From Brevibacillus massiliensis (GTDB lineage: Bacteria; Bacillota; Bacilli; Brevibacillales; Brevibacillaceae): DNA of 64,000 bases. This document shows, one piece after another, positions 1-64,000 of this stretch; the first letter of the stretch is position 1, and each line of letters starts with the position of its first letter. The position numbers and the translations under genes were made by a program. Where the stretch lies: positions 62,001 through 126,000 of the forward strand of contig NZ_HE978540.1 in NCBI RefSeq assembly GCF_000311785.1, given 5' to 3'. The notes beneath the pieces are model-generated. The model was not told the DNA's origin and searched no databases. It saw only the letters and a list, made by a program, of their open reading frames with translations.

Positions 1-765
1 AATCTCGGCAGGGGTATCATCTGTATACGGCATGGCGCCGCCGCGACTCGTCATATAACGCAGCAGCAGTGCGGCATCTTCGCTGTACCGCTGTTCCTTT
101 CGCGCGCGCATCGAACCGTTGAGCCGACCATCCTCCCTCACGTAGCTGACCCGGCAGTTCACATCCTCGCCCAAGCGCAGCGGACTGGTCATCTCCTCGC
201 GGTGAATGAACAGGATGTGCTCCCCTTCGGTAAAGACAAACGCGCCGCTGCCAATCACTTTGTACACCGTGCCATCCAACCACTTGTTCATCAGATCGGA
301 AGCTGCCGGGACCGCGATCCTGCCGATCTCCTCCTCACCGGCCAGCTTTGCCGCAAGTCTCCCCCGTTTGTCCAGCTGCAGGGTGACGAGCAGTTTGTCA
401 CCGACACGCGGCCACTCTTCGCGCCGCTTCGGCAAATCGTCCCTAAACAGCAAAAGGTCTTTGGCGATGCCGTTATGTAAATACACGCCCATCCGCGGAT
501 TGACGTCAACTACCTCCAGCCAGCCGTACTCCCCCAGGCCTACAAAAGGCATTTTCATCGTGGCCGCAAGCCGATTCTGGTGATCGTGGTAGAGAAAGAC
601 TTCCACGCGTTCTCCTTGGGTCAGCTGTCTGGTCGCTTCATTGTGATGCAGGAGAACCTCTGTCTGTCGGTCTGACAGAAAATAGCCAAACGCCGCCGTT
701 CGCACAACCTCCATGGTTGCCACCGTTCCGGCCTGCAGCCGATTTTCGGGAGATGTTCGCTTCAC
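1..765 (-). CDS. CvfB/YitL-like S1-domain RNA-binding protein (partial, 3' end outside window)
   Basis: The reading frame runs open from a GTG at 765 to the left edge of the window, giving 255 residues. The family usually has about 280-300 residues, so roughly the last 30-40 are missing. The GTG is preceded by GAGGAAGTGG at good spacing; an internal ATG at codon 18 is less likely. The protein is a tandem S1/OB-fold type. The stretch around residues 90-105, with GVYLHNGIAKDLL, is typical of the CvfB (conserved virulence factor B)/YitL family. These proteins bind RNA and affect virulence-gene expression in staphylococci; their role in spore formers is not well defined. The family call is from recall of its motif pattern. 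Confidence 0.75.
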   Translation of the reverse strand, partial: MKRTSPENRLQAGTVATMEVVRTAAFGYFLSDRQTEVLLHHNEATRQLTQGERVEVFLYHDHQNRLAATMKMPFVGLGEYGWLEVVDVNPRMGVYLHNGIAKDLLLFRDDLPKRREEWPRVGDKLLVTLQLDKRGRLAAKLAGEEEIGRIAVPAASDLMNKWLDGTVYKVIGSGAFVFTEGEHILFIHREEMTSPLRLGEDVNCRVSYVREDGRLNGSMRARKEQRYSEDAALLLRYMTSRGGAMPYTDDTPAEI

Positions 766-957
766 AGTACCACTTCCTCGCCATTCATTAATGTAGAATT
801 TACCTGTAACCTCCTGATTATACACAAACGGCTGACGCCATCCTACCGTAAAAACAGCGGCCGTGAAGAAATCAGGCATGTCCGGCCTGCGGCTGTCATA
901 GAGATGAAACAGAGTGCCCTGTCCGTCCAGCCGCAAAATGTATCGGGAGAGATGAAC

Positions 958-1740
958 ATGCCTGACATGGTTGAATCGATTTTCCTTGGGATCATCCAAG
1001 GCTTGACCGAGTTCCTGCCGATCTCCAGCACTGGCCATCTGGTTTTGTTCGGCAAGCTGTTTGGGCTAAGAGAGGCTGGTCTCTTGTTTGACACGCTGCT
1101 TCACTTTGGGACGCTGCTTGCCGTCGTCATCGCCTTTTGGCCGGAGGTGAAGTACATCATCACCCATCCGTTCAGCCGTTTGACAAGGCTATTGATCGCC
1201 GGGACGATTCCGACCGCAGTGATCGGCCTGGTGTTTAAAGACTATTTTGAAGAAACTTCCCGCACCGGCCAGACGATCGGATTTGAATTCGTCGCGACGG
1301 GGCTGATTCTCTGGGCAGTCGAGTCACTGCCAAAGGGACGGCGCTCGTTTGAGCAAATCAGCTATCTCGACAGCTTGCTGATCGGGACCCTGCAGGGTGC
1401 CGCGATTCTTCCCGCGATTTCCCGCTCCGGACTCACCATCGCCGGCGCGCTGATGCGCGGGATCAATCGCGCAGATGCCGCCCGGTTTTCCTTTTTGCTG
1501 TCGCTGCCGGCGATCCTCGGGGCAACAGCCCTGTCAGCCAAAGATTTGCTGGACGACAAGCCACAATCCGTGTCACTCTTGCCGATGCTGGTCGGAACCG
1601 GGTTTGCCGCCTTGTTTGGCTATTTTGCGATCCGCTGGATGGTGCGGATCGTCAGCGGCGGGACGATGAGGGGCTTTGTCCTGTACGTCTGGCTGCTTGG
1701 GGCAGCAATTCTGTTGACACAGTGGTTGGGACGCTGGTGA
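958..1740 (+). CDS. uppP: Undecaprenyl-diphosphatase UppP (BacA)
   Basis: Integral membrane phosphatase that converts undecaprenyl pyrophosphate to undecaprenyl phosphate. This recycles the lipid carrier for peptidoglycan and teichoic acid synthesis and can confer bacitracin tolerance. The N-terminal GIIQGLTEFLPISSTGHL motif and the later PAISRSG motif are the two conserved active-site blocks of the family, and the rest is hydrophobic helices. I chose ATG 958 because GGGAGAG lies six bases upstream; an in-frame ATG at 904 would add 18 residues that do not resemble the family. The product is 260 residues, slightly shorter than the usual 265-275. It is a monocistronic-looking gene followed by a small ORF. 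Confidence 0.93.
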   Translation: MPDMVESIFLGIIQGLTEFLPISSTGHLVLFGKLFGLREAGLLFDTLLHFGTLLAVVIAFWPEVKYIITHPFSRLTRLLIAGTIPTAVIGLVFKDYFEETSRTGQTIGFEFVATGLILWAVESLPKGRRSFEQISYLDSLLIGTLQGAAILPAISRSGLTIAGALMRGINRADAARFSFLLSLPAILGATALSAKDLLDDKPQSVSLLPMLVGTGFAALFGYFAIRWMVRIVSGGTMRGFVLYVWLLGAAILLTQWLGRW

Positions 1741-1822
1741 AGCCGCCGGTCAAAATCTGGATGGTTACGGCTTCTCCTCCAGTACCAAACTAGCATTACA
1801 TCCGGAAAAAGAGGTGACCAGC

Positions 1823-1969
1823 ATGAGCAAGCGAACGACGCCTGATCCGCTTAACGAAAAAGGGTTGGCGGTCACAGGGCTGACGAGCAGCACAGCCGCT
1901 GACGATCTTCACACCGGGGAAAATCAGGGTGAGAGCGGCCGTCGGCGCAAACAGCAGAAGCGACAATAA
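1823..1969 (+). CDS. Small hydrophilic hypothetical protein (48 aa)
   Basis: A 48-codon frame begins at an ATG preceded by GAGGTGACC at normal spacing and ends at TAA just before a strong terminator hairpin. The product is hydrophilic, with no membrane segment, and ends in a basic tail (RRRKQQKRQ). The good ribosome binding site and the terminator directly behind the stop support a real small gene. No family is recognised. Hydrophilic proteins of this size are often spore or stress proteins in this group, but nothing in the sequence proves that here. Confidence 0.5.
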   Translation: MSKRTTPDPLNEKGLAVTGLTSSTAADDLHTGENQGESGRRRKQQKRQ

Positions 1970-1970
1970 T

Positions 1971-1999
1971 ACGCGGGAAAAAAGCCCCCGCGTTTTTTT
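1971..1999 (+). terminator. Rho-independent terminator
   Basis: ACGCGGG and CCCGCGT form a GC-rich stem around a short A-rich loop, followed by seven T on the plus strand. It ends the transcript of the 48-aa ORF, and possibly uppP. The convergent spoVAE stop lies 24 bases downstream. Confidence 0.8.
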
Positions 2000-2022
2000 G
2001 TCGGCCATCGAGACCGCTTGAG

Positions 2023-2373
2023 TCAGCCCTTGGCCCGGGACAGCAGGGCGGCAAAAAAACCGAACACGATCGCGGCGGATATCCCGGCGCTCGTCACCTC
2101 GAAAATCCCGGTGACGACGCCGATGATGCCGTCGCGCTTCGCTTCTGCCATCGCACCGTGAACCAGCGCGTTGCCAAAGCTGGTGATCGGCACGGATGCC
2201 CCTGCTCCGGCGAATTTGATCAAAGGCTCGTAAAGTCCAAATCCGTCGAGAATGGCTCCCGCCACTACCAACAGGGACATGGTATGGGCCGGCGTCAATT
2301 TGACCACGTCCATGAGAATTTGACCAATCAGGCATATGATACCTCCGACGATAAAAGCCCAGACAAAGATCAT
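2023..2373 (-). CDS. spoVAE: Stage V sporulation protein SpoVAE (SpoVAEb type)
   Basis: Small membrane protein of the SpoVA channel complex, which moves dipicolinic acid into the forespore and releases it at germination. It has about 116 residues with several hydrophobic helices and the family pattern GGxICLIGQ near the N-terminus and GAGASVPITSFGNAL in the middle. The ATG at 2373 is preceded by AGGAGGAAAAGGACG; a longer frame to 2412 would add an unlikely basic extension. It is the last gene of a five-gene run (DUF1657, DUF421, spoVAC, spoVAD, spoVAE) with short gaps, so it is probably one forespore operon. It is homologous to SpoVAC next door, as in other spoVA clusters. Confidence 0.9.
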   Translation of the reverse strand: MIFVWAFIVGGIICLIGQILMDVVKLTPAHTMSLLVVAGAILDGFGLYEPLIKFAGAGASVPITSFGNALVHGAMAEAKRDGIIGVVTGIFEVTSAGISAAIVFGFFAALLSRAKG

Positions 2374-2386
2374 CGTCCTTTTCCTC

Positions 2387-3391
2387 CTATGCTGATTCGA
2401 TCGAGACAGCATGTGCGATACAGGGTATGCTCTCCCCCTGCTGATAGGTCATCGGCGAGTGCAGGGCACCGGTCGCTACCACCAGGATCCGCTTCCACGC
2501 CCCTTTTTCCATGCTGCGAAAGAGATGTCCGTATGTAACCGATGCCACGCAGCCGGCTCCGCTGCCTCCCGACCAAACGCTGGGGTTGTCCCCGTAGATG
2601 AGCATGCCGCAGTCGCGGTACCGGTCAAGCGGCAGGTTGATCTGATGCTTGGGAAGCAGTTCGGAAAGAATCCCGTGTCCGACCCGGCCCAGATCGCCCG
2701 TGACGACCAGATCGTAATAGTCATGGGGAAGCTGGCGTTCGCGGAAATGGGTTTCAATCGTGTTGAGCGCTGCCGGGGCCATCGCCGCTCCCATGTTGAA
2801 CGGGTCCTTGAGCCCCATATCGACTACGCGGCCAATCGTCGCCGAGGTAACGTGCAGCCCATTCCCTTTGCTGCCTACCAATGCCGCGCCCGCTCCGGTG
2901 ACAGACCACTGCGCTGTCGGCGGCTTTTGTCCGCCGTATTCCGTCGGGTAGCGGTACTGCTTTTCCGCGGAAGAGTTATGGCTGCACGAACCGGTCAAGA
3001 CGTAGTCGCCCGACTGGCTGTCGACGATCAAGGCGGCAAGAGCCAAGCCCTCCATCGTTGTGGAACAGGCCCCGAACAGTCCCAGATAGGGGATCGTCAG
3101 CGTCCGGGCGGCAAAGCTGGATGAGATGATCTGATTCATCAGGTCGCCGCCGAGGAAAAAATGCACCTGTTCCTTCGTCAGCCCCGCTTTCTCAATCGCC
3201 TTATCGCAGGCTTCCTCCATCAGTGCTTTTTCCGCTTTTTCCCAGCTGCCCTGACCCAAAAAAGTATCCCCGTGCAGCGTATCAAAATCGCTGGAAAGCG
3301 GCCCTTCCGCTTCAAAGGGACCGCCGATCGCCGCCGATGACAGGATCACCGGCCTTGTGGGAAACACCCATGTTTGATGCCCTACAAGCAT
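2387..3391 (-). CDS. spoVAD: Stage V sporulation protein SpoVAD
   Basis: Thiolase-fold soluble subunit of the SpoVA complex that binds dipicolinic acid. The 334-residue length and the motifs LSSAAIGGPFEAEGPL near the N-terminus, FGACSTTMEGLALAA in the middle and CVASVTYGHLF near the C-terminus fit the family. The start is an ATG only three bases after the spoVAC stop, with a G-rich stretch (GGGGGG) upstream acting as ribosome binding site, so translation is probably coupled to spoVAC. The spoVAE start follows 13 bases after the stop. Confidence 0.93.
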   Translation of the reverse strand: MLVGHQTWVFPTRPVILSSAAIGGPFEAEGPLSSDFDTLHGDTFLGQGSWEKAEKALMEEACDKAIEKAGLTKEQVHFFLGGDLMNQIISSSFAARTLTIPYLGLFGACSTTMEGLALAALIVDSQSGDYVLTGSCSHNSSAEKQYRYPTEYGGQKPPTAQWSVTGAGAALVGSKGNGLHVTSATIGRVVDMGLKDPFNMGAAMAPAALNTIETHFRERQLPHDYYDLVVTGDLGRVGHGILSELLPKHQINLPLDRYRDCGMLIYGDNPSVWSGGSGAGCVASVTYGHLFRSMEKGAWKRILVVATGALHSPMTYQQGESIPCIAHAVSIESA

Positions 3392-3394
3392 TGC

Positions 3395-3868
3395 TCAGCC
3401 CCCCATTGTAATCAGCGTCTTGATCAACCCGATCACGAACGCGGCAAAAACGCCGAATACGATAACCGGTCCGGCTATCTTGAACATGTTGCCGCCAACG
3501 CCGAGCACGTAGCCTTCACTCTTGTGTTCGATCGCTGCCGAAGCGATGGAATTGGCAAAGCCAGTCACAGGTACCGCCGTTCCTGCTCCCGCCCATTGAC
3601 CGATCCGGTCGAACAAGCCAACCGCCGTCAAGACGACGGAGATCAGAATGAGCACCGCCTGTGTCGGACTGCCTGCTGTCTTCTCCGTGAAGTGGAAATA
3701 GCGGATAAACACCTCCTGGATCGCTTGACCGAGCAAACAGATCACTCCCCCGACGAGAAAAGCGCGGACGAAGTTTTTCGCGAGCGGACGGGGCGGCTCA
3801 TGCCGTTTCGCCAGTTCCTGGTATTGCTGCTGTGTCGGAGTCAGCTTCTTTTTCTTGTTGTTCGCCAT
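3395..3868 (-). CDS. spoVAC: Stage V sporulation protein SpoVAC
   Basis: Membrane subunit of the SpoVA dipicolinate channel; in Bacillus subtilis SpoVAC behaves as a mechanosensitive channel. The 157-residue protein starts with a lysine-rich cytoplasmic leader (ANNKKKKLTPTQQQYQ) and then has hydrophobic helices with the family pattern FLVGGVICLLGQAIQEVFI and GAGTAVPVTGFANSIASAAIE. It lies 24 bases downstream of the DUF421 gene and three bases ahead of spoVAD. Confidence 0.93.
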   Translation of the reverse strand: MANNKKKKLTPTQQQYQELAKRHEPPRPLAKNFVRAFLVGGVICLLGQAIQEVFIRYFHFTEKTAGSPTQAVLILISVVLTAVGLFDRIGQWAGAGTAVPVTGFANSIASAAIEHKSEGYVLGVGGNMFKIAGPVIVFGVFAAFVIGLIKTLITMGG

Positions 3869-3892
3869 TCTTCATCACCTTCACTCTCTTCA

Positions 3893-4753
3893 CTAGCGGG
3901 TCAACAGCGGAACCAGGTCGTCGATCACCCGCTGCAGCCGCTTCGCTTCCCAACTGTACCTGGATTTCGCCTCTTCGCTTCGTGTCGACAAAGCGAACAA
4001 TTCCAGGTCCGCCTGGCACTTTTTCAAGGTAGCATAGGTCGCTTTTGGCACTTGCGGCTGGGGAACCTTCAGCTTGTCGTCGTAGAGATCGAGGAAGAGC
4101 TCCCCGTTTTTGTCGACCTGCCCGATGAAGACATTCTCCAGCGTTACACCTGCCTTTTCCAGCTCCGTTCTGAGCCAGCCGCGATTGAGGCCGATGGTGG
4201 CAAGCGGTTCGTCCATAATCTCCCCGTCCATGATCACCGTCTGCGGCTCTCGTTCCGGCGAAAGTGTAATGCCTAAATGTTTGGCGGTAAGCGGCTGGTT
4301 TTCCGCCTTGAGCAGGACGCTTACATCACCATTCGATTCCAGTACGGCGAATTCGACATCCGCGACGCGAAAGACGTTTTTCATTCGCAAATGCTCCATC
4401 AAATCGTCGGTGCACAGCCGCTCTCTCTTCATATTGTCTTCCAATACCTTGCCGTCTTTGATCAAAACGGTAGAGTTGCCTTCCACGATGTTGCGAATGC
4501 GCTTGCTTTTCATCGAAATCCACTGCAGGGCCACGGGAAACATCGCGATGATCGCCATGGCCAAGAAACCCATCTGCCAGGAACCTTCCAGATCGGTCGC
4601 GATAAATCCGACGATCTCGCCAATCGAGATTCCGACAATGTATTCGATGTATGTCAATTGCCGAAGCTGACGCTTGCCAAGAATTTTTGCCAGTAAAAAT
4701 AAGAACAGCAGTGATCCGATCGACCGGACGACGATATTAAGCCACTCGGGCAT
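3893..4753 (-). CDS. DUF421 (YetF-like) membrane protein with C-terminal DUF1657-like domain
   Basis: Residues 1-90 hold three hydrophobic segments, with the YetF/DUF421 motif GKRQLRQLTYIEYIVGISIGE at about 27-47. A cytoplasmic domain (about 95-215) is typical of DUF421 proteins. The last 50 residues (TLKKCQADLELFALST...) resemble the separate DUF1657 protein encoded at 4918-5124, so this is a DUF421-DUF1657 fusion. Such fusions occur in the mobile spoVA2mob operon of heat-resistant Bacillus spores, next to spoVAC-D-E as here. The likely site of action is a spore membrane. The exact biochemical role is unknown. Confidence 0.85.
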   Translation of the reverse strand: MPEWLNIVVRSIGSLLFLFLLAKILGKRQLRQLTYIEYIVGISIGEIVGFIATDLEGSWQMGFLAMAIIAMFPVALQWISMKSKRIRNIVEGNSTVLIKDGKVLEDNMKRERLCTDDLMEHLRMKNVFRVADVEFAVLESNGDVSVLLKAENQPLTAKHLGITLSPEREPQTVIMDGEIMDEPLATIGLNRGWLRTELEKAGVTLENVFIGQVDKNGELFLDLYDDKLKVPQPQVPKATYATLKKCQADLELFALSTRSEEAKSRYSWEAKRLQRVIDDLVPLLTR

Positions 4754-4917
4754 TGGGCAACCTCCTCTACAGGTAAGAAAAGCTTCGTTTGAAACCCTTC
4801 GAAGAAGCTGGTTCTTCTACAAGGAAGCTTTGGGACGCAACGTCAGGATGCTGCGGCTAGATCTGCTCCTATTACAGAGAAGAGAGGGAGAGGGTGGCCT
4901 CTCCCGGCAGGGATTCG

Positions 4918-5124
4918 TTAAAACCCCTTGTATTGCGGCTCTTCAGTCTCCAGCTGCATTACGCGCTGTTCCAAGGTGTCGCAAATGGACTGTGTGGTTT
5001 GGGCTGCTTGGGTGTAAAGCTGCTTCGCCTGCTTGTTTTGGGTGTTGAGCGCAAAGGTTTCCAAGTTAGCCTGAGCGCCTTTCAGGCTGGCAAGTGTTTG
5101 TTTTACCTGGCTGGCTACAGTCAC
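4918..5124 (-). CDS. DUF1657 protein, first gene of the spoVA cluster
   Basis: A 68-residue helical protein with the pattern TLASLKGAQANLETFALNTQN. It starts at a GTG preceded by a near-perfect AAGGAGGTGAC. It belongs to DUF1657, small proteins found in spoVA2mob-type operons, and it resembles the C-terminal tail of the DUF421 protein downstream. It is the first gene of the likely five-gene forespore operon. A GGCATAATG element about 55 bases upstream resembles a sigma-G -10 box, but I see no convincing -35, so no promoter is called. Confidence 0.8.
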   Translation of the reverse strand: MTVASQVKQTLASLKGAQANLETFALNTQNKQAKQLYTQAAQTTQSICDTLEQRVMQLETEEPQYKGF

Positions 5125-5351
5125 GACTAGTCACCTCCTTACGTTACAACTCTTATGTTCAACCAAAAGCACTACATTATGCCTACCCTCGCGTGATTTT
5201 TTTAGCCTGTCGGCAGGCAAGGCCTGGCTGGCATCTCGACTCGATGAAAAGACAGCATTTATCATGTGACAATTATTAGGAATATTGGTAAAATAAAAAC
5301 CAACAAAGCAAATTTTGCTTGTGGAAAAAAGAATGAGAGGGGAATACATAC

Positions 5352-5600
5352 GTGAAAGCGACAGGCATTGTAAGAAAGGTGGATGAACTGGGAAGAATCG
5401 TCATTCCGATTGAGCTGAGACGAACTCTCGATATCGACATCAAAGACGCCTTGGAAATTTTCGTCGACAACGAGCGGATTATCTTGAAGAAATACGCCCC
5501 TGCCTGCATCTTTTGCGGAATGGCAGACAATGTTACCCATTTTAAAGGGAAGATGGTTTGCCACACTTGTTTAAATGAAATACCGGTTACAAAAGGATAA
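5352..5600 (+). CDS. abrB: AbrB-family transition-state regulator with zinc-ribbon tail
   Basis: Residues 1-50 match the swapped-hairpin DNA-binding domain of AbrB almost exactly (ATGIVRKVDELGRIVIPIEL). The C-terminal half lacks the usual AbrB multimerisation domain. It has CxxC, 14 residues, CxxC instead (CIFCG ... CHTC), a probable zinc ribbon that is common in Paenibacillaceae AbrB homologues. The start is GTG with AGAGGGG upstream. AbrB proteins repress stationary-phase, biofilm and sporulation genes during growth. The gene stands alone and ends in a strong terminator. Confidence 0.88.
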   Translation: MKATGIVRKVDELGRIVIPIELRRTLDIDIKDALEIFVDNERIILKKYAPACIFCGMADNVTHFKGKMVCHTCLNEIPVTKG

Positions 5601-5613
5601 GATAAAAAAGACG

Positions 5614-5657
5614 AAAACCGACTTTTGAGGCTTGTACATGCTCAAAAGTCGGTTTTT
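5614..5657 (+). terminator. Strong bidirectional terminator between abrB and NAD kinase
   Basis: A 16-bp perfect stem (AAAACCGACTTTTGAG and its complement) encloses an 11-base loop, with T-runs reading out on both strands. It serves abrB on plus and the NAD kinase gene on minus, which converge here. Confidence 0.9.
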
Positions 5658-5676
5658 CCTGTCATGTGTCTTTCCA

Positions 5677-6471
5677 CTATTCCGAGATAAACGATTTGCG
5701 TACCCTTTCCCAAAAAGACAGCTGCTTGTACCGGGCGAATTTCACTTTTCGGCTACCGACGCGGCAGGTAATCGAACGAACGCCCTTCCAGACATCTTGC
5801 TCGCGGTCCAGACCGATCATGATCTGCGGATTCATGACGATCAGTTCAATCTCATGGTGCCTGGGCAGTACCAGCGAACTGTTGATTGTCCGGTACATAC
5901 GGTTGTTGATCGACGCGATTTCGGACAGCTGTATCGCCTCGATGGAAGGATGGACGATCGCCCCGTCCACCGCTTTGTTGTAGGCGGTGCTTCCGGATGG
6001 CGTGGAGACGATCAGGCCGTCCCCGCGAAAAGTCTCAAACTCTTTGCCATTGATAAACACGCTTACGACCAGAGTGGAGAGAGAGGCATTGCGAAGGACA
6101 ATTTCGTTGATCACCCATTCCGTATGGGTCTTCCCATCCGCCGTATGAATCTGGCACTCCGCTGTCGGATATTCCACTATGACCGGATTTCCTTCGTCCA
6201 GCGCCTGAACGAATTGGTCGATCTCATCCGGACGCCAATCCGCGTAAAAACCCAGGTGACCGGTGTGGATGCCAACGTAATGGGGGGCAAATCCGTATTG
6301 GTGCACCGCTTCCAGAAATGTGCCGTCTCCCCCGATCGACAAGACGAGATCCGGGTCTGCGGCGGGATCGGTGACGAACTGATACGTCCCGGATTGCAGC
6401 AGTTTTTTTCTTACCAGTTGTTCCACTTCACGCGTATATTCGTCTTTGCGCAATACCATAGCAATTTTCAT
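5677..6471 (-). CDS. nadK: NAD kinase
   Basis: Phosphorylates NAD to NADP with ATP or polyphosphate, the sole source of NADP in the cell. The 264-residue protein carries the GGDGT motif at about 48-52 (LSIGGDGTFLEAV), the NE/D motif (WVINEIVLRNAS) and the glycine-rich STPSGSTAYN loop, all diagnostic of the family. Length is typical for Bacillales. It lies about 120 bases downstream of the yugN-like gene on the same strand, but a terminator separates them. Confidence 0.96.
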   Translation of the reverse strand: MKIAMVLRKDEYTREVEQLVRKKLLQSGTYQFVTDPAADPDLVLSIGGDGTFLEAVHQYGFAPHYVGIHTGHLGFYADWRPDEIDQFVQALDEGNPVIVEYPTAECQIHTADGKTHTEWVINEIVLRNASLSTLVVSVFINGKEFETFRGDGLIVSTPSGSTAYNKAVDGAIVHPSIEAIQLSEIASINNRMYRTINSSLVLPRHHEIELIVMNPQIMIGLDREQDVWKGVRSITCRVGSRKVKFARYKQLSFWERVRKSFISE

Positions 6472-6543
6472 GTAACCGGCCTCACTCTATTCTTCGTTGC
6501 TTACACTATACCACATGTGCAAAATCACGGCATCGAACAGCAG

Positions 6544-6580
6544 AAAACGGGTGAGCATTCAGACGCCCTCACCCGTTTCC
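6544..6580 (-). terminator. Terminator after the yugN-like gene
   Basis: AAACGGGTGAG pairs with CTCACCCGTTT around a 12-base loop. On the minus strand the stem runs into CGTTTTCTG, a modest U-tract. It separates the yugN transcript from the downstream NAD kinase gene. Confidence 0.6.
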
Positions 6581-6592
6581 CGTGTATTACCC

Positions 6593-7000
6593 TCAGCTAA
6601 AGCGCGACTCGACCATGCGCAGCACGTCTGCAGCCTTTTCCACCCATTCAGGCTCGACTTCGGCGTCTTTCTCGAGCGGCTCTTGAAACTGGTCCAGCAT
6701 CGGCGCGGCAATCGGCCCTGTATAGGCGCTAACATCCTCGTCCACGCCGGTCTGGTAGATGTGTTTGAGGACAAACGGCTTGTGCAGTTCAATGTCAGCA
6801 TCTGCTTCGTCCAGGACGCCTCTTTGAACGACGAAGGGGATTCGCAAAAAGACCATCGCTTTATCGTCCAACTGTCTGTCGAAAAAACCTTTGTCATAAT
6901 CCCAATTGCTGGCCAGTGTAAAGCCGTCCGCAGCCAGCATCTCGCTCATCCTGCCAAATTCGCCTGTCTGTCCCTCGATTCTGCTGTTGATGCTCTGCAT
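6593..7000 (-). CDS. yugN: YugN-like family protein
   Basis: A 135-residue soluble protein beginning MQSINSRIEGQTGEFGRM. The start at 7000 is chosen for the AGGCAGGGA ribosome binding site and family length; a longer frame to 7081 adds 27 non-family residues. It matches the YugN-like family in size and pattern (GNWDYD-like segment, FLRIPF, GVLDEADADI). In Bacillus subtilis yugN sits beside pgi, as it does here, which supports the assignment. The function is unknown. Confidence 0.75.
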   Translation of the reverse strand: MQSINSRIEGQTGEFGRMSEMLAADGFTLASNWDYDKGFFDRQLDDKAMVFLRIPFVVQRGVLDEADADIELHKPFVLKHIYQTGVDEDVSAYTGPIAAPMLDQFQEPLEKDAEVEPEWVEKAADVLRMVESRFS

Positions 7001-7351
7001 GCAAATCCCTGCCTTTCCCTGGTTCAACAGTAGTTTGCGACAAAAGGCAGGATTGTACTCCGGACCTCTGCACCGTGGCAAGCGCCTTAACGTTTTGATT
7101 TACTGTTCCGCCATCATTTTTGATAACGGCTTCCTTGCTGGTTCCTAGCGAAATATGAAACCCCTCGAGCTGGTTCTGGCCAAGGAGCGGCAAGAAATTT
7201 TGATCCAATGCCACTTTGGGTGCGGTACCCTTGTGGCTGATCGGCTCGGCAGCCGGCTTATACGCTGCCGGCAGTAGACTACAGCCTCGGCCTGCTTCAT
7301 GGCACACACTCCGCTCGCAGATAACCGGCTTTATCATGGTTAAGGGAAGTG
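7001..7351 (-). other. Intergenic stretch without a confident gene
   Basis: About 350 bases between the HTH gene and the yugN-like gene. A minus-strand open frame (6894-7337) covers it but overlaps the yugN start out of frame, has no clear ribosome binding site and matches no family I recognise. GC-rich short inverted repeats (GCCGGC near 7252 and 7270) could form a hairpin. It may be a long leader of yugN or a decayed gene. Confidence 0.4.
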
Positions 7352-7582
7352 CTAGTCCTCATCCTTGTAATCGTAACTCTCCGGAATCGGTTCAAATTTT
7401 TCTTCACGCTCGAATTCTTTCAGCTTCTTGATCTGTTCCAGATGAAAGTGGAATTGCTCCTTGTTGATCATGTATTCCTCGCCGTTGTGAACGGCGCGTA
7501 TTCTGCCTTCAGAGATTTTTTCCAGGATGAATGATTCCGGCAGATCCAGATAGGCTGCCGTCTCTTTTACTGTCAAGTACAT
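7352..7582 (-). CDS. Excisionase-type HTH protein coupled to pgi
   Basis: A 76-residue protein starting MYLTVKETAAYLDLPESFI. The N-terminal half is the winged HTH of the excisionase/HTH_17 (MerR-like) family (VKETAAYLDLP ... ISEGRIRAVHNGEEYMI). The rest is acidic and charged. The ATG lies one base after the pgi stop, so translation is probably coupled to pgi. No phage genes surround it, so this is a chromosomal DNA-binding protein rather than a true excisionase. Its targets are unknown. Confidence 0.7.
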   Translation of the reverse strand: MYLTVKETAAYLDLPESFILEKISEGRIRAVHNGEEYMINKEQFHFHLEQIKKLKEFEREEKFEPIPESYDYKDED

Positions 7583-7583
7583 G

Positions 7584-8945
7584 CTATCTACTCCCGTACA
7601 GCCGTTCAATCAGCCTGGCCTGCTGCGCTTCGCAGCCCGGTTTTCCCAGCAGAGCGAACATGTTTGCCTTATACGCGTCCACTCCAGGCTGGTCAAACGG
7701 ATTGACTCCCATGATGTACCCGCTGATTGCACACGCTTTTTGAAAAAAATAGAACAGACTGCCCAAGTGGAAAGCCGAAGCCGCTTCCACCTCTATCACC
7801 AGATTGGGCACACCCCCGTCCGCATGGGCCAGCAGGGTCCCTTCCAGCGCCTTTTTATTGATAAAATCCATTCCCTTGCCGACAAGGAAGTTGAGTCCGT
7901 CAGAATTGGCGGGTTCCGCCTTCAGTATCACGTCCCGGGCAGGGGTGGCGATCGACAGCACCGTTTCAAACAAATCGCGGCGTCCGTCTTGTATGTACTG
8001 CCCAAGCGAGTGAAGGTCGGCGGAGAACTCTGCAGATGCGGGAAAGATCCCTTTGCCGTCCTTCCCTTCCGACTCCCCGAAAAGCTGTTTCCACCATTCG
8101 GAAAAATACCGGAACTGCGGTTCATTTGTGACAAACAGCTCGATTCCCTTCCCTTTGCGGTAAAGCAGGTTGCGGATCGCCGCGTATTGATAGCACGGGT
8201 TCTCGTCCAGTTCCGGACTTCGGTACAGCTTACAGGCAGCGGCAGCGCCGGCCAGCAGTGCGTCGATATCGGCTCCGCTCACGGCAATGGGCAGCAGCCC
8301 GGCAGCAGTCAGCACCGAATAGCGGCCGCCGACATCTCCGGGGATGACAAAGCTTTCATACCCTTCACTTGCGGCCAGCTTTCGCAGGATGCCTGACTGT
8401 GTATCCGTCGTCACATAGATGCGGCGCCGGGCGCCTTCCGTCCCGTACCTTCCCACCAGGTAATCGCGAAACAGGCGGAATGCCACTGCCGGTTCCAGCG
8501 TAGATCCCGACTTGGAGACGACGTTGATCGATATTTCTTTTCCCTCGATGGCCTCAAACAAGTGGGAGACGTATACGGGACTAAGCGTGTTCCCGACGAA
8601 GTAACATTCAGGTGACTTCCTTTGCTTGCGCGAAAGCACGTTGGAAAAAGAATGGCCGAGAACATCCATGGCTGCTTTCGCTCCCAGGTAGGAACCGCCG
8701 ATGCCGATGGTGACAAACACCTCAGAGTCGTTCCGAATTCGTGCGGCTGCCCGTTTGACCCGCGCAAGCTCTGCCGGATCGCCGGCTAGCGGCAGTTCGA
8801 GCCAGCCAAGTGAGCTGTTTCCCGGACCCACGCGGCGATGCAGCATGTCATGAACATGCCGTACCGCTGGGGCAAGGTATTCCCACTCGTGGCATTTGAC
8901 AAATGGCAGTGCGTTTGCAAAGTCAAAGCGAATGGGCTGGCTCAT
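7584..8945 (-). CDS. pgi: Glucose-6-phosphate isomerase
   Basis: Interconverts glucose 6-phosphate and fructose 6-phosphate in glycolysis and gluconeogenesis. The length of 453 residues equals the short Gram-positive form. Visible hallmarks are [32 protein letters not shown] (phosphate-binding SKSGTT-like loop), [19 protein letters not shown] and the C-terminal [14 protein letters not shown]. The gene follows a 140-base leader and is coupled to the downstream HTH gene. Confidence 0.97.
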
Positions 8946-9086
8946 CCGGTACAGCCGTCCTTTCCTTTCGCATAAAGTAGTACCCCAGCGTCTGCATCTG
9001 GCGCAGCCCCAGGTAAAGCTTCACGCTGAGGGCAGAAGCTTTTTTACTACCTTATGAGAGAGGGGGCAAATACTTTCGCCTTTGCC

Positions 9087-9356
9087 CTAACTGTATTTTC
9101 CGCCGCCTTTTTTATCGTACTCGGCCAACAGCTCGGCGAATGATTTATTCTTTTCCTTTTCCGCAAGCTCGCGGCGGCGGCGCTCCGCTTCAGCCGCTTC
9201 TTCCTCTTGTTTCGCGGTTTTCAGCTCGCGTTCCACCTGTTTCAGTTTGGCCAGCGCCTCATCACCCAGCAGATCTTTCAAGCTCTGTCCCGCTTTTTGC
9301 TCTGGCATGGGTGCGGCAGACGCACGGCCCTGCTGTTTTTTCGGTTTCTTAGCCAT
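9087..9356 (-). CDS. DUF3886 (YqkE-like) protein
   Basis: An 89-residue, highly charged, mostly helical protein (MAKKPKKQQGRAS ... KNKSFAELLAEYDKKGGGKYS). The SLKDLLGDEALAKLK segment and the closing NKSFAELL block match the YqkE/DUF3886 pattern. The start at 9356 is preceded by AAAGGGGC; the frame is open further upstream without a better start. A coiled coil is likely over residues 35-75. The function is unknown. It is divergent from the sspK-like gene 86 bases away. Confidence 0.65.
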   Translation of the reverse strand: MAKKPKKQQGRASAAPMPEQKAGQSLKDLLGDEALAKLKQVERELKTAKQEEEAAEAERRRRELAEKEKNKSFAELLAEYDKKGGGKYS

Positions 9357-9442
9357 ACATAAGCCCCTTTCCCCAATTTGCGTCTCATCCATTGTACCAT
9401 TTCTGGCCATACTAGGAAGAGCCAATGAGAGGGGGGATAAGC

Positions 9443-9574
9443 ATGGTTCGCAACAAAGAAAAAGACTTCGGGAAGACGGCTGACATTCGCGGCCCCAAAT
9501 CCCAGTCGGAGGCTGTCCGCTCCGACGGCTCCATCAACAGTCAACCACAGGAACGAATGAAAGAGAACAGATAA
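9443..9574 (+). CDS. sspK: Small acid-soluble spore protein K-like (SspK)
   Basis: A 43-residue hydrophilic protein that opens with MVRNKEKDFGKT and closes with DGSINSQPQERMKENR. Both ends are the conserved blocks of the minor small acid-soluble spore protein K family; the middle is shorter than in Bacillus (usually about 50 residues). The ATG follows GGGGGG at good spacing. SspK proteins are made in the forespore under sigma-G and degraded during germination. The assignment is from recalled family pattern. Confidence 0.7.
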   Translation: MVRNKEKDFGKTADIRGPKSQSEAVRSDGSINSQPQERMKENR

Positions 9575-9613
9575 AAACCCGCCTGGCATGGACGAACGCT
9601 GTGCCAGGCGGAT
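9573..9613 (-). terminator. Terminator of the glycosyltransferase gene
   Basis: CGCCTGGCA and TGCCAGGCG form a stem around a 13-base loop. On the minus strand it is followed by GGGTTTTTAT, so it acts on the glycosyltransferase transcript. It may also serve as a 3' barrier for the convergent sspK-like message. Confidence 0.8.
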
Positions 9614-9646
9614 CACCCTTCCGCATACCCGATTCGCCTCGGGGAG

Positions 9647-10855
9647 TTACCGTTTTTTCTTGCTCTTCTTCCGCTTTTTCCGTTCTGGCCGGGAGTGCTT
9701 CGCCCGTTTTTTCCGGGAGTGCTTTGCCCGTTCTCGCCGAGAGCGGCTTTTGCGTTTGGGAATTTGTCCTTCCGCCTGTTTTTTTCTGCTGCGGGACCGC
9801 TGTCTTTGCCTGCGCTTGCGCCGTCGTCGTGCGTTGTGCTTCCGTTTGCTGCTTGCAGCATGCCTGGCGCTCCGCCGCTCTGTCTGCCTAGAACTGTTCT
9901 GCGGCAACGGCACATGCGGCAGCGGGTAAACCGGCATGTGACTTACCGGCTGGGGACTGGTTCCTTGCTGATCGGTCGGCGGCTCCGGCGGCGGCAATTC
10001 CGGTCCGACCTGACTCGGTTCAGCTTCTGCTTCCTTTTGCTTTTGCCTCCCCGGAACCCATTGCAGCCTGGGATACTCTTGATAAATACCGACGAGTTTA
10101 TCGCTCAACTGGAATGTGTACCCGGCCTGAAAGAGCCGAAACCCAATCCTTTGATTCGCTTCCGTTTGATTGGAAGCAGGAGGGATCTGTCCGATTTGCT
10201 GGAACGCTGACCTTTCAACGGAGAGGTTCTGTGTTTGGAACAGGTGCCACGGTTCGTCCGCTTCCTCCGAATGGGTACCATCGCTTCGATGCAGCTCTTC
10301 CCGCTCTTCAGCTTCTTTTCCGGCCAGCCCAATTTCCGTCAGGTATTCCGTCTCCACCTGCTTCTCATCCAGCAGCGGCACGACCCGTTCCATGGTATGA
10401 GGCCGCTTGATCTGCGGGTAATCCTGCAGCCAGGCGAGGCATTCGGATTTTTGCCGCTCCGAGAAGTTCGGATAAAACACCGAGTAGACCCGGCGGTACA
10501 TCGTCCCGACCAGAATCATTTTTTCCTTTTGGCGATGGGCCTGGATATGCGTGCCCACAAAGGCGCGGGGGACAATCACATTGGCGCCGGAAAAAATCAG
10601 CAGGTCTCCCCTTGCTGCCTTTACTCCCTCATAAAGAAGCTCGCTGTACTTCTGCGGCTGATGCAACCAGACCGGCCGAAGCTGGTAATGGGCGGAAAAC
10701 TCCTCCACTCTTTCCCTCGTACCGTCCGCAGAAGCATTATCTACGACGACCACCTCGAATTGGTCAAACGGGGTGTACTGCAAATTAAAACTTTGCAGGC
10801 TGTATAGCAGACGATCAACGGCATTTTGGGCCAGAATAACGACGCTGACCAGCAT
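9647..10855 (-). CDS. Family 2 glycosyltransferase with Arg/Lys-rich C-terminal tail
   Basis: Residues 1-110 form a GT2 fold: MLVSVVILAQN, then VVVVDNASADGTRERV, then GDLLIFSGANVIVPRAF. Residues about 285-320 are a proline-rich linker. Residues 321-402 are an extreme basic tail with 44 Arg/Lys of 82, including a repeated RAKHSR unit and Ser-Arg runs. No membrane helix or signal peptide is seen. The tail resembles basic spore-coat or nucleic-acid-binding regions rather than anything in the GT2 family. It could anchor the enzyme to an acidic surface such as a spore coat or teichoic acid. Substrate unknown. Confidence 0.8.
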   Translation of the reverse strand: MLVSVVILAQNAVDRLLYSLQSFNLQYTPFDQFEVVVVDNASADGTRERVEEFSAHYQLRPVWLHQPQKYSELLYEGVKAARGDLLIFSGANVIVPRAFVGTHIQAHRQKEKMILVGTMYRRVYSVFYPNFSERQKSECLAWLQDYPQIKRPHTMERVVPLLDEKQVETEYLTEIGLAGKEAEEREELHRSDGTHSEEADEPWHLFQTQNLSVERSAFQQIGQIPPASNQTEANQRIGFRLFQAGYTFQLSDKLVGIYQEYPRLQWVPGRQKQKEAEAEPSQVGPELPPPEPPTDQQGTSPQPVSHMPVYPLPHVPLPQNSSRQTERRSARHAASSKRKHNARRRRKRRQRQRSRSRKKQAEGQIPKRKSRSRRERAKHSRKKRAKHSRPERKKRKKSKKKR

Positions 10856-11018
10856 TCGTTTTTCCTCCTCGCTATCGACCCGGCAAAACTTGAACCTTGC
10901 TCTTTTTGTATCCTATGCCAGCCCAACCCCGCCTGTTAAAAAGCAGACCCTCACTCGCCAGACAATCGCGAATAATCGCCCTGACGACAAGGCATACTCA
11001 GGAGGAGGTGGAAAAACA

Positions 11019-11372
11019 ATGGCGGAAAAGCGGAATGAAGAGACGAAAGTGAAACAGGTGGGAATTGACGGAACCCTGCCCCATCAGATCGAGGCACCGG
11101 ACTTCAAACAATCCTCCATGACCATGGAGAAGCCGTTTGTCAATGAATTCGGCGTCGTGATCGGCGACAGCTTTTACGATTCCCCTGAATCTCCGCACAA
11201 CCAGTGGAGCACAGAGATGGATCCTGTCGTGATGGCTGGCGACAGGTGGGTCCACCCCACCAATGACATCGGCTGGAACACCAGCGAAAACAAAGATTTG
11301 CTTGAGGATATTCCTCCAAAAGGCGTCCCGTTTCAGCACCCTACCAGGGACAGCAGTTACGGTACCGACTGA
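11019..11372 (+). CDS. DUF3905-type conserved protein
   Basis: A 117-residue hydrophilic protein with strong internal motifs: LPHQIEAPDFKQSSMTMEKPFVN, GVVIGDSFYDSPESPHNQWS, and WVHPTNDIGWNTSENKDLLE. These match what I recall of DUF3905, a family confined to spore formers. The ATG follows a strong AGGAGGAGG; the upstream open frame from 10773 is antisense to the glycosyltransferase start and is not used. A terminator lies 20 bases after the stop. The function is unknown. Confidence 0.7.
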   Translation: MAEKRNEETKVKQVGIDGTLPHQIEAPDFKQSSMTMEKPFVNEFGVVIGDSFYDSPESPHNQWSTEMDPVVMAGDRWVHPTNDIGWNTSENKDLLEDIPPKGVPFQHPTRDSSYGTD

Positions 11373-11391
11373 CGCCGGACTGACATTGCGG

Positions 11392-11417
11392 AAACCCGGG
11401 AACACCCGGGTTTTTCT
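11392..11417 (+). terminator. Rho-independent terminator
   Basis: AAACCCGGG and CCCGGGTTT pair around a four-base loop (AACA) and run into TTTTTCTT. It ends the DUF3905 transcript, upstream of the HesB-like gene. Confidence 0.9.
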
Positions 11418-11464
11418 TGTGGTAGAATGAAGAGAATAACTGTTAGAGAAAAAGGAGCATTTGC

Positions 11465-11767
11465 ATGATGATTCGCCTGACGATTCAGCCGGAGTTTGCA
11501 CGAGCTTACCAACAATACGCCGATTACCGCCCCGGCGACACCTTGCGCCTCTACGTCAGAACGAGCGGCCCGGGCACGGGCGGATTGTTTTACGCGATCG
11601 AACGGGATCAGGAACAAGCAGGCGATGCCCTGTTTGAGGTGGAAGGGCTGCGCTTTGTCATCCGCCCGGCGGACTTTTGGTATTTTGACGGCGGCAGCCT
11701 CCGCTACGACAAGCGGCTGGGGGAATTCGGCTTTCAGTTCGACAACCCGAAGTTGGACCAGGGTTGA
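11465..11767 (+). CDS. HesB/YneR-like (IscA-fold) protein
   Basis: A 100-residue protein with the HesB-like beta fold: RPGDTLRLYVRTSGPGTGGLFYAIERDQ and a C-terminal DFWYFDGGSLRYD. It lacks the three cysteines of true A-type iron-sulfur carriers, as in YneR proteins of Bacilli, so iron-sulfur delivery is doubtful. The start is the first of two adjacent ATGs behind AAGGAG. It lies 82 bases ahead of the site-2 protease gene and may share its transcript. Confidence 0.7.
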   Translation: MMIRLTIQPEFARAYQQYADYRPGDTLRLYVRTSGPGTGGLFYAIERDQEQAGDALFEVEGLRFVIRPADFWYFDGGSLRYDKRLGEFGFQFDNPKLDQG

Positions 11768-11849
11768 AACCAAACCATTCCTGTCACGTATAAGTAACGA
11801 TTGATGTTTTAAACTAAGGGACGGGAATTACGGGAGGCTTTCACTTACA

Positions 11850-12995
11850 ATGGCTAAAACAAAAACGCGAGCAGGCTCAGTACTCTTCGTTGTCGGAGCA
11901 TTTCTTCTTTCCAAATTAAAATGGATCATCCCTTTTTTAAAACTATCCAAATTTGGCGGAACATTGATTTCGATGGCGATCAGCCTGGGGGCTTACGCTT
12001 TGGCTTTTGGCTGGAAATTTGCGGCTGCGCTTGTTTACCTGATATTCGTTCACGAAATGGGGCATGTGATCGCTGCCAAGCAAAAAGGCATCCGCACCTC
12101 TCCGGCTATCTTTCTGCCGTTTGTAGGCGCACTGATATCATTAAAGGAACAGCCGCGCGACGCCAAGACGGAAGCTTATCTGGCTTACGGCGGCCCGCTG
12201 GCCGGGCTGATTGCTTTCCTCCCGGCAGTTCCCCTCTACGCTTGGACGCACAATCCGTTTTGGGGATTGGTCATATTTTTGGGAGCCATGTTGAATCTGT
12301 TCAACCTGCTGCCTGTATCGCCTTTGGACGGAGGACGCATCGTCTCTGTCCTGTCTACAAAGATTTGGTTTTTCGGATTGGCGGGAATCGGTTTGCTGCT
12401 CATCTTCTCACCTGACCCGATCCTCTTTTTGATCTTTCTCTTCGGCCTGTTCACCTGGTGGCGGCGGATTCGCGAAGGGTATCAGCACCGCGTGCTCAGC
12501 TACGAAAAGATGAAGCTGACGGAGTTTCTGGACGAGGTGCAGCAGTGGCCCTCCCTGCCGTCCATGGCCGAGCGGCGCGCGGCTCTCTACGAGAAAATAC
12601 TCGCCTATTCACAATCGGAGCCGCAAAAAGCCGGATTTGCCATTCCCTTTCTGCAGGATGACAAACGGTTTGCCCGGGATAAAGACCGTCTGGATCGCGA
12701 GTACGCGACGGCCGAGTGGGAACTGCTGCAGCAGTGGGAGCGAACCCCTGTTGAGTTTGAAGACGGCGATCCCGACCGGCCCGTTCCTTCAACGCTGCTG
12801 ACCAAGGCCAGTCTGGAGGCTGCCGAACGGCTGAAAAAGATCGAAGAAGAGATTCATCGCCTGAACACGTACTACACCGCCCCGGCCAGTACGAAGTGGA
12901 AGGTGCTGGCCGCCTATCTCGCACTGGCGCTCGTCCTCTCCTTGTTCATGCTGTACGGGAATCACATTGTCGAGTATCACAGGAACTTTCTTTAA
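11850..12995 (+). CDS. Site-2 protease family (M50) membrane metallopeptidase
   Basis: A 381-residue membrane protein. The zinc site is visible as HEMGHV (about residue 70), with the second motif LLPVSPLDGGRI (about 150). The helices between fit the S2P core (FLPFVGALISLKEQPRDAKTEAYLAYGGPLAGL). The C-terminal 170 residues are a cytoplasmic helical region followed by one last membrane span (LAAYLALALVLSLFMLYGN). Enzymes of this class cut membrane-bound regulators or clear signal peptides; the substrate is unknown. The ribosome binding site is GGGAGG, with somewhat long spacing. Confidence 0.87.
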   Translation: MAKTKTRAGSVLFVVGAFLLSKLKWIIPFLKLSKFGGTLISMAISLGAYALAFGWKFAAALVYLIFVHEMGHVIAAKQKGIRTSPAIFLPFVGALISLKEQPRDAKTEAYLAYGGPLAGLIAFLPAVPLYAWTHNPFWGLVIFLGAMLNLFNLLPVSPLDGGRIVSVLSTKIWFFGLAGIGLLLIFSPDPILFLIFLFGLFTWWRRIREGYQHRVLSYEKMKLTEFLDEVQQWPSLPSMAERRAALYEKILAYSQSEPQKAGFAIPFLQDDKRFARDKDRLDREYATAEWELLQQWERTPVEFEDGDPDRPVPSTLLTKASLEAAERLKKIEEEIHRLNTYYTAPASTKWKVLAAYLALALVLSLFMLYGNHIVEYHRNFL

Positions 12996-13030
12996 CATGT
13001 AAACTGGAGCAAATTGAATAAAGTTCGAGA

Positions 13031-13236
13031 GGAAAGAAAAAAATGGAGCGAGCGTAGGCCTTGGCAGCGTCCACCCAGTCGGAACGGAAAAAAGCGGCAC
13101 ACGCTTGTCGACCAAATTCTACGTTGAGCTACTTCCAGTCATTTTTGGTCGACGTGCCGCTTTTTGGAGTGGAGACGGACAGTTCAGCTTCCTCGTTGGC
13201 GCGCCACGAACGAAGCGAGCCTATTTTTTTCTTTCC
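13031..13236. repeat. Long nested inverted repeat, possible MITE or structured RNA
   Basis: The outer arms are an exact 14-bp inverted pair (GGAAAGAAAAAAAT at 13031-13044 and its complement at 13223-13236). An inner pair is exact over 12 bp (AAAAAGCGGCAC, 13089-13100 with 13154-13165) and 10 bp (GTCGACCAAA, 13107-13116 with 13144-13153), separated only by a six-base bulge on the left. Between outer and inner arms the two sides are partly complementary. The inner hairpin ends in T-runs on both strands and would terminate both converging genes. The outer arms are not needed for that, which suggests a non-autonomous element or an RNA. Confidence 0.6.
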
Positions 13237-13288
13237 CACCACCAATATTCTCTACAGCAAAAAGGACGTGGGGGGTTTCTCGCGTTTG

Positions 13289-15211
13289 TTACTTTTTGCT
13301 TTGCTCAATCTCCTCCACCAGCGCCGAGAGCTCTGCCCAGCGTTCGATTGCTTGTTCCAGTTCGGCGCTGACCTGCTGCTCTTCCACGTACAACTGCTGC
13401 ACCTTTTCGAAGTCGCTGCCGGCCTGGGTGATGGCCGCCTTCAATTCGGCACTCCGCTCTTCCAGGGAGGCGATCCGCCCCTCGATTTCCTCCCATTCCC
13501 GCTGTTCTTTATAGCTTAACTTGCGCTGCCGGTTTGCCCTGCGGCCTGATTCGTTCTCTTCCTCGCGCCTTCGGACCGGCTCTTTTTCAGCGGGCGCTTC
13601 TGCCGCCTCCCGCTCCCTGCGGCGAACCTCAAGGTAGTCCGAATAGTTTCCGTAAAAACGGCGGATCGTCCCGTCCGGCTCAAAAGCGAACAAGTGGTCA
13701 ACCGTCCGGTCAAGAAAGTAACGATCATGGGACACCGTGATGACTGCACCCGGGAACTGTTCCAGATAATCCTCCAGAATCGACAGCGTCTGGATGTCGA
13801 GGTCATTGGTTGGTTCGTCCAGCAGCAAAACGTTCGGCTCGCCCATCAGGGTACGCAGCAGGTAGAGACGCCGCCGCTCACCGCCCGACAATTTGCCGAT
13901 GAGCGTCCACTGCATGTGGTGGGGAAACAGGAAGCGTTCCAGCATTTGCGACGCCGTAATGGTGGAGCCGTCCGCCGTGCGAATCACTTCCGCCGCTTCC
14001 TTGACGTACTCGATCACCCGCTGCCCCTCGTTCATCTCCACATTTTCCTGCGTGTAGTAAGCCAACTTGACCGTCTGCCCAAGCTCAATCGTGCCGCTGT
14101 CCGGCTGCATCCGCCCGGCGATCAGGTTCAGCAGCGTCGATTTGCCGCTCCCGTTTGGCCCGATGATGCCGACGCGGTCTTGCGGCTGCAGGATGTAGCT
14201 GAAATCCCGGATCAGCGTCCGGCCTTTAAATCCTTTGCTGACGTGCTCCAATTCCAGCACCTTTTTTCCCAGCCGGCTGGCGCCGAGAGCGATATCCAGT
14301 TTTTCCGCAGGTGCTGCCGTACCTTGGTTCTGCAGTTCCTCCACGCGCTGAATCCGCGCCTTTTGCTTTGTCGTACGCGCTTTGGCTCCCCGCCGCAGCC
14401 ACGCCAGTTCGCGGCGAAGCAAATTTTGCCGCTTGCTCTCTGCTGCCGCTTCATTCTCTTCCCGCGCCGCCTTCTTTTCCAAAAAGGCCGCGTAGTTGCC
14501 CTCGTAGCTGTACAGCTTTCCGCCATCCAGCTCTACGATGCGATTGGTGACCCGGTCGAGGAAGTACCGATCGTGCGTCACCAGCAAAAGGGCCCCTTTA
14601 TAGCGGGAGAGGTATTCTTCCAGCCACTCCACAGTCTCGTTGTCGATGTGGTTGGTCGGCTCATCCAAAATCAGCAAATCAGCGGGCTGGATCAAGGCTC
14701 GCGCCATCGCCACCCGCTTGCGCTGGCCGCCGGACAGTTCGCCGACCGGCTGCGTGAAGCTGCGGATGCCAAGCCGGGTCAGGACGGTCTTTGCGTGTGT
14801 ATTTGCTTCCCATGCGTTCAGGGCATCCATCTCCTGCTGCAGGGAAAACAGCCGGTTTTGCCGCTCTTTGTCGTCAGGGGAAGCCTGCAGCAGCTCCAAT
14901 GCCCGCTCGTATTCCCGCAGCAGCTTCATCAGCGGCGAATCTCCGTAGAATACCTGTTCCAATACGGTTGATCCGGCGTCGAATTCCGGGTTTTGCGGCA
15001 AGTATTCAATGCGAAAATGGTTGGCGTGGACGATGCTTCCCTGATCGGCTGTATCATGCCCCGCGATGATTTTCAACAAGGTGGATTTGCCTGTCCCGTT
15101 TACCCCGATCAGTCCAATTCGCTGATGCTCGGATATCACCAGCGAGATGTCGTCAAACAGCACCTTTTCTCCAAAGCTTTTCGAGATGTGTTCCGCTCTA
15201 AGGATATTCAT
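13289..15211 (-). CDS. ABC-F family ATPase (YfmR/Uup type)
   Basis: A 640-residue soluble protein with two ABC ATPase domains: Walker A GVNGTGKST (about 36-44) and GPNGSGKST (about 348-356), signatures LSGGQRKR and LSGGERRR, and Walker B LLILDEPTNH and VLLLDEPTND. No membrane domain is present. The inter-domain linker is long and basic. The C-terminal 110 residues are a charged coiled coil (KEPVRRREEENES ... VEEIEQSKK), which points to the Uup/YfmR subgroup. These act on the ribosome E site during stalled elongation. The start at 15211 has AAAGGA upstream. Confidence 0.88.
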   Translation of the reverse strand: MNILRAEHISKSFGEKVLFDDISLVISEHQRIGLIGVNGTGKSTLLKIIAGHDTADQGSIVHANHFRIEYLPQNPEFDAGSTVLEQVFYGDSPLMKLLREYERALELLQASPDDKERQNRLFSLQQEMDALNAWEANTHAKTVLTRLGIRSFTQPVGELSGGQRKRVAMARALIQPADLLILDEPTNHIDNETVEWLEEYLSRYKGALLLVTHDRYFLDRVTNRIVELDGGKLYSYEGNYAAFLEKKAAREENEAAAESKRQNLLRRELAWLRRGAKARTTKQKARIQRVEELQNQGTAAPAEKLDIALGASRLGKKVLELEHVSKGFKGRTLIRDFSYILQPQDRVGIIGPNGSGKSTLLNLIAGRMQPDSGTIELGQTVKLAYYTQENVEMNEGQRVIEYVKEAAEVIRTADGSTITASQMLERFLFPHHMQWTLIGKLSGGERRRLYLLRTLMGEPNVLLLDEPTNDLDIQTLSILEDYLEQFPGAVITVSHDRYFLDRTVDHLFAFEPDGTIRRFYGNYSDYLEVRRREREAAEAPAEKEPVRRREEENESGRRANRQRKLSYKEQREWEEIEGRIASLEERSAELKAAITQAGSDFEKVQQLYVEEQQVSAELEQAIERWAELSALVEEIEQSKK

Positions 15212-15363
15212 GATTACCAGTCCTTTTTTCCATCACAACTTCTTTCATTGTACTGTAGGCCACAGCCGCTTGCCAACGCCGGACTGCAGCAGCGCTCCGT
15301 CAGTGTACAGACAAAAAAGAAACGGCTAGACAGGCTTCACCTCATCTAACCGTCTTGCAATGC

Positions 15364-16962
15364 TCACCTGGCCAAACTGCGAAAATTTTGGGTGCGGATC
15401 ACATTTTGTATCGCGGTCCACATCTCATCGTTCTCCGCTCCGATGTGCCAATAGGCAATTCCAGAGGCCCCTTCAGCCAAAATCATTTGATATAATTTGG
15501 TAAAAGACCGCGTCTCCTCCAGCCAGATCGTATGCTTTTCGCTTCCTTCCCAGTAAGTAGCGACGTATTGGCTTGTTGTCTCATCCCAGTAAATAGCCGG
15601 CTTCTTCGTTTTGAGCACGGCCTGCTGCTCTTCCAGCGTCAGGTCAGTGGAAGTCAAGGTGCCGTCCTTCATATACCAATCCCGGTTAAGAAAAGGCACC
15701 GCGACGATCAATTTATAGGCCGGAATAGAAGCCTTCAGCTCCCTTATCGCATTTTTGAGCCACGGCAGCGAGGAGACAGACCCGGCCTCGGGGCCTCCTG
15801 TCCAGTGTTCATCATAGCCCATCAATACGACATAGTCGGCATATTTACCCAATGCGGCAAAGTCGAACGGTTCCGACCAATCCGACCCCAGATCAGGCGG
15901 CACGTCGACCGACAGCTTCGCTTGATGCGAGGAGAGGGCGCTCGCCAGCTCTTTGACAAACGCGGTAAAATTGTCCCTGTCCGCCGGATCCACATTTTCA
16001 AAGTCCAGGTTCAAACCGTCCAACTTGTACTTGTCGACGAATCCGACCAGCTGGTTGACCATTTTCGTTCTATTCGCACTCGTCGCCAACATGCTGTGAG
16101 TCAGCTCTCTGTTAAAGCGATTGCCCACGAGCGGCCACACCTGTTTGCCTTTTTGGTGTGCCCAGGATACTAAAGAAGCCGTTGTCCAATCAGAAAAATT
16201 GCCTGAAGCATCAAAATAATACCAGCGCGGAGACAGCTTGTTGACCGCGACGCCGGATCGGCCGACCCGCTGTTGAAACTCGGCGTCTGTGCCTCCGTAC
16301 TCCCAGCCGAGCTGTATGGAAGGCTGCACCTTTGACATCTGCCCGGACTTGTCTGCCTGAACCGCCAGTTTGTCGAGCACGACTGCTGTTTCCTCGCGGG
16401 ACAATGGATCGGCAGGGCGAAACTTCCCTTCTGCCCCCTGCATGTATTTCAGCCTGGTGATCTCTGCCACATATGGCTTGGCCCAATCCGCGACCTTGCT
16501 TGCGTCGCTGTAGGACAATTTTTTGCTGCCGCTCTGCTCCCCTTCCAAAATCCTCACCAGCATCACAGCAGCTTCCTGCCGGGATATCGGCGCGTTCGGC
16601 GAAAAGGAGGAAGCGCCGGTTCCGCGGGCCAATCCCAGTTCGGCTGCCGTTTGTACCCACGGATAATACCAGGCCTGTTTTGACACGTCCGTGAACAGCG
16701 GCACCGTTCCAGTCTGTGGTTGAATTTTTATCAATTTCCCCAACATTTTTACGAATTCACTGCGGGTTACCGGTTGTTTGGGCTGAAACTTCCGATCTCC
16801 ATTTCCTTCTACAATTCCCCGTATGTACAAATCCGTTATCTGCTGTTTTGCAAATGAACCCGATATGTCATCAAAGGGGTTTACAGCGGCTGCCTTGCTC
16901 GTCGTGTCGGCAAGGCAAAACGCCGCCAGCACCAGAGCCATGATACGTCCTGTCGCCTTCAA
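15364..16962 (-). CDS. SLH-domain glycoside hydrolase family 18 protein
   Basis: I choose TTG 16962, which sits nine bases behind GGGGGG and gives a clean signal peptide (MKATGRIMALVLAAFCLA); an ATG at 17010 has no ribosome binding site. After the signal come three S-layer homology repeats (about residues 28-205), which bind pyruvylated wall polymer. A GH18 catalytic domain follows, with the DGLNLDFE motif (the DxxDxDxE box with the acid glutamate), GYDEHWTGG and GIAYWHIGAE. It resembles spore and wall lytic enzymes such as YaaH/YvbX. It probably cuts N-acetylglucosamine-containing wall glycans while held at the cell surface. It is divergent from the deacetylase at 17140. Confidence 0.87.
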   Translation of the reverse strand: MKATGRIMALVLAAFCLADTTSKAAAVNPFDDISGSFAKQQITDLYIRGIVEGNGDRKFQPKQPVTRSEFVKMLGKLIKIQPQTGTVPLFTDVSKQAWYYPWVQTAAELGLARGTGASSFSPNAPISRQEAAVMLVRILEGEQSGSKKLSYSDASKVADWAKPYVAEITRLKYMQGAEGKFRPADPLSREETAVVLDKLAVQADKSGQMSKVQPSIQLGWEYGGTDAEFQQRVGRSGVAVNKLSPRWYYFDASGNFSDWTTASLVSWAHQKGKQVWPLVGNRFNRELTHSMLATSANRTKMVNQLVGFVDKYKLDGLNLDFENVDPADRDNFTAFVKELASALSSHQAKLSVDVPPDLGSDWSEPFDFAALGKYADYVVLMGYDEHWTGGPEAGSVSSLPWLKNAIRELKASIPAYKLIVAVPFLNRDWYMKDGTLTSTDLTLEEQQAVLKTKKPAIYWDETTSQYVATYWEGSEKHTIWLEETRSFTKLYQMILAEGASGIAYWHIGAENDEMWTAIQNVIRTQNFRSLAR

Positions 16963-17139
16963 TACCAATTGCCCCCCAACCACGGGAATTTCTCTCGTAC
17001 AAATTCCCATTGTAAAAGAGAAATGGGCCGCACTCTATATGAAACTGCTGGGAATTGCAGAAGTTCAGGCCAGTGGTTCATGAAACTCTGTGCGATTATC
17101 CATATTAAAAACATCATGGGTTTCGAGGGGGCACTGACG

Positions 17140-17958
17140 ATGAAAGGAACCGTCAAAACAACTTGTTTTGTCTCATCAGGGCTTCTATTGGCTGCTCTGC
17201 TCGTGTCGTTTACGCTTTTCCCATCAGATGCCCTGCCGGCAGATTCTCCTGTCTCCCAAAAGAAAAACGTGGCAATCGTCATCGATGATTTTGGCAACAA
17301 CATGGCCGGGACTGCAGAAATCATCGAATTGCCCTTTCATTTAACCATCGCCGTCATGCCGTTTCAGCGCACGACCCAGCGGGACGCCGAATGGGCCTAC
17401 CATGCCGGTCACGATGTATTTGTGCACATTCCGATGGAGCCGCTCTCCAAAAATGTCAGGGGCCTGGGGAAGGGAGCGATCACAACTGATCTGTCGGACG
17501 AGGAAATCCGCCTCCGCGTGAACGACGCCATCGATGATGTGCCCCATGCCGTCGGGATTAACAATCATATGGGGTCGAAGGCGACGGCGGACCGGCGGGT
17601 GATGCGCGCCGTTCTGCAGGTATGCCGGGAGCGGGGACTTACCTTTCTCGACAGCAAGACGAACCATCTGAGCATCGCCGGCGAGGTTGCCAAAGAATTG
17701 GGCGTACACTACGCGGAAAACCATCTGTTTTTAGACAACAAAAACAGCAGCCGCTACATCCAAAATCAGATCGGCCGCATCTACCAACACCTGTCAAATA
17801 AAGACAGCTGTGTTGCCATCGGCCACGTCGGCAGGCCGGGAAAAAAGACGGCAGCGGTACTGAAAAAAACGCTGCCCGAACTGAATAAAAAAGCAAATCT
17901 CGTAGGCGTCACCCAGCTTTTTCGTTTAAAGAATTCCCCTTTGCCCATCACCAATTAA
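17140..17958 (+). CDS. Divergent polysaccharide deacetylase family (YibQ-like) protein
   Basis: A 272-residue secreted protein with a signal peptide (MKGTVKTTCFVSSGLLLAAL). The domain starts VAIVIDDFGNNMAG and contains FHLTIAVMPFQ, HIPMEPL, GINNHMGSKATAD and CVAIGHVGRPG. These are the pattern of the Pfam family of divergent polysaccharide deacetylases. The catalytic activity of this family is not well established. The start ATG has GAGGGGG upstream; a longer frame to 16969 runs into the divergent promoter region. It is paired divergently with the SLH-GH18 gene, suggesting a wall-remodelling pair. Confidence 0.85.
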   Translation: MKGTVKTTCFVSSGLLLAALLVSFTLFPSDALPADSPVSQKKNVAIVIDDFGNNMAGTAEIIELPFHLTIAVMPFQRTTQRDAEWAYHAGHDVFVHIPMEPLSKNVRGLGKGAITTDLSDEEIRLRVNDAIDDVPHAVGINNHMGSKATADRRVMRAVLQVCRERGLTFLDSKTNHLSIAGEVAKELGVHYAENHLFLDNKNSSRYIQNQIGRIYQHLSNKDSCVAIGHVGRPGKKTAAVLKKTLPELNKKANLVGVTQLFRLKNSPLPITN

Positions 17959-17983
17959 GCCAAGGCAAAGGGGAATCCTCTCG

Positions 17984-19303
17984 TCAGAAGAGAAGGAAGC
18001 CCAGACTGATAATCGCTCCGGTGGCAAACAACATCATGAGACAATAGCCCATGATATCGCGTGCTCCCAGGCCGGCAATTGCCAGTGCCGGAAGCGCCCA
18101 GAACGGTTGAATCAAATTCGTCCAGGCGTCTCCCCAAGCAATGGCCATGGCCACTTTTGCATGGGAAACGCCCAATTCCATTCCCGCCGGAAGCATAATC
18201 GGCCCTTGCACAGCCCATTGTCCTCCTCCGGACGGAATGAAGATGTTCACCAATCCGGCGCTCCAGAAAGTGAACAGCGGAAAAGTAGCGGCATTGGAGA
18301 TGCCGATAAACCACTCCGAAATGGAAGCAGCCAGTCCGGAACCGGTCATCATCCCGATAATCCCCGCGTAGAAAGGAAACTGGACGACAATCCCTGTCGA
18401 ACCTTTGATCGCCTCTCCCATGGCTTCGAGAAAGCGGCGCGGCGTGCCGTGAAGCAAAATGCCGAAAGTGAGAAAAATCAGATTGACAATATCGAGGTTC
18501 AGCTTAAATCCGCTTTTGGCAAAATAGGCGGCAATATAGACCAGCCCCAAAATGGAAATGAGCAATGACACAACCCGGCTGTTTTCCAACTTGTCCGCAG
18601 GCGTCTTGGCTGCTGCTTCTGCTGCAGCCGCTGTCTCCTCGGCAAAGTCGGGCCCGCGAAAGACAATCCTGTCTTTTTCCGCCGGAAGCATCAGGCGGTT
18701 TACGATCGGGAGAACGATCAGAATACCGATCACAATCGCGATATTCAGCGGAGAAAAAATCGTTTCAGATGTAGGAATAATGCCAATCAAATCCTGCATG
18801 GAGTGCTTTTCGGTCGCAATGGTCAGCGGAACGGAACCGGAAAAGCCGCCGTGCCAGACAATAAACCCGCTGTACGCGCTGGCGATCAACAGACGGTAGT
18901 CCACTTTGTCCACCTGTCTGGCCACTTCTTTCGCAAGCAGGGCACCGATGACCAGCCCGAATCCCCAGTTGATCAACGCTGCCAGGCATGAGACAAAGGT
19001 GGTCAGCAGGATAGCTTGACCCGGCGTTTTCGCCAGGCTGGCGACCCAACGCATGCCTCGCTTGAAAACGCGGGTGCTGGCCAGCGTGTAACCGGTTACA
19101 AGAACCAGTACCATTTGCATGGTAAAGCTGAGCAGTCCCCAAAAACCATCCCCCCAGTAGCTTACCATCTCCAGCGGACCTTTCCCGTTGACGGCCATAC
19201 CGGCAAGAAACACGATAAACGTAAGGACAGCCGCAAACAGGAACGGATCAGGCAGGTACCTCTGCACCAATCGGACAGAGGCATTGGTCAAGGCTCGAAA
19301 CAC
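17984..19303 (-). CDS. atoE: Short-chain fatty acid transporter AtoE family
   Basis: A membrane permease of about 439 residues with some 12 hydrophobic segments. Family hallmarks include INWGFGLVIGALLAKEVAR, IVWHGGFSGSVPLTIAT, FPFYAGIIGMMTGSGLA and FIPSGGGQWAVQGPI. AtoE-type carriers take up short-chain fatty acids such as butyrate or acetoacetate. The start is GTG 19303 behind AAAGGAG; the TTG at 19321 overlaps that ribosome binding site and is not a start. A weak hairpin (TTCCCCTTTGCC with its complement, 17934-17975) overlaps the convergent deacetylase stop. Confidence 0.9.
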   Translation of the reverse strand: MFRALTNASVRLVQRYLPDPFLFAAVLTFIVFLAGMAVNGKGPLEMVSYWGDGFWGLLSFTMQMVLVLVTGYTLASTRVFKRGMRWVASLAKTPGQAILLTTFVSCLAALINWGFGLVIGALLAKEVARQVDKVDYRLLIASAYSGFIVWHGGFSGSVPLTIATEKHSMQDLIGIIPTSETIFSPLNIAIVIGILIVLPIVNRLMLPAEKDRIVFRGPDFAEETAAAAEAAAKTPADKLENSRVVSLLISILGLVYIAAYFAKSGFKLNLDIVNLIFLTFGILLHGTPRRFLEAMGEAIKGSTGIVVQFPFYAGIIGMMTGSGLAASISEWFIGISNAATFPLFTFWSAGLVNIFIPSGGGQWAVQGPIMLPAGMELGVSHAKVAMAIAWGDAWTNLIQPFWALPALAIAGLGARDIMGYCLMMLFATGAIISLGFLLF

Positions 19304-19482
19304 AAAAACAACTCCTTTCAAGAATAGTCATAATGATTATACGATAGACAACTTTTACCTGAAAAGGTTTTGTCTGCGCTTTCCTTCTTTTTGATTTTCA
19401 GGCATCTCTTCCGCTGTGGTATGATAAGTAACGTCCATTCTTTAAAGGATTTCGGATGTTCCATCAGAAAGAAGGGAGCAAT

Positions 19483-20274
19483 TTGCACCAGTACATCGCC
19501 CATATCGGCCCGTTTCCAATCCGCTCGTACAGCCTTTTGTTCATTCTCGCCTTCCTGCTGGGGTTGGGCGTGACTGTTACCCTGGCCAAGTTGCAGAAGA
19601 AAGAGCACCTGGCAGAACACATCATGAACCTCTCTGTTCCGATGTTCATCGGTGCGATTATCGGTTCGCGCTTCTGGACGGTATTCCTGTTCGATTGGCC
19701 TTATTACTCGCAGCATCCAGGCGAAATCATCGCGATCTGGCATGGTGGATTGTCGATCCAGGGCGGGATCGTCGGAGCGATCGCAGTCGGCATCTGGTAC
19801 GTGCGGAAGCACAAGCTGTCATTTTGGGAGCTGGCCGACTTATGCGCCCCCGGACTCATTCTCGGGCAGAGCATCGGCAGGGACGCCAATCTGATGAACG
19901 GCGATGCCTTTGGCGATCCGACCGGCGGCGATTTTGGCATTCTGTATCCGGAGGGCACCAATGCCCGCGCCGTCTTTGGGGACCGCCCGCTCTGGCCGGC
20001 CGAAGTGTGGGAAGGGCAAATGGATGTTATTTTCTTTGCCATCCTGATGATCCTGATGCAAAAACGTTTGAAGCGCGGCTATCTGTTTCTCATTTACAAC
20101 ATTTTGTACAACGCCGGCCGCTTCGTGCTGGAGATGCTCCGCGGCGACTCGCCCCGCTACCTGTTCGGTTGGACGACAGCCCAGTGGACGGCGGTGAGCA
20201 TCATCCTGGCAGCCGTCGCCGCAGGTATCTACCTGCACTTTCGGGAGCCAAAACAACCGGAACCCGCTCAATAG
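19483..20274 (+). CDS. lgt: Prolipoprotein diacylglyceryl transferase
   Basis: A membrane enzyme that moves diacylglycerol from phosphatidylglycerol to the lipobox cysteine of prolipoproteins. The family motif is seen as GQSIGRDANLMNGDAFG. Other blocks are IWHGGLSIQGGIVGA and GRFVLEMLRGDSP. It has about seven membrane spans. TTG 19483 (behind GAAGGGAG, giving MHQYIAHIGPFPIRSYS) fits family N-termini best. An ATG at 19456 with AAAGGA upstream is the alternative and would add nine residues. Its own terminator follows. Confidence 0.94.
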   Translation: MHQYIAHIGPFPIRSYSLLFILAFLLGLGVTVTLAKLQKKEHLAEHIMNLSVPMFIGAIIGSRFWTVFLFDWPYYSQHPGEIIAIWHGGLSIQGGIVGAIAVGIWYVRKHKLSFWELADLCAPGLILGQSIGRDANLMNGDAFGDPTGGDFGILYPEGTNARAVFGDRPLWPAEVWEGQMDVIFFAILMILMQKRLKRGYLFLIYNILYNAGRFVLEMLRGDSPRYLFGWTTAQWTAVSIILAAVAAGIYLHFREPKQPEPAQ

Positions 20275-20275
20275 G

Positions 20276-20323
20276 ACACCCCTTCTATACCAGTCTGGTA
20301 CTCTGGTATAGAAGGGGTGTTTT
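20276..20323 (+). terminator. Strong terminator between lgt and motB
   Basis: An 18-bp perfect stem (ACACCCCTTCTATACCAG and its complement) encloses a nine-base loop and is followed by TTTT on the plus strand. It lies immediately after the lgt stop and just beyond the convergent motB stop. Confidence 0.92.
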
Positions 20324-20330
20324 CGCTTGC

Positions 20331-21104
20331 TTACTGCAGCGGTTTGGGATTGTTGCGCAAAATCGCCACTTCGACGCGGCGGTTCTTGGCCCGGCCTTCC
20401 GCAGTGTCGTTGGGTGCGATCGGGTGATACTCTCCATAACCGGTCGCGCTGAATTTTTGCGGATCAAGCTGGGGATTCTGCAGCAGGATCTTCATGAAGT
20501 TGAGTGCCCGTTTGGAGCTCAGATCCCAGTTGGAAGGGAATTCCGCCGTGTGAATCGGCACGTTGTCCGTATGGCCCGAGACGGTGATTTGCCGCGGCTG
20601 CGGAACCAGCAGCTTGGAAATCTCATTCGCCAGCTCTCTCGCTTCCGGGCGAACCTGGGCGCTTCCCGAATCAAACAGCGCATTGTCCATGATGGTAATC
20701 AAAAGACCTGTCTCCGTTACTTTCGTATGCAGCTTATCCTGCAATGCGTGCTCCAAGATGTAAGCGTCCAATTGTCCCTTCGCCTTTTCCAGGTCCTCCG
20801 TCTCCTGACGGTACCGCTCTGCCTGCTCCTGCTCCGCCTTGGACATCATCTTCACATCGTCAGGAATCTGCAGTGTATCCGGAGGCATGGTAACGGGGGC
20901 AGGGCTTTCCATGATGCCTGTCCCTCCCGTAAACGCAACGTTAAACGACTGGGCCAACTGGTCGAATTTCTTCACATCGATCTTGCTTGAAGCGAAGAGT
21001 ACGATGAACAAGGCCAAAAGCAGCGTCAATAAGTCCGAGTAGGGGATCAGCCAGGTTTCATCAATGTGATCCTCTCCCGAGCCGTGTCTCCTCCGCTTAG
21101 CCAT
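20331..21104 (-). CDS. motB: Flagellar motor stator protein MotB
   Basis: A 257-residue protein. A short basic N-terminus is followed by one membrane helix containing the proton-carrying aspartate (WLIPYSDLLTLLLALFIVLFA). A plug and linker region come next, then an OmpA-like peptidoglycan-binding domain (ITVSGHTDNVPIHTAEFPSNWDLSSKRA, NRRVEVAI). It anchors the stator to peptidoglycan and forms the proton channel with MotA. The start overlaps the motA stop by eight bases, so the two are translationally coupled. Confidence 0.96.
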   Translation of the reverse strand: MAKRRRHGSGEDHIDETWLIPYSDLLTLLLALFIVLFASSKIDVKKFDQLAQSFNVAFTGGTGIMESPAPVTMPPDTLQIPDDVKMMSKAEQEQAERYRQETEDLEKAKGQLDAYILEHALQDKLHTKVTETGLLITIMDNALFDSGSAQVRPEARELANEISKLLVPQPRQITVSGHTDNVPIHTAEFPSNWDLSSKRALNFMKILLQNPQLDPQKFSATGYGEYHPIAPNDTAEGRAKNRRVEVAILRNNPKPLQ

Positions 21105-21918
21105 TCACACCTACACCTTCCCTCGCCTGGGCATTCGCTTCTTTTTCTTCCGCCCGTTCAGCCATGCGTTCGTGCAGCGGGATATACACCAGCAGCTTTT
21201 GTTCGATCGCAGCCGGGGAGACGCCAGCCTGGATGGATAACAAGCCCTCCACCATGATTTTTTTTATCTCGATTTCCCGTTTTGATTTGCGTTTCAGCTT
21301 GTTGGCAAACGGGTGCCACAACACATACCCGGAGAAAATCCCCATCAGAGTAGCGACAAACGCAGCGGCGATCGAGTGTCCCAGCACGTCTATGTCGGAT
21401 AAGTTCCCCAGTGCCGCGATCAGCCCGACGACCGCGCCAAGCACCCCCAATGTCGGGGCATACGTGCCTGCCTGCGAGAAGATCTGCGCGCCTGAAGCAT
21501 GCCGCTCCTCTATGGCATAGATTTCCTCGTTTAATACATCTCGTACAAACTCCGGCTCGCCGCCGTCAATAATCATCTTCATGCCGTTCCTTAAAAATTC
21601 GTCCTCGATTTCATCCGAGGTGTTTTCCAGTGCGAGCAGCCCTTCCCGGCGGGCGATCGACGCCCAAGACATAAACTGGTCGATCAGCTCCCGCTTGGAA
21701 ACGAGTTTTTGCTCCGTAAAAATGACCTTTATGAGGGCCGGTATCCTCTTGATTTCCGAGGTTGGGAACCCGATAAACAGCGATGCCGCAGTTCCGACGA
21801 AGATGATCAAAATAGCGGCAGGATTAGCCAGTGTTGCGATTGATGCCCCCTTCAACACCATGCCAAGACCAACGGCAATGAGTCCGAGGAAGAGTCCTAT
21901 ATAGGTTGATTTTTCCAT
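21097..21918 (-). CDS. motA: Flagellar motor stator protein MotA
   Basis: A 273-residue protein with four membrane segments: GLFLGLIAVGLGMVLKG, IIFVGTAASLFIGFP, and a C-terminal pair containing GTYAPTLGVLGAVVGLIAALG and AFVATLMGIFSGYVLWHPFANKLK. The cytoplasmic loop between carries the charged residues that contact FliG. The ATG at 21918 follows GGGAG at seven bases; a frame to 21933 is less well placed. A perfect 17-bp palindrome lies 25 bases upstream of the start. Confidence 0.96.
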   Translation of the reverse strand: MEKSTYIGLFLGLIAVGLGMVLKGASIATLANPAAILIIFVGTAASLFIGFPTSEIKRIPALIKVIFTEQKLVSKRELIDQFMSWASIARREGLLALENTSDEIEDEFLRNGMKMIIDGGEPEFVRDVLNEEIYAIEERHASGAQIFSQAGTYAPTLGVLGAVVGLIAALGNLSDIDVLGHSIAAAFVATLMGIFSGYVLWHPFANKLKRKSKREIEIKKIMVEGLLSIQAGVSPAAIEQKLLVYIPLHERMAERAEEKEANAQAREGVGVNG

Positions 21919-21942
21919 GTCGCCACTCCCCAAAATCCGTAA

Positions 21943-21959
21943 ATAAGTATCCTACTTAT
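21943..21959. promoter_or_regulatory. Perfect palindrome upstream of motA
   Basis: ATAAGTA and TACTTAT flank a three-base centre, 25 bp ahead of the motA start and about 125 bp ahead of dps on the other strand. It overlaps a TACTTAT segment that could act as a -10 box. It could be an operator for motAB; a GCCGATTT box nearby resembles the sigma-D -10 element but lacks a TAAA -35. Confidence 0.45.
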
Positions 21960-22082
21960 GGTTTCGGCAAATCGGCCAAGAACCATGAGAGTAAGATGTG
22001 ATAAATGAGCAAATTCGTATAGAACCGCATGGATTGAGAGATGTTAGTAGGAGAACACGATTGGAAAGGGAGGAGCTGAAGC

Positions 22083-22541
22083 ATGGCTACCGATGTCAGC
22101 CAAGTCGCCAAATCTGTCACAAGCGTATTGAACACCCAAATCGCGAACTGGGGTGTCCTCTATGTCAAGCTGCACAATTACCACTGGTATGTAAGCGGTC
22201 CGAACTTTTATACGCTGCACGCCACCTTTGAGCAATTGTACAATGAAGCTGCCCAGTACCTCGACGAGTTGGCGGAGCGGCTCCTGGCGCTCAAGCAAAA
22301 GCCGCTTGCCACGATGAGGGAATACCTGGAAAAGGCCTCGATCAAAGAGGCTACCGGCAGCGAGTCGACGGAGAGCATGGTAAAAACCATTGCCGACGAT
22401 TTTGATACCTTGATCGCGGAGACAAAAGAGGGACTGAAGATTGCCGAGTCCCAGCAGGATGACGCCACAGCGGACATGCTGACGTCCATTCGCCAGTCTT
22501 TGGAAAAGCACGTTTGGATGCTGCGCTCTTTTTTGAAGTAA
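22083..22541 (+). CDS. dps: Dps-family ferritin-like DNA-protection protein
   Basis: A 152-residue protein of the Dps class, which stores iron and protects DNA by consuming hydrogen peroxide in a 12-mer. The ferroxidase residues lie in the segment LYVKLHNYHWYVSGPNFYTLHATFEQLYNEAAQYLDELAERLLAL, split across two subunits, with the H..H..D..E spacing of the family. The ribosome binding site GGAAAGGGAGGAG is very strong. No PerR-type operator was seen in the 120 bases upstream. A terminator follows. Confidence 0.9.
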   Translation: MATDVSQVAKSVTSVLNTQIANWGVLYVKLHNYHWYVSGPNFYTLHATFEQLYNEAAQYLDELAERLLALKQKPLATMREYLEKASIKEATGSESTESMVKTIADDFDTLIAETKEGLKIAESQQDDATADMLTSIRQSLEKHVWMLRSFLK

Positions 22542-22570
22542 AGCCGGACATCCCCTTGCCGCCTGCCCGC

Positions 22571-22616
22571 AAATCAAGATCCAGTAATCCCTTGAGGACT
22601 ACTGGATTTTGATTTT
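22571..22616 (+). terminator. Terminator of dps
   Basis: AAATCAAGATCCAGTAATCC pairs imperfectly with the following GGACTACTGGATTTTGATTT around CTTG, leading into TTTT. It lies about 30 bases after the dps stop. Confidence 0.85.
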
Positions 22617-22717
22617 ACTCATTGATCCCGATTCCGAAAAACAGTGTTTAAATCAATCATTAACCCCTCAAACATGATGGATTTGCAATCAATCAATTGA
22701 TCGAAAAAGAGAAATAA

Positions 22718-22909
22718 TTACAAACAATCCCGAATACCCCAGGCAGTACCTTCTGCAAGCGCCATAAGGGCAGGTACACCAAAGACGGTGAGCATATCAT
22801 TGGCACGCCGCTGAGAACATCGCCCGATCAATATGAGACGATGATGAAAAACGGAAAGCTGTTTCCCGGGTCTGTGGTCCCCAATCCGCGGCCCGGCATT
22901 CACGAATAG
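22718..22909 (+). pseudogene. Start-less coding remnant (63 codons)
   Basis: An open frame of 63 codons ends at TAG 22907-22909 and has a protein-like composition (RYTKDGEHIIGTPLRTSP, GKLFPGSVVPNPRPGIHE). It has no plausible start codon or ribosome binding site: the preceding codon is a stop and the first ATGs lie in the last third. It looks like the C-terminal end of a decayed gene. No family recognised. The rest of 22617-22967 holds only AT-rich sequence with short TCAATCA-type repeats. Confidence 0.35.
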
Positions 22910-22917
22910 ACATAACG

Positions 22918-22963
22918 AGGGGTGTGATCAGTACTTGTATCCATGCAGGCTGATCACACCCCT
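22918..22963 (-). terminator. Terminator-like hairpin after the NamZ-deacetylase gene
   Basis: A 14-bp perfect inverted repeat (AGGGGTGTGATCAG and its complement) with an 18-base loop, five bases beyond the stop of the minus-strand gene. The T-run is weak on both strands, so it may stabilise the mRNA end rather than terminate strongly. Confidence 0.6.
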
Positions 22964-22967
22964 TTCA

Positions 22968-24953
22968 TCACTTCAGAAAAGAAACCTGGTAAGACTCGTG
23001 TCCCAGCACTTCAAATAAGTATCCTTCGGCTTTGAGGGTTTGAATGATCTTGGGCAGCGCTTGAACCGTCTTATCCTTGCCGGCGCCGTCATGCATGAGG
23101 ATAATCACCTGCTTGGCGTTTTTCGTCCCCTTGACGACGCTCTGCACCGCACTTTCGACGGTATACCCCTTTGCGCTGGCATCGCCGATGCTGACATTCC
23201 AATCGAAGTAGCGATAGCCGCGCTTCGTCGCTTCCTTGACGATATCCGGCATGATCCACTGGTTCTTGCCGTATTTGCCGGGATCCTGCGCATGTTTGCT
23301 CACCGTGTTGTTGCTGCCGCCCGGAAAGCGGATCAGCGTGGGAGCGACCCCGGTCACCTGCTCAATCGCTTTATTGCCCGCCTCCAGATCCTTGAAGAAG
23401 CCGTCTACCGTTTTGTACACGAGATTGTAATCGTGTGAAAACGTGTGACCGCCTACGACGTGGCCCTCGTCGACCTCCCGTTTCAGAATGGCTTCCCGTC
23501 CCTTGACATTGCGGCCGACGACAAAAAAGGTCGCCTTTACCTGATTCTCTTTTAAAATATCCAAAATCTTGGGGGTATTGACGGACGGACCGTCGTCAAA
23601 CGTCAGATACGCCACCTTTGCATTTGGATTCGGCTTTGGCTGCGGGGGCTTCGGCGGCTGTGCTGTCGGCTTGCCAGCTTGGGATGCCGACGGCGGCGCC
23701 GTGACCAGAGCCGGGCCCGCAGGAGAATTCCCCGCGCCTAGCGGAACGTTTCCGTAGATCAGGTATTTTTTTCGCTCTTCTTTAAACTTGGCCAGCGCTT
23801 CCGCATATCCCACCTCGATCTGCTGCGGTGTCAGACCTTGCTCCAAGGCTTTGCCGATTTGATCCGTTCCCATGATTCTGTCAAACATGACAATGTCCGC
23901 ACCTGTGCTCTTGGGAACGGCAAAGTGATTGAGCGAATGGGCGTAGCCAAGAACATAGATACCTGTCTTGGCCGGATTAAACGTCCGCGGATCTGTGATC
24001 ATCGGGCGAACCCCGCCAGCTGAACCGCGCTGTTCCGGCGTAAACGAAACGCCTTTCAAGCCCGAATTGTTCAAGAGATTGGCCAAAGCCTGGCTGTTGA
24101 TGCCCTTCCCGCCAACCCACTTGAATTTGTCCGCTTGGGTAATCCCCGTACCCTCGCCGAGGCCGGTCGCCATGTAGCCCAAGACGGACGTGATGTCGGG
24201 AATGTTCGGCGAGCTTTGCACCCAGCGCAGCCCCGTATCCTGCCAGATGGTGTTTCGGGTGTACCCTTCCATCGGGACCACAGCCAGGTTGGCCCCGATC
24301 TTGCGGTTGAAGAAATAGGCCAATTCCCCCACAGTCATTCCGTGTGCCATCGGCAGATTATCCGCGCCGACAAAAGAGATGAACCTGTCTTCCAACACCG
24401 GGCCGTCGACAATCGTCCCTCCCAGCGGATTTGGTCTGTCAAGCACGACGATCTGCTTGCCGTACTTCTTTGCCGCCTGCATGCAGTATTGCAAGGTAGA
24501 AATATACGTATAAGACCGCGCACCGATATCCTGCATATCAAAGACGAGCAAATCGAGGCCTTTGAGCATTTCTTCGGTCGGCATTCGCGTTTTTCCATAG
24601 AGGCTGTATACCGGAACCTTGTATTTGCTGTCGGTGTAGGACTCCACATAAGCGCCTGCCGACGCCTTCCCGTCAATCCCGTGCTCCGGCCCGAACAATG
24701 CCACCACTTTTGTCTTCGGGTACTTGAACAGCACGTCGATGATGCTGGCGCCCTGGCTGTTTACACCGGTCTGATTGGTGACAATCCCGATATTTTTTCC
24801 GTCGATGTAGTGGTGGTACTTGCTGATCAGCAAATCGTCCCCCAGGGAAACCTTCGGCACCGCATAGGTTTCGAAGGCCGCGGCAAAGACCAGCAGCATC
24901 GCAGCAATCAGCACGAGAAGCTCTTTCTTCACCCCTGATGTCCTCTCCCTCAT
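22968..24953 (-). CDS. NamZ/YbbC exo-N-acetylmuramidase (DUF1343) fused to NodB polysaccharide deacetylase
   Basis: A 661-residue secreted protein in three parts. An N-terminal signal anchor (ELLVLIAAMLLVFAAAF) is followed by a DUF1343/GH171 domain at about 40-420 (GIVTNQTGVNSQG, FGPEHGIDG, VFDMQDIGARSYTYISTL, VVLDRPNPLGG). Next come a Pro/Lys linker (about 440-465) and a complete CE4 deacetylase domain with all five motifs: TFDDGP, HTFSH, RFPGG, YFDWNV and LMHDG. NamZ releases terminal N-acetylmuramic acid from muropeptide-free glycan; NodB domains remove acetyl groups from GlcNAc or MurNAc. The pair would recycle or remodel wall glycan outside the cell. The ATG at 24953 follows AAGGAGAG. 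Confidence 0.88.
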   Translation of the reverse strand: MRERTSGVKKELLVLIAAMLLVFAAAFETYAVPKVSLGDDLLISKYHHYIDGKNIGIVTNQTGVNSQGASIIDVLFKYPKTKVVALFGPEHGIDGKASAGAYVESYTDSKYKVPVYSLYGKTRMPTEEMLKGLDLLVFDMQDIGARSYTYISTLQYCMQAAKKYGKQIVVLDRPNPLGGTIVDGPVLEDRFISFVGADNLPMAHGMTVGELAYFFNRKIGANLAVVPMEGYTRNTIWQDTGLRWVQSSPNIPDITSVLGYMATGLGEGTGITQADKFKWVGGKGINSQALANLLNNSGLKGVSFTPEQRGSAGGVRPMITDPRTFNPAKTGIYVLGYAHSLNHFAVPKSTGADIVMFDRIMGTDQIGKALEQGLTPQQIEVGYAEALAKFKEERKKYLIYGNVPLGAGNSPAGPALVTAPPSASQAGKPTAQPPKPPQPKPNPNAKVAYLTFDDGPSVNTPKILDILKENQVKATFFVVGRNVKGREAILKREVDEGHVVGGHTFSHDYNLVYKTVDGFFKDLEAGNKAIEQVTGVAPTLIRFPGGSNNTVSKHAQDPGKYGKNQWIMPDIVKEATKRGYRYFDWNVSIGDASAKGYTVESAVQSVVKGTKNAKQVIILMHDGAGKDKTVQALPKIIQTLKAEGYLFEVLGHESYQVSFLK

Positions 24954-25156
24954 GGATAACTCTCCTTCTATGTACGACAAACTCTTCCCCTCTCTTACAT
25001 TTGACGCTAAAAATCGGTATTAGTTTCAAAAACGTGCAGAAAAATGGAGAAATTTGACCCCAAGCCGCCTTGGCAACAAGGCATAAGGACAGGGGAAGCG
25101 GGTTAAGCTAACAGGGTATGAACAAAATCACTCTAGATGAAAAAGGAGGAACAAAC

Positions 25157-25384
25157 ATGGCCCAGCAGATGGATATCAACACACTGAAAAAAGCAGAGGC
25201 GGCCGCAGCCGTCGCAAAAGAAATGATCACCCAGGCGATTACTCAATCCGCCGCCAATACGATGCAAGCGGAGGAGGCGCTGAGACAAGCTTCAAATGAA
25301 ATCGCCCAGGTCCAAATGATGGTCAGCCAGGTTCAATCGGCAATGCAGGCTCAGACCATGCAGCAGCAGCAACAGCAAAAGTAA
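25157..25384 (+). CDS. Small Ala/Gln-rich helical protein
   Basis: A 75-residue protein starting MAQQMDINTLKKAEAAAAV and ending in a run of glutamines (MQQQQQQK). The ATG is behind AAAAAGGAGGAAC, a strong ribosome binding site. The sequence is almost entirely helix-forming, with no cysteine, no proline and no membrane segment. No family is recognised. Its size, composition and strong translation signal resemble abundant small proteins of spore formers. A terminator follows directly. Confidence 0.6.
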   Translation: MAQQMDINTLKKAEAAAAVAKEMITQAITQSAANTMQAEEALRQASNEIAQVQMMVSQVQSAMQAQTMQQQQQQK

Positions 25385-25395
25385 GCATGCAAGTA

Positions 25396-25443
25396 CAAAA
25401 AGGCTAAAACACGACGGCAGCGAAGCCGTGTGTTTTAGCCTTC
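25396..25443 (-). terminator. Bidirectional terminator, small ORF / rocD
   Basis: AAGGCTAAAACAC pairs with GTGTTTTAGCCTT, and an inner ACGG/CCGT extends the stem. On minus the stem ends in TTTTTGTAC, fitting the rocD transcript; on plus it ends in TTCTCC. It lies between the two convergent stops. Confidence 0.85.
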
Positions 25444-25453
25444 TCCAGACGGC

Positions 25454-26647
25454 TTACGCCTGGAAGACTTTCCTGATCCGTTCCATCGCCCAATCCAGCT
25501 CCTCCCGGGAAATGACCAGCGGCGGAGCAAAGCGGATGGTCGTTTCATGCGTCTCCTTACACAACAAGCCAAGCTCTTTCAACCGCTCGCAGTACGGTCT
25601 GGCGGACATGGTCAGTTCTACGCCGATAAACAGTCCTCTGCCCCGCACTTCGCGAATCGCGGGGTGCTGGATCTCCTTCAGCCTCTCGATGAAATAGCCG
25701 CCCAACTCCAGGGAACGGGCGACCAGGCCCTCTTCTTCGATGACATCGAGCGCTGCCACGGCGACAGCGCAGCCCAATGGGTTGCCGCCAAATGTGGAAC
25801 CGTGCGAGCCCGGCTCAAACACCCCGAGTATCTCCTTGTCTGCCGCGACCGCTGATATCGGGAATACGCCTCCCCCCAGCGCTTTCCCCATAATGTACAT
25901 GTCTGGTGTGACATCCTCCCACTCACTGGCAAAAAGCTTCCCGGTGCGCCCAAAACCGGTCTGGATTTCATCGGCGACGAACAGGACGTTGTTCGCCCTG
26001 CAGACTTCCTCTGCCACCTTGAGGTACCCTTCCGGCGGGATGATGATGCCGGCTTCGCCCTGGATCGGCTCGATGACCAATGCGGCGGTATTGGGCGTAA
26101 TTGCCTTCTTCAACGCCTCGATATCCCCGTATGGAATAATCGTGAAGCCCGGCGTAAAAGGCCCAAACCCGCGCCTGTATTCGTCGGCGGAGGAGAACGA
26201 GGTGATCGTCACGGTTCGGCCGTGAAAATTGCCCTCGCAGACGATGATGTCCGCCTGGTTATCCGGAACCTTCTTCACATCGTACGCCCAGCGCCTGATC
26301 GCTTTCAGCGCCGTTTCCACCGCTTCGGCACCGGTGTTCATCGGCAAAATCATTTCTTTTCCCGTCAGCTTCGCCAGCTTCTCGTAAAACAGCCCCAGCT
26401 GATCGCTGTAAAACGCCCGCGAGGTGAGCGTTACCTTGTCCGCCTGGTCTTTCAGCGCCTGGATGATCTTCGGATGGCGATGCCCCTGGTTTAGCGCGGA
26501 GTAAGCACTCAGCATGTCCATGTACCTGTTGCCTTCCGGATCTTCCACCCAGACACCCTCTGCCCGTGATATGACAATCGGCAGCGGATGGTAGTTGCGG
26601 GCCCCATACCGCTCCGTCTGTTCAATGACTGTTTTGGTTGTGCTCAT
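25454..26647 (-). CDS. rocD: Ornithine aminotransferase
   Basis: PLP enzyme that converts ornithine plus 2-oxoglutarate to glutamate semialdehyde plus glutamate in arginine catabolism. It has 397 residues. Hallmarks are [12 protein letters not shown] (cofactor phosphate loop), [28 protein letters not shown] and the lysine region [14 protein letters not shown]. The ATG at 26647 follows AAGAGGAGG. It has a sigma-54-type promoter upstream and lies divergently from a RocR-type activator, the same logic as rocDEF control in Bacillus subtilis. Confidence 0.96.
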
Positions 26648-26686
26648 GTCCCTGCCTCCTCTTGATTGCTGCATGCTATTCTTCCT

Positions 26687-26703
26687 TTCAAGAATGGTGC
26701 CAA
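26687..26703 (-). promoter_or_regulatory. Sigma-54 (SigL) promoter of rocD
   Basis: On the minus strand TTGGCACCATTCTTGAA matches the -24/-12 consensus (TGGCAC, five bases, TTGxA), 40 bp upstream of the rocD start. It has GG but not GC at the -12 position, so the match is good rather than perfect. A RocR-type activator is encoded divergently. Confidence 0.75.
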
Positions 26704-26746
26704 CTTATCAAGAGCGATTAGACAGGGAAAACCTGTTTGCAGGATG

Positions 26747-26763
26747 TGCAAAATGATTTGGCA
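26747..26763. promoter_or_regulatory. Candidate RocR upstream activating site
   Basis: TGCAAAATGATTTGGCA is a 17-bp near-palindrome with one mismatch per arm pair. It lies about 45 bp upstream of the rocD -24 element and between rocD and rocR. Position and symmetry fit an enhancer for the sigma-54 activator. A second weaker dyad (ACAGG/CCTGT) lies at 26722-26736. Confidence 0.5.
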
Positions 26764-26798
26764 TCGCCAATTATTTCGGCAGTCATCCGCAAAAAGAA

Positions 26799-26826
26799 TT
26801 GGCACCCCGTCCGGATATGGTACAAT
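26799..26826 (+). promoter_or_regulatory. Sigma-A promoter of rocR
   Basis: TTGGCA at 26799-26804 and TACAAT at 26821-26826 with a 16-base spacer, about 30 bp upstream of the rocR start codon. Confidence 0.65.
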
Positions 26827-26857
26827 GAATCCAAAGCGAGAAAGGCTGGGGAGAGAG

Positions 26858-28276
26858 ATGAAAAGCAGCAGCCGTACACGAGAGCTTCTGACCATCTACG
26901 AGCAGATTCTCGACGAAATCAACGAAGGCGTTCATGTCATCGACGAAGACGGCAATTCAATCATCTACAACCGCAAGATGACCGAGCTGGAGGCGATGGA
27001 AAAAGACCGCGTCGTGGGAAAAAAGCTGTCAGACGTCTTCCACTTTCCCGGCGGACAGGAGAGCACGCTGCTTCAGGCCCTTCGCATGGGGAAAAGTATC
27101 CGCAACGTCAGGCAAACCTACTACAACGACAGCGGAAAGGAAATCACGACGATCAACAACACCTATCCGCTGTTTGCAGACGGCCGAATCGTCGGAGCAG
27201 TGGAGATCGCCAGCGACGTCACGAAAATGGAGCGGCTGATCCGGGAAAATCTCGCCATGGAGAGATCCTCCACCCAATACACCTTTGACGCGATCATCGG
27301 CGAGAGCACCGCGATCCGGGAGGTGATCGAACACGCAAAACGCTCCGCCCGCACCTCTTCCTCCGTCCTCATCGTCGGAGAGACAGGTGTTGGCAAGGAG
27401 TTGTTCGTGCAAAGCATTCACAATGCCAGCGCCCGGGCCAATGGCCCGTTTATCTCCCAAAACTGCGCCGCGCTGCCGGAGGCCTTGATTGAGGGGTTGC
27501 TGTTCGGAACGTCGCGGGGAGCGTTTACCGGCGCCATCGAGCGACCGGGACTCTTTGAGCAGGCCGACGGGGGGACGCTGTTTTTGGATGAAATCAACTC
27601 GCTCGGCCTGCCCCTTCAGGCGAAGCTGCTGCGGGCCCTGCAGGATAAGACGATTCGCCGGATCGGGGATACCAGGGACAGGGCAATTGATGTCCGCATC
27701 ATCGCAGCGATGAATGAAGACCCGATCGAAGCGGTCGCCAACCACCGGCTGCGCAAAGACTTGTATTACCGGCTGGGCGTCGTCACGCTGTTCATTCCGC
27801 CGCTCCGGGACCGGAGGGAGGATCTGCTGCCGCTTGCCGAGCATTTTATCCAGCGCTGCAACAAGCTCTTTCAGATGGAGGTGGCCGGGATCTCCGATGA
27901 GGTGCTGCAGTTCTTTTACCGCCACGACTGGCCGGGAAATGTGCGGGAATTGCAGCACCTGATCGAGGGAGCGATGAATCTGATGGCAAGTGAGACGCTC
28001 ATCCGTTTCGACCACCTGCCGCTCCACCACATCCGCCGCAAAACATGGGCCGCGGGCTCTCCGCTCGCTGAAGGCATGCCCCCTTCGGAAGCCGGATTGG
28101 CCGATCCACCCCTGCCGTTAAAAGAGAAGCTGGAAGAGCTGGAACGGCAGTACATCGAGGCGATGCTGGCGCGGCACAGCGGAAATGTATCACGTGCGGC
28201 CAGCGAGCTGGGAATCAGCCGGCAAAGCTTGCAGTACCGGCTTCGCAAATTGGGCCTCAAACGAAACATGCCTTGA
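26858..28276 (+). CDS. rocR: RocR-type sigma-54-dependent activator of arginine catabolism
   Basis: A 472-residue enhancer-binding protein. An N-terminal PAS domain (about 10-120, GVHVIDEDGNSIIYNRKMTELE) is followed by a AAA+ domain with Walker A GETGVGKE, the sigma-54 contact loop RGAFTGA, and Walker B GGTLFLDEIN. The C-terminal Fis-type HTH reads GNVSRAASELGISRQSLQYRLRKLGL. I use the ATG at 26858 (GGGGAG upstream); the frame extends to 26666, but that part lies across the promoter region. Divergent orientation to rocD supports the RocR call. It responds to ornithine or arginine in the known system. Confidence 0.9.
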   Translation: MKSSSRTRELLTIYEQILDEINEGVHVIDEDGNSIIYNRKMTELEAMEKDRVVGKKLSDVFHFPGGQESTLLQALRMGKSIRNVRQTYYNDSGKEITTINNTYPLFADGRIVGAVEIASDVTKMERLIRENLAMERSSTQYTFDAIIGESTAIREVIEHAKRSARTSSSVLIVGETGVGKELFVQSIHNASARANGPFISQNCAALPEALIEGLLFGTSRGAFTGAIERPGLFEQADGGTLFLDEINSLGLPLQAKLLRALQDKTIRRIGDTRDRAIDVRIIAAMNEDPIEAVANHRLRKDLYYRLGVVTLFIPPLRDRREDLLPLAEHFIQRCNKLFQMEVAGISDEVLQFFYRHDWPGNVRELQHLIEGAMNLMASETLIRFDHLPLHHIRRKTWAAGSPLAEGMPPSEAGLADPPLPLKEKLEELERQYIEAMLARHSGNVSRAASELGISRQSLQYRLRKLGLKRNMP

Positions 28277-28283
28277 TCAACAG

Positions 28284-28333
28284 CAAGCGGCAGCCCAGAA
28301 TCGTGAAATTCGGGACTGCCGCTTGTTCATTTT
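28284..28333 (+). terminator. Terminator between rocR and hmp
   Basis: CAAGCGGCAG pairs with CTGCCGCTTG and an inner AGAAT/ATTCG region extends it. TTCATTTT follows on plus. It lies between the convergent rocR and hmp stops. Confidence 0.8.
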
Positions 28334-28352
28334 ATGAGAGGCCGGATTGCTC

Positions 28353-29585
28353 TCAAGCGATCGTCTGGTCTTCCAGACTGCCGGCCGGGCCGAAGAATTC
28401 AAAATGGATCTGCTCCTGGGGAACCTCCCATTCCTTGAGCGCCCGGTAGACCGCTTTCATGAACGGAATCGGGCCGCAGAAGTAAAAATCGGCCTTGTTT
28501 GAGGGCAAGATTGACTTCAGCCAAGGCAAATCGACAAACCCTTGCTTGTCGAAATTGCGCTTCAGCAGATCTTCCGCACTCGGCGCCGAATAGCATGTGT
28601 AAGACGTCACTTGGCTGTTGTTTTCGACGAGTTTTGCGACGTGCTCTTTCATCGCGTGTGTGCTGCTGCCCGTTGCGGCCTGGATAAAGGTGACCTTCCT
28701 GCCTGGATAGCGTTCCACGAGCGAATTCAGCATGCTCATCAGCGGGGTGAAGCCGACGCCGCCAGCAAGCAGCACCACCGGCAGATCCCCGGCTGTGTTC
28801 AATACGAAATCGCCGGCAGGGGCACTGATTTCCAGTACATCCCCTTCCTTGACCTGGGAATGGAGATAGCTGGAGACGACTCCCTTCGGCCGCTGGTCCG
28901 CAGCGTCTTCGCGCTTGACGCTGATCCGGTAGTACCCTTTTCCCGGGCTGTCGGACAAACTGTACTGCCGCAGGTGGGTATTCTTCTCGCCGGGAATCTC
29001 CGCTTTGACGGTGATATACTGTCCCGGCAGGTAATCGGCGATCTCTCCGCCATCTTCCGGCGTAAGGTAAAAGGATGTGATCACATCACTTTCCTTTACC
29101 TTTTGCGCTACCGTAAAGCTGCGCCAGCCTTCCCAGCCGCCCCGCTGCTCCCGGGCCTCTTTGTACATCCCGGCCTCGACGCTGATGAAAGCGTCAGCGA
29201 TCACGCCGTACGCCTCCGCCCAGGCCTGGATGATCTCATCCGTAACCGCATCGCCGAGCACATCCTTGATCGCAGCCAGCAGATTTTCACCGACGATCGG
29301 ATAGTGTTCCGGCTTGATGCCCAAGCTGCGGTGCTTGTGGCCGATTTGCTCCACCACCGGCATGATGGCGCCGAGATTATCGATATGCGCGGCTGCAGCG
29401 TAGACGGCGTTGGCCAGTGCTGTCTGCTGGCGCCCCTGTTTTTGATTGGCATGGTTGAAGATGTTCAACAGCTCTGGATGCTGGGCAAACAGCCGCTGGT
29501 AAAAACGGGTTGTAATGGCCTTTCCGTGAGTTTCCAGTACAGGTACGGTCGATTTCACCACTTCTATCGTCTTCGGGCTTAACAT
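28353..29585 (-). CDS. hmp: Flavohemoprotein (nitric oxide dioxygenase)
   Basis: Oxidises nitric oxide to nitrate using NADPH, FAD and heme, protecting against nitrosative stress. It has 410 residues. The globin domain (1-140) includes FNHANQK and the proximal-histidine region IGHKHRSLGI. The FAD domain (150-255) has LRQYSLSD and KGVVSSYLH, and the NAD domain has LLAGGVGFTPLMSML and FYFCGPIPFM. Length and motif order are standard. A short palindrome in the leader may be regulatory. Confidence 0.96.
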   Translation of the reverse strand: MLSPKTIEVVKSTVPVLETHGKAITTRFYQRLFAQHPELLNIFNHANQKQGRQQTALANAVYAAAAHIDNLGAIMPVVEQIGHKHRSLGIKPEHYPIVGENLLAAIKDVLGDAVTDEIIQAWAEAYGVIADAFISVEAGMYKEAREQRGGWEGWRSFTVAQKVKESDVITSFYLTPEDGGEIADYLPGQYITVKAEIPGEKNTHLRQYSLSDSPGKGYYRISVKREDAADQRPKGVVSSYLHSQVKEGDVLEISAPAGDFVLNTAGDLPVVLLAGGVGFTPLMSMLNSLVERYPGRKVTFIQAATGSSTHAMKEHVAKLVENNSQVTSYTCYSAPSAEDLLKRNFDKQGFVDLPWLKSILPSNKADFYFCGPIPFMKAVYRALKEWEVPQEQIHFEFFGPAGSLEDQTIA

Positions 29586-29599
29586 CTCTATCCCTCTTT

Positions 29600-29620
29600 C
29601 CTGTGGATTTCATTCACAGG
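29600..29620. promoter_or_regulatory. Palindrome in the hmp leader
   Basis: CCTGTG and CACAGG flank nine bases, 15 bp upstream of the hmp start, just downstream of a TATACT -10-like box. A second dyad, CTTTGTGACAAAG, lies at 29683-29695 and overlaps the stop of the dehydratase gene. Either could bind a redox or nitric oxide regulator; neither matches the NsrR consensus I know. Confidence 0.35.
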
Positions 29621-29694
29621 TTTCAGTATAGACCGGTTTGCCATGCCGCACTGTTATTACAATCACACGAAAAATTGCGGCTTTGTGACAAAGC

Positions 29695-30648
29695 TCATTC
29701 TCCGCTGATCATCCTCGCGGCCTGTTCCAAGTCGACATTGCCCCCGGAGATGACGGTTACCACCCTTTTTCCAGCAAAAGGAAGATTCCCGAACATCGCT
29801 GCCGCCACCGTCGTCGCGCTGGACGGCTCGATCATTTGCTTCATCCGTTCCAGTACAAAGCAAAAGGCCTGGCGGATTTCCTCCTCGCTGACCAAAACGA
29901 TGTCATCGATGTACTTCATCACGATCGGGAAGGTCAGATCACCCGGCTGGCTCGTCCGCAGCCCGTCCGCGATTGTCGAAGAGGCGGGAATTGAGGTGAT
30001 CTGGCCGCGCTGGCGGGACAGATACGTATCATTGGCCAGAGCCGGTTCGACGCCGATCACCTGAATCCGCGGACTGCTCTCCTTGATGGCGGTCAAAATC
30101 CCCGAGACCAGGCCTCCTCCCCCAATCGGCACGACGACGACATCGACGTCGCCCAATTGCTCCAAAATCTCCAGTCCAATCGTACCTTGCCCGGCGATGA
30201 TGAACGGATCGTCATAGGGCGGGATGTACACGCCGCCTTCCTGAAGCGCGATTTCTCTTGCCCGCGGGATGCGCTCCGCCGATGTCGTTCCGCACGTCTC
30301 CACCTTGCCGTTGTAGGCTTTGATGGCATTTACCTTGCAAAGAGTGGCGTCTTCGGGAACGACGATCGTCGCGGGAATCCCCAATCGATTAGCGGTATAA
30401 GCCACCGCCTGGCCGTGATTGCCGGAGGATGCCGCGGTCACGTACTTCGCCCCCTCCGCAGCTGCTTGCTTCACCTTGTTGGCCGCTCCGCGGATTTTGA
30501 ACGACCCGGTTTTCTGCAAGTGCTCTGCCTTGAGGATTACCTGATTGCCGCACACGCGCGAAAGCTGCTCCGACTGCATCATGGGCGTGACGCAAGCGAT
30601 ATCGGCAATGCTCTGCTTGGCGGCTTGAATGTCCTGCAATGTGATCAT
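29695..30648 (-). CDS. PLP-dependent threonine/serine dehydratase-like enzyme
   Basis: A 317-residue fold-type II PLP enzyme without a regulatory ACT domain, like catabolic threonine dehydratases and serine racemases. The PLP lysine is in KTGSFKIRGAANK. Other motifs are SSGNHGQAVAYTA, the phosphate loop GGGGLVSGI, and the C-terminal SGGNVDLEQ. It would deaminate threonine to 2-oxobutyrate or serine to pyruvate. The ATG at 30648 follows AAAGGAGCG; the frame open to 31014 is antisense to deoD. It is divergent from deoD. Confidence 0.88.
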   Translation of the reverse strand: MITLQDIQAAKQSIADIACVTPMMQSEQLSRVCGNQVILKAEHLQKTGSFKIRGAANKVKQAAAEGAKYVTAASSGNHGQAVAYTANRLGIPATIVVPEDATLCKVNAIKAYNGKVETCGTTSAERIPRAREIALQEGGVYIPPYDDPFIIAGQGTIGLEILEQLGDVDVVVVPIGGGGLVSGILTAIKESSPRIQVIGVEPALANDTYLSRQRGQITSIPASSTIADGLRTSQPGDLTFPIVMKYIDDIVLVSEEEIRQAFCFVLERMKQMIEPSSATTVAAAMFGNLPFAGKRVVTVISGGNVDLEQAARMISGE

Positions 30649-30719
30649 GGGCTGACGCTCCTTTTTCTTTGACTTGTATGAAAGAGTATTGGCCAACAAA
30701 AGCTCGTTTCCCTGCCGCG

Positions 30720-30747
30720 TTGAACTCGAACAGCAACGTGGTATAAT
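30720..30747 (+). promoter_or_regulatory. Sigma-A promoter of deoD
   Basis: TTGAAC at 30720-30725, a 16-base spacer and a consensus TATAAT at 30742-30747, 33 bp ahead of the deoD start. Confidence 0.75.
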
Positions 30748-30780
30748 ACAACAGAACGTGAAACAGGAGGGATTTATTCG

Positions 30781-31491
30781 ATGAGTGTACATATTGCTGC
30801 CAAGGAAGGCGAGATTGCCGAATCCATCCTCTTGCCGGGCGATCCGCTGCGGGCAAAACACATTGCCGAGACGTTTTTGGAGGATGCCGTCTGCTACAAC
30901 AACGTGCGCGGAATGCTTGGCTTTACGGGAACGTACAAGGGCAAGCGGGTCTCTGTTCAGGGAACGGGGATGGGGATCCCGTCGATATCGATCTATGCCC
31001 AGGAATTGATGCAAGAATACGGCGTAAAGAATTTGATCCGGGTGGGAACGTGCGGAGCCATCCAGCAGGATGTCAAGGTGCGGGATGTCATCCTGGCGAT
31101 GAGCGCCTCCACCGATTCGGCCGTCAACAAAATCCGCTTTAACGGGATTGACTTTGCCCCGACCGCTGACTTTGACTTGCTAAAAAAGGCGTACGATCTT
31201 GCGGCCGCAGCGGGCATGCCGGTAAAGGTGGGGCCTGTCTTTACCAGCGACACCTTTTACAACGAGGATACAGCCGGACAGCGGCTGCTTGCAGCTTATC
31301 AGATTCTGGCCATCGAGATGGAGACAGCCGCACTTTACACGCTCGCAGCCAAGTTTCACGCCAAGGCCCTGTCCATCTTAACGGTCAGCGACCACATCCT
31401 GACAGGTGAAGCGACGTCGTCGGAAGAACGCCAGTTGACCTTTAACGACATGGTGAAAGTGGCTCTGGAAACCGCCATTGCCGCTGAATAA
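30781..31491 (+). CDS. deoD: Purine nucleoside phosphorylase DeoD type
   Basis: Hexameric enzyme that splits purine (deoxy)nucleosides with phosphate for purine salvage. It has 236 residues with [19 protein letters not shown] (phosphate and ribose binding), [37 protein letters not shown] and LTVSDHI. The ribosome binding site AACAGGAGGG sits at standard spacing. It is divergent from the dehydratase gene and probably monocistronic. Confidence 0.97.
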
Positions 31492-31512
31492 TCCTGCACA
31501 AAGCAGACGATG

Positions 31513-31548
31513 CACCCATTCTACCTCTTCAGACTGGGTGTTAGTTTT
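31513..31548 (+). terminator. Probable deoD terminator
   Basis: CACCCA at 31513-31518 pairs with TGGGTG at 31535-31540 and is followed by TTAGTTTTAT. A second, stronger dyad with no clear T-run lies at 31606-31653. Confidence 0.5.
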
Positions 31549-31605
31549 ATCATTCATCTCACCACCCAAAGAGGCGGGAGTTTTCTGCGAAAATTCGATA
31601 AATTA

Positions 31606-31653
31606 GCGCAAAACAGTCCTCATCCTTTCCACAAGGCAGGGACTGTTTTGCGC
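31606..31653. repeat. 14-bp inverted repeat between deoD and nicF
   Basis: GCGCAAAACAGTCC (31606-31619) and its exact complement (31640-31653) enclose 20 bases. It lies between convergent genes, 63 bases beyond the nicF stop. Neither strand has a strong T-run after the stem, so it may act as an RNA 3'-end stabiliser for the nic operon. Confidence 0.6.
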
Positions 31654-31716
31654 TTGCACTGCGGTCTTATTCACTTTTTTTGAAGATCTGAAGACCTTCT
31701 GCGGCAGGTTATCTCT

Positions 31717-32367
31717 CTAGGAAATCGTCGTATACGAATGAATGTCTTTGATTAGCTCGCTGGCGTTTAGCACATCAGCATATTTTTGTTCCATGTCAAA
31801 CAAGCTTTGGTCGTGCGAAGCGAGGGAACGATCGCCAACGGCGTCCTTTACGACTATCGGACGATACCCGTATTGGAGCGCATCAACCACTGTCGCCCGT
31901 ACGCATCCGCTGGTCGTGCATCCGGTCACAATCACCGTATCGATTCCGTTGACGTTCAAGCGGGAAATCAAATCCGTCCCGAAAAAAGCGGAAGCATACT
32001 TTTTGTTGAGGATGATGTCCCCTTTTTTGTAATGGAGCCGCGGATCCAACTGTACAGCATCCGTTCCGAATTTTAAGGTTTTTAAGCCTCCCATTTTTTT
32101 CAACCAGATTCCAGAATCCCCCATATTTTCTTCGTATGCGATTGTAGTGAATATGACGGGCAAGTTTTTTTCGTGAACCGCAGTCAGCAATCGATTGATG
32201 ACTTCAATCTGCCGGGATAAATCTGCCCCGAGAGGCATTGCCGGATCCGTAAAGCCTTTGATGACATCAACCACGAGGAAACAAGGCTTGTTCCCAATAC
32301 CTAGCGGTTGCCCAAAACCCCTTTCGCGAAAATGATGCAAATCATTTTGCCACTGATTGTTGTCCAT
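31717..32367 (-). CDS. nicF: Maleamate amidohydrolase (NicF-like cysteine hydrolase)
   Basis: A 216-residue isochorismatase-fold amidase. The catalytic triad is present: Asp34 in FLVVDVIKGFTDP, Lys122 in NKKYASAFFGT and Cys155 in TTSGCVRATVVDAL. The KYASAFFGT and TSGCVR blocks closely match the NicF/N-carbamoylsarcosine amidase branch. In the nicotinate route NicF converts maleamate to maleate and ammonia. It is the last gene of the nic cluster, 60 bases after nicE. The ATG at 32367 follows TTGGAGGAAACAC. The pathway role rests on the neighbours as well as on sequence. Confidence 0.87.
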   Translation of the reverse strand: MDNNQWQNDLHHFRERGFGQPLGIGNKPCFLVVDVIKGFTDPAMPLGADLSRQIEVINRLLTAVHEKNLPVIFTTIAYEENMGDSGIWLKKMGGLKTLKFGTDAVQLDPRLHYKKGDIILNKKYASAFFGTDLISRLNVNGIDTVIVTGCTTSGCVRATVVDALQYGYRPIVVKDAVGDRSLASHDQSLFDMEQKYADVLNASELIKDIHSYTTIS

Positions 32368-32427
32368 GTGTTTCCTCCAATTACCAAAATTCTTGTTCAC
32401 TTCCTCTTATTCGCGCTGCTGGGCAGC

Positions 32428-33177
32428 TCAATAACTGCCAGATAAAAGGGCCCCCGCATCAGGCACAATCGGTTTCAACCCCAGCGTCCTGAGGATTTGA
32501 TAGACTGTTGCCGTTGCTGCGGTTAGAACCGGTTTGCCCAACCTGTTTTCAACCTCCTGTACAGCCGGAAGTGACGGCATCTGAACACATGCTGAAAGCA
32601 CCACAGCATCCGCTTCCTGCACATTTAATTGTTCGGAAATCGAGATTAAATTCATCGGGTCCAGTCTGCCTACTGCAAGATTGTCGGGAACCTCCAGACT
32701 GATAGAGTCAACCACCTTGATACCGTAGGACTGAATATAGTCGATGACCATGCCGGTAAGCGGCTTCATATACGGGGCGATCAAAGCGATTTTTTTTGCG
32801 CCCATTGTCTGAATGCCCTGAATCAACGCCCCGGCACTGCTGACTGCGGGAATGTCAACCCCTGTGTCCTTCGCCGCCGCTGACAATTTCTCTTCCGAGA
32901 CAGAATGATAGCCAGGTCCATTGCACATGATCGCAACCAGACAGGCATATGCCAAGACATCGCACCTCGCATCTGCCAGTTCGACAGCGCAGCGGATGCT
33001 GTCATTGTCCATTTTGATCAATTCTTCCTTGGTCACATGCTGCATCCGCATGCGGCTAGAGTGAAAGGTAAATGTATCTTGTGCCAACCGTGAACGGGAT
33101 CTGAGCATTTCAGGAATCTCTGTTTCCATCGTTGTATTGGAACTGGGCACGATCAGCCCTATCCGAAAACTATTCAA
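32428..33177 (-). CDS. nicE: Maleate cis-trans isomerase (NicE)
   Basis: Asp/Glu racemase-fold enzyme that turns maleate into fumarate. The N-terminus MNSFRIGLIVPSSNTTMETE, the FTFHSSRMRM block and the two catalytic cysteines (Cys79 in YACLVAIM and Cys197 in LSACVQMPSLPAV) are family hallmarks, as is the closing GALLSGSY. I place the start at a TTG (33177) eight bases after AAGGAG, which reproduces the family N-terminus. Longer frames to 33201 or 33249 lack ribosome binding sites. It lies between nicX and nicF and gives the last step into the TCA cycle. Confidence 0.92.
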   Translation of the reverse strand: MNSFRIGLIVPSSNTTMETEIPEMLRSRSRLAQDTFTFHSSRMRMQHVTKEELIKMDNDSIRCAVELADARCDVLAYACLVAIMCNGPGYHSVSEEKLSAAAKDTGVDIPAVSSAGALIQGIQTMGAKKIALIAPYMKPLTGMVIDYIQSYGIKVVDSISLEVPDNLAVGRLDPMNLISISEQLNVQEADAVVLSACVQMPSLPAVQEVENRLGKPVLTAATATVYQILRTLGLKPIVPDAGALLSGSY

Positions 33178-33252
33178 ACTGTCCCACTCCTTTTTCAACA
33201 TGTTTGCCTTGCCGTACGTCATTGTGCCACTGCGAAACACAACCGACAAAAA

Positions 33253-34278
33253 TCATACCGGTTTCATTTCTTCGATCACGACGTCCCCATCCTTTACGAT
33301 GAGTTTGCCGTCCAGGTACAACGTGCAGTCTTTCAGGGGAATATCAAGATGGCATTTGGTATCATTGGTTCCGCCCAGTTCTGTATTTGGGCCTAACGAA
33401 AACAAGACATTTCCGTAAAAAGAGCGTCCGTCCATGCCAAACACGTTGCTGTCCAAGGCCAAACTGTGCCACTTGGCACGTTCATTCAGCCCCCAGCCGA
33501 TATGGGATATCGCGTAGGCCCGGGGATCCTGGAAACTTTCCATGTATTCCCTCATCAACATGGCGTCAAACCCGCCTTCAATCGTCGTGACCAAACCGTC
33601 TTTTATTGTGAGCGTTACCGGCTCCTGCACATACCTGTTAAACGGGAAGAGAATATCCCCGCGATCAAGAACAACTACTCCTTCCACGCCTCCGTCATTT
33701 GGCGTGCCTGCCGAAAATCCGCTTGGCAGATGATCCCATCTGCCCGGTTCATCGGCAAATCCGTATTCGACCAGGATGGGATACTGTCCCAACTGGTACG
33801 TTACATCCGTGCCAGCCTTGTTCGTAAATCTCAATTCTTTTGCCTTTTTTAATAAATCGGCAGCAAACAGCACCCTTTGCTTGTCGCTTGGTTTGGGGAA
33901 CATTCTTTTAATGACTTCAAACGGTTCAACAACCAACAAAATTCTTTTCCCTTCATTCTGCAGTTCCAACTGTTCCTTGGAGAACAACAACAAGACCAGA
34001 TCGATAATCAAATCCGCTTTTTTCAGCATTTCAACCGCTGCCCGGTTGTCTGTAAGCGGGGTAATTCCAAACGAACCCGAAATCCCCCGATTGGCGGGTG
34101 GAATGTTCAATTCAAATGTGTTCGCTCCGATCATTTTGGCTGCTTCCATAAAAGCTTTGGCATAATCTTTCAGAACTTCCCCTGACGTCAGCACAGCCAT
34201 CGTTTCGGTTGGCTTCAACTGGCAGAGTTCCAATTCCATTTTGAACAGTTCTACCATTTCGTTAAAATTTGTACTCAT
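33253..34278 (-). CDS. nicX: 2,5-dihydroxypyridine 5,6-dioxygenase (NicX)
   Basis: An iron-dependent ring-cleaving enzyme that opens 2,5-dihydroxypyridine to N-formylmaleamate. It has 341 residues. The fold is related to M29 aminopeptidases, but the diagnostic segments are those of NicX: GQYPILVEYGFADEPGRWDH, the iron-site region ISHIGWGLNERAKW, FYGNVLFSLGPNTELGG and KCHLDIPLKDC. The start ATG follows GAGGAGATGAAAGC. It sits between the importer genes and nicE. A generic aminopeptidase label is possible in databases but fits the context worse. Confidence 0.9.
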   Translation of the reverse strand: MSTNFNEMVELFKMELELCQLKPTETMAVLTSGEVLKDYAKAFMEAAKMIGANTFELNIPPANRGISGSFGITPLTDNRAAVEMLKKADLIIDLVLLLFSKEQLELQNEGKRILLVVEPFEVIKRMFPKPSDKQRVLFAADLLKKAKELRFTNKAGTDVTYQLGQYPILVEYGFADEPGRWDHLPSGFSAGTPNDGGVEGVVVLDRGDILFPFNRYVQEPVTLTIKDGLVTTIEGGFDAMLMREYMESFQDPRAYAISHIGWGLNERAKWHSLALDSNVFGMDGRSFYGNVLFSLGPNTELGGTNDTKCHLDIPLKDCTLYLDGKLIVKDGDVVIEEMKPV

Positions 34279-34311
34279 GCTTTCATCTCCTCATTCCCAT
34301 TTTTCTCAATC

Positions 34312-35028
34312 TTAACCATGCAGTAAATGCTGCTGCCCCATATAGATCGATTGAATGGATCGATCTTTTCGAAGCGTTTCGCTGTCCCCTGTCAATACCG
34401 TTCTGCCCAACTCAATGACATATGCCCGATCGGAAACTTCCAATGCCAGCTCGACATTCTGCTCGATCAGCAGAATCGTCATCCCTGCTTTGCGGAGCGA
34501 AATGATACTGTCAAAAATCATGTCAATAATCTGCGGCGCCAAACCCAGTGATGGTTCATCGAGCATCAGTAGTTTGGGCTCGCTGATTAGCGCTCTGCCA
34601 ATTGCCAGCATCTGCTGCTCTCCACCGCTGAGACTTCCGCCAAGCTGATTTCTTCGTTCTTTCAGTCGCGGGAACAATCGGAATATTTCCTCTATTTTTG
34701 TCTGATCGATTCTTTTTTTAAGAAATCCGCCCATTTTTAAATTCTCTTCCACGGTCAGAGTAGGGAAGATGCGCCGTCCTTCAGGAACTTGTGAAATACC
34801 CAAGGATACAATCTCGTGAGGTTGCTTTTTGCTGATGTCGGTGTGATTGAATTCGATCAGCCCCTCTTTCTGCCTGATCACGCCGCTGATCGACATCAAT
34901 GTGGTCGATTTACCTGCCCCGTTGTTTCCGAGAATGCAGATAATTTCCCCCTGGTTTACTTCAAAGCTGATATCTTCCAAAGCCTGCGCATTTCCGTAGT
35001 AGGCAATCAAGTGTTCCACTTTAAGCAT
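34312..35028 (-). CDS. livF: Branched-chain-type ABC transporter ATPase LivF
   Basis: A 238-residue ATPase of the LivF type: Walker A GNNGAGKST, signature LSGGEQQMLAIGRAL, Walker B LLMLDEPSLGLAP, and the LivF hallmark GISQVPEGRRIFPTLTVEENL. It pairs with the LivG half of the fused permease gene just upstream, whose stop it overlaps by eight bases. Together with LivH and LivK it forms an importer inside the nic cluster, so its substrate is probably a pyridine carboxylate rather than leucine. Confidence 0.9.
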   Translation of the reverse strand: MLKVEHLIAYYGNAQALEDISFEVNQGEIICILGNNGAGKSTTLMSISGVIRQKEGLIEFNHTDISKKQPHEIVSLGISQVPEGRRIFPTLTVEENLKMGGFLKKRIDQTKIEEIFRLFPRLKERRNQLGGSLSGGEQQMLAIGRALISEPKLLMLDEPSLGLAPQIIDMIFDSIISLRKAGMTILLIEQNVELALEVSDRAYVIELGRTVLTGDSETLRKDRSIQSIYMGQQHLLHG

Positions 35029-36805
35029 GCTTTCTGTCCCTCCTCCCTAAATATGCCTCCACAACTTGCGGATTTTGCATCACCTCCTCGGGGCTGCCAT
35101 CGGCAATTTTTTCTCCAAAATTCAACACAGCCATATGGTCGCAGAGGTTGGACAACAGATTTAAGTCATGTTCAACAATAAAAATGGTGATGGCGAATTC
35201 ATCCCGCAAACGTAAAATCAATTTTTGCAGTTGTTCTCTTTCCTTTAAGTTCAGTCCGGCTGCTGGCTCATCAAGAAACAAAATCTTCGGCCCGGAGGCG
35301 AGGGCGCGGGCAATTTCCGCCAAGCGGCGGTGTCCGTATGAAAGATTGGCGCATAATTCGAAAGCCTTGTCCTCCAAACCCGTTAACTTGATCAGTTGAT
35401 ACGCCACGTTGACAGCATACTGCTCCTCCGAAAGAAACTTTTTGTTTTGCAGCAGTGCCAGACCGATATCGTTTTTTAATCTGCATGACATTCCTGTTAC
35501 CACATTTTCCAGAACCGTCATGCTTTCGAACAACCTGCTCGTTTGGAACGTTCTTACCAAGCCCAGGCTGCCCAAATGAAATATCGTTTTATCTGTAACT
35601 TCTCGTTGCTGAAAATAAACTTGCCCCGATGTCGGTCTTTCCAACCCGGTTACAATGTTGATAAACGTCGTTTTGCCCGCCCCATTCGGCCCGATCAATC
35701 CAAAAATCTCTCCTGTCCGTACCTCCAGGCTGACATCTTGAAGCGCCTTGATGCCTCCAAATTGTTTCGTTACATGTTCGAGCTTTAAGATTGCACTGTC
35801 GTCCGCTTTGGTTTGAGACAGAAATTGTCTCAGATTGATCGTCGATCTTGCCACAGCAGTTTGTTTTTCACCCGATTTGAACCGTTTATGTAGAAAACCG
35901 TAAATACCATTCGGCAAAAAAATCATCATCAGCACAATGCAAACTCCGTATATAATCGGCCGGTACAATGGAATTTCTTTTAAAAATTCGTTAAAAAACG
36001 TGACGCCGAATCCTCCCAGTAAAGCCCCGGTAAAAGAACCCAGGCCGCCGAGAACGACCATAAGGATAACGGTAATGGATTCAAGAAAATGGAATGGCTC
36101 CGGGCTGATAAACGCATACATATGCACCATTACGCTGCCTGCCAATCCGGCCCAAAAACAGCCGATGATAAAACCTTTTGTTTTCGTAGAGCCGATATTG
36201 ATGCCTACTGAAGCCGCAGCAAGCTGGTTGTCACGAATTGCCCGAAAGTTTCTGCCCAATCTTCCTTCCGTCAGCCTGATCATAAAGACATACTGGACAA
36301 TCAACAAAATGGACGAAAGAATAAAAAATTCCTTCTTGCTGTCAACAGACCAGCCCAAAATGTTGGGATAGGGAATATTGGTTAGTCCGTTCCACCCTCC
36401 TGTCCAGCTTCCGCCGTTGGCAAAAACGATAATCAAGATTAAATTAAAGGCGAAAGTGGACATGGCAAAATAGATTTCCGAGAGTTTCGCCATCGGTGAA
36501 AGGATAATCGAGGCAATCGCGGCCACGATCCCCGACAGCAAGAAAGCAACAAGAAAATTCACATCCAAATGCAACGTGAGAATAGCCGAGGTATAAGCGC
36601 CGATGCCAAAAAAACCTGCCTGAGCTAGACTGACCTGACCGGCATACCCGAAAATGAGCTGCAGCGACACAGCCAAAATCGTATAAATCGCCGCCTGGGA
36701 AAACAACGACAAATAGTAGTTGGACTGGGTAAAAACGGCCGCCAACACAAAGATGATCAGATATACGATGATGGGTCCGTACGATTTGAGACGGTTTGAC
36801 TTCAA
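35021..36805 (-). CDS. Fused LivM permease - LivG ATPase
   Basis: A 594-residue fusion of two usually separate importer subunits. Residues 1-320 are a LivM-type permease with about nine membrane spans (LIFGYAGQVSLAQAGFFGIGAYTSA, the EAA-like RAIRDNQLAAASVGINI, VLGGLGSFTGALLGG). After a short linker, residues about 340-594 are a LivG-type ATPase: Walker A GPNGAGKTTF, LSYGHRRLAEIARAL as the signature, and LLDEPAAGLNLKE. The start overlaps the livH stop by four bases and the stop overlaps livF by eight. LivM-LivG fusions are known, but they are a minority arrangement. Confidence 0.92.
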   Translation of the reverse strand: MKSNRLKSYGPIIVYLIIFVLAAVFTQSNYYLSLFSQAAIYTILAVSLQLIFGYAGQVSLAQAGFFGIGAYTSAILTLHLDVNFLVAFLLSGIVAAIASIILSPMAKLSEIYFAMSTFAFNLILIIVFANGGSWTGGWNGLTNIPYPNILGWSVDSKKEFFILSSILLIVQYVFMIRLTEGRLGRNFRAIRDNQLAAASVGINIGSTKTKGFIIGCFWAGLAGSVMVHMYAFISPEPFHFLESITVILMVVLGGLGSFTGALLGGFGVTFFNEFLKEIPLYRPIIYGVCIVLMMIFLPNGIYGFLHKRFKSGEKQTAVARSTINLRQFLSQTKADDSAILKLEHVTKQFGGIKALQDVSLEVRTGEIFGLIGPNGAGKTTFINIVTGLERPTSGQVYFQQREVTDKTIFHLGSLGLVRTFQTSRLFESMTVLENVVTGMSCRLKNDIGLALLQNKKFLSEEQYAVNVAYQLIKLTGLEDKAFELCANLSYGHRRLAEIARALASGPKILFLDEPAAGLNLKEREQLQKLILRLRDEFAITIFIVEHDLNLLSNLCDHMAVLNFGEKIADGSPEEVMQNPQVVEAYLGRRDRKHA

Positions 36806-37677
36806 GCGGTATCCCTCCGTTTCTTTATGCCCAGTATGCCGGCAGGACGTATTAACAACACCAGAATCAAAATCGCATACAAGATCAGATCGCGAAATTC
36901 CGAGCTGATCATCGTTCCGCCAAACGCCTCGATCAAACCGAGCAAGATGCCGCCAATGACGGCTCCCATGATATTGCCAAACCCGCCTAATACAGCCGCC
37001 GCAAACGCCTTGATGCCAATAATCCCCATATCATAGGAAACGTAATAGAGCGGGCCTAACAGGACACCTGCGACTCCGGTCAAGGCTCCGGCTACCAGAA
37101 AAATGAGCGCGATGTATTTGCGGTGATTCACCCCAAGCAACTGTGACATGACGCGATCGTCTGCAATGGCTCTCATCGCCTGGCCTATACGGGTAAATTT
37201 AAAAAACAGCTGAAACAAAATCATAATAGAAAGACTTAATAGAATAATCGAAAAACTGATCGCAGAAATCTTTGCGCTTCCCAACTGAACCTGCCCGGCA
37301 GATAAACTGCTTGGAAAACTCAAAGGCTCCGCTCCCCAGATCAATGAGCCGATTTGCGGCAAAATAATCATAATTCCGATGCTGGCAATCAAGACATGAA
37401 TGCTTTGACCGCCGCGTTTTTGCACCGGATGAAACACAAGCACATTAGACAAGTATCCGACCAGACCAGCAATTGCCATGGTACACAACATGACCAGGTA
37501 AAAATTTTGGGTGCCATCGGTAATCAGACTGAACCCGACAAGCCCTCCGATCATGACAAACTCACCAGTGCCAATATTTAATACGCCCGACGAACGAAAG
37601 ATAAGACTGAACGACATGGCAATTAAACTGTAAATGCATCCGACGGCGAGACCACTAACGAATATGTCAAAATACAC
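36802..37677 (-). CDS. livH: Branched-chain-type ABC transporter permease LivH
   Basis: A 291-residue membrane protein with about eight spans. LivH hallmarks are GCIYSLIAMSFSLIFRSSGVLNIGTGEFVMIGG, the cytoplasmic loop RIGQAMRAIADDRVMSQLLGVN and AAAVLGGFGNIMGAVIGGILLG. It forms the translocation path with the LivM half of the fused gene. It starts 11 bases after the livK stop, so the two are co-transcribed. Confidence 0.93.
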   Translation of the reverse strand: MYFDIFVSGLAVGCIYSLIAMSFSLIFRSSGVLNIGTGEFVMIGGLVGFSLITDGTQNFYLVMLCTMAIAGLVGYLSNVLVFHPVQKRGGQSIHVLIASIGIMIILPQIGSLIWGAEPLSFPSSLSAGQVQLGSAKISAISFSIILLSLSIMILFQLFFKFTRIGQAMRAIADDRVMSQLLGVNHRKYIALIFLVAGALTGVAGVLLGPLYYVSYDMGIIGIKAFAAAVLGGFGNIMGAVIGGILLGLIEAFGGTMISSEFRDLILYAILILVLLIRPAGILGIKKRRDTA

Positions 37678-37688
37678 CGTATCCCTCC

Positions 37689-38864
37689 TTAATACGAACC
37701 GGCTTGAAGGACTTTTTCCAATTTCAGCTGTCCGTTATCCCAATTCACGATGAAAATCGGTTTTGTTGCTGAACCGTCATCGTTAAAGGATGTGAGCCCT
37801 GAAGCTCCTTCATAGTTTTTGATGTTCAGCAGTTCCTTCTGCACCTCGTCTGGGGCGGCAGATCCCGCTTTTTCGATCGCGGTCTTCAGGATATAAACGG
37901 AGTCGTATCCATGCGCCTGATAAACGTTGGGCTCCAGGTTGAATTTGCTTTTCCATGCTTCGATAAAGGTTTTCGTTTTTTCACCAATATCGGTGTCGGA
38001 AAAATAGGCCGCACTGATCATCGTATGATTGGAAGCATCACCGGCGATCTCATAATACTGCGGACTGGAGATTGGGTTTGTGGCGATAAACGGTTTGTCG
38101 TAACCAAGCGCTCTGGCCTGTTTCGCGATCAATCCGCTGTCCGCCGCATAGCCAGATAAAAATATGTAGGCATTCGGGTTTGAACTGATGCCTTGGCTAA
38201 TGTACGAATTAAAGTCTTTTGCGTCATTGGGATACTTGAATTCATGGACAATTTTCATGTCCAACTCCGCTGATTTCTCCCTAAAAGCTTTATAAACACT
38301 GGTGCCAAAAGCGTCATCCCGGATAAAAGCGATCACTTCTTTTACGCCCATCTCTTTCGCTGCATAGTAGGCGGCTGCCCAGCCAAACTGATTATTGTTG
38401 GCCAAATTCACAAAGAATCGCGGATTTTCGGATACGACTCCCGGATCTGACGCGATTGGTGACACGGCAATCATGTTGTTTTCCTTCACTTTGGCCACTT
38501 GTGACAAAGCAACCGCGCTGCTCGATCCGCTGATCACAAATTTGATATCCCGGTTGGCAAATTTGTCGATGGCCTGCTGCCCTTTAAACGGATTCCCTTC
38601 GTCGTCTTCCGATACCAGTTCTACTGTCTTCCCAAGAATTCCGCCGTTTTTGTTGATTTCATCGACAGCGTATTTTACCGCATCATACGCCGGTTTTCCG
38701 AAAGCGGCGGTTGCCCCGCTCAGCCCGCCGACATAACCCAAAGTCAACGTTCCTCCACCGCTTTTACTGCTTCCCGTTGATTCTGCAGAATTGTCCGTTC
38801 CGCAGCCTGTCAGAAGAAATGAAAGCAGTGACATCACTGACAACATTGATACTAATTTTTTCAA
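37689..38864 (-). CDS. livK: ABC transporter substrate-binding lipoprotein, LivK type
   Basis: A 391-residue type I periplasmic-binding-protein fold. The lipoprotein signal ends in LLTGC (lipobox, about residue 21), so the protein is anchored on the outer face of the membrane. The mature domain has LGYVGGLSGATAAFGKPAYDAVK and the two-lobed LivK pattern through YEGASGLTSFNDDGSATKPIFIV. The start is a TTG with AAAGGGG upstream. In this cluster the ligand is likely nicotinate, 6-hydroxynicotinate or a hydroxypyridine rather than a branched-chain amino acid. That is inference from position. Confidence 0.9.
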   Translation of the reverse strand: MKKLVSMLSVMSLLSFLLTGCGTDNSAESTGSSKSGGGTLTLGYVGGLSGATAAFGKPAYDAVKYAVDEINKNGGILGKTVELVSEDDEGNPFKGQQAIDKFANRDIKFVISGSSSAVALSQVAKVKENNMIAVSPIASDPGVVSENPRFFVNLANNNQFGWAAAYYAAKEMGVKEVIAFIRDDAFGTSVYKAFREKSAELDMKIVHEFKYPNDAKDFNSYISQGISSNPNAYIFLSGYAADSGLIAKQARALGYDKPFIATNPISSPQYYEIAGDASNHTMISAAYFSDTDIGEKTKTFIEAWKSKFNLEPNVYQAHGYDSVYILKTAIEKAGSAAPDEVQKELLNIKNYEGASGLTSFNDDGSATKPIFIVNWDNGQLKLEKVLQAGSY

Positions 38865-38965
38865 TCATCCCAACCCCTTTATGACTGATTTTTTTCTACC
38901 GGTTTCATCACATAACTTCAAACGACACCACAAAAATACGTTCACTCACTTCCTTGATTAAACTG

Positions 38966-39784
38966 TTATTTCAGATGATCTCTGATGAAGGAGAGTATAT
39001 AATCTGCTGTTTCCTGCGGTGCCTCCTTATATACCATGTGACCAACGCCGTTCACGACAACTGCCTGCAAACGAGGATTGAGAGACTTCAGCTCTGCAAG
39101 TTCATCGGGACGAATCGTATCTCCAAGTTCAGCGGCTAACAGCAGCATCGGACATGCTGTCAATTTTACATTGACCTGAAAAGGTTCTTTGATAAAGTTG
39201 TTGTATGATTCAATGATCGCTTCCTTGCTTACGTTCAGGTATTCGGTTATTCGTATCTTCAACTGTTCTTCATGAAAGTGCGGATAAAAAGCGCGAAATT
39301 TGTCCCATTCTTCTTCATCAGCCGCAGCTTTTTGTTCCAGAAACATGGAAAGAGAATTCGGGTAAACTTGTCTATGACCCGGACCGGTAACCGGTGGGTC
39401 GATGAGCACCATTCCGGAGATGAGAGATGAGTATGCGCTGCCAAAACCGGATGCAATTCTCGCACCCATGGAATGGCCGACGAGGAATGGAGCAGTCGGA
39501 TTTCCGGTTAACGCATTCACCACATTTAATAGATCCTCAACGTAATCTTGCATACGGTATCCCTGTTTTGGCCAGCTGGATTTCCCACGCCCGCGAATAT
39601 CCATTGACAAACAAAAGAGGTGATCAGGCATCCGCTTTAAAATTTCCGAAAATGACATACTGTAGCTTGTGATGCCCGGAAGAAAAATAACCGGCACCCC
39701 ATTCCGATCGCCTTTGGTAAGTAAGTGAATATCCGCGTTAAGGCCGCTGACAAACATATGTCCGAAAAGTTCCTTATCGTCCAC
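38966..39784 (-). CDS. nicD: N-formylmaleamate deformylase-like alpha/beta hydrolase (NicD)
   Basis: A 272-residue alpha/beta hydrolase. The nucleophile elbow is GHSMGAR, the oxyanion region VIFLPGITSYSMSFSE with DIRGRGKSSWP is NicD-like, and the catalytic histidine is in VNGVGHMVYKEAP. NicD removes the formyl group from N-formylmaleamate, giving maleamate and formate. The start is GTG 39784 behind AGGGGGG. Hydrolases of this fold are diverse, so the specific role comes mainly from its position between nicC and nicX in a complete pathway. Confidence 0.82.
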   Translation of the reverse strand: MDDKELFGHMFVSGLNADIHLLTKGDRNGVPVIFLPGITSYSMSFSEILKRMPDHLFCLSMDIRGRGKSSWPKQGYRMQDYVEDLLNVVNALTGNPTAPFLVGHSMGARIASGFGSAYSSLISGMVLIDPPVTGPGHRQVYPNSLSMFLEQKAAADEEEWDKFRAFYPHFHEEQLKIRITEYLNVSKEAIIESYNNFIKEPFQVNVKLTACPMLLLAAELGDTIRPDELAELKSLNPRLQAVVVNGVGHMVYKEAPQETADYILSFIRDHLK

Positions 39785-39832
39785 TCTGATGCCCCCCTAT
39801 CGTGTACTGAAAATGATAAAAACTTACCAAAC

Positions 39833-41074
39833 CTACAATTCCTTCATACTGACGCTCGAAGAGACCCCAAAACGCTGACGGCACGTGGTCGCGTCATATT
39901 CGTATACCCACTCGGCACTGATGCCGACCGCATGAGGATTTCGGGTCTGCCTTTCCCGTATGGCAAGATCCCGCCGACGTTGTTCCTCAGGTGAATCCAG
40001 GTGGTAGGTACGGCCTCTTTCGCGGGATTGCAGCTGTACGTCCCGCGTTCGATTGCGACGCTCCGCTTCATACGCGTCTAGTGCCAGGGTTACGTTCCCG
40101 CCAAAATAAACAAGAGCTTCGGAAAGGACATAAGCATCTTCTATCGCCATAGCAGCACCCTGAGACAAGTATGGAAGCATGGGATGTGCTGCGTCACCCA
40201 GGAGTGTGGCATGACCTCGGGACCAGCGTTCCATAGGATTTCGGTCATACAATCCCCACTTGAAAACCAGTGAATTATCTGTGCGTTCGAAAAGACGAAT
40301 CAAATCAGAATGCCAACCATCGTACGCTTTCAATAGTTCTTCGGTCGAACTAGGCTCAGTCCATGATTCTTTCACCCATTCATCTGTCTCTTTGCAAGCG
40401 ACAATATTGACTGCGCTGCCACCCTTGACGTAGTAGGTAACCACATGCGCTTTGGGACCAAACCAGAAGGTTGCCGCTGGCAGAACGAAAGGCAGCGGAT
40501 GCTTGTCGACCGGGACAAGCGCACGCCAACACATGTGCCCGGTAAATGTCGGAGCATCCTTGCCCCACAAAGCCCCCCGGACAACAGAGCGTATTCCGTC
40601 CGCGCCAACAATCAGGTCACCCTCGAATTCATCTCCATTATCAAATACAGCAACTGCCTTATCCTCCCTTAGTTGAACATTTACACATTTGACATTAAAA
40701 GTAATGCACTCTTCCGGTAACCCTTCTGCCAAGATACTGTGCAGGTCAGCGCGGTGCACGTGATAGTACGCAGCACCAAAAAGCCTGACAAACGTATCCT
40801 TTAAGGGAGTTCGAAATAATTCCTCACCCGTCTCCCAACTGCGCCCCACCATCGCTTCCGGCAAGAAACCAACCTGCTGAATCTCGTTTTCAAGCCCGAG
40901 TGATTTCAATACCTTGACGGCATTAGGCGTCATTTGGATTCCGGCACCAACTTCCCTGAACTCCGCTGCTTGTTCAAACAATTGAAAAGAAATGCCACGC
41001 TGCCATAAAGCTCGCGCCAAAGCTACCCCGCCAATACCACCACCGATAATACCGACACGTAAAGACTTCTTCAT
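39833..41074 (-). CDS. nicC: FAD-dependent 6-hydroxynicotinate 3-monooxygenase-like enzyme (NicC)
   Basis: A 413-residue class A flavin monooxygenase. The dinucleotide-binding motif is GIIGGGIGGVALARAL, the DG motif is LIVGADGIRSVVR and the GD motif is HATLLGDAAHPMLPYLSQGA. NicC decarboxylates and hydroxylates 6-hydroxynicotinate to 2,5-dihydroxypyridine, the substrate of NicX encoded in the same cluster. Salicylate-type hydroxylases look alike, so specificity is inferred from context. The ATG follows GGGGGGAGATAAGGG. The only strong promoter seen lies about 280 bases upstream, giving a long leader. Confidence 0.83.
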   Translation of the reverse strand: MKKSLRVGIIGGGIGGVALARALWQRGISFQLFEQAAEFREVGAGIQMTPNAVKVLKSLGLENEIQQVGFLPEAMVGRSWETGEELFRTPLKDTFVRLFGAAYYHVHRADLHSILAEGLPEECITFNVKCVNVQLREDKAVAVFDNGDEFEGDLIVGADGIRSVVRGALWGKDAPTFTGHMCWRALVPVDKHPLPFVLPAATFWFGPKAHVVTYYVKGGSAVNIVACKETDEWVKESWTEPSSTEELLKAYDGWHSDLIRLFERTDNSLVFKWGLYDRNPMERWSRGHATLLGDAAHPMLPYLSQGAAMAIEDAYVLSEALVYFGGNVTLALDAYEAERRNRTRDVQLQSRERGRTYHLDSPEEQRRRDLAIRERQTRNPHAVGISAEWVYEYDATTCRQRFGVSSSVSMKEL

Positions 41075-41084
41075 CCCTTATCTC

Positions 41085-41384
41085 CCCCCGTTTTTTATAA
41101 AGCTAAAAGGAACCAACCATTGAAGTTACTCGTTCTAGTCAATTGGTATTATTCGTTCACCCCTATTTCAACATTTGGCTGACGAGTAGATTGCTTTACT
41201 ACAAATCCCGACTATCGATTCCAAAAATGTCATATTTCACGAATGTACAATCGGGTATTTGAGTAAGTTTTGCATACCTTTTACAATAATTTGAAACATT
41301 TAAAACAAATAAAAGTTACCAAACATAATTATTTTTACTAATTTTCTTTTTTCTGATTATACTTTAATCCGAATTATCTGTCAA
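41085..41384 (-). promoter_or_regulatory. Nic operon promoter and long AT-rich leader
   Basis: TTGACA (41379-41384), exactly 17 bases, then TATAAT (41356-41361) on the minus strand: a perfect sigma-A consensus. A dyad (GATTA, five bases, TAATC; 41355-41369) covers the -10 box and part of the spacer and is a candidate operator. Transcription would begin near 41349, leaving a leader of about 275 nt before nicC. The leader is AT-rich with a weak CCCGA/TCGGG pairing and no recognised riboswitch. Confidence 0.75.
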
Positions 41385-41465
41385 TATGACCCTGATAGTC
41401 TCTATTCTAAATTTCGAAAGCCTGTAAAAACGGGGGATTATGGAAAAGGACAGCATTAAATTGGC

Positions 41466-41834
41466 AAATATGCGGAGAAATTGGCACAGGAAGCCGGCGG
41501 CGTAGAACCGCATTCCCATGCAAGGGGATTTGTCCTTCAAGTTTGGGCTGAAAGATAGAATTCTCAGGGAAGCAGAAAAAGGGGGAATGCAAAAAACAAG
41601 GGGAGAAACCGAAGCACGCTCTCGCGGAGGAGCAGCGCCAAGCCATTTTGGTTCTCTTCCAGGGCGAACGGGGTACAAAGGCTGTCATGATCATCCCTTT
41701 TATACGCCCGCTCCTCCAGGAAAGCCGCCTATGCAGCCGAGTTTGACTATGCGGTTGTAGAATGCACGAACCAAGGTATTCCTTGTCTTGGCGGCAGCCC
41801 AGGCAGCTTGGCACACTTTCAGGGGAAGATGTGA
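41466..41834 (+). pseudogene. Frameshifted coding remnant, family unknown
   Basis: Three successive plus-strand fragments in different frames read like protein: KYAEKLAQEAGGVE (from 41466), KHALAEEQRQAILVLFQGER with GTKAVMIIPFIRPLLQ (about 41620-41750), and KAAYAAEFDYAVVECTNQG to a TGA at 41834. None has a start. The pattern suggests one decayed gene with at least two frameshifts between the nic promoter and its regulator. No family recognised. No intact gene is seen on either strand here. Confidence 0.35.
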
Positions 41835-41841
41835 AACACCT

Positions 41842-42627
41842 TTACTTCGATTTTTTCAGTGATCCCGCTTCGTTCAGGCATTTCATCACTTTGTCCAACG
41901 TCATTACATCAGCGTAACGTGCATTTAAGTCAAGAAGGGTCGCTCTTTGAATCGATTCAGAACGGTCGCCGACAGCTTCTTCAGGAATGATGACACGATA
42001 ACCGCGCTGCAATGCTTCCACTGCAGTTGCTCGGATGCTGCCGCTCGTCGTGGTTCCAGCCAATATGACCGTATCGATTTCTCTTTGCTGCAGAAACTCT
42101 TCTAGCGGAGAACAATAAAAATCGTTAATGTAAGCGGTTGCATTAATCATATCATACGTAAATTCATCTAATTTCGGATGAATTTTCACCCATGCTGTAT
42201 TACGGTCAAGCAACTGTATGGAAGGAAATTTTTGTCCCCAAAGCTGTGAAAATCTATCTGCCGAGTCATAGATGGTCTTGCTAAAAACAACCGGAAAATG
42301 ATTGGCAAGAGCAGTTTTGACCAGTTGTGTCACCGCTTCAATCTGCCCGTTTAACTGAATGGATAATTTCGAATTTGGATCCGTAAAAGCCAAAGTCATG
42401 TCACGAACAAGCACAGCCGGTTTACCGCCAAATCCGATTTGTCCTGAGAACCCCTGCTGTGAATACAGATGCTGTATTTCGTCTAAAATGTACCTGCGTT
42501 GCCCCCCAGGTGTATAAATCACACTCAATCCGTATCCTTCCACAACACCGTCATGTTCCAGTCTGCGCAGCGTACTGGCTGAAATCCCAAGAAGTTTGGC
42601 TGCCTCTGAAATATTTAACAACTTCAT
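41842..42627 (-). CDS. MerR-type HTH fused to a catalytically dead isochorismatase domain; candidate nic regulator
   Basis: A 261-residue protein. Residues 3-55 are a MerR-superfamily winged HTH (NISEAAKLLGISASTLRRLE, then the wing YTPGGQRRYILDEI). Residues 63-245 are an isochorismatase-fold domain close to the NicF protein of this cluster (shared TTSG-IRAT and EEAVGDRS-type blocks). The catalytic Asp is kept (Asp76, VRDMTLAFTDP). The nucleophile position is Ser197 (codon AGC), and the K-YASAFFGT block is replaced by DMINATAYINDF, losing the Lys. An active amidase is therefore unlikely. I infer a ligand-sensing transcription factor that binds maleamate or a related amide. The ATG at 42627 follows GGGGAGGG. 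Confidence 0.85.
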   Translation of the reverse strand: MKLLNISEAAKLLGISASTLRRLEHDGVVEGYGLSVIYTPGGQRRYILDEIQHLYSQQGFSGQIGFGGKPAVLVRDMTLAFTDPNSKLSIQLNGQIEAVTQLVKTALANHFPVVFSKTIYDSADRFSQLWGQKFPSIQLLDRNTAWVKIHPKLDEFTYDMINATAYINDFYCSPLEEFLQQREIDTVILAGTTTSGSIRATAVEALQRGYRVIIPEEAVGDRSESIQRATLLDLNARYADVMTLDKVMKCLNEAGSLKKSK

Positions 42628-42711
42628 TTTGAAATACCCTCCCCGAATATTTGCACATGAATAAAAATCAAACGATTCTGTAGGTTTGATAAGTTTCATC
42701 AACTAAGAAAT

Positions 42712-42741
42712 ATTATATATTATTTGACGCTTACCTGCCAA
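42712..42741 (-). promoter_or_regulatory. Promoter of the MerR-isochorismatase gene
   Basis: TTGGCA (42736-42741), 18-base spacer, TATAAT (42712-42717) on the minus strand, about 85 bp upstream of the start codon. A near-palindrome (GTTGAT ... ATCAAAC, 42684-42703) lies just downstream and could be an autoregulatory operator. Confidence 0.55.
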
Positions 42742-42751
42742 ACGACCGATT

Positions 42752-43045
42752 TTTATACGCAGCGACCGGATTTTCAGTTGCTCCATACAAGCGGATATGC
42801 CGTCGAAAGCCTTTTGTATGGGGGACAAGTATGGTAGGCTTGGACACAAGGCGATGGGCCAATGTTGAGGGCCGCAAGCTCCTGGCGCAATACATTTGCA
42901 AAAAACGCAAACAAATCAGAAAAACAAACCCCCAGCTACTGACTAGGGGGTAAGCATTCATCGTTCTACATGATTGGGGTTGTTTTTTCGATGCAAAAAG
43001 GGCGAAGCCTTTTTGTGCATTCGCCCCCAAAGTTCAGTCAAAGAC
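42752..43045. other. Intergenic stretch without a gene
   Basis: About 290 bases between the nic regulator promoter and the DinB gene. Open frames exist on both strands but lack starts with ribosome binding sites and look non-coding. It contains the DinB-gene terminator at 42921-42951. No other structure seen. Confidence 0.4.
42921..42951 (-). terminator. Terminator downstream of the DinB gene
   Basis: ACCCCC and GGGGGT pair around a 12-base loop; on the minus strand the stem runs into TTGTTTTTC. It lies about 95 bases beyond the DinB-family stop. Confidence 0.75.
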
Positions 43046-43534
43046 TCATTGTTCCCATGCTTCCCACGAACCTTGTTCCTTCCGAATATGGACGATCTGT
43101 CCAATGTGATATGCGTTATGGATTGCCAAGTGTGCTAATGACATCCACCATACTTCGTCTCTATCTGGGTGAGTTGGACTGTCCAATTTTGAATCATCAT
43201 AGTTCATGATGGCTTGTTCCCATTGGGCAAGTACGTTGTCCAATTTCATTTGCAGCTCATCCCAGCTTGCAGACATCTCGTTACTCTGAAACGTCTCGGA
43301 ATTGGAGATTTCAAGCGGAGGCAAATTGCCTTCATGAAAACGTTGCAGATAACGTTCATTCCAAAATACAAGGTGGTGAACGATACCATAAATTGAATTT
43401 GAAGAACCTTTACCTCCTTGGACCGCCTGTTCCGCTGTTACGCCTCGCAAGGCAACTTTCAACGGAGCAAACCATCCATCCTGATTATGACAAGCGCGCA
43501 ACTGTGTAACCAAAACTTCCTTACGAGTTGACAT
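43046..43534 (-). CDS. DinB-family (DUF1572/YfiT-like) protein
   Basis: A 162-residue four-helix protein of the DinB superfamily. The three metal-ligand histidines are visible: one in YGIVHHLVFWNERYL and the pair spaced HNAYHIGQI near the C-terminus. Bacillithiol-dependent transferases share this fold. The substrate is unknown. The ATG at 43534 follows GGAGGGTAG. An IS-type remnant lies directly upstream, so the promoter may come from that sequence. Confidence 0.82.
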   Translation of the reverse strand: MSTRKEVLVTQLRACHNQDGWFAPLKVALRGVTAEQAVQGGKGSSNSIYGIVHHLVFWNERYLQRFHEGNLPPLEISNSETFQSNEMSASWDELQMKLDNVLAQWEQAIMNYDDSKLDSPTHPDRDEVWWMSLAHLAIHNAYHIGQIVHIRKEQGSWEAWEQ

Positions 43535-43557
43535 TTCTCTACCCTCCAATACATATT

Positions 43558-43725
43558 GCAGATTCCTGTCCGTCCTTGCCGATCCCTCGTTGTTTCGCTA
43601 CACCGCCACGTTTTCTTGGTCACAGGTTTTCAACCTTTGTCGGACTCCGGGAAGGCGGTTTCGTCCGATTCCACAATCCCGTTCAGGACTTTGACCTTAG
43701 AGATGACGCCCATGCTTGCCCCACC
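43558..43725 (-). pseudogene. Remnant of an IS1595-family transposase
   Basis: On the minus strand KVKVLNGIVESDETAFPESDKG is followed after a frameshift by PRKRGGVAKQRGIGKDGQES. The first part resembles the DDE-domain entry (GxVExDETxFxxSxKG) and the second the basic stretch of IS1595/ISPna2-type transposases. Only about 55 codons remain, with a stop and a frameshift, and no inverted repeats were found. It is a dead fragment. Confidence 0.5.
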
Positions 43726-43788
43726 ACACCATGAACCCGGGAGGCTTTTCTGTCCCCGGTATCTTGTTCTTCCCCGGCGTGAGAAAAC

Positions 43789-45357
43789 TCACTCGGCTGC
43801 GAGTGACTGATACTGCACGCGAAGCTCCCGTTTCAGAATTTTGCCGCTCGGATTGCGCGGCAGATTGTCGGCGATGACGACGTACTTGGGAGATTTAAAC
43901 GAGGACAAATGCTCCTTGCAAAACTGCAGGATGTCGTCCGGTGCGAGCGTCTCGCCCGATTTGGGCACGACGACGGCGGTGACCGCTTCAATCCAGTAGG
44001 GATGGGGGACGCCGATCACCGCCACCTCCGATACTTTGGGATGCTGATAGATCAGCTCCTCCACTTCCCGGCTGGCGACGTTTTCCCCGCCCGATTTGAT
44101 CAGGTCTTTCTTGCGATCCACGACGGTGATGTACCCTTCCTCATCCATGATGCCCAGGTCGCCGCTGTGAAACCATCCGCCGTGAAAAGCCGCTGCCGTC
44201 TTTTCCTCATCCCTGTAGTACCCCAGCATGGCGTGACTTGTACGGTGCACGATCTCGCCAATCTGGCCGCGGGGCACCTCGTCTCCGTTGTCATCGACGA
44301 TTTTGGTCTCCACATTCAGGCCGGGTTTTCCCGCCGAGCCCGCTTTTCTAAGCTGGTCTTCCGGTTTGAGCACCGTCGCCAGCGGAGCCACCTCGGTCTG
44401 CCCGTAAAAATTCCAGAAGCGTGCTGCCGGCAGCCGCAGGTTGCATTCCCGCAGCACCTCGACGGGCATGATTGCCGCCCCGTAGTAGCATTTTTGCAGG
44501 GATGAGAGGTCTCGCCGGTCGAAGTCGGGAGATCGCAGCAGGGAGATCCAGACGGTCGGCGGGCAGAACAGCTGTGTCACCCGATGCGTCTCGATCGTCT
44601 CCAGAATCGTGGCAGGCGCCGCTTGTTCCAGGATGATGCCGCTCGCCCCCAGGTAGATGTACGGCCCCAAAAAGCAGTGAAGCTGGGCAGAGTGAAACAA
44701 GGGAAGCGCATGGATCGCCACATCGTCACTGGTCATGCCGCCGTCGATTATGGTACTGACGTACTCGCTGATCACGTTTTTATGGGTGAGCATGACTCCT
44801 TTTGGCCTGGATTCGGTGCCGCTCGTATACAAGATGTGAACGACGTCGTCATCCCAGAGATCCACTTCCGGTTCTGCCAGCCCAGCCCCGCTGATCAGCT
44901 CGTGAAACGGAACCCACTCCCCGATTTGTGCCGAAGGTCTGGAAATGAGCGACTTCAGCCGCAGCGTACAGCCCGATTTGGGGACGGCTTGCTCGGCAAT
45001 CGGCTGAAACTCCGGCGACACGAAGAGAGCGCTTACATCTGCGTGGTTGAGAATAAACGCCACGTCGTCTGCATTGAGCATGTAGTTGATCGGCACCATG
45101 ATCCCACCAGACTTGGCCAATGCGAAATTGAGAATGGCAAAATCGAGCGAATTGCGGGAGAGGACAGCCGCCCGGTCTCCTTTTTTCAGCCCCTGGGCCA
45201 GGATCGCGTTCGCCGCCTGGTTGACCGTATCATCCAACTGCCGGTAGGACAAGACCTCTTCCTCAAATCTCAGCGCCGTCTTGTCCGGATTGCGCGCCCT
45301 GCTCCGGCGCAAAATATCGCCAAGCGTATTTCTTCTGGCCCGGTTCAAATCACTCAT
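43789..45357 (-). CDS. AMP-dependent acyl-CoA synthetase (long- or medium-chain fatty acid CoA ligase family)
   Basis: A 522-residue adenylate-forming enzyme. Motifs are ILYTSGTESRPKGVMLTHKN (P-loop, here with Glu-Ser-Arg), WNFYGQTEVAPL (A5), GWFHSGDLGIMDEEGYITVVDRKKDLI (A7-A8) and the C-terminal lysine in NPSGKILKREL. It activates a carboxylic acid with ATP and CoA; the chain type cannot be told from sequence. The ATG at 45357 follows GGGGG. A divergent TetR regulator lies 270 bases upstream, but its operator is next to its own promoter, so the ligase need not be controlled by it. Confidence 0.9.
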   Translation of the reverse strand: MSDLNRARRNTLGDILRRSRARNPDKTALRFEEEVLSYRQLDDTVNQAANAILAQGLKKGDRAAVLSRNSLDFAILNFALAKSGGIMVPINYMLNADDVAFILNHADVSALFVSPEFQPIAEQAVPKSGCTLRLKSLISRPSAQIGEWVPFHELISGAGLAEPEVDLWDDDVVHILYTSGTESRPKGVMLTHKNVISEYVSTIIDGGMTSDDVAIHALPLFHSAQLHCFLGPYIYLGASGIILEQAAPATILETIETHRVTQLFCPPTVWISLLRSPDFDRRDLSSLQKCYYGAAIMPVEVLRECNLRLPAARFWNFYGQTEVAPLATVLKPEDQLRKAGSAGKPGLNVETKIVDDNGDEVPRGQIGEIVHRTSHAMLGYYRDEEKTAAAFHGGWFHSGDLGIMDEEGYITVVDRKKDLIKSGGENVASREVEELIYQHPKVSEVAVIGVPHPYWIEAVTAVVVPKSGETLAPDDILQFCKEHLSSFKSPKYVVIADNLPRNPSGKILKRELRVQYQSLAAE

Positions 45358-45556
45358 TCCCACAATCCCCCCATCAAGCGAGTATTCTGTCTCTATTATA
45401 CATGCTATTCGATGGAATCGTTTTTAAATTTAGAAATCTCTGCTGGTTGACATGCTTTTCAAACCGGAACCATAGCGTCAATTTGTCCAGCTCAGCAAGA
45501 TTGGCTGTTCGCCAGCCCTTCAATCGAGTCTCGGCTCACTCAGGGGGAGGAAAGAA

Positions 45557-45586
45557 TTGACGACTATACCGTCCGGACGGTATAGT
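45557..45586 (+). promoter_or_regulatory. Sigma-A promoter with overlapping 22-bp TetR operator
   Basis: TTGACG at 45557-45562, 18-base spacer, TATAGT at 45581-45586. A perfect 22-bp palindrome with half-site CTATACCGTCC occupies 45564-45585, filling the spacer and the -10. A repressor bound there would block RNA polymerase. It lies 40 bp upstream of the tetR-family start codon. The design implies autoregulation of the tetR-SMR operon. Confidence 0.88.
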
Positions 45587-45625
45587 AAAGAAAAACAAGA
45601 GTGGAAACGGAAGGCGGAAAGAAGC

Positions 45626-46177
45626 GTGGGAGCTGCAAAAACAACCCGCGAAGCGATTCTTGAAGCAGCTTATGCCTTGATCCAAAACGAGGGGATCGGC
45701 CGTTTGACGCTGGATGCGGTTGCCGAGCAAGCGAAAATAAGCAAAGGCGGGCTGCTGTATCACTTTCCCTCAAAAGAAGCTTTGATAGAGGGAATGATCG
45801 ACCATCTGTTTAAGGACTTTCATCAGCAAATAGAGAATGACATCTCCATGGAACCCTGCTCCCCGGGGAAGTGGGCGCGCGCCTACGTCCGCACCGCCTT
45901 CCTCAGTACCGAGCAGGAATTGAAGATCAGCGTCGGCTTGCTGGCCGCGCTGGTAAACAAGCCGGAACTGTTGGAGCCTGTCCGCCGTTACTATGAGGGC
46001 TGGCAGGAACGGCTAGAACGAGACGGGATTGACCCTGGAGCAGCGACGATCTGCCGGCTTGCCGCTGACGGTTTGTGGTTTGCCGAGATGTTTGGGCTGG
46101 CTCCGCTGGCAAACCGCGAGCTGCGGGAGCGCGTACAGCATTTGTTGATCAGCATGTCAAAGGGGGAAGCGAGATGA
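45626..46177 (+). CDS. TetR/AcrR-family repressor
   Basis: A 183-residue regulator. The N-terminal HTH reads REAILEAAYALIQNEGIGRLTLDAVAEQAKISKGGLLYHFPSKEALIEGM, a textbook TetR domain. The C-terminal helical ligand domain ends in LADGLWFAEMFGL, a pattern of the TetR_C_4/YcdC-type group. I choose GTG 45626, because the TTG at 45557 is the -35 element of the promoter. The last codons overlap the efflux gene start (ATGA), so the pair is co-translated. The ligand is probably a lipophilic cation or other toxic drug. Confidence 0.9.
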   Translation: MGAAKTTREAILEAAYALIQNEGIGRLTLDAVAEQAKISKGGLLYHFPSKEALIEGMIDHLFKDFHQQIENDISMEPCSPGKWARAYVRTAFLSTEQELKISVGLLAALVNKPELLEPVRRYYEGWQERLERDGIDPGAATICRLAADGLWFAEMFGLAPLANRELRERVQHLLISMSKGEAR

Positions 46178-46515
46178 AATTCGTCTACTTGATATCGGCC
46201 ATACTCCTGGAGATTACCGCAACCACGGCGCTGAAATTATCCGACGGGTTTACCAGATGGCTTCCCAGCACGGTCGTGGTCATCGGATACGCCGCTTCTT
46301 TTTACGTCCTGTCTCTCGCATTGAAATACCTGCCGCTCGGTACCGCTTACGCCATTTGGTCCGGAGTGGGCACCGCCCTCACAGTGGTCATCGGCATCAT
46401 TCTCTGGAAAGAATCGGTCAGCCCTGTCAGGCTGCTGGCGATCGCCATCATTATTGTGGGCGTAGTCCTGCTCAACCTGGCGGAGAGTCCGGCCCGCCAA
46501 AACCTTTCCCAATAG
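46174..46515 (+). CDS. Small multidrug resistance (SMR) efflux protein
   Basis: A 113-residue membrane protein with four spans. The SMR signature residue is Glu14 in YLISAILLEITATTALK, which binds protons and cationic drugs. Other blocks are SFYVLSLALKYLPLGTAYAIWSGVGTALT and LWKESVSPVRLLAIAIIIVGVVLLNL. It is close to EmrE/QacC-type pumps. The start codon overlaps the regulator stop by four bases. Confidence 0.93.
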   Translation: MKFVYLISAILLEITATTALKLSDGFTRWLPSTVVVIGYAASFYVLSLALKYLPLGTAYAIWSGVGTALTVVIGIILWKESVSPVRLLAIAIIIVGVVLLNLAESPARQNLSQ

Positions 46516-46569
46516 CTTGCGGATATGCAGGGGTGAAAGCGCCCGAGCCCATGCCGCTCCCGGCGTCTG

Positions 46570-46752
46570 TCACGACTGCATTTTGTCCTGTTTGAGACAT
46601 GCTGATTCACTCCTCGTCACTTGATTTTCCAGTAAATTGTCAACCATTCGTCTGTAATACTTCAGCAGATCATGCAGTTCCTCGGCGGAAAAACCTGCCC
46701 ATAGGATGTTCGTCAGGGCGAGGTACTTTTGACTAATAATCCTCTCCAGCAC
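46570..46752 (-). pseudogene. C-terminal remnant of a MarR-family regulator
   Basis: A 60-codon frame reads MLERIISQKYLALTNILWAG and FSAEELHDLLKYYRRMVDNL. This resembles the dimerisation helices at the C-terminus of MarR proteins. The winged-HTH part is missing upstream, where only a short out-of-frame stretch (SLTKRQITPLRF) remains. No ribosome binding site precedes the GTG. Probably a truncated, non-functional gene. Confidence 0.4.
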
Positions 46753-46827
46753 CTGCGAACCGGAGCGGGGTGATCTGCCGCTTCGTCAAGCTCCCCGTCA
46801 TCCACCTGCTATTCTCCCGCCTGGCCG

Positions 46828-46866
46828 CAAAAAAATAGTCCCCCTTGCTAAAACAAGGAGGACCCA
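46828..46866 (-). terminator. Terminator of the OsmC-family gene
   Basis: GTCCTCCTTG and CAAGGGGGAC pair around a six-base loop on the minus strand and run into TATTTTTTTG, 16 bases after the OsmC stop. Confidence 0.85.
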
Positions 46867-46881
46867 TCCGGCGCTATTCTC

Positions 46882-47265
46882 TTACTGGATCAACTCAAAC
46901 GACTCCGTAATCTCAATGCTGTCTTTCACGGATTGGACCATCGGGCAATTCTTTCGGGCCAGGGCGATGGCCTTTTCCACTTTTTCCTGCTGAAGCCCCT
47001 CTCCCTTGATGACAAAATGCATGTGGATCTTCTCGATGCGATTCGCTTCCTGCTCGTTCCGTTCGACCTGTACGGACACTTTCAAATCTTCGCAGTTCAT
47101 CCGCATTTTTCCCAGGACTTTGTTCAAAACGCTGCTGCTGCAAGCGGCAATGGAAGAAACCATCAGCTGGTAGGGACGAAATCCGTAGCTTTCATCGCCC
47201 GATATCTTCAATTGGCCATATGCAAAATTGGCAATAAAACCGTTTTCCTTCATCTGCAATTCCAT
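46882..47265 (-). CDS. OsmC-family protein
   Basis: A 127-residue OsmC/Ohr-fold protein. The two redox cysteines of peroxidase members are visible as Cys42 in MVSSIAACSSSVLN and Cys107 in ARKNCPMVQSVKDS. The fold forms dimers that reduce organic hydroperoxides; many family members have unknown substrates. The start ATG follows GGGGAGTGGG. It is a single gene with its own terminator. Confidence 0.87.
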   Translation of the reverse strand: MELQMKENGFIANFAYGQLKISGDESYGFRPYQLMVSSIAACSSSVLNKVLGKMRMNCEDLKVSVQVERNEQEANRIEKIHMHFVIKGEGLQQEKVEKAIALARKNCPMVQSVKDSIEITESFELIQ

Positions 47266-47389
47266 TGATACCCACTCCCTTCCCCATCATTGTAATACGA
47301 TTCGCAGCCATTTTCAGCTTTCAAGCCGGCTGCGGCCAGAAAGCAAATGGACACCGGGCAAAAAGCCCAGTTTTACTTTTCCAGCTTTT

Positions 47390-48442
47390 TCACATGGATT
47401 TAGCCTGTTTTTGCAGATCGCGGTAAGCCGGCACCCCGCCTGCCGCTTCGGCAGAACGGATCGCATTTGCGACCGCCTCTGCCAAGACGACCGCCGACAG
47501 CGTTCCGACAAGGTCGACGGAAGCGTCCACTCCACCCGTAGCCAGGGCAAAAATCGTGTCGCCGTCGCTCATCGTATGCACCGGAAAGATGCTGCGGGCC
47601 AAGCCGTCGTGGGCCATTTGCGCCACTTTGTTCGCCTGTGTCTTGTTCAGGTTTGCGTTGCTTGCCACTGCCGCGATCGTCGTATTCGTCCCCGGTCGCA
47701 CTTGCGGAGAACTCTGCTCGATCATCCAGGAAAGGGCGTCGCGGATCTTTCCACTGTCGTCCCTGGCACCTGCCAGGATCTCCCCTGTATGGGGATCGCG
47801 CACTTCTCCGACCGCGTTGACGGCGACGATCGCCCCGACGACCAATCCGCCGGGCAGGCGGATCGACGCGGAACCGAGTCCGCCCTTCATCGCCCGTTTC
47901 ATGCCGGCCAGTTTGCCGACCGTCGCTCCCGTGCCAGCCCCGACATTGCCTTGTGGGACCGGTTTTTTGCTCGCATTTTTTGCCGCATTGTACCCCATCT
48001 GCGCATCGGGACGCACCTTTGCGCTGCCGATGGACAGATCGAACAGCACCGCAGCCGGGACGATCGGAACGACACCCACTCCGACCTCAAATCCCATCCC
48101 CTGCTCCTCCAGGTAGCGCATGACCCCCGTCGCCGAATCCAGGCCGTAAGCGCTCCCGCCCGTCAGACAGATGGCATTTACCCGGTCCACTTGGTTGATC
48201 GGATTGAGCAGGTCCGTTTCCCGGGTCCCCGGTGCCGATCCCCGCACGTCCACGCCGCAGGGCGCTGCCTTTTCCAGCACGATCACCGTGCAGCCGGTCA
48301 GCGCTTTGTCATCCTGTACATGTCCCACTTTGATACCTGGCACATCGACTATCGTACCATTTGGCTTAAGTACTGTTTCCGTCACTTTTTCACCGCCATC
48401 CCCTCTGCCTGCATCCGTCTCCTCCCGCCATATGATTCCCAC
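47390..48442 (-). CDS. P1 (S58/DmpA) family peptidase
   Basis: A 350-residue self-processing Ntn-type aminopeptidase. Family features are DVPGIKVGHVQDD near the N-terminus, AICLTGGSAYGLDSATGVMRYLEE, and the processing region KTQANKVAQMAHDGLARSIFPVHTMSDGDTIFALATG. DmpA-type enzymes cut themselves into alpha and beta chains and release N-terminal residues, including D- or beta-amino acids. Two starts are possible: GTG 48442 with GGAGGA close by, or GTG 48385 which gives the usual family N-terminus. It appears monocistronic. Confidence 0.87.
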   Translation of the reverse strand: MGIIWREETDAGRGDGGEKVTETVLKPNGTIVDVPGIKVGHVQDDKALTGCTVIVLEKAAPCGVDVRGSAPGTRETDLLNPINQVDRVNAICLTGGSAYGLDSATGVMRYLEEQGMGFEVGVGVVPIVPAAVLFDLSIGSAKVRPDAQMGYNAAKNASKKPVPQGNVGAGTGATVGKLAGMKRAMKGGLGSASIRLPGGLVVGAIVAVNAVGEVRDPHTGEILAGARDDSGKIRDALSWMIEQSSPQVRPGTNTTIAAVASNANLNKTQANKVAQMAHDGLARSIFPVHTMSDGDTIFALATGGVDASVDLVGTLSAVVLAEAVANAIRSAEAAGGVPAYRDLQKQAKSM

Positions 48443-48545
48443 CTTTTCCTCCAGGAGTTCAAAAAGTAATCGCCATAATATTCATTACATATTCTATGCT
48501 GCAAGTAGACGCTAAATAAATGGGAGCACCCCTTCCCAACAAGAA

Positions 48546-48576
48546 ACCCGGCTTCGCTCCGAAACCGGGTACGTTA
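48546..48576 (-). terminator. Terminator of the phosphodiester glycosidase operon
   Basis: ACCCGG and CCGGGT form a stem with a 13-base loop. On the minus strand it is followed by TTCTTGTT. It lies about nine bases beyond the stop at 48585. Confidence 0.7.
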
Positions 48577-48584
48577 TTTTTAAT

Positions 48585-49661
48585 TCATGGCAGGATCACA
48601 ATGTTGCTGGTTACAGGACGCTCGCGTCCATCAGAAGGGCGGTTGAGTATTTTGCCGTTGTAGTAGAAGGCACTGGAACCGCCGCCATCCAGGTTATACG
48701 CATCCCGGACTTTGAATTCAAGCAGTTTCGCCTGCGCTTCCTCCAGCGTGACGCCGTTGCTCCACCCTTTGCGCCTGCCGTCGATGACGATGAACAGCAA
48801 GTCGCCGTTGGAAAAATGGCCAATCATGGTGCGCGGCTGCCGCGTGTTCGCCCACGCCTTCGGAATCGCTGCCTTTTTCCCGTTTTGCAGGAGTGTCGGC
48901 AGGAAGCTGGCTCCCTGGAGCACGTTCATCTTCTCGAGCTGTTCCTTGGAAGTGACTTTGCCGCCGACGAGGCGGCCGCTTTTGTTAAAGCCGACGAACG
49001 ACAAGTCGTTGTTGGTCGAAAACGCTTTGATCTCTCCGTCGACTACCGTGGTGCCAAGCACCGCCAGCTTTCCGTTCACATTGTAAAAACCGCCGGCGTT
49101 TACAGCCAGGATCGCATTTTTGCGTTTGGCGGCGTGACTGGTTGTCTCGCCATTGCTGACCACTTGATCGTTGGCCAGGACGACTTTCAGCGCGTTCGGA
49201 TTGTTCAGCCGCACTTTTGCCATATAGCCGCGGTAGCCCGCCTCTTCCAGCGAATAGACCTTCACCGTCGCGTTCTTGCCGAAGGTTTGTCCGATCGGGT
49301 TGCCCAGCATGCTCGTCAAAAGCTGGTCGAGCACGTCGGCCGATTTTTGCACCGACTCTTTGCTGCTCGAGACGAGCTGGCTGAGCGATTTGTCGTGCTG
49401 CTCATACGCTTGTTTTTCCTGCTTGGCTGCCTCTTGTATCTCCTGGGCCAATTTGCTGGATTCATCGATGACTTGTTTGGTCTGTTCGACTTCATCCTGG
49501 ACTTGACTTATCTGCGCTGCGGTTTCCTTCAGGGGCAGCTGCAGCCTTGCCGATTCAAAGCTCATCACCGGATTGGACTGCGCAAAGGTGGCGAAGAAAC
49601 CGACCGCCGGAGCAAGCAGGAAGAGCAAAACCAGCTGTCCCTTACCAAGCACTGGCTGCAT
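48585..49661 (-). CDS. Phosphodiester glycosidase (NAGPA/DUF2233) family membrane-anchored protein
   Basis: A 358-residue protein. An N-terminal membrane anchor (LVLLFLLAPAVGFFATFA) is followed by a coiled coil (about 45-115), then the NAGPA domain (about 125-358) with AILAVNAGGFYNVNGKLAV, RTMIGHFSNGDLLFIVIDGR and AYNLDGGGSSAFYYNGKILN. The family splits phosphate-linked sugars, as in exopolysaccharides or teichoic polymers. It overlaps the upstream coiled-coil gene by 20 bases, so the two are coupled and may form a complex through their coiled coils. Confidence 0.87.
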   Translation of the reverse strand: MQPVLGKGQLVLLFLLAPAVGFFATFAQSNPVMSFESARLQLPLKETAAQISQVQDEVEQTKQVIDESSKLAQEIQEAAKQEKQAYEQHDKSLSQLVSSSKESVQKSADVLDQLLTSMLGNPIGQTFGKNATVKVYSLEEAGYRGYMAKVRLNNPNALKVVLANDQVVSNGETTSHAAKRKNAILAVNAGGFYNVNGKLAVLGTTVVDGEIKAFSTNNDLSFVGFNKSGRLVGGKVTSKEQLEKMNVLQGASFLPTLLQNGKKAAIPKAWANTRQPRTMIGHFSNGDLLFIVIDGRRKGWSNGVTLEEAQAKLLEFKVRDAYNLDGGGSSAFYYNGKILNRPSDGRERPVTSNIVILP

Positions 49662-50100
49662 CCTCCAGCTTTTTCAGCGAGCCTTTCAGCTCGGTCAGCT
49701 GTTTGTTCAATTCGTCTATGCGCTTCTGCAGTGACTGCTTGGTCTGATCGGTCCCGTGGAGCGCTTCGCCTGTCATCGTCAGATCCTCTTTCAGCGATCC
49801 CACCTGCGTTTTGATCGCCGCCAGCTCGTCCTGCACTTTTTGCAAATCGCTTCGTACGTTTTCGACCTGTTTCGTGTTGTGCAGCTCTACTTCCTTCACC
49901 TTTTGATCGATGTAGGCATGGCTTCGCTCTATGTACAGGTTGGCCAGGGCAACGCCGCTGCACAACAGAGCGGCCCACACAACAAACGAAATGATCGCTG
50001 CGGTTTTGTCGTCTTTTCTGCGCTTTCGCTGCTTCTTCTCGACGATTGGGGGCAGTGCGGTTGCAGAATCTGCCTCCATCGGTGTCATCTGTCTGTTCAT
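49642..50100 (-). CDS. Single-pass membrane coiled-coil protein
   Basis: A 152-residue protein. It has a basic cytoplasmic head (VEKKQRKRRKDDK, about 20-32), one membrane span (AAIISFVVWAALLCSGVALANLYI), and then a long extracellular coiled coil rich in Lys, Glu and Gln (KQSLQKRIDELNKQLTELKG). There is no enzymatic domain. The ATG at 50100 lies in the usual spacing after GGGGA. It is the first gene of a two-gene operon with the phosphodiester glycosidase. A scaffold or partner role is inferred. Confidence 0.7.
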   Translation of the reverse strand: MNRQMTPMEADSATALPPIVEKKQRKRRKDDKTAAIISFVVWAALLCSGVALANLYIERSHAYIDQKVKEVELHNTKQVENVRSDLQKVQDELAAIKTQVGSLKEDLTMTGEALHGTDQTKQSLQKRIDELNKQLTELKGSLKKLEDAASAW

Positions 50101-50205
50101 GCTAAATCCCCTCCCCACTCACCTTCTACGCATTATACCATCTCTCGCAAAAAGTGCGGCAAAAATCGACAAAACTTTCTTTTGCGAATCTGGTAGTCTT
50201 GCAGG

Positions 50206-50243
50206 CAAAAACCTCCTTTCGGTTGCCTGAAAGGAGGTTTTTG
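50206..50243. terminator. Bidirectional terminator-like hairpin between divergent genes
   Basis: CAAAAACCTCCTTTC pairs perfectly with GAAAGGAGGTTTTTG around an eight-base loop, with T5 on both strands. It sits between the divergent starts at 50100 and 50290, where terminators are unusual. The arms contain a Shine-Dalgarno sequence and its complement. Confidence 0.6.
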
Positions 50244-50289
50244 TCATACGCTTATCCATGTAGAAATTTTGTCAACCAAGGGGGACGTC

Positions 50290-50676
50290 ATGAGACCCAG
50301 TAAAACAGCGCCCGTTGTCCTCACACTTGCCGTCCTGCTCGTCCTGACGCTTACATCCGGCTCCCGACCAGGCGGACTGCTGCCGTTAATCAATAAAACG
50401 TTTCTGCTCGGTCTGCTGCTGCTCGTGGCGGGCGGCTTGATCGTGGTGGCGAACTCGGGCTTTTTCACCTTGTTCGCCCAGGGCTTTCGGCAAATCGCCC
50501 GCCTGTTCTTTCGCAAGCCGCGCGTCATGGAGAGCGATTTTTTTGCCGACGACCCAGCAAGCGAATTCATCCAGCACTTGAAAAGCCAGGCAGCCTTCTG
50601 GGCCATTTCTTCCGGGCTTACCCTGGCCGTCTGTTCCGTCTTGTTGACGTTCTATTACTATGCTTTTGCGATCTAG
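50290..50676 (+). CDS. DUF3899-type membrane protein
   Basis: A 128-residue protein with three or four hydrophobic segments: [42 protein letters not shown], and the C-terminal [24 protein letters not shown]. The [13 protein letters not shown] block and overall layout match DUF3899 proteins as I recall them. The start ATG follows GGGGGAC. The stop codon overlaps the convergent oppF stop by four bases (a shared CTAG), so there is no room for a terminator between the two genes. Confidence 0.65.
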
Positions 50677-51617
50677 TAGAGATGGCAGGCGACCCAGTGC
50701 CCCGGCTGGGCTTCCTTCCACTCCGGTTCAACCGCACGGCACTGCTCCGTCGCATGCGGACAGCGCGTCTGAAAGCGGCATCCGCTGGGCAGGTTGGCCG
50801 GACTGGGCAGTTCCCCGCGAAGGACGATCCGCTCTTTTTTCACCATCGGATCGGGGATGGGGATGGCTGACAGCAGCGCCTGCGTATATGGATGGAGCGG
50901 CTTGTCGTACAGTTCGATGCTCTCGGCCAGCTCTACTATCTTTCCGAGATACATGACTCCGATCCGGTTGGAAATATGCTTGACCATCGACAAGTCGTGA
51001 GCGATGAACAGATAGGTGAGTCCCTTTTCCTTCTGGAGATCTTCCAGCAGGTTTACGATCTGGGCCTGGATCGACACATCGAGCGCAGAAATCGGCTCGT
51101 CTGCGATGATAAACTCCGGATCTACCGCCAGCGCCCGGGCGATGCCGATCCGCTGCCGCTGGCCGCCGCTGAATTCATGGGGAAAGCGTTTGGCGTGTTC
51201 CGGACGCAGTCCGACCAGTTCCAGCAGCTCGGCAACCCGCTCGGCCCGGTTCTGCTGATACAAGCTGTGAATGTCCAATCCTTCGGCGATGATCTCCCCG
51301 ACAATCATGCGGGGATTGAGACTCGCCTGCGGGTCCTGGAAAATCATCTGGACATCCCGGTTAAACTGCCTCCCTTCTTTGCGGGAGAGCGTGTGAACGT
51401 TTTTCCCTTTAAACAAGACCTCTCCGTCGTTGCGGTCGTAGATGCGGATCAGCGTTCGTCCCAACGTGGATTTGCCGCAGCCGCTCTCGCCGACCAGCCC
51501 CAGGGTTTCGCCCTTTTGAATGGTGAACGAGACGCCATCCACCGCCTTGAGCACGAGCCCGTCGCCAATCGTAAAGTGTTTTTTCAAATTGTTTACTTCA
51601 ACCAAATTCTCTGCCAT
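50673..51617 (-). CDS. oppF: Oligopeptide ABC transporter ATPase OppF
   Basis: A 314-residue ATPase of the OppF/DppF class. It has Walker [25 protein letters not shown], signature [15 protein letters not shown] and Walker [13 protein letters not shown]. The C-terminal cysteine-rich extension ([16 protein letters not shown]) is typical and, in known members, can bind an iron-sulfur cluster. It is the last gene of the asparaginase-opp operon. Its start overlaps the oppD stop by one base. Confidence 0.94.
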
Positions 51618-52630
51618 TAGACCTGCCTCCCCGCTGCGACCAGTTCGTCGATTTTCGGCGCCCGTTCATCGTGCAGCCAGCATGCCGCTTTATGTCCATC
51701 GGCAAAATCGGTGGCCTCCGGCATCTGCCGCTGGCAAATCTCCATGGCGTAGTCACAGCGGGCAGCAAACGGACAGCCGTGCGGCGGATTGAACAAATCC
51801 GGCGGCGCTCCCTCGATCGGCACCAGCCGTTCTTTGGCTCCGTCGATGCGCGGCATCGACTTCATCAGCCCCCACGTGTACGGATGCTTCGGCCGGGCGA
51901 ATATTTCTTCTACCGGTCCTGTCTCCACCACGATCCCCGCATACATGACGACTGCGCGCTGGGCTGCCTCGGCGACCACGCCCAGATCGTGGGTGATCAG
52001 CACGATGGCCAGGTTGTTTTGTTGCTGTAAATCCCTCATCAAATCAAGAATTTGGGCTTGCACCGTCACGTCGAGCGCGGTGGTCGGCTCATCGGCGATC
52101 ACCAGCTCCGGACTGCAAGCCAGGGCAATCGCGATGACGACGCGCTGCCGCATGCCTCCGCTGAACTCGTGCGGATACTGTTCGGCGCGTTTCGCCGCGT
52201 CGGGAATCCCGACCAGCTTCAACATTTCAACCGCTTTTTGCTTTGCTTCCTGTTTGCCCAGATTTCGATGGCGGATCAACCCTTCGGCGATCTGGGAGCC
52301 TACCTTCATCGTCGGATTAAGCGCGGTCATGGGATCCTGAAAGACCATCCCGATCTGGGTGCCGCGGATTCGATGCAGTTCCTCCTTGGACATAGCAGTG
52401 ATTTCCTGGCCGTTGAAGCGAATGCTGCCATCCACGATGCGTCCCGGCGGACTGGGAATGAGGCCCATGATCGCCTGGGCCGTAACGCTTTTCCCGCAGC
52501 CGCTCTCGCCCACAATGGCCACTGTCTCTCCCTTGTCGACGTGGAAGGTGACTCCGCGGACAGCTTTTACCTCGCCGCCAAATGTCTTGAAGTTCACTTT
52601 GAGATTTTCCACTTGCAGTAAATGTTCCAC
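51617..52630 (-). CDS. oppD: Oligopeptide ABC transporter ATPase OppD
   Basis: A 337-residue ATPase of the OppD/DppD class. It has Walker [24 protein letters not shown], signature [15 protein letters not shown] and Walker [15 protein letters not shown]. The C-terminal cysteine cluster ([15 protein letters not shown]) is present. AGGAGG lies only two bases before an ATG at 52636, so the GTG six bases further on (52630) is the better-spaced start; the difference is two residues. It lies 12 bases after oppC. Confidence 0.93.
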
Positions 52631-52642
52631 TGTCATCCCCTC

Positions 52643-53584
52643 CTAATCGCGCAGCCGCGGATCCAACGCGTCCTGCAGTCCGTCGCCAAACACGTTAAAG
52701 GCAAACATCGTCAGCGAGATCATCAGTCCCGGGAAAAACAATCTCCACCAATCGCCGGTCAGGATTACCCCCAAGGCATCGTTCGTCATCGTTCCCCAAC
52801 TGGCGACGGGAGCTTGTACACCCAGCCCGAGGAAGCTCAAAAAAGACTCGGAGAAGATGGCAGACGGAATCGTAAATGTCAGATTGACGATAATCACCCC
52901 GATCGTATTCGGGATCAAGTGCTTTAAGAGAATCCGCGTGAACGACGCCCCCAGCACTTGCGACGCCAGGATGAAGTCCTGCGACTTGAGCTGCAGAATC
53001 TGCCCTCGCACCAACCGGGCCATCCCGACCCAGCCGGTAGCCGACAGCGCGAGGATAATGGTCAAGAGGCCCGGCTCCATCACGACCATCAACAGGATCA
53101 CCACCAGCAGGTACGGGAGTCCGTACAGGATCTCGATGACCCGCATGATCAGCGTGTCGATGCGGTCCCCTTTTTTGCCGCGGCCGGCCCAGTACCCGGC
53201 GATTCCGCCGACAGTAACCCCAATGACCAAATCGATCAGGGCGGCTACAACCCCGATGGTCAGGGAAATGCGTGCGCCGTACCACGTGCGGGCAAACATG
53301 TCGCGGCCCAGGTCATCCGTGCCAAACCAGTGTTCCGCTGAAACAGGCTGGTTGGTGTCGAGCAGGCTCTGCTCGGAGTAACTGTAGGGAGTGAGATGAG
53401 GACCGATAATCGCCATCACCACCATCAGTACGATCAGCAGAAAACCGGCCATCGCCAGTTTGTTTTTGATCAGCTTGCGAACGACTTCCTGAAAGTACGT
53501 GAGACTTGGCCGCTCTGCCAGCGGCACCACCTGCTGCTTGGTCAACGGCCGAAACAACGCATCTGTATTTTGATCAGCGGCCAT
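52643..53584 (-). CDS. oppC: Oligopeptide ABC transporter permease OppC
   Basis: A 313-residue membrane protein. It has the OppC N-terminal segment (FRPLTKQQVVPLAERPS ... RKLIKNKLAMAGFLLIVLMV), the HWFGTDDLGRDMFART motif typical of OppC/DppC, and the EAA loop GMARLVRGQILQLKSQDFILAS. About six membrane spans. It forms the membrane channel with OppB. The ATG follows GGGAGGGATAAGGG, three bases after the oppB stop. Confidence 0.94.
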   Translation of the reverse strand: MAADQNTDALFRPLTKQQVVPLAERPSLTYFQEVVRKLIKNKLAMAGFLLIVLMVVMAIIGPHLTPYSYSEQSLLDTNQPVSAEHWFGTDDLGRDMFARTWYGARISLTIGVVAALIDLVIGVTVGGIAGYWAGRGKKGDRIDTLIMRVIEILYGLPYLLVVILLMVVMEPGLLTIILALSATGWVGMARLVRGQILQLKSQDFILASQVLGASFTRILLKHLIPNTIGVIIVNLTFTIPSAIFSESFLSFLGLGVQAPVASWGTMTNDALGVILTGDWWRLFFPGLMISLTMFAFNVFGDGLQDALDPRLRD

Positions 53585-53587
53585 CCC

Positions 53588-54520
53588 TTATCCCTCCCTG
53601 CTGCTAAGCTTGATACGCGGATCAATGAGCGTATAAGCGATGTCAATAATCAGTATCGTGGTGATTAAAATCGTGCTGTAGAAGATGGTCGTTCCCAAAA
53701 TGACCGGATAATCACGGTTGAAGATGCCGTCGACAAAGTATTTTCCGATGCCGGGAACCGCGAAGATCTTTTCCACGACGAACGTCCCGGTGATCAAGGA
53801 GGCGATCAGCGGCCCCAAAAAGGTGACGACCGGCAGGATCGCGTTGCGGATACCGTGCCTGATCACCACCAAAGCGGTGGGGATTCCTTTCGCCTCGGCC
53901 GTGCGGATGTAGTTTTGATTCATCACCTCAATCATGCTGCTGCGCATGTAGCGGGTGATGATCGCCAATGGGCTGAAGGCGAGGGCCAGCGAAGGCAGCA
54001 CGGTATGCATCCAGGTCCCCCACGTCGCCACCGGAAACAGCGGTATTTTGATCGCCAGGAAGTTGATCAAGAGCGGCGCCATGAGGAAACTGGGGATGGC
54101 AATCCCCACAACGGCCAGGCCGAGAAACAGGTAATCGGGCCACTTGTTGCGGTTTAGCGCAGCGATTATGCCGAACAAAATGCCAAAGCAAAGCGCGATT
54201 ACAATCGCCTGCAAGCCGAGCGTGGCCGAGGCGGAAAAGCCGTCGCCAATCATGTCGTTGACGCTGCGGGTATCCGATTTGAGCGACGGGCCCAAATCGA
54301 ACGACAGCAGATTTTTCAAATAGATTCCGTACTGTACCGGGAGCGGTTGATCGAGATGGTACTTCGCCTGCAGGTTGGCCAAAACTTGCGGCGGCAATCG
54401 GTCCGACTCGGAGGCGAACGGATCGCCGGGAATCAGGTGCATGACCGCAAATGTCAAAGTCACTATGATCCAGAGCGTAAGTATCATCATCAAGAATCGC
54501 TTGAATAAATATCGAGCCAT
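53588..54520 (-). CDS. oppB: Oligopeptide ABC transporter permease OppB
   Basis: A 310-residue membrane protein. OppB hallmarks are MARYLFKRFLMMILTLWIIVTLTF, LPVQYGIYLKNLLSFDLG, and the EAA loop YIRTAEAKGIPTALVVIRHGIRNAILPVVTFLG. About six spans. The ATG at 54520 follows AAAGAAGGGGG; an upstream extension to 54589 would overlap pepV and is not supported. It is the first gene of oppBCDF, 19 bases after pepV. Confidence 0.94.
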   Translation of the reverse strand: MARYLFKRFLMMILTLWIIVTLTFAVMHLIPGDPFASESDRLPPQVLANLQAKYHLDQPLPVQYGIYLKNLLSFDLGPSLKSDTRSVNDMIGDGFSASATLGLQAIVIALCFGILFGIIAALNRNKWPDYLFLGLAVVGIAIPSFLMAPLLINFLAIKIPLFPVATWGTWMHTVLPSLALAFSPLAIITRYMRSSMIEVMNQNYIRTAEAKGIPTALVVIRHGIRNAILPVVTFLGPLIASLITGTFVVEKIFAVPGIGKYFVDGIFNRDYPVILGTTIFYSTILITTILIIDIAYTLIDPRIKLSSREG

Positions 54521-54539
54521 CACATTTCCCCCTTCTTTG

Positions 54540-55991
54540 TCACTTCGCCAGTTCGTATATCGCTTGTGCGTAGATGGCCATTGCCGCAATCAAATCGTTG
54601 ATCTCCGCATATTCGTCTTTCATGTGGGCAGTCGCCTCTTTTCCGGGGAAAACGGGGCCGAATGCCACACCGGCTTTCAGCGTCTTGGCGTAAGTCGCTC
54701 CACCGGTAGACAGCAGGGTCGCCGGCAGGCCGGTCTGCTCTTCGTATACTTTTTGCAGCGTCAGGACGCAGGGATGGTCCTTCGGAACGTAGTGCCCGCT
54801 TGAGGTGCGCAGCCGGTCGATCTTCCACCCCAATGAAGCGACCGCCTGCCGCAGCCTCTGCACGCATTCATCGGCGTTGACTGTCGCGGGGTAGCGGATG
54901 TTCAGGTGTACCGACGCCCCTTCATCCTGCTTGTACGTCAAAATTCCGGCATTGACCGTCAGTTTTCCGGTCGCCTCGTCCTCGCAAGCGATGCCGAGCT
55001 TCGCGCCGAAGTAATCCTCGTAGAGGACGGCCGAAAGCAGCTCCAGAAAGCGTCTGTCATCTCCGCCGAACGGCTGGCCGGCCAAAAAACGGGCCAGGAG
55101 CAGTCCGGCGTTCCTTCCTTCGCACGGCTCCATGCCGTGGGCTGCTTGTCCGTCCAGTCTCAGTACGAGTCCGCGCCCATCCTGCCGTTCAGCACGTCCC
55201 GAAACCCCCTGCCGAGCGAGGAACTCCTGGTAGTCGCTGACGAGCCCTTCCACAAGAGAGTCATCGCCTGCTTCGGCGGCAAGCACGATCGCCGCTTCAG
55301 CGCGGTCAGGCACCATGTTGCCCCGCTCGCCCGCTTGAAAGGAACGCAGCAGCCACCTGGCCGGGGCAGGGTCGCACTTCGCGCCGGCGGCCCGCTCGTC
55401 CAAGCGCAGCAGCGGATTGATTTGCCCTTTTTCCGCGTGAATGATCGGAAAAGAAGCGTCCGGCGAAAACCCGATTTCGGGAATCGGTTCCAACTCCGCA
55501 TACCGCTTCATGCACAGCCAGCCGCTTTCCTCATCCGTGCCGATAATAAAGCGCACCCGCTTGGAGAGCGGCAGGCCGGAATCGCGAACCATCCGAAACG
55601 CGAAATAAGCGGCCAACGCCGGTCCTTTATCGTCGATGGCGCCGCGCGCAAAGATCTTGCCGTCGCGGATATCCGGGGAGAACGGCGGCGTCGTCCAGCC
55701 TTCGCCGGCCGGTACCACGTCGACATGGACCAGCACTGCTACTTCCTCCCCTTGGCCGAACTCGATATAGCCGGCATAGCCTTCCAGATTCCTCGTGCGA
55801 AATCCGTCCTGCTCGCCTAAGGCCAGCATGTACTCGAGCGCTTCCGCCACGCCTTGGCCAAATGGCTTCCCCTCGCCTGCAGTCGACATGTCCTCGACGC
55901 TGTCAATCGCCAAAAATTCTTTCAACTTGGCCACAAACACGGCTTGCTGCCGTTTGGCTTGTTCCATCCAATCGTTGCTCAACCGTCCCAC
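54540..55991 (-). CDS. pepV: M20 family dipeptidase, PepV type
   Basis: A 483-residue zinc dipeptidase. Metal-binding motifs are VLVHVDVVPAGEGW (His and Asp), RGAIDDKGPALAAYFAF and the catalytic-base region GTDEESGWLCMKRY. The C-terminal histidine lies in the segment EATAHMKDEYAEI. PepV-type enzymes split dipeptides after uptake, which suits the oppBCDF importer genes directly downstream. The start GTG is three bases after the sigma-54 activator stop. The asparaginase and oppA genes are upstream in the same operon. Confidence 0.9.
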   Translation of the reverse strand: MGRLSNDWMEQAKRQQAVFVAKLKEFLAIDSVEDMSTAGEGKPFGQGVAEALEYMLALGEQDGFRTRNLEGYAGYIEFGQGEEVAVLVHVDVVPAGEGWTTPPFSPDIRDGKIFARGAIDDKGPALAAYFAFRMVRDSGLPLSKRVRFIIGTDEESGWLCMKRYAELEPIPEIGFSPDASFPIIHAEKGQINPLLRLDERAAGAKCDPAPARWLLRSFQAGERGNMVPDRAEAAIVLAAEAGDDSLVEGLVSDYQEFLARQGVSGRAERQDGRGLVLRLDGQAAHGMEPCEGRNAGLLLARFLAGQPFGGDDRRFLELLSAVLYEDYFGAKLGIACEDEATGKLTVNAGILTYKQDEGASVHLNIRYPATVNADECVQRLRQAVASLGWKIDRLRTSSGHYVPKDHPCVLTLQKVYEEQTGLPATLLSTGGATYAKTLKAGVAFGPVFPGKEATAHMKDEYAEINDLIAAMAIYAQAIYELAK

Positions 55992-55994
55992 ATC

Positions 55995-58067
55995 CTATCT
56001 GTGAGTATCTAAAAACCGCAGAAATTCTCTGCCTTTTGCCGTGATGCTGCTTCCCTGCCTGCCCCTGCCCACTTTGATCATCCCGTCGGACTGCAGGATC
56101 TTCAGGCGATAGCGAAGCTGTTGTTCGGTGATCGCCAGGCTGCCGGCATGCAGCCTGGCCAGAATCGAGTGGCGGCCGCCGTCCCCGGACAGTTCATCCA
56201 AAACGCTCAGAATCGCCTGCATCTCCGCCAAAAATCCCCTGCTTTGATAAGCGAAGCGCCTGACGGAAAACTCCGGATCATCTTCCGCATCGGCAAGCTG
56301 GGGAAACGATCCATTTTGAAAGAAGGGAAGATGATAGGGGTACATGACATCTTCGACGACGTGGGCCAGGTATTCGATGACGTTTTCCAATTCGCGGATG
56401 TTGCCCGGCCAATCGTATTCAAGCAGTTCCCGCAATCCTTCCGGCGAAATGGTGAACTTGGGGCGGCGCAAATAGGCGCAGTACTTGGTGATAAACAGCT
56501 GTGCCAGTTGGGGAATGTCTTCCTTTCGCTTGCGCAGCGGCGGCAGGTGAATCGGGAGGATGTTCAGACGATAGTAAAGATCGGCCCGGAATGTTCCATC
56601 CTCTACCTTCTGCAGCAGATTTTGATTGGTCGCTGCGATGACCCGTATATCGATGGGGATCACTTGTGTGCCGCCCACCCGCCTGAGCTGCCGTTCCTGC
56701 AGGACCCGCAGCAGCCTGTTCTGGATCAGCCAGGTGGCATCGCCGATCTCGTCCAGGAAGATCGTTCCCTTGTGCGCCTGTTCAAACCAGCCGATGTGAC
56801 CGCCTTTTCGCGCTCCGGTAAAGGCCCCTTCTTCATATCCAAACAACTCGCTCTCCAGCAGCGACTCGGTGATCGCGGCGAAATTAACGCCGACAAACGG
56901 CTCCTTGCGCCGCTTGGACGCATTGTGGATCGCCTGTGCCAGCAGTTCTTTGCCGGTGCCCGACTCCCCCAACAGCAGCACGGTGGAGTGGCTGCGAGCC
57001 ACCTTCTTGGCGATCTGCAGCACTTTTTGAAAGGTGCTGCACTGTCCGTGGATATCGTCAAAGGTGTACTTGGCGACCAGCCCGTTGCTGGTCATGCGCA
57101 TCCGGTAATCGTGTTCCAGCTTTTGGATCTCGTCTGCCTTGCGAAACAAAATGACCGTGCCAAACAGCTGTCCTTCGAGGAGAATCTGCATTTTTCGCAG
57201 AAAATAGGTGCTGCCTCGCCAGTCCAACATATGCTCTTCGTGATTTGGCAGCGTGGAGACGAGCTGGTACAGATCAGCGGGCAAGCATTCGGCCGCCGTC
57301 CTGCCTGTCAGTGCCATGCCGTTTAAATGAAGGGTTTCCGTCGCCTTATGATTGATAAATTGGATGATTTCTGCGTGATCGAGTGCAATGACGGCATCTT
57401 CAATCCGATCGACAATCGCACTGAGGTAATTTTGGAGGATAGAGGCCCGCTGAATTTCATTGCTTAGTTCCTTTGATATATACACCAAAGATTGAATAAA
57501 CCTGCCTGTCACCTTCAGCAGGTTGCGGCTTTCAAAACGAAAATGGGCGTATATCTCGACCCAGGTCGACAAGTCGACTGCCCGCGGGCCGATGTCAACA
57601 ACCTTGCGAATTCCCGGCGGAACGTATTTTGCCTCGCCAGGTGTGACAGCGATCTGGATGTCTTCCGGATACGACGCTCCGGGGTAGTACGGATAGAAGT
57701 CCAGACCCATTCCCGCTTCGTTTAACTGAAACACCGCTTCTTCGGCTGTCTCTTTCCTGTCGCTGACCAGAAGGACCCTGGTTCCTCTGGGGATTTCCAA
57801 CATTCCGCGGATGTTCAGGTACTGAACCGTCCGTTTGGCGATGATCACCTTGACCCCTGCCGGGATATAGGGTTGAACCATCGGTTCGATTATTTCAGTC
57901 GACAGAACGACCAGCGACCCCTGTGGAATCGGATGGATGGCAAGCTGCTGGATCGTGCGAGCCTCAATGTGAAAGTCTCGGGATACGCCTAAATCCCGCG
58001 CTTGTTCTATCAGCAGCAGCAGAGTCTCTTCCATTAAAGCGACAAACGTAATGACTTTTTGCTCCAT
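55995..58067 (-). CDS. Sigma-54-dependent activator of the peptide-utilisation operon
   Basis: A 690-residue enhancer-binding protein. Residues 1-190 are an N-terminal sensory region of no family I can name (VITFVALMEETLLLLIEQA ... VDIGPRAVDLSTWVEIYAHF). Next comes a PAS domain (about 225-330), then a AAA+ domain with Walker A GESGTGKE, the sigma-54 contact loop EGAFTGA and Walker B GTIFLDEIGD. The C-terminus is not Fis-type but a winged helix (LAITEQQLRYRLKILQSDGMIKVGRGRQGSS). The ATG at 58067 follows GGAGATG. The operon has a sigma-54 promoter at 60940, its probable target. Confidence 0.88.
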   Translation of the reverse strand: MEQKVITFVALMEETLLLLIEQARDLGVSRDFHIEARTIQQLAIHPIPQGSLVVLSTEIIEPMVQPYIPAGVKVIIAKRTVQYLNIRGMLEIPRGTRVLLVSDRKETAEEAVFQLNEAGMGLDFYPYYPGASYPEDIQIAVTPGEAKYVPPGIRKVVDIGPRAVDLSTWVEIYAHFRFESRNLLKVTGRFIQSLVYISKELSNEIQRASILQNYLSAIVDRIEDAVIALDHAEIIQFINHKATETLHLNGMALTGRTAAECLPADLYQLVSTLPNHEEHMLDWRGSTYFLRKMQILLEGQLFGTVILFRKADEIQKLEHDYRMRMTSNGLVAKYTFDDIHGQCSTFQKVLQIAKKVARSHSTVLLLGESGTGKELLAQAIHNASKRRKEPFVGVNFAAITESLLESELFGYEEGAFTGARKGGHIGWFEQAHKGTIFLDEIGDATWLIQNRLLRVLQERQLRRVGGTQVIPIDIRVIAATNQNLLQKVEDGTFRADLYYRLNILPIHLPPLRKRKEDIPQLAQLFITKYCAYLRRPKFTISPEGLRELLEYDWPGNIRELENVIEYLAHVVEDVMYPYHLPFFQNGSFPQLADAEDDPEFSVRRFAYQSRGFLAEMQAILSVLDELSGDGGRHSILARLHAGSLAITEQQLRYRLKILQSDGMIKVGRGRQGSSITAKGREFLRFLDTHR

Positions 58068-58133
58068 CCAATCATCTCCATAAAATGGAAGAAGAGGGTA
58101 CAAGTGTACCCCTTTCTTCACCTGATCGATCCA

Positions 58134-59789
58134 TTACTTCTTGAGAATCTCTGCCCACTTGTAGTCAATCGCAGTAACGGGATGACGCAGGATGCCTTTC
58201 ACGTTAGGCTGCTGCATGTACACTCTCGTATTGTAGTAGATCGGTACAATCGGCATGTCGTCCATGAACACTTTTTCCGCTTCGTGCATCAGTGCAAAGC
58301 GTTTCGTCTCATCGCCCTCGTTTTTGATCTGCTCCAGCAATTCATCGTACTTCGGATTGCTGTAGTGGATCCGGTTGCCCTGATGGCCTGTCTGATAAAG
58401 CTCCAGGAAGTTGTACGGATCGCCGTAGTCGGCGGGGATCGTCGAGCGGGAGAACTGCAGCTGTCCCGCGCGCTGCTCAGCCAAAAAAACCTTCCACTCT
58501 TTGCTTTCCAGTTTCACGTCGACGCCAAGGTTTTTCTTGTACATTTCCTGCAGCACCTGTGCGATCGCTTTATGGGAGTCGTCCGTATTGTAGGTCATGG
58601 TGATCGGCGGAAGCGTGGTGTAGCCTTCTTCCTCCATTCCCTTTTTCAGATACTCCTTCGCTTTTTCCACATCGTTGTCCTTAATAAAGCTGCCGCCCAC
58701 TTCGCGGAAGTCTCTGCCGTCCGGTTCAGGGAATCCGAATGGAACGTGGGCCAAGGCCGGTGTCTGTTTTCCCTGCACTACTTTGTCGATCAACAGTTGG
58801 CGATCGATAGCCAGGGCGAACGCTTTGCGGATGTTGGCGTTGTTGAACGGCGGCATTTTCGTGTTCATGCGGTAGTAATAGATCGAAGCCTCCGACACGT
58901 AATTCGCTTCGCCGGAATCGAGCAGCTTCTTCTTCATATCGTTTGGGACGGTTTCAATGCTGTCCAGCTGTCCGGTCTTGAACATCTGGTACTGGGTGTT
59001 CTGATCGTTCACCATCCCCCAGTCGATCCCGGCCAGCTTCACGTTGTCCTTATCCCAGTAACCGTCATTTTTCACTACTTTGATGGATTGGTCGTGTACC
59101 CACTCCGACATTTTAAACGGACCGTTGGTGACGAAGGTGGACGCCTCCGCTGCAAAATTCGGATTGCTCTCCACCGTTTTTTTGTGCACCGGAGAAAACG
59201 CCGGGTTGGTCAGGATGTTTAAAAAGTAACCGGTCGGCGCGCGCAGGGTGATCTCCAGCGTTTTTTCATCGAGCGCCTTTACTTTTACGTCATCTGCGCT
59301 GCCTTTGCCCTCATTGTACGCTTCGGCTCCTTCAATGTAGAAGGCGAGGAAGGCAGCCGGGAAGGCGTTTTGCGGATCAAGCATCCGTTTGAAGGCGTAT
59401 TCGAAATCTCCGGCTGTCACCGGATCCCCGTTAGACCATTTGCTGTCGCGGAGGTGGAAGGTGTACGTCTTCCCATCCTCGCTGAGATCCCACTTCTCAG
59501 CCATGGCCGGCTGTGGTACGTGGTTTTCGTCAAGGCGGGTCAACCCTTCCATCACTGCCGTAAGCACTTCGTTCGATACGCTGTCATAGCCTTTTGGCGG
59601 ATCCAGCGATGGCGGTTCGGTTTTCAGATTGGCGCGCAGATGGGCCGTCGTGTCGACCGTGCCACCTGCGGCTGATTCTTGCCCGGAACCTCCTTGTGCT
59701 GCATTGTTTGTTGCGCCAGAACTGCACCCTGACATGACGGCAGTGGCTAACAGCACTGCGGCGCTCAGGGCTTTAAGTCCCTTTTTCAT
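58134..59789 (-). CDS. oppA: Oligopeptide-binding lipoprotein OppA
   Basis: A 551-residue extracellular binding protein of the SBP_bac_5 family. The signal peptide ends in the lipobox VMSGC (about residue 22). The mature part has LKTEPPSLDPPKGYDSVSNEVL, the DSKWSNGDPVTAGDFEYAFKRML block and CP-type lobe motifs. It delivers peptides to OppBCDF, encoded downstream in the same operon. The asparaginase stop lies 64 bases upstream. Strong GGGGGC ribosome binding site. Confidence 0.93.
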   Translation of the reverse strand: MKKGLKALSAAVLLATAVMSGCSSGATNNAAQGGSGQESAAGGTVDTTAHLRANLKTEPPSLDPPKGYDSVSNEVLTAVMEGLTRLDENHVPQPAMAEKWDLSEDGKTYTFHLRDSKWSNGDPVTAGDFEYAFKRMLDPQNAFPAAFLAFYIEGAEAYNEGKGSADDVKVKALDEKTLEITLRAPTGYFLNILTNPAFSPVHKKTVESNPNFAAEASTFVTNGPFKMSEWVHDQSIKVVKNDGYWDKDNVKLAGIDWGMVNDQNTQYQMFKTGQLDSIETVPNDMKKKLLDSGEANYVSEASIYYYRMNTKMPPFNNANIRKAFALAIDRQLLIDKVVQGKQTPALAHVPFGFPEPDGRDFREVGGSFIKDNDVEKAKEYLKKGMEEEGYTTLPPITMTYNTDDSHKAIAQVLQEMYKKNLGVDVKLESKEWKVFLAEQRAGQLQFSRSTIPADYGDPYNFLELYQTGHQGNRIHYSNPKYDELLEQIKNEGDETKRFALMHEAEKVFMDDMPIVPIYYNTRVYMQQPNVKGILRHPVTAIDYKWAEILKK

Positions 59790-59853
59790 CTGCTTTGCCC
59801 CCTTAAAGTGTAATGTATGTCAATATGCAACTCCTAAAATAGGCCGCATATTG

Positions 59854-60873
59854 CTACAGTTTGGAATTCACAGCCTGCAGCGTGAAATCTGTTTCAATGC
59901 GTCCAACGACGATGCCGCTCATGTTTTTCACTTCCGGATTGGTGTACGCCTGAAGCTTGTCAAGCGGGCCGTCGGTGCCAATCCCCAATTGACGCAAGAC
60001 TTCGTTGACGACGGCGTATACCGCACGAGCGCCGCCATCTTCAATTTTCACGGCGATGCCAAGCCCCCGCTCCCGGTCACCCAGGCAGTACACCGCCTCT
60101 GCCCCTGCTTTCCCGATCACTCTTCCGGCAAAGGCACTCATCAAGTCGGTGCAGTAACGCTCTTTGCCGCCAACCATCTCCGGATGCGCCGTCATGGCGT
60201 CGGTAATCCGGCGAACGGCGGCCTGGCGGATTGGGCTTGTGATCGTCTCCGGCCGGGCCAGTCGGGCGTAGCCCCAAGCGTAGTTGGCTAACGGCAGCCG
60301 GTGCACAGGTACGCCGCAGCCGTCAATCCCCATGTGAATCTTTTCTTTTGGATAGCAAACGATGTCCGCCACGGCATCCAGAATCCGCTGCTGAACAGGG
60401 TGTTCCGGCAGGTTGTAATCGGTCGGGTCCTCGCCCATGTGGACCGCTGTTGCCACCATGCCGGCATGTTTGCCCGAACAGTTGCTGAAGATCGGCGTCA
60501 ATTCCTTGCCGTCGCGAATCAGTTGTTTGTAGCTCTCCTCATCGCGGGGAACATGTGTCCCGCAGCGCAGAACAGATTCCGGCTGCCCGGCGGCATTGAG
60601 CATCTTCATCGCCCTTGAGCGATGCCGCGGTTCACCGCTGTGAGATGCACAGCACAGGGAAATGTCGGCAGGCTCGAAACCGAAGCGATCGGCGGCTCCT
60701 GTCTCGATAACCGGGATCGTCTGAATCGGTTTCATCGACGACCGGGCATACGTCAGCCGGAACGGGTCTCCGTATTGGTAGAGAAGGGTTCCGGAACCGT
60801 CAACGACTGCCACGTGGCCCAGGTGAGTGCTCTCGACGACACCGCCCCGGTAAGCTTTGGCGATCACATTCAT
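59854..60873 (-). CDS. Asparaginase (PF06089 type, asparaginase II)
   Basis: A 339-residue protein of the asparaginase family distinct from the classical bacterial AnsA/AnsB fold. Recognisable blocks are AYRGGVVESTHLGHVAVVDG, YARSSMKPIQTIPVIETGAAD, LCCASHSGEPRH, NCSGKHAGMVATA and IDGCGVPVHRLPLANYAWGYARLA. It would release ammonia from asparagine. It is the first gene of the operon with oppA, the activator, pepV and oppBCDF. A sigma-54 promoter lies 67 bases upstream, so nitrogen scavenging is the likely theme. Confidence 0.88.
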   Translation of the reverse strand: MNVIAKAYRGGVVESTHLGHVAVVDGSGTLLYQYGDPFRLTYARSSMKPIQTIPVIETGAADRFGFEPADISLCCASHSGEPRHRSRAMKMLNAAGQPESVLRCGTHVPRDEESYKQLIRDGKELTPIFSNCSGKHAGMVATAVHMGEDPTDYNLPEHPVQQRILDAVADIVCYPKEKIHMGIDGCGVPVHRLPLANYAWGYARLARPETITSPIRQAAVRRITDAMTAHPEMVGGKERYCTDLMSAFAGRVIGKAGAEAVYCLGDRERGLGIAVKIEDGGARAVYAVVNEVLRQLGIGTDGPLDKLQAYTNPEVKNMSGIVVGRIETDFTLQAVNSKL

Positions 60874-60939
60874 AACTGGTTGTCTCCTTTGTCACGCAAA
60901 TAGATATTTTGCTGTATTGAATGTTTGCAGGAGAATGAA

Positions 60940-60956
60940 CGCAATTTTCATGCCAA
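60940..60956 (-). promoter_or_regulatory. Sigma-54 promoter of the asparaginase-opp operon
   Basis: On the minus strand TTGGCATGAAAATTGCG has GG at -24 and GC at -12 with exactly ten bases between, a strong -24/-12 match, 67 bp ahead of the asparaginase start. The sigma-54 activator is encoded inside the operon. Confidence 0.85.
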
Positions 60957-60982
60957 TAGTAAAGGAGTGTAAAAAATATGCT

Positions 60983-60997
60983 AACATTGCTAATGTT
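60983..60997. promoter_or_regulatory. Candidate activator site upstream of the sigma-54 promoter
   Basis: AACATT and AATGTT flank GCT, a perfect 6-3-6 palindrome, about 27 bp upstream of the -24 element. Repeated CCAATT elements follow at 61003, 61060 and 61069. Any of these could be the enhancer for the operon-encoded activator; the palindrome is close for a sigma-54 enhancer. Confidence 0.4.
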
Positions 60998-61210
60998 TAT
61001 AACCAATTGACGTCCTATTCGTTTATGTATCAACAAAAAAACAAACAATAGGATTATACCCAATTAACCAATTACTCTTCCACAAAAAATAAACAGGGTA
61101 ACCAAAAACCAACCTATTCTTTTTCCCGGATGACAGCTGGCTTGCTGAATAATCCTCCACCTGCGGAGCAAACTACCAGTTAACCCCAAACAGAGGAGTG
61201 ATTACCAACG

Positions 61211-61378
61211 ATGACGGACAAAAATGCTCCCTCACAGATGGCAAAAGAGGAACTGGAAACGCTGGGCACACATGCCACAGGCTCCCCCGACCAATACAAA
61301 ACACGCAAGACGGACGATGTCCAAACGATCGACCCTCCCGACCACCCTGGCGGAGCCGGTTCCTCTGGTGTGTATTGA
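61211..61378 (+). CDS. Small hydrophilic hypothetical protein (55 aa)
   Basis: A 55-residue frame beginning MTDKNAPSQMAKEELETL and ending DHPGGAGSSGVY. GAGGAG lies about 12 bases upstream, slightly far. The product is polar, with no membrane segment or cysteine. No family recognised. It has the look of small spore-former proteins but there is no proof. The stop is followed within 15 bases by the hairpin that terminates the convergent AhpD-family gene. Confidence 0.55.
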   Translation: MTDKNAPSQMAKEELETLGTHATGSPDQYKTRKTDDVQTIDPPDHPGGAGSSGVY

Positions 61379-61391
61379 GCAGCAAAACGGC

Positions 61392-61439
61392 AAAAAGAGG
61401 GCATCCTGCAAGAGCCTATACGGCTTGCAGGATGCCCTC
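61392..61439 (-). terminator. Terminator of the AhpD-family gene
   Basis: GAGGGCATCCTGCAAG pairs with CTTGCAGGATGCCCTC with a short GC extension around the loop. On the minus strand it runs into TTTTTGCCG. It is also positioned to block the convergent small ORF transcript. Confidence 0.88.
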
Positions 61440-61463
61440 CGCTTCTGCAGCTTGACTTCAGAT

Positions 61464-62096
61464 TCATTCCTGTTCGACAGGGGGCATTTTTCTGGTGGAG
61501 ATGGCAATTCGGTTCCACGCGTTAATGGTTACAATCGCCATGATGAGCTCCGCCGTTTGGGTTTCGTCGAAGTAGCGGCGCACTTCGCTGTAGACTTCAT
61601 CCGGCACATGTCCTTCCGTGATCAACGTAACTCCTTCTGTCAAAGCCAGAACAGCCCGCTCTTCGGGAGTAAAGAAAGGGGTCTCCCGCCATGCATTGAG
61701 GGCGTAGATCCGCTGCTCCGTTTCGCCCATTTTGCGGGCGTCTTTGGTGTGCTTATCAATACAGAAGGCACAGCCGTTGATTTGGGAGGCGCGAATCTTG
61801 ATCAGTTCTTTCAACTTTTGATCGATACTGGCGGTCTGCAGGTACTTTTCCAGCCCGATCGTGGCTGCGTAGCCGTTGGGGTTTACTTTGCCGGCGGATT
61901 TGTGACATAAAAAACAAAGAGACGAAAAAGTACTCCGGCTGACATCGCCAATCTGTATGATTGGAGTGAAATTCAGAAAGCATGCGTAGTCGATCGGGGG
62001 GATTGCCAAAGTGGGAAAAATAGGACAATATACCGAAAAAGATGGAGTCTCACCATTGGTAATTTCGTTACTGTACAAACTTGTCACCCTTTTCAT
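61464..62096 (-). CDS. Carboxymuconolactone decarboxylase / AhpD-family protein with damaged or unusual N-terminus
   Basis: Residues from KVNPNGYAATIGLEKYL (about 61889) to the stop are a full AhpD-type domain of some 142 residues. The redox motif is ASQINGCAFCIDKHTKDARK, and RIYALNAWRETPFFTPEERA is a family block. Upstream of this the frame stays open to ATG 62096, but those 69 residues match no family and have no ribosome binding site. An ATG at 61912 would give a normal N-terminus but is out of frame. Either a frameshift has destroyed the start or translation begins at a non-standard codon. Confidence 0.7.
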   Translation of the reverse strand: MKRVTSLYSNEITNGETPSFSVYCPIFPTLAIPPIDYACFLNFTPIIQIGDVSRSTFSSLCFLCHKSAGKVNPNGYAATIGLEKYLQTASIDQKLKELIKIRASQINGCAFCIDKHTKDARKMGETEQRIYALNAWRETPFFTPEERAVLALTEGVTLITEGHVPDEVYSEVRRYFDETQTAELIMAIVTINAWNRIAISTRKMPPVEQE

Positions 62097-62153
62097 ACTA
62101 TAGGGTTACCGCTTCCAAATTTTTACAAAACCGTTTAAAGGGGTGTGACAAAC

Positions 62154-63259
62154 ATGGTGACAAAAGAAAGGCATAAGCGCATCTTTCGGCAATTCACCAT
62201 CCGGACAGTAGCCATTTCGATGGCGGGATTGCTCTGTTTTGTCGGACAGGCTTTCGCTGCGGAAGCAGACTTTCAGGTAAAGTGGGAAAAACGTTGTGTC
62301 AAAGAGGAGACGCGGGAATTGGTGAAAATGGTCGTACCTGCTCAAGACGGCGGGGGGCTGGTCTGGGCAGACGTGACGGACTACCAATTTAAGATACTCC
62401 CCCCGATGCTGCTGAAAGTGGATGCAGCCGGCCAGGAAGAATGGACGAAGCGGATGCCTGAGGACTTTTTGATCTCCGATGTCAACCAGGCAAAATCAGG
62501 CAGGTTTCTTGTCATGGGAGTCCTGCGCCCGGAGCCGGAAAAGCTGCAGCTGATCAAATTAAGCGGCGGCGAAGACACGGAGTGGATGAAAGCGATCGAA
62601 GTGGAAGGCGGGGCGATCAACCCTGGGAGTTACAACGTGTACTGGCATTTCAGCAAAGCGCCTGACGGCGGTTTGGTCGCGCTGGGTCCAGAGCGTCTGG
62701 TAAAGATCGGGGCATCGGGAGAAATCGAATGGGAAAAGCAGGTAAACAATGCGAGTCACTCCTATCACAAGGTACTCGTTACCGATAGTGGGGACATGTA
62801 TTTACAGGGCAATGAAATTTCAGAGGATGTTCAGTTGTACATCGCCAAGCTGAACAAAGAAGGGGACCTGCTGTGGGAAAACAGCTATCCAGAGGCCCGG
62901 GGGAAGATGACATCCTTGCACTGCACATCGATTCCGGGGGCAATGTCGTCTGGCAGAAGCGTTACGGTGAATATGCCACCGGAGAAAGAGGCTTATCTCT
63001 GTCTGAGACAGAAGATGGCGGCTATATGCTGATTGCACAATTGAAGTCGGAGTATACAGAGCCATCCGAATGAAGTTTCCTGAAACTGGATCATTCCGGC
63101 GACAAATTGTGGGAGAAAACGATCTCATTCCCGCAAGTAACCGTTAAGCGGGCCGCTCCACTGGGAAATGACCAATTTTTACTGTTGGAGGAATATTGGA
63201 AAAAAAGTACTACGTTTGCCGACAGGCTCGTTTTTACCAAGGTAACGAAGCCGCTATAG
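62154..63259 (+). pseudogene. Secreted beta-propeller-like protein, broken by a frameshift and a stop
   Basis: The first 750 bases encode a signal peptide (TVAISMAGLLCFVGQAFA) and repeats of the type GLVALGPERLVKIGASGEIEWEKQ, as in Kelch/PQQ-like propeller proteins with W-K and G-W blades. Near 62905 the coding frame shifts by one base: the continuation EDDILALHIDSGGNVVWQKR lies in the next frame. That frame meets a TGA at 63071 and then continues as SFLKLDHSGDKLWEKT to the end at 63259. Restored, it would be about 368 residues. Both lesions could be real decay or sequencing errors. Confidence 0.7.
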
Positions 63260-63389
63260 TAACTCATGCGCTCTCGCGCAACGATGCGACTGCCCGTCGC
63301 ACACGTAAGCCCCGCTAGCCAGGCTAGCAGGGCCTTATCCTTACTGGGAGTGAGCTGCGCTCTCCTCTTCCCGTTGTCACGATTGTCTG

Positions 63390-64000
63390 TTACAGTCCAA
63401 AGGAAACAAACTTGGTTTCCAGATACTCATCCATTCCGTAATGACCGCCTTCGCGGCCGATCCCGCTTTCCTTGAAGCCGCCAAACGGCGCCTGCGTCTG
63501 GGTCGGCGAGCCGTCATTGATGCCGACGATGCCGTACTCCAGCAGCTCGGCCATGCGGAAGCAGCGCTGGTTGTCCCGGGTGTAGACATAGGCTGCCAGA
63601 CCGTAGCGGGTGTTGTTAGCCTGCTGTACCACTTCTGCTTCATCCCTGAAGCGGACGATGGGCACGACCGGGCCAAACGTTTCTTCGTAGGAGATTTTCA
63701 TCTCGTCAGTCACGCCCGTGATCACGGTCGGCTCGCAGTAGAAGCCTTTCGCGTACTCGCCCTCGGTCAGGCGGTTGCCGCCGTAAACCACCTGGCCGCC
63801 CTTGTCCTTGGCGTCCTCGATATGCTCCAGCACCTTGTTCAGCGCGCGCTCATTTACCAGTGGGCCGATCTCCGTTTCTTTCTGGCGGCCGTCACCCACC
63901 TTCGTCTGCTTCAGGCGCTCCACCAATTTCTCGGTAAAGGCATCCGCCACTTCCTCATGAACGTACAGGCGGTTGGTACAGATGCACATTTGACCGGAGT
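63390..64000 (-). CDS. gabD: NAD(P)-dependent aldehyde dehydrogenase, succinate-semialdehyde type (partial, 5' end outside window)
   Basis: The frame is open to the right edge. The visible C-terminal 203 residues start at SGQMCICTNRLYVHEEVAD, where the first Cys is the catalytic thiol of the family. EETFGPVVPIVRF and APFGGFKESGIGREGGHYGMDEYLETKFVS are typical of succinate-semialdehyde dehydrogenases. The full protein should have about 480 residues, so some 280 are missing. The assignment to the GabD branch is likely, but other aldehydes are possible. Confidence 0.85.
   Translation of the reverse strand, partial: SGQMCICTNRLYVHEEVADAFTEKLVERLKQTKVGDGRQKETEIGPLVNERALNKVLEHIEDAKDKGGQVVYGGNRLTEGEYAKGFYCEPTVITGVTDEMKISYEETFGPVVPIVRFRDEAEVVQQANNTRYGLAAYVYTRDNQRCFRMAELLEYGIVGINDGSPTQTQAPFGGFKESGIGREGGHYGMDEYLETKFVSFGL

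Follow-up and report, generated by a model that had tools for sequence, protein, structure and literature searches.

In a 64,000-nt window of Brevibacillus massiliensis (GCF_000311785.1, contig NZ_HE978540.1, positions 62,001–126,000; genome of 5,060,362 bases), an operator-like motif follows an exact-consensus promoter ahead of nicC and reappears at the promoter of the gene just upstream, which fuses a MerR-type helix-turn-helix (HTH) to a NicF-like isochorismatase domain. What the sequence itself shows is the promoter, the sites and the fact that they recur in other genomes, along with the fusion and the loss of its catalytic residues. From these features, we consider it probable that a pseudoenzyme repressor sits just after very strong promoters and is released when a metabolite of the lower pathway binds its dead active site.

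The nicC promoter, leader and operon

An exact TTGACA-N17-TATAAT promoter ahead of nicC, as claimed in an earlier note, is present on the minus strand at 41384–41356 and matches the consensus at 12/12 positions. The -35 hexamer occupies 41379–41384 and the -10 hexamer 41356–41361, with a predicted start at about 41349, 275 nt from the nicC ATG at 41074. Genome-wide, this exact string has 13 copies, and the backwards-read pattern has none. The description of the leader (41075–41349, minus strand) as long, AT-rich and without an open frame also holds: it measures 275 nt, 41075–41355 has a G+C content of 32% against 53% for the window, and the longest open reading frame there is 21 codons. In the promoter listing for 41075–41355 there is no second minus-strand promoter of at least 9/12.

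All genes of the operon lie on the minus strand. The first, at 39833–41074, encodes an FAD monooxygenase that we call nicC by context; its best NCBIfam model is 3-hydroxybenzoate 6-monooxygenase (312.7 bits, under the cut-off of 459), and the protein falls under the cut-off of every model among the 25 of 61 listed. It is followed by an alpha/beta hydrolase gene (38966–39784), nicD-like by context, and by a branched-chain-type ABC transporter (34312–38864) comprising livK, whose product was searched in the family library, and livH, livMG and livF, named from their translations. Further downstream are a nicX-like gene (33253–34278), also named by context and with no Pfam or NCBIfam match for its product, a gene for a nicE-like Asp/Glu racemase family protein (32428–33210) and one for a nicF-like isochorismatase with a full Asp-Lys-Cys triad (31717–32400).

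A 441-bp stretch (41395–41835) with no counterpart in G008, the closest relative found, separates the fusion gene from the nicC promoter. We dropped the idea of a transposase relic because the stretch is single-copy in the genome; three open reading frames that lie within or overlap it match nothing in Pfam (41407–41814, E 0.001; 41518–41760 and 41364–41678, E 1). Elsewhere in the same genome, contig C1 carries a second nic-like cluster (L072, 2168–8853) with nicD-, nicE-, nicF- and nicX-like genes, led by a gene resembling the HpaB-type hydroxylase of L064; the 16 kb read there hold no fusion gene and no exact motif. Another locus (L073, 8760–9137) contains a partial, apparently decayed relative of the fusion isochorismatase domain, with 47.5% identity over 80 residues.

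The earlier note had proposed a minus-strand dyad, GATTA-N5-TAATC (41355–41369), as the operator. The dyad, GATTA-AAGTA-TAATC, is indeed present, perfect and overlaps the -10 hexamer. However, when the 326-nt region was shuffled 1000 times with its dinucleotides preserved, 44.7% of the shuffles contained at least one 5-5-5 dyad (mean 0.58), and the matching G008 promoter, which reads ATTCC-AAG-TATAATC, lacks it. With gaps of 3–8, the region has three dyads against a shuffle mean of 3.8. We therefore judge the dyad a chance feature, and its role as an operator very improbable.

The leader itself, being 275 nt long and untranslated, might be taken for an RNA regulatory element such as a riboswitch or attenuator, and a folding and covariance check had been suggested for it. 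We found no sign of structured RNA. The leader folds with a z of -0.99, and its fold was equalled or bettered by 27 of 200 shuffles; no Rfam family matches it at gathering thresholds, no minus-strand terminator is listed within it, and the nicC leader of G008, at 142 nt, keeps neither its sequence nor its length. Having failed to show the conserved, stable structure of a riboswitch or structured leader, it is most unlikely to act as an RNA element.

An operator-like motif past the start site

The sequence ATGRAAGNTTTGGTAAGTTT recurs at the start site of near-consensus promoters that drive HpaB- or NicF-led operons in G147, G207, G217 (whose family is not that of the window) and Peribacillus. 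We built a matrix from just six sites, from G147, G207, G217 and a Peribacillus plasmid, and scanned both strands of the window. Its top three matches, identical at widths of 12, 18 and 22, lie at 39831 in the nicC–nicD gap, at 42685 in the fusion-gene promoter and at 41323 in the nicC leader; for the 12-mer, ranks 4 and 5 fall at 39713 inside nicD and at 41259 in the leader. In the 20-kb G008 locus, the nicC leader and a pair of overlapping sites at the fusion promoter take the top three places with the 12-mer, whose fourth match lies elsewhere (13327) and whose fifth lies before nicD (10685); the 22-mer places a site at 17375 second, above the G008 nicC leader. The window and G008 were absent from the matrix training, although their matches had been noticed by eye before the motif core was chosen.

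In the nicC leader, TTTGGTAACTTT (41312–41323, minus strand) lies at +27, and a weaker site, TTGAGTAAGTTT (10/12; 41259–41270), lies on the plus strand at +80, with the centres of the two 53 bp apart. The fusion gene has its own promoter, TTGGCA-N18-TATAAT (11/12; 42712–42741, minus strand), and TTTGATAAGTTT (42685–42696) follows just past its -10, on the opposite strand at +10. Between nicC and nicD is TTTGGTAAGTTT (39820–39831, minus strand), and inside the 5′ end of nicD is the weaker TTTGGTAAGTAA (10/12; 39713–39724, plus strand). The motif is AT-rich with no clear palindrome and, by reading, looks more like TTTGRT repeats about 9 bp apart.

Exact TTTGRTAASTTT occurs four times in the whole genome, three of them at the nic locus and the fourth at C6:57183. 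The backwards control of the pattern occurs six times, more than the pattern itself, so the evidence lies in the clustering and not in the number. The best site of the nicC leader was reached in 7 of 1000 shuffles, and that of each of the other two regions in 0 of 1000. We regard the placement of the motif as a strong sequence pattern.

We compared nine operon promoters: that of nicC in the window, those of nicC and nicD in G008, one in G147, two in G207, one in G217 and two in Peribacillus. They match the consensus at 10–12 of 12 positions with spacers of 17–18, and their leaders span 48–275 nt, the longest being that of nicC in the window and the 48 nt of G147 being counted from the first ATG (105 from the start that matches the G207 protein). 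In eight of the nine, the best site falls between +8 and +27; the ninth, G008 nicD, has an 11-of-12 site at +101. Among fusion genes, we compared the geometry in the window and G008, the promoter assignments in G217, Peribacillus and G157 being doubtful and left aside; in both, the site is on the opposite strand, at +10 and +14.

This reversal of strand argues for a DNA site and against a signal in peptide or RNA. A short leader peptide, ATG-GAA-GCT-TTG-GTA-AGT-TTG-GTT and onwards, could be read from the conserved stretch in six promoters (of G147, G207, G217 and Peribacillus), where that stretch starts with ATG. However, the motif is turned around ahead of the fusion gene in both the window and G008, and G008 nicC has no ATG at that place. 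On the strand orientation we reject a leader peptide, which we regard as extremely unlikely.

The earlier note had held that so good a promoter implies tight repression. As a reading this survives, given the operator-like motif at +27, its weaker copy at +80 and the recurrence in relatives of near-consensus promoters followed by the same motif; what falls away is the dyad as the operator. A MerR-type HTH would also fit an activator, bound within the transcribed region or reshaping the promoter like classical MerR proteins. Against this, promoters that match at 10–12 of 12 with spacers of 17–18 should need no activator, and in nearly all of them the best site falls between +8 and +27; activation by the fusion protein is thus a decidedly unlikely reading.

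The fusion gene and its relatives

The candidate repressor is encoded at 41842–42627 on the minus strand. Its N-terminal MerR HTH is recognised by Pfam PF00376 with 28.8 bits, barely above the cut-off of 28.2, and its isochorismatase domain by PF00857 with 84.5 bits. An AlphaFold model, made with an alignment of nine sequences (9 of the 12 fusions) and with a mean pLDDT of 79.9, comprises helices at residues 6–13 and 17–25, strands at 34–38 and 44–48, and a helix at 50–58, with low confidence at 57–62. The top fold match in the PDB is the maleamate amidase Ami, with a TM score of 0.90 by target and 0.72 by query length; the Foldseek match to 4l08 (E 3.1e-17) places the model in the isochorismatase-like cysteine hydrolase fold.

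The catalytic triad of this fold, Asp-Lys-Cys, is not intact in the window fusion: Asp76 is kept, Thr164 takes the place of Lys and Ser197 that of Cys. The spacing of 33 between Thr164 and Ser197 equals that of Lys142 and Cys175 in BiuH, according to the accessible part of its description (PMC5806882), and we took the catalytic Lys of NicF to be Lys133 from the same spacing of 33 to its Cys. We aligned 12 fusions, among which the G402 fusion and that of the second Peribacillus plasmid are not included, with 11 NicF-like neighbours. The Asp is kept in 12/12 fusions. The Lys is absent from all 12 and replaced by Thr (10) or Ser (2), although its loss in the G391b fusion, which has a Lys one column later, depends on the alignment. 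The Cys is absent from 11/12, the nucleophile position holding Ser in 10, Ala in one (G391b) and Cys in one (G197). All 11 neighbours retain the full triad. An unrooted FastTree of the isochorismatase domain puts all 12 fusions in one group with a local support of 0.91 (1.00 for the ten close ones), and the group adjoins the two distant NicF-like neighbours. Judged by these residues, the amidohydrolase domain of the fusion should no longer catalyse, and the loss of Lys and Cys argues against the fusion protein being an enzyme.

We searched 398 genomes of the class, the window's own included. Matches at E 1e-15 or better were found in 21; the fusion is present, at E 1e-55 or better, in 10 of the 21, with two copies in G391. 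Additional fusions are those of G402 and of two Peribacillus frigoritolerans plasmids; further searches gave no fusion gene beyond those of the 398-genome class search, and a scan of genome contigs gave one distant locus. A nic-type gene with at least 57% identity lies nearby for 8 of the 12 fusion genes whose surroundings were read. The G391b and G197 fusions have only a distant NicF-like neighbour (34%), and the stretches read around those of G319 and G157, the latter an 11.5-kb contig, contain no nic genes. In G008, the fusion gene (85% identity) stands directly before nicC (88%), without the 441-bp stretch. The G008 locus (L061, 7953–18882) is otherwise rearranged, with nicC and the fusion gene on one strand, nicD, the transporter and nicX-E-F divergent, and sites at nicC, the fusion gene and nicD.

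Over 11 fusion-bearing loci, all 10 exact sites fall in fusion or nic intergenic DNA, which makes up 6,614 of 265,062 bases (2.5%); the counts over these loci are partly circular, as the motif core was chosen after the window and G008 matches had been noticed and the R and S of the pattern were taken from the window sites. Of sites matching at 11 or more of 12 positions, 20/31 are intergenic in this sense, whereas 200 permuted motifs, at the same 11-of-12 level, averaged 0.57 and never exceeded 5. The reversed motif reached 1/17 at 11 of 12 and 20/155 at 10 of 12, where the motif itself reached 37/146; the looser matches thus partly reflect composition. These counts leave out L069 (G319, with an altered start), L071–L074 and G402.

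Individual loci differ in how well the site beside the fusion gene matches. L066 has one 11-of-12 site, L062 and L067 have sites of only 10 of 12, and L068 and L070 have none of at least 10 of 12. Beside the distant G391 fusion in L068 (8898–9344), AAGTTTGGTCAAGTTTGGT on the reverse strand resembles a doubled half-site, below the 10-of-12 cut. In G157 (L071, 9655–10050), a shortened fusion gene still encodes the HTH and is preceded by an exact motif; it may be a relic or a form that only binds DNA.

The motif could instead be the operator of a different regulator, with the fusion protein a bystander or a weak enzyme. Binding of the motif by the fusion protein is our inference, a TetR-type regulator is encoded at 45557–46177 in the window, and two distant fusions have no nearby 10-of-12 sites. 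Yet exact sites precede the fusion gene both in the window and in G008, and also the shortened copy in G157, whose site was outside both the matrix training and the locus counts. Moreover, the second nic-like cluster of the same genome, which is without a fusion gene, has no exact site, and a weak enzyme would sit poorly with the lost Lys and Cys. We consider a different regulator unlikely, and take the fusion protein as the candidate that would act at these sites.

A proposed mechanism and its place among known systems

We propose that the nicC operon is driven by a strong sigma-A promoter that would need no helper and would be controlled through operators past the start site. The regulator would be the product of the gene just upstream, with its MerR-type winged HTH and NicF-like amidohydrolase domain. 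With no substrate present, the fusion protein, which by analogy with the related enzymes is probably a dimer or tetramer, would occupy TTTGRTAASTTT sites in the nicC leader (at +27 and perhaps +80), at the nicC–nicD junction and at its own promoter, blocking initiation or escape. The protein could also bridge the 53 bp between the two leader sites; we speculate that such bridging would explain the long leader. When a lower-pathway amide, for example maleamate, enters the dead active site, the protein would let go and the strong promoter would fire.

As to the direction of control, repression is the simplest reading of a seemingly self-sufficient promoter, sites just past the start and a putative sensor pocket resembling the maleamate site. 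As to the ligand, a lower-pathway compound seems a likelier inducer than 6-hydroxynicotinate, because what nicC-type and HpaB-type clusters have in common is the lower pathway and not the hydroxylase. More broadly, we lean towards a new class of one-component repressors in Bacilli, in which a MerR-type head on a naturally dead NicF would sense an intermediate of the pathway from which it came and control nicC-type and HpaB-type pyridine clusters through 12-bp operators past near-consensus promoters. The recurrence of the site in several genomes makes the regulon and ligand directly testable, and the fusion/operator pair could serve as a biosensor for maleamate-type compounds.

The closest structural relatives are enzymes of the same pathway. 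The maleamate amidohydrolase NicF (3ot4/3uao) and Ami (4l07/4l08) have the same fold as the fusion, with TM scores of 0.88–0.90 by target length and 27–28% identity; unlike them, the window fusion carries an HTH at its N terminus and has lost the catalytic Lys and Cys. With the MerR family, the fusion shares the N-terminal domain. MerR proteins carry a C-terminal coiled-coil dimerisation helix, whereas the model of the fusion has no such long helix and passes from the low-confidence residues 57–62 into the isochorismatase domain. The MerR operator lies between the -35 and -10 hexamers, in a spacer of 19–20 bp from which classical MerR proteins activate; here, the spacers are 17–18 and the sites lie past the start. 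An enzyme-related domain in a regulator is also seen in NrtR, a Nudix-related repressor of NAD genes, but NrtR joins a Nudix domain to NAD synthesis, whereas the fusion would join an isochorismatase domain to pyridine breakdown.

The proposed role is one that other proteins fill elsewhere. BpsR/NicR, of the MarR family, are repressors of nicotinate catabolism, and the accessible part of PMC6837509 describes BpsR DNA binding as lowered by 6-hydroxynicotinate; the fusion differs in fold family, and its sensor looks derived from the pathway's own amidase. In B. niacini, TetR and IclR genes have been suggested as regulators with unclear targets, as far as the accessible text of PMC4256190 goes. 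If our reading is correct, it would supply a regulator and an operator for nicotinate and pyridine catabolism in these Bacilli, where the accessible account of B. niacini offered only those TetR and IclR suggestions. Among the best-ranked results of open-access literature searches, we found no paper on a MerR–isochorismatase regulator.

A precedent for the dead pocket comes from BiuH, a tetrameric isochorismatase-family protein. Its C175S variant carries the same Cys-to-Ser change as most fusions and, in the accessible part of PMC5806882, is inactive and yet has substrate bound in the crystal; it is a laboratory variant and no regulator. If our reading holds, the fusion would clearly exemplify how a catabolic enzyme can become a sensor for the pathway it came from, with the very change used in BiuH to catch the substrate.

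Follow-up and report, generated by a model that had tools for sequence, protein, structure and literature searches.

A MerR-type winged helix joined to a maleamate-amidase-like domain with a broken catalytic triad: a proposed nic repressor in Brevibacillus massiliensis

A gene on the minus strand of the window, the 64,000-nt stretch of the Brevibacillus massiliensis genome analysed here, encodes a 261-residue fusion protein (41842..42627; ATG at 42627, stop at 41842) in which a MerR-type winged helix-turn-helix precedes an isochorismatase-fold domain with a broken catalytic triad. It is proposed to be an autoregulated, one-component repressor of the adjoining nic genes, with a dead maleamate-amidase-type domain as its sensor and relief by a lower-pathway intermediate; the probability of this reading is put at roughly 70%. 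The former enzyme probably still senses a compound from the breakdown of vitamin-B3-type pyridines, and so releases the degradation genes.

Both domains supposed by the sequence-only reading score above their Pfam cut-offs. The winged helix (residues 3–55, 42463..42621, minus strand, bounded by Pfam and the family alignment) matches MerR at residues 5–46 with 29.1 bits (cut-off 28.2), a narrow pass that gives it the winged helix of a classical MerR protein, and HTH_17 at residues 3–56 with 27.6 bits (cut-off 27). Conservation in the fusion family peaks here, with 30 of 60 residues invariant. The maleamate-amidase-like domain (residues 63–252, 41872..42441, minus strand, bounded by Pfam and by sequence and structure comparison) matches Isochorismatase at residues 71–245 with 84.9 bits (cut-off 27). 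Its supposed resemblance to the cluster's own NicF was borne out by a gap-free alignment with 37% identity over 197 residues, and the solved structures nearest to it in sequence are those of N-carbamoylsarcosine amidohydrolases and maleamate amidases. A structure predicted with the window's own two proteins as input (mean pLDDT 57) was used for a fold check alone; the top fold matches of this low-confidence model are the maleamate amidases 4l07, 4l08, 3ot4, and 3uao and the N-carbamoylsarcosine amidohydrolase 1nba. About 10–15 residues separate the winged helix from the enzyme domain, judging by the Pfam bounds, the model being poor at the linker. On the plasmids examined, such proteins are annotated just as “isochorismatase family protein”.

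In the window the order on one strand is fusion gene, nicC, nicD, ABC importer, nicX, nicE, and nicF, all on the minus strand. The putative target gene nicC (39833..41074) encodes a NicC-type FAD monooxygenase, and nicD (38966..39784) a NicD-type alpha/beta hydrolase that is a putative N-formylmaleamate deformylase. The branched-chain-type ABC importer within the nic operon (34312..38864) comprises livK, livH, a livM-livG fusion, and livF, livK being recognized by Pfam and the others from their translations. The gene named nicX (33253..34278), for a NicX-type 2,5-dihydroxypyridine dioxygenase, has no Pfam match and takes its name from the cluster context and from orthologues in the same clusters; nicE (32428..33249, Pfam) encodes a NicE-type maleate isomerase of the Asp/Glu racemase superfamily, and nicF (31717..32400, Pfam and alignment) a maleamate amidase with its Asp-Lys-Cys triad intact. 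Apart from the fusion gene, the nic cluster of the window showed no regulator gene. Within the importer, the single 594-residue ORF at 35021-36805 reads as a LivM permease fused to a LivG ATPase, as it does in the close relative G008.

The domain-architecture search proposed by the sequence-only reading found the same fusion intact at nine or more additional loci in the Bacilli. Among 399 Bacilli genomes, full-length fusions share 85% identity with the window's in G008, 59–66% in G157, G147, G207, G217, G232, and G392, and 47% in G197. Two Peribacillus frigoritolerans plasmids carry one that is 65% identical, G392 also encodes a paralogue at 40%, and a family search added a relative of that paralogue from G785. 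Most of the close orthologues have nic genes as neighbors, in several arrangements. The G008 fusion gene has nicC on one side and a divergent nicD-liv-nicXEF unit on the other, those of G232 and G392 are transcribed divergently from nicF-nicX-nicD-nicC, and those of G147, G207, and Peribacillus stand at the head of clusters in which an HpaB-type monooxygenase replaces NicC. The G207 and Peribacillus clusters also have nicE and nicF; that of G147 lies partly on another contig. By locus, nic genes adjoin it in L031, L033, L034, L036, L037, and plasmids L054/L055, and in L035 nicF alone does. Across the 399 genomes, a close intact fusion was found in eight, nicX in seven, and both in six (P = 4e-11, ignoring phylogeny). 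A genome search found no nicX match in G157 and G217, which have kept the fusion gene.

Since the lower pathway is common to NicC-type and HpaB-type clusters, the ligand is more likely to be a lower-pathway compound. The best-placed alternative, which we consider possible if rather doubtful, is a nic regulator whose ligand is 6-hydroxynicotinate or another upper-pathway compound instead of a lower-pathway amide or acid, much as the MarR-type BpsR responds to 6-hydroxynicotinic acid (PMC6837509). However, the fusion is found with NicC-type as well as HpaB-type upper pathways, whose clusters have the lower-pathway genes nicX, nicD, nicE, and nicF in common, and its pocket is akin to those of the lower-pathway amidases.

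Three candidate operators were located in the window. The fusion gene has a TTGGCA-18-TATAAT promoter (42712..42741, minus strand), and 3' of its -10 box is the direct repeat AAACTTATC AAACCTACA (42676..42696, minus strand), one of two exact matches in the genome; it overlaps the site at 42684-42703 that had been picked out from the sequence alone. A second such site, at 41355-41369, proved to cover the -10 box of the nicC promoter (TTGACA-17-TATAAT, 12 of 12; 41356..41384, minus strand), and the likely nicC operator is instead AAAGTTACC AAACATAAT at 41304..41326 (plus strand), a match to the pattern with one mismatch. The candidate nicC/nicD operator, AAACTTACC AAACCTACA (about 39820..39840, plus strand), overlaps the end of nicC and is an exact match with the window's best score; no promoter was seen ahead of it.

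The motif behind these assignments, which came in part from the window and the relative with 85% identity, is built on AAACTTA, which is present in 17 of 20 regulatory regions where three would be expected. Pairs at a direct spacing of 9 or 10 are strongly enriched: at spacing 9, 22 were seen against 4.3 expected, with a maximum of 11 over 200 shuffles. The operator consensus in catabolic promoters, TATGGAAGCTTTGGTAAGTTTGG, consists of two 9-bp units GGWARSTTT, and reads AAACTTACC AAAGCTTCC on the opposite strand. When the 64 kb were ranked with a matrix trained without the window, the nicC/nicD site came first at 39821-39840, the fusion-gene site second at 42676-42695, and the nicC site third at 41304-41323; with a weaker matrix from distant HpaB-type clusters only, the nicC/nicD site was still first in the window, at 39819-39838, and the other two were not ranked highly. 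The pattern AAACTTAYCAAASNT is matched exactly at two sites of the 5.06-Mb genome, both in the nic locus, a count that measures specificity and is no independent test because the pattern was written after the window was seen. Of eight one-mismatch matches in the genome one is at nicC, and those outside the nic locus are taken as chance because a reversed-pattern control also gave eight. In L036 and L037 the motif is weak or absent and the sites are more like inverted repeats; no exact inverted-repeat dyads with 5–6 bp arms common to at least four regulatory regions were found. Rfam gave no RNA element at the locus. As to a nicotinate hydroxylase gene in the proposed regulon, none of the genome's five molybdenum-hydroxylase-type genes is near any motif match.

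The same genome has a second nic cluster (L043, G000:C1:1-16000, 33-8853), with genes for an XylR_N/V4R/PucR-type regulator, an HpaB-type monooxygenase, nicD, nicE, a flavin-reductase-like protein, nicF, and nicX. Neither a fusion gene nor the operator motif was found in the stretch read, which makes it a natural negative control. This bears on an account that we regard as unlikely, in which the fusion does not control the nic genes and the motif belongs to another regulator or reflects conservation of promoters by descent. Many of the sites do come from orthologous promoters, and the matrix from distant clusters alone performs less well in the window. The motif is found, however, in different promoters of one genome and in clusters having the fusion, is absent from this second cluster, and has no other evident regulator in the window's nic cluster to serve.

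Position relative to the promoters suggests how the sites may work. Six catabolic promoters in the relatives' HpaB-type clusters read TTGAC[AG]-17-TARAAT, with the operator about 5 nt further downstream; in the window the operators are about 16 nt (fusion gene) and about 33 nt (nicC) downstream of the -10 box. Candidate operators just downstream of sigma-A promoters, where repressors bind, point to repression, and catabolic promoters with 17-bp spacers and near-consensus boxes would need no activator. A classical MerR-type activator, a symmetric dimer between -35 and -10 that twists a promoter with an over-long spacer when its ligand is bound, is improbable to about the same degree as the lack of nic control. 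It would fit the Pfam MerR score and the 18-bp spacer of the fusion promoter, but not the 17-bp spacers of the catabolic promoters or the 12-of-12 boxes of nicC; nor would it fit a motif that lies downstream of the -10 box as a direct repeat instead of a palindrome, or an enzyme domain that appears to begin almost directly after the winged helix, where MerR proteins have a coiled-coil helix. The window thus has direct repeats and spacers of 17–18 bp, not a palindrome between -35 and -10 with a 19–20 bp spacer.

Alignment with NicF puts the triad positions where they had been read by eye. The nucleophilic Cys is replaced by Ser197 (AGC, 42037..42039), the catalytic Lys by Thr164 (ACC, 42136..42138), and Asp76 (42400..42402) is the sole triad residue kept, all on the minus strand; Thr164 aligns with K144 of 1nba, equivalent to the first K of NKKYASAF in NicF. 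The protein therefore lacks the Asp-Lys-Cys triad of NicF-type cysteine hydrolases. The accompanying premise that this superfamily needs the triad holds for the amidases but not for every isochorismatase, EntB/PhzD-type enzymes being without the Cys. Among 11 compared fusions the Lys is absent from all (Thr or Ser instead), and the nucleophile position is Ser in nine, Ala in one, and Cys in one, against 22 of 22 stand-alone relatives with Asp-Lys-Cys intact. The pocket positions F81, G191, T194, and Asp76 are invariant, and T193 nearly so. The Cys-to-Ser change is the one that crystallographers use to trap substrate. In BiuH, C175S abolished activity, left folding unimpaired, and yielded a substrate complex (PMC5806882); the C162S variant of TrtA lacked activity and was co-crystallized with substrate (PMC7948467); and P. 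putida Ami C149A was crystallized with maleate (4l08). Given the same Cys-to-Ser change as in BiuH and TrtA, plus the loss of Lys, substrate binding without turnover would be expected, and the enzyme domain is predicted to be catalytically dead. A bifunctional protein still hydrolysing a substrate with Ser197 as nucleophile seems very improbable: Ser is conserved in nine fusions, Asp76 in all, and L039 retains Cys, but the Lys is gone from every one compared, Cys-to-Ser is by itself enough to inactivate BiuH and TrtA (PMC5806882, PMC7948467), and most loci encode an active same-fold amidase nearby.

The substitutions recur in orthologues about 59–85% identical that are under strong purifying selection, and so are more than chance. 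A comparison of the window with G008 gives the winged helix a dN/dS of 0.022, the dead domain one of 0.083, and NicF one of 0.063; a domain under purifying selection (about 0.08) that has lost its triad would be kept for something other than this catalysis. In the tree the fusions form one clade (support 93/89) beside the NicF clade, not inside it, which rules out a recent duplicate of the cluster's NicF. The earlier suggestion that an enzyme copy became the sensor of a nic regulator is thus supported as to the sensor, with the conserved loss of Cys and Lys, selection, nic linkage, and the shared motif in its favor, but not as to a recent NicF copy.

A search of 398 phylum-wide genomes found no fusion except in the protein's own genome, its single further match being essentially the enzyme part with the Cys kept; a genome-collection scan with the single fusion protein gave one fragment (L009) covering only part of the enzyme domain, and a viral-contig scan gave no match. 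Broken copies were also seen, both without nic genes in the stretch read: in G320 (L038, about 9400-10200) the reading frame is disrupted immediately ahead of the winged helix, and in G157 (L041, 9654-9947) there is the winged helix and the start of the second domain. In the window's own genome, L044 (G000:C1:495001-515000, 9759-10136) has a decayed second isochorismatase-type sensor domain (48% identity over 80 residues), the winged helix missing.

Two other kinds occur among the fusions. That of L039 (9574-10350), between genes for an aldehyde dehydrogenase and a thiamine-diphosphate enzyme, has lost the Lys and kept the Cys, and is a possible intermediate on the way to loss of activity. The orthologous fusions of L040 (about 9310-10075) and L074 (about 1490-2271) belong to another subgroup, with Cys changed to Ala and Lys to Thr, and are divergent from a gene for an isochorismatase-fold hydrolase with an intact triad. 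Neither has an ATG, GTG, or TTG ahead of its winged helix; the start may be the rare codon ATT, which follows a conserved GGAGG. A wider reading, which we favor with somewhat less confidence than the repressor itself, is of a new family of one-component regulators in the Bacilli: the sensor would be an isochorismatase-fold amidase inactivated through Cys-to-Ser, the repressor would bind BldC-like direct repeats, and at least three subgroups (nic-linked, L039 type, and L040/L074 type) would sense the substrates of neighboring active amidases of the same fold.

The DNA binding, repression, ligand, and allostery that we infer for the proposed nic repressor would combine as follows. In the ligand-free state the winged helices would occupy 9-bp direct repeats in tandem, just downstream of the sigma-A promoters for the fusion gene and for nicC and also at the junction of nicC with nicD-liv-nicXEF, and the bound protein would block transcription. 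Pyridine breakdown would supply a lower-pathway amide or acid, most likely N-formylmaleamate, maleamate, or maleate, which the former active site would bind without turnover for want of the Cys and Lys. The isochorismatase-fold oligomer would then change shape and the repressor leave the DNA. If true, this reading would give a clear example of how an enzyme fold is recruited to sense for its own pathway, and L039 may preserve an intermediate stage. The reading would also name a candidate regulator of Gram-positive nicotinate-type pyridine degradation, with a ready-made candidate operator, and the fusion suggests a sensor for maleamate-like compounds.

Among known systems, the proposed role is like that of NicR and BpsR, MarR-type repressors of the nicC and nicX operons in nicotinate catabolism (PMC10269826, PMC6837509), BpsR having 6-hydroxynicotinic acid as its allosteric effector (PMC6837509); their protein family is unrelated. 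The idea that the regulator type is new to nicotinate systems agrees with a search of the open-access literature, which found no isochorismatase-domain regulator described, most subscription journals lying outside its coverage. With the maleamate amidase NicF/Ami (3ot4, 3uao, 4l07, 4l08) and 1nba the fusion shares the fold, the Asp, and the pocket scaffold, at 25–30% identity to the solved maleamate amidases and N-carbamoylsarcosine amidohydrolase; unlike them it has a DNA-binding head, has lost Cys and Lys, and forms a separate clade.

The MerR-like protein BldC lines up head to tail on 9-bp direct repeats, AATTXXXX(C) (PMC5859096). The fusion has a MerR-type winged helix too, and its candidate operators are also 9-bp direct repeats with an AT-rich part and a C, an equal spacing that suggests its winged helices may bind as BldC does, if with a weak sequence match: 19 bits against the BldC model NF033787 (NCBIfam), below the cut-off of 77. 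A PDB search with the winged helix puts an Lrp-type protein first and reaches 6amk/6ama (“putative DNA-binding protein”) at E 0.09. The recognition-helix Arg of BldC is presumably kept as R22. BldC has no sensor domain, whereas the fusion has one. In NrtR and the Bacteroides AraR the winged helix is C-terminal. These Nudix-related regulators likewise join an enzyme fold to a DNA-binding domain and control metabolic genes (PMC6800001, PMC4666351), but with a Nudix in place of an isochorismatase fold. Enzyme-fold regulators as such are already known from NrtR and its relatives, and the new element would be the enzyme-derived sensor of isochorismatase fold.
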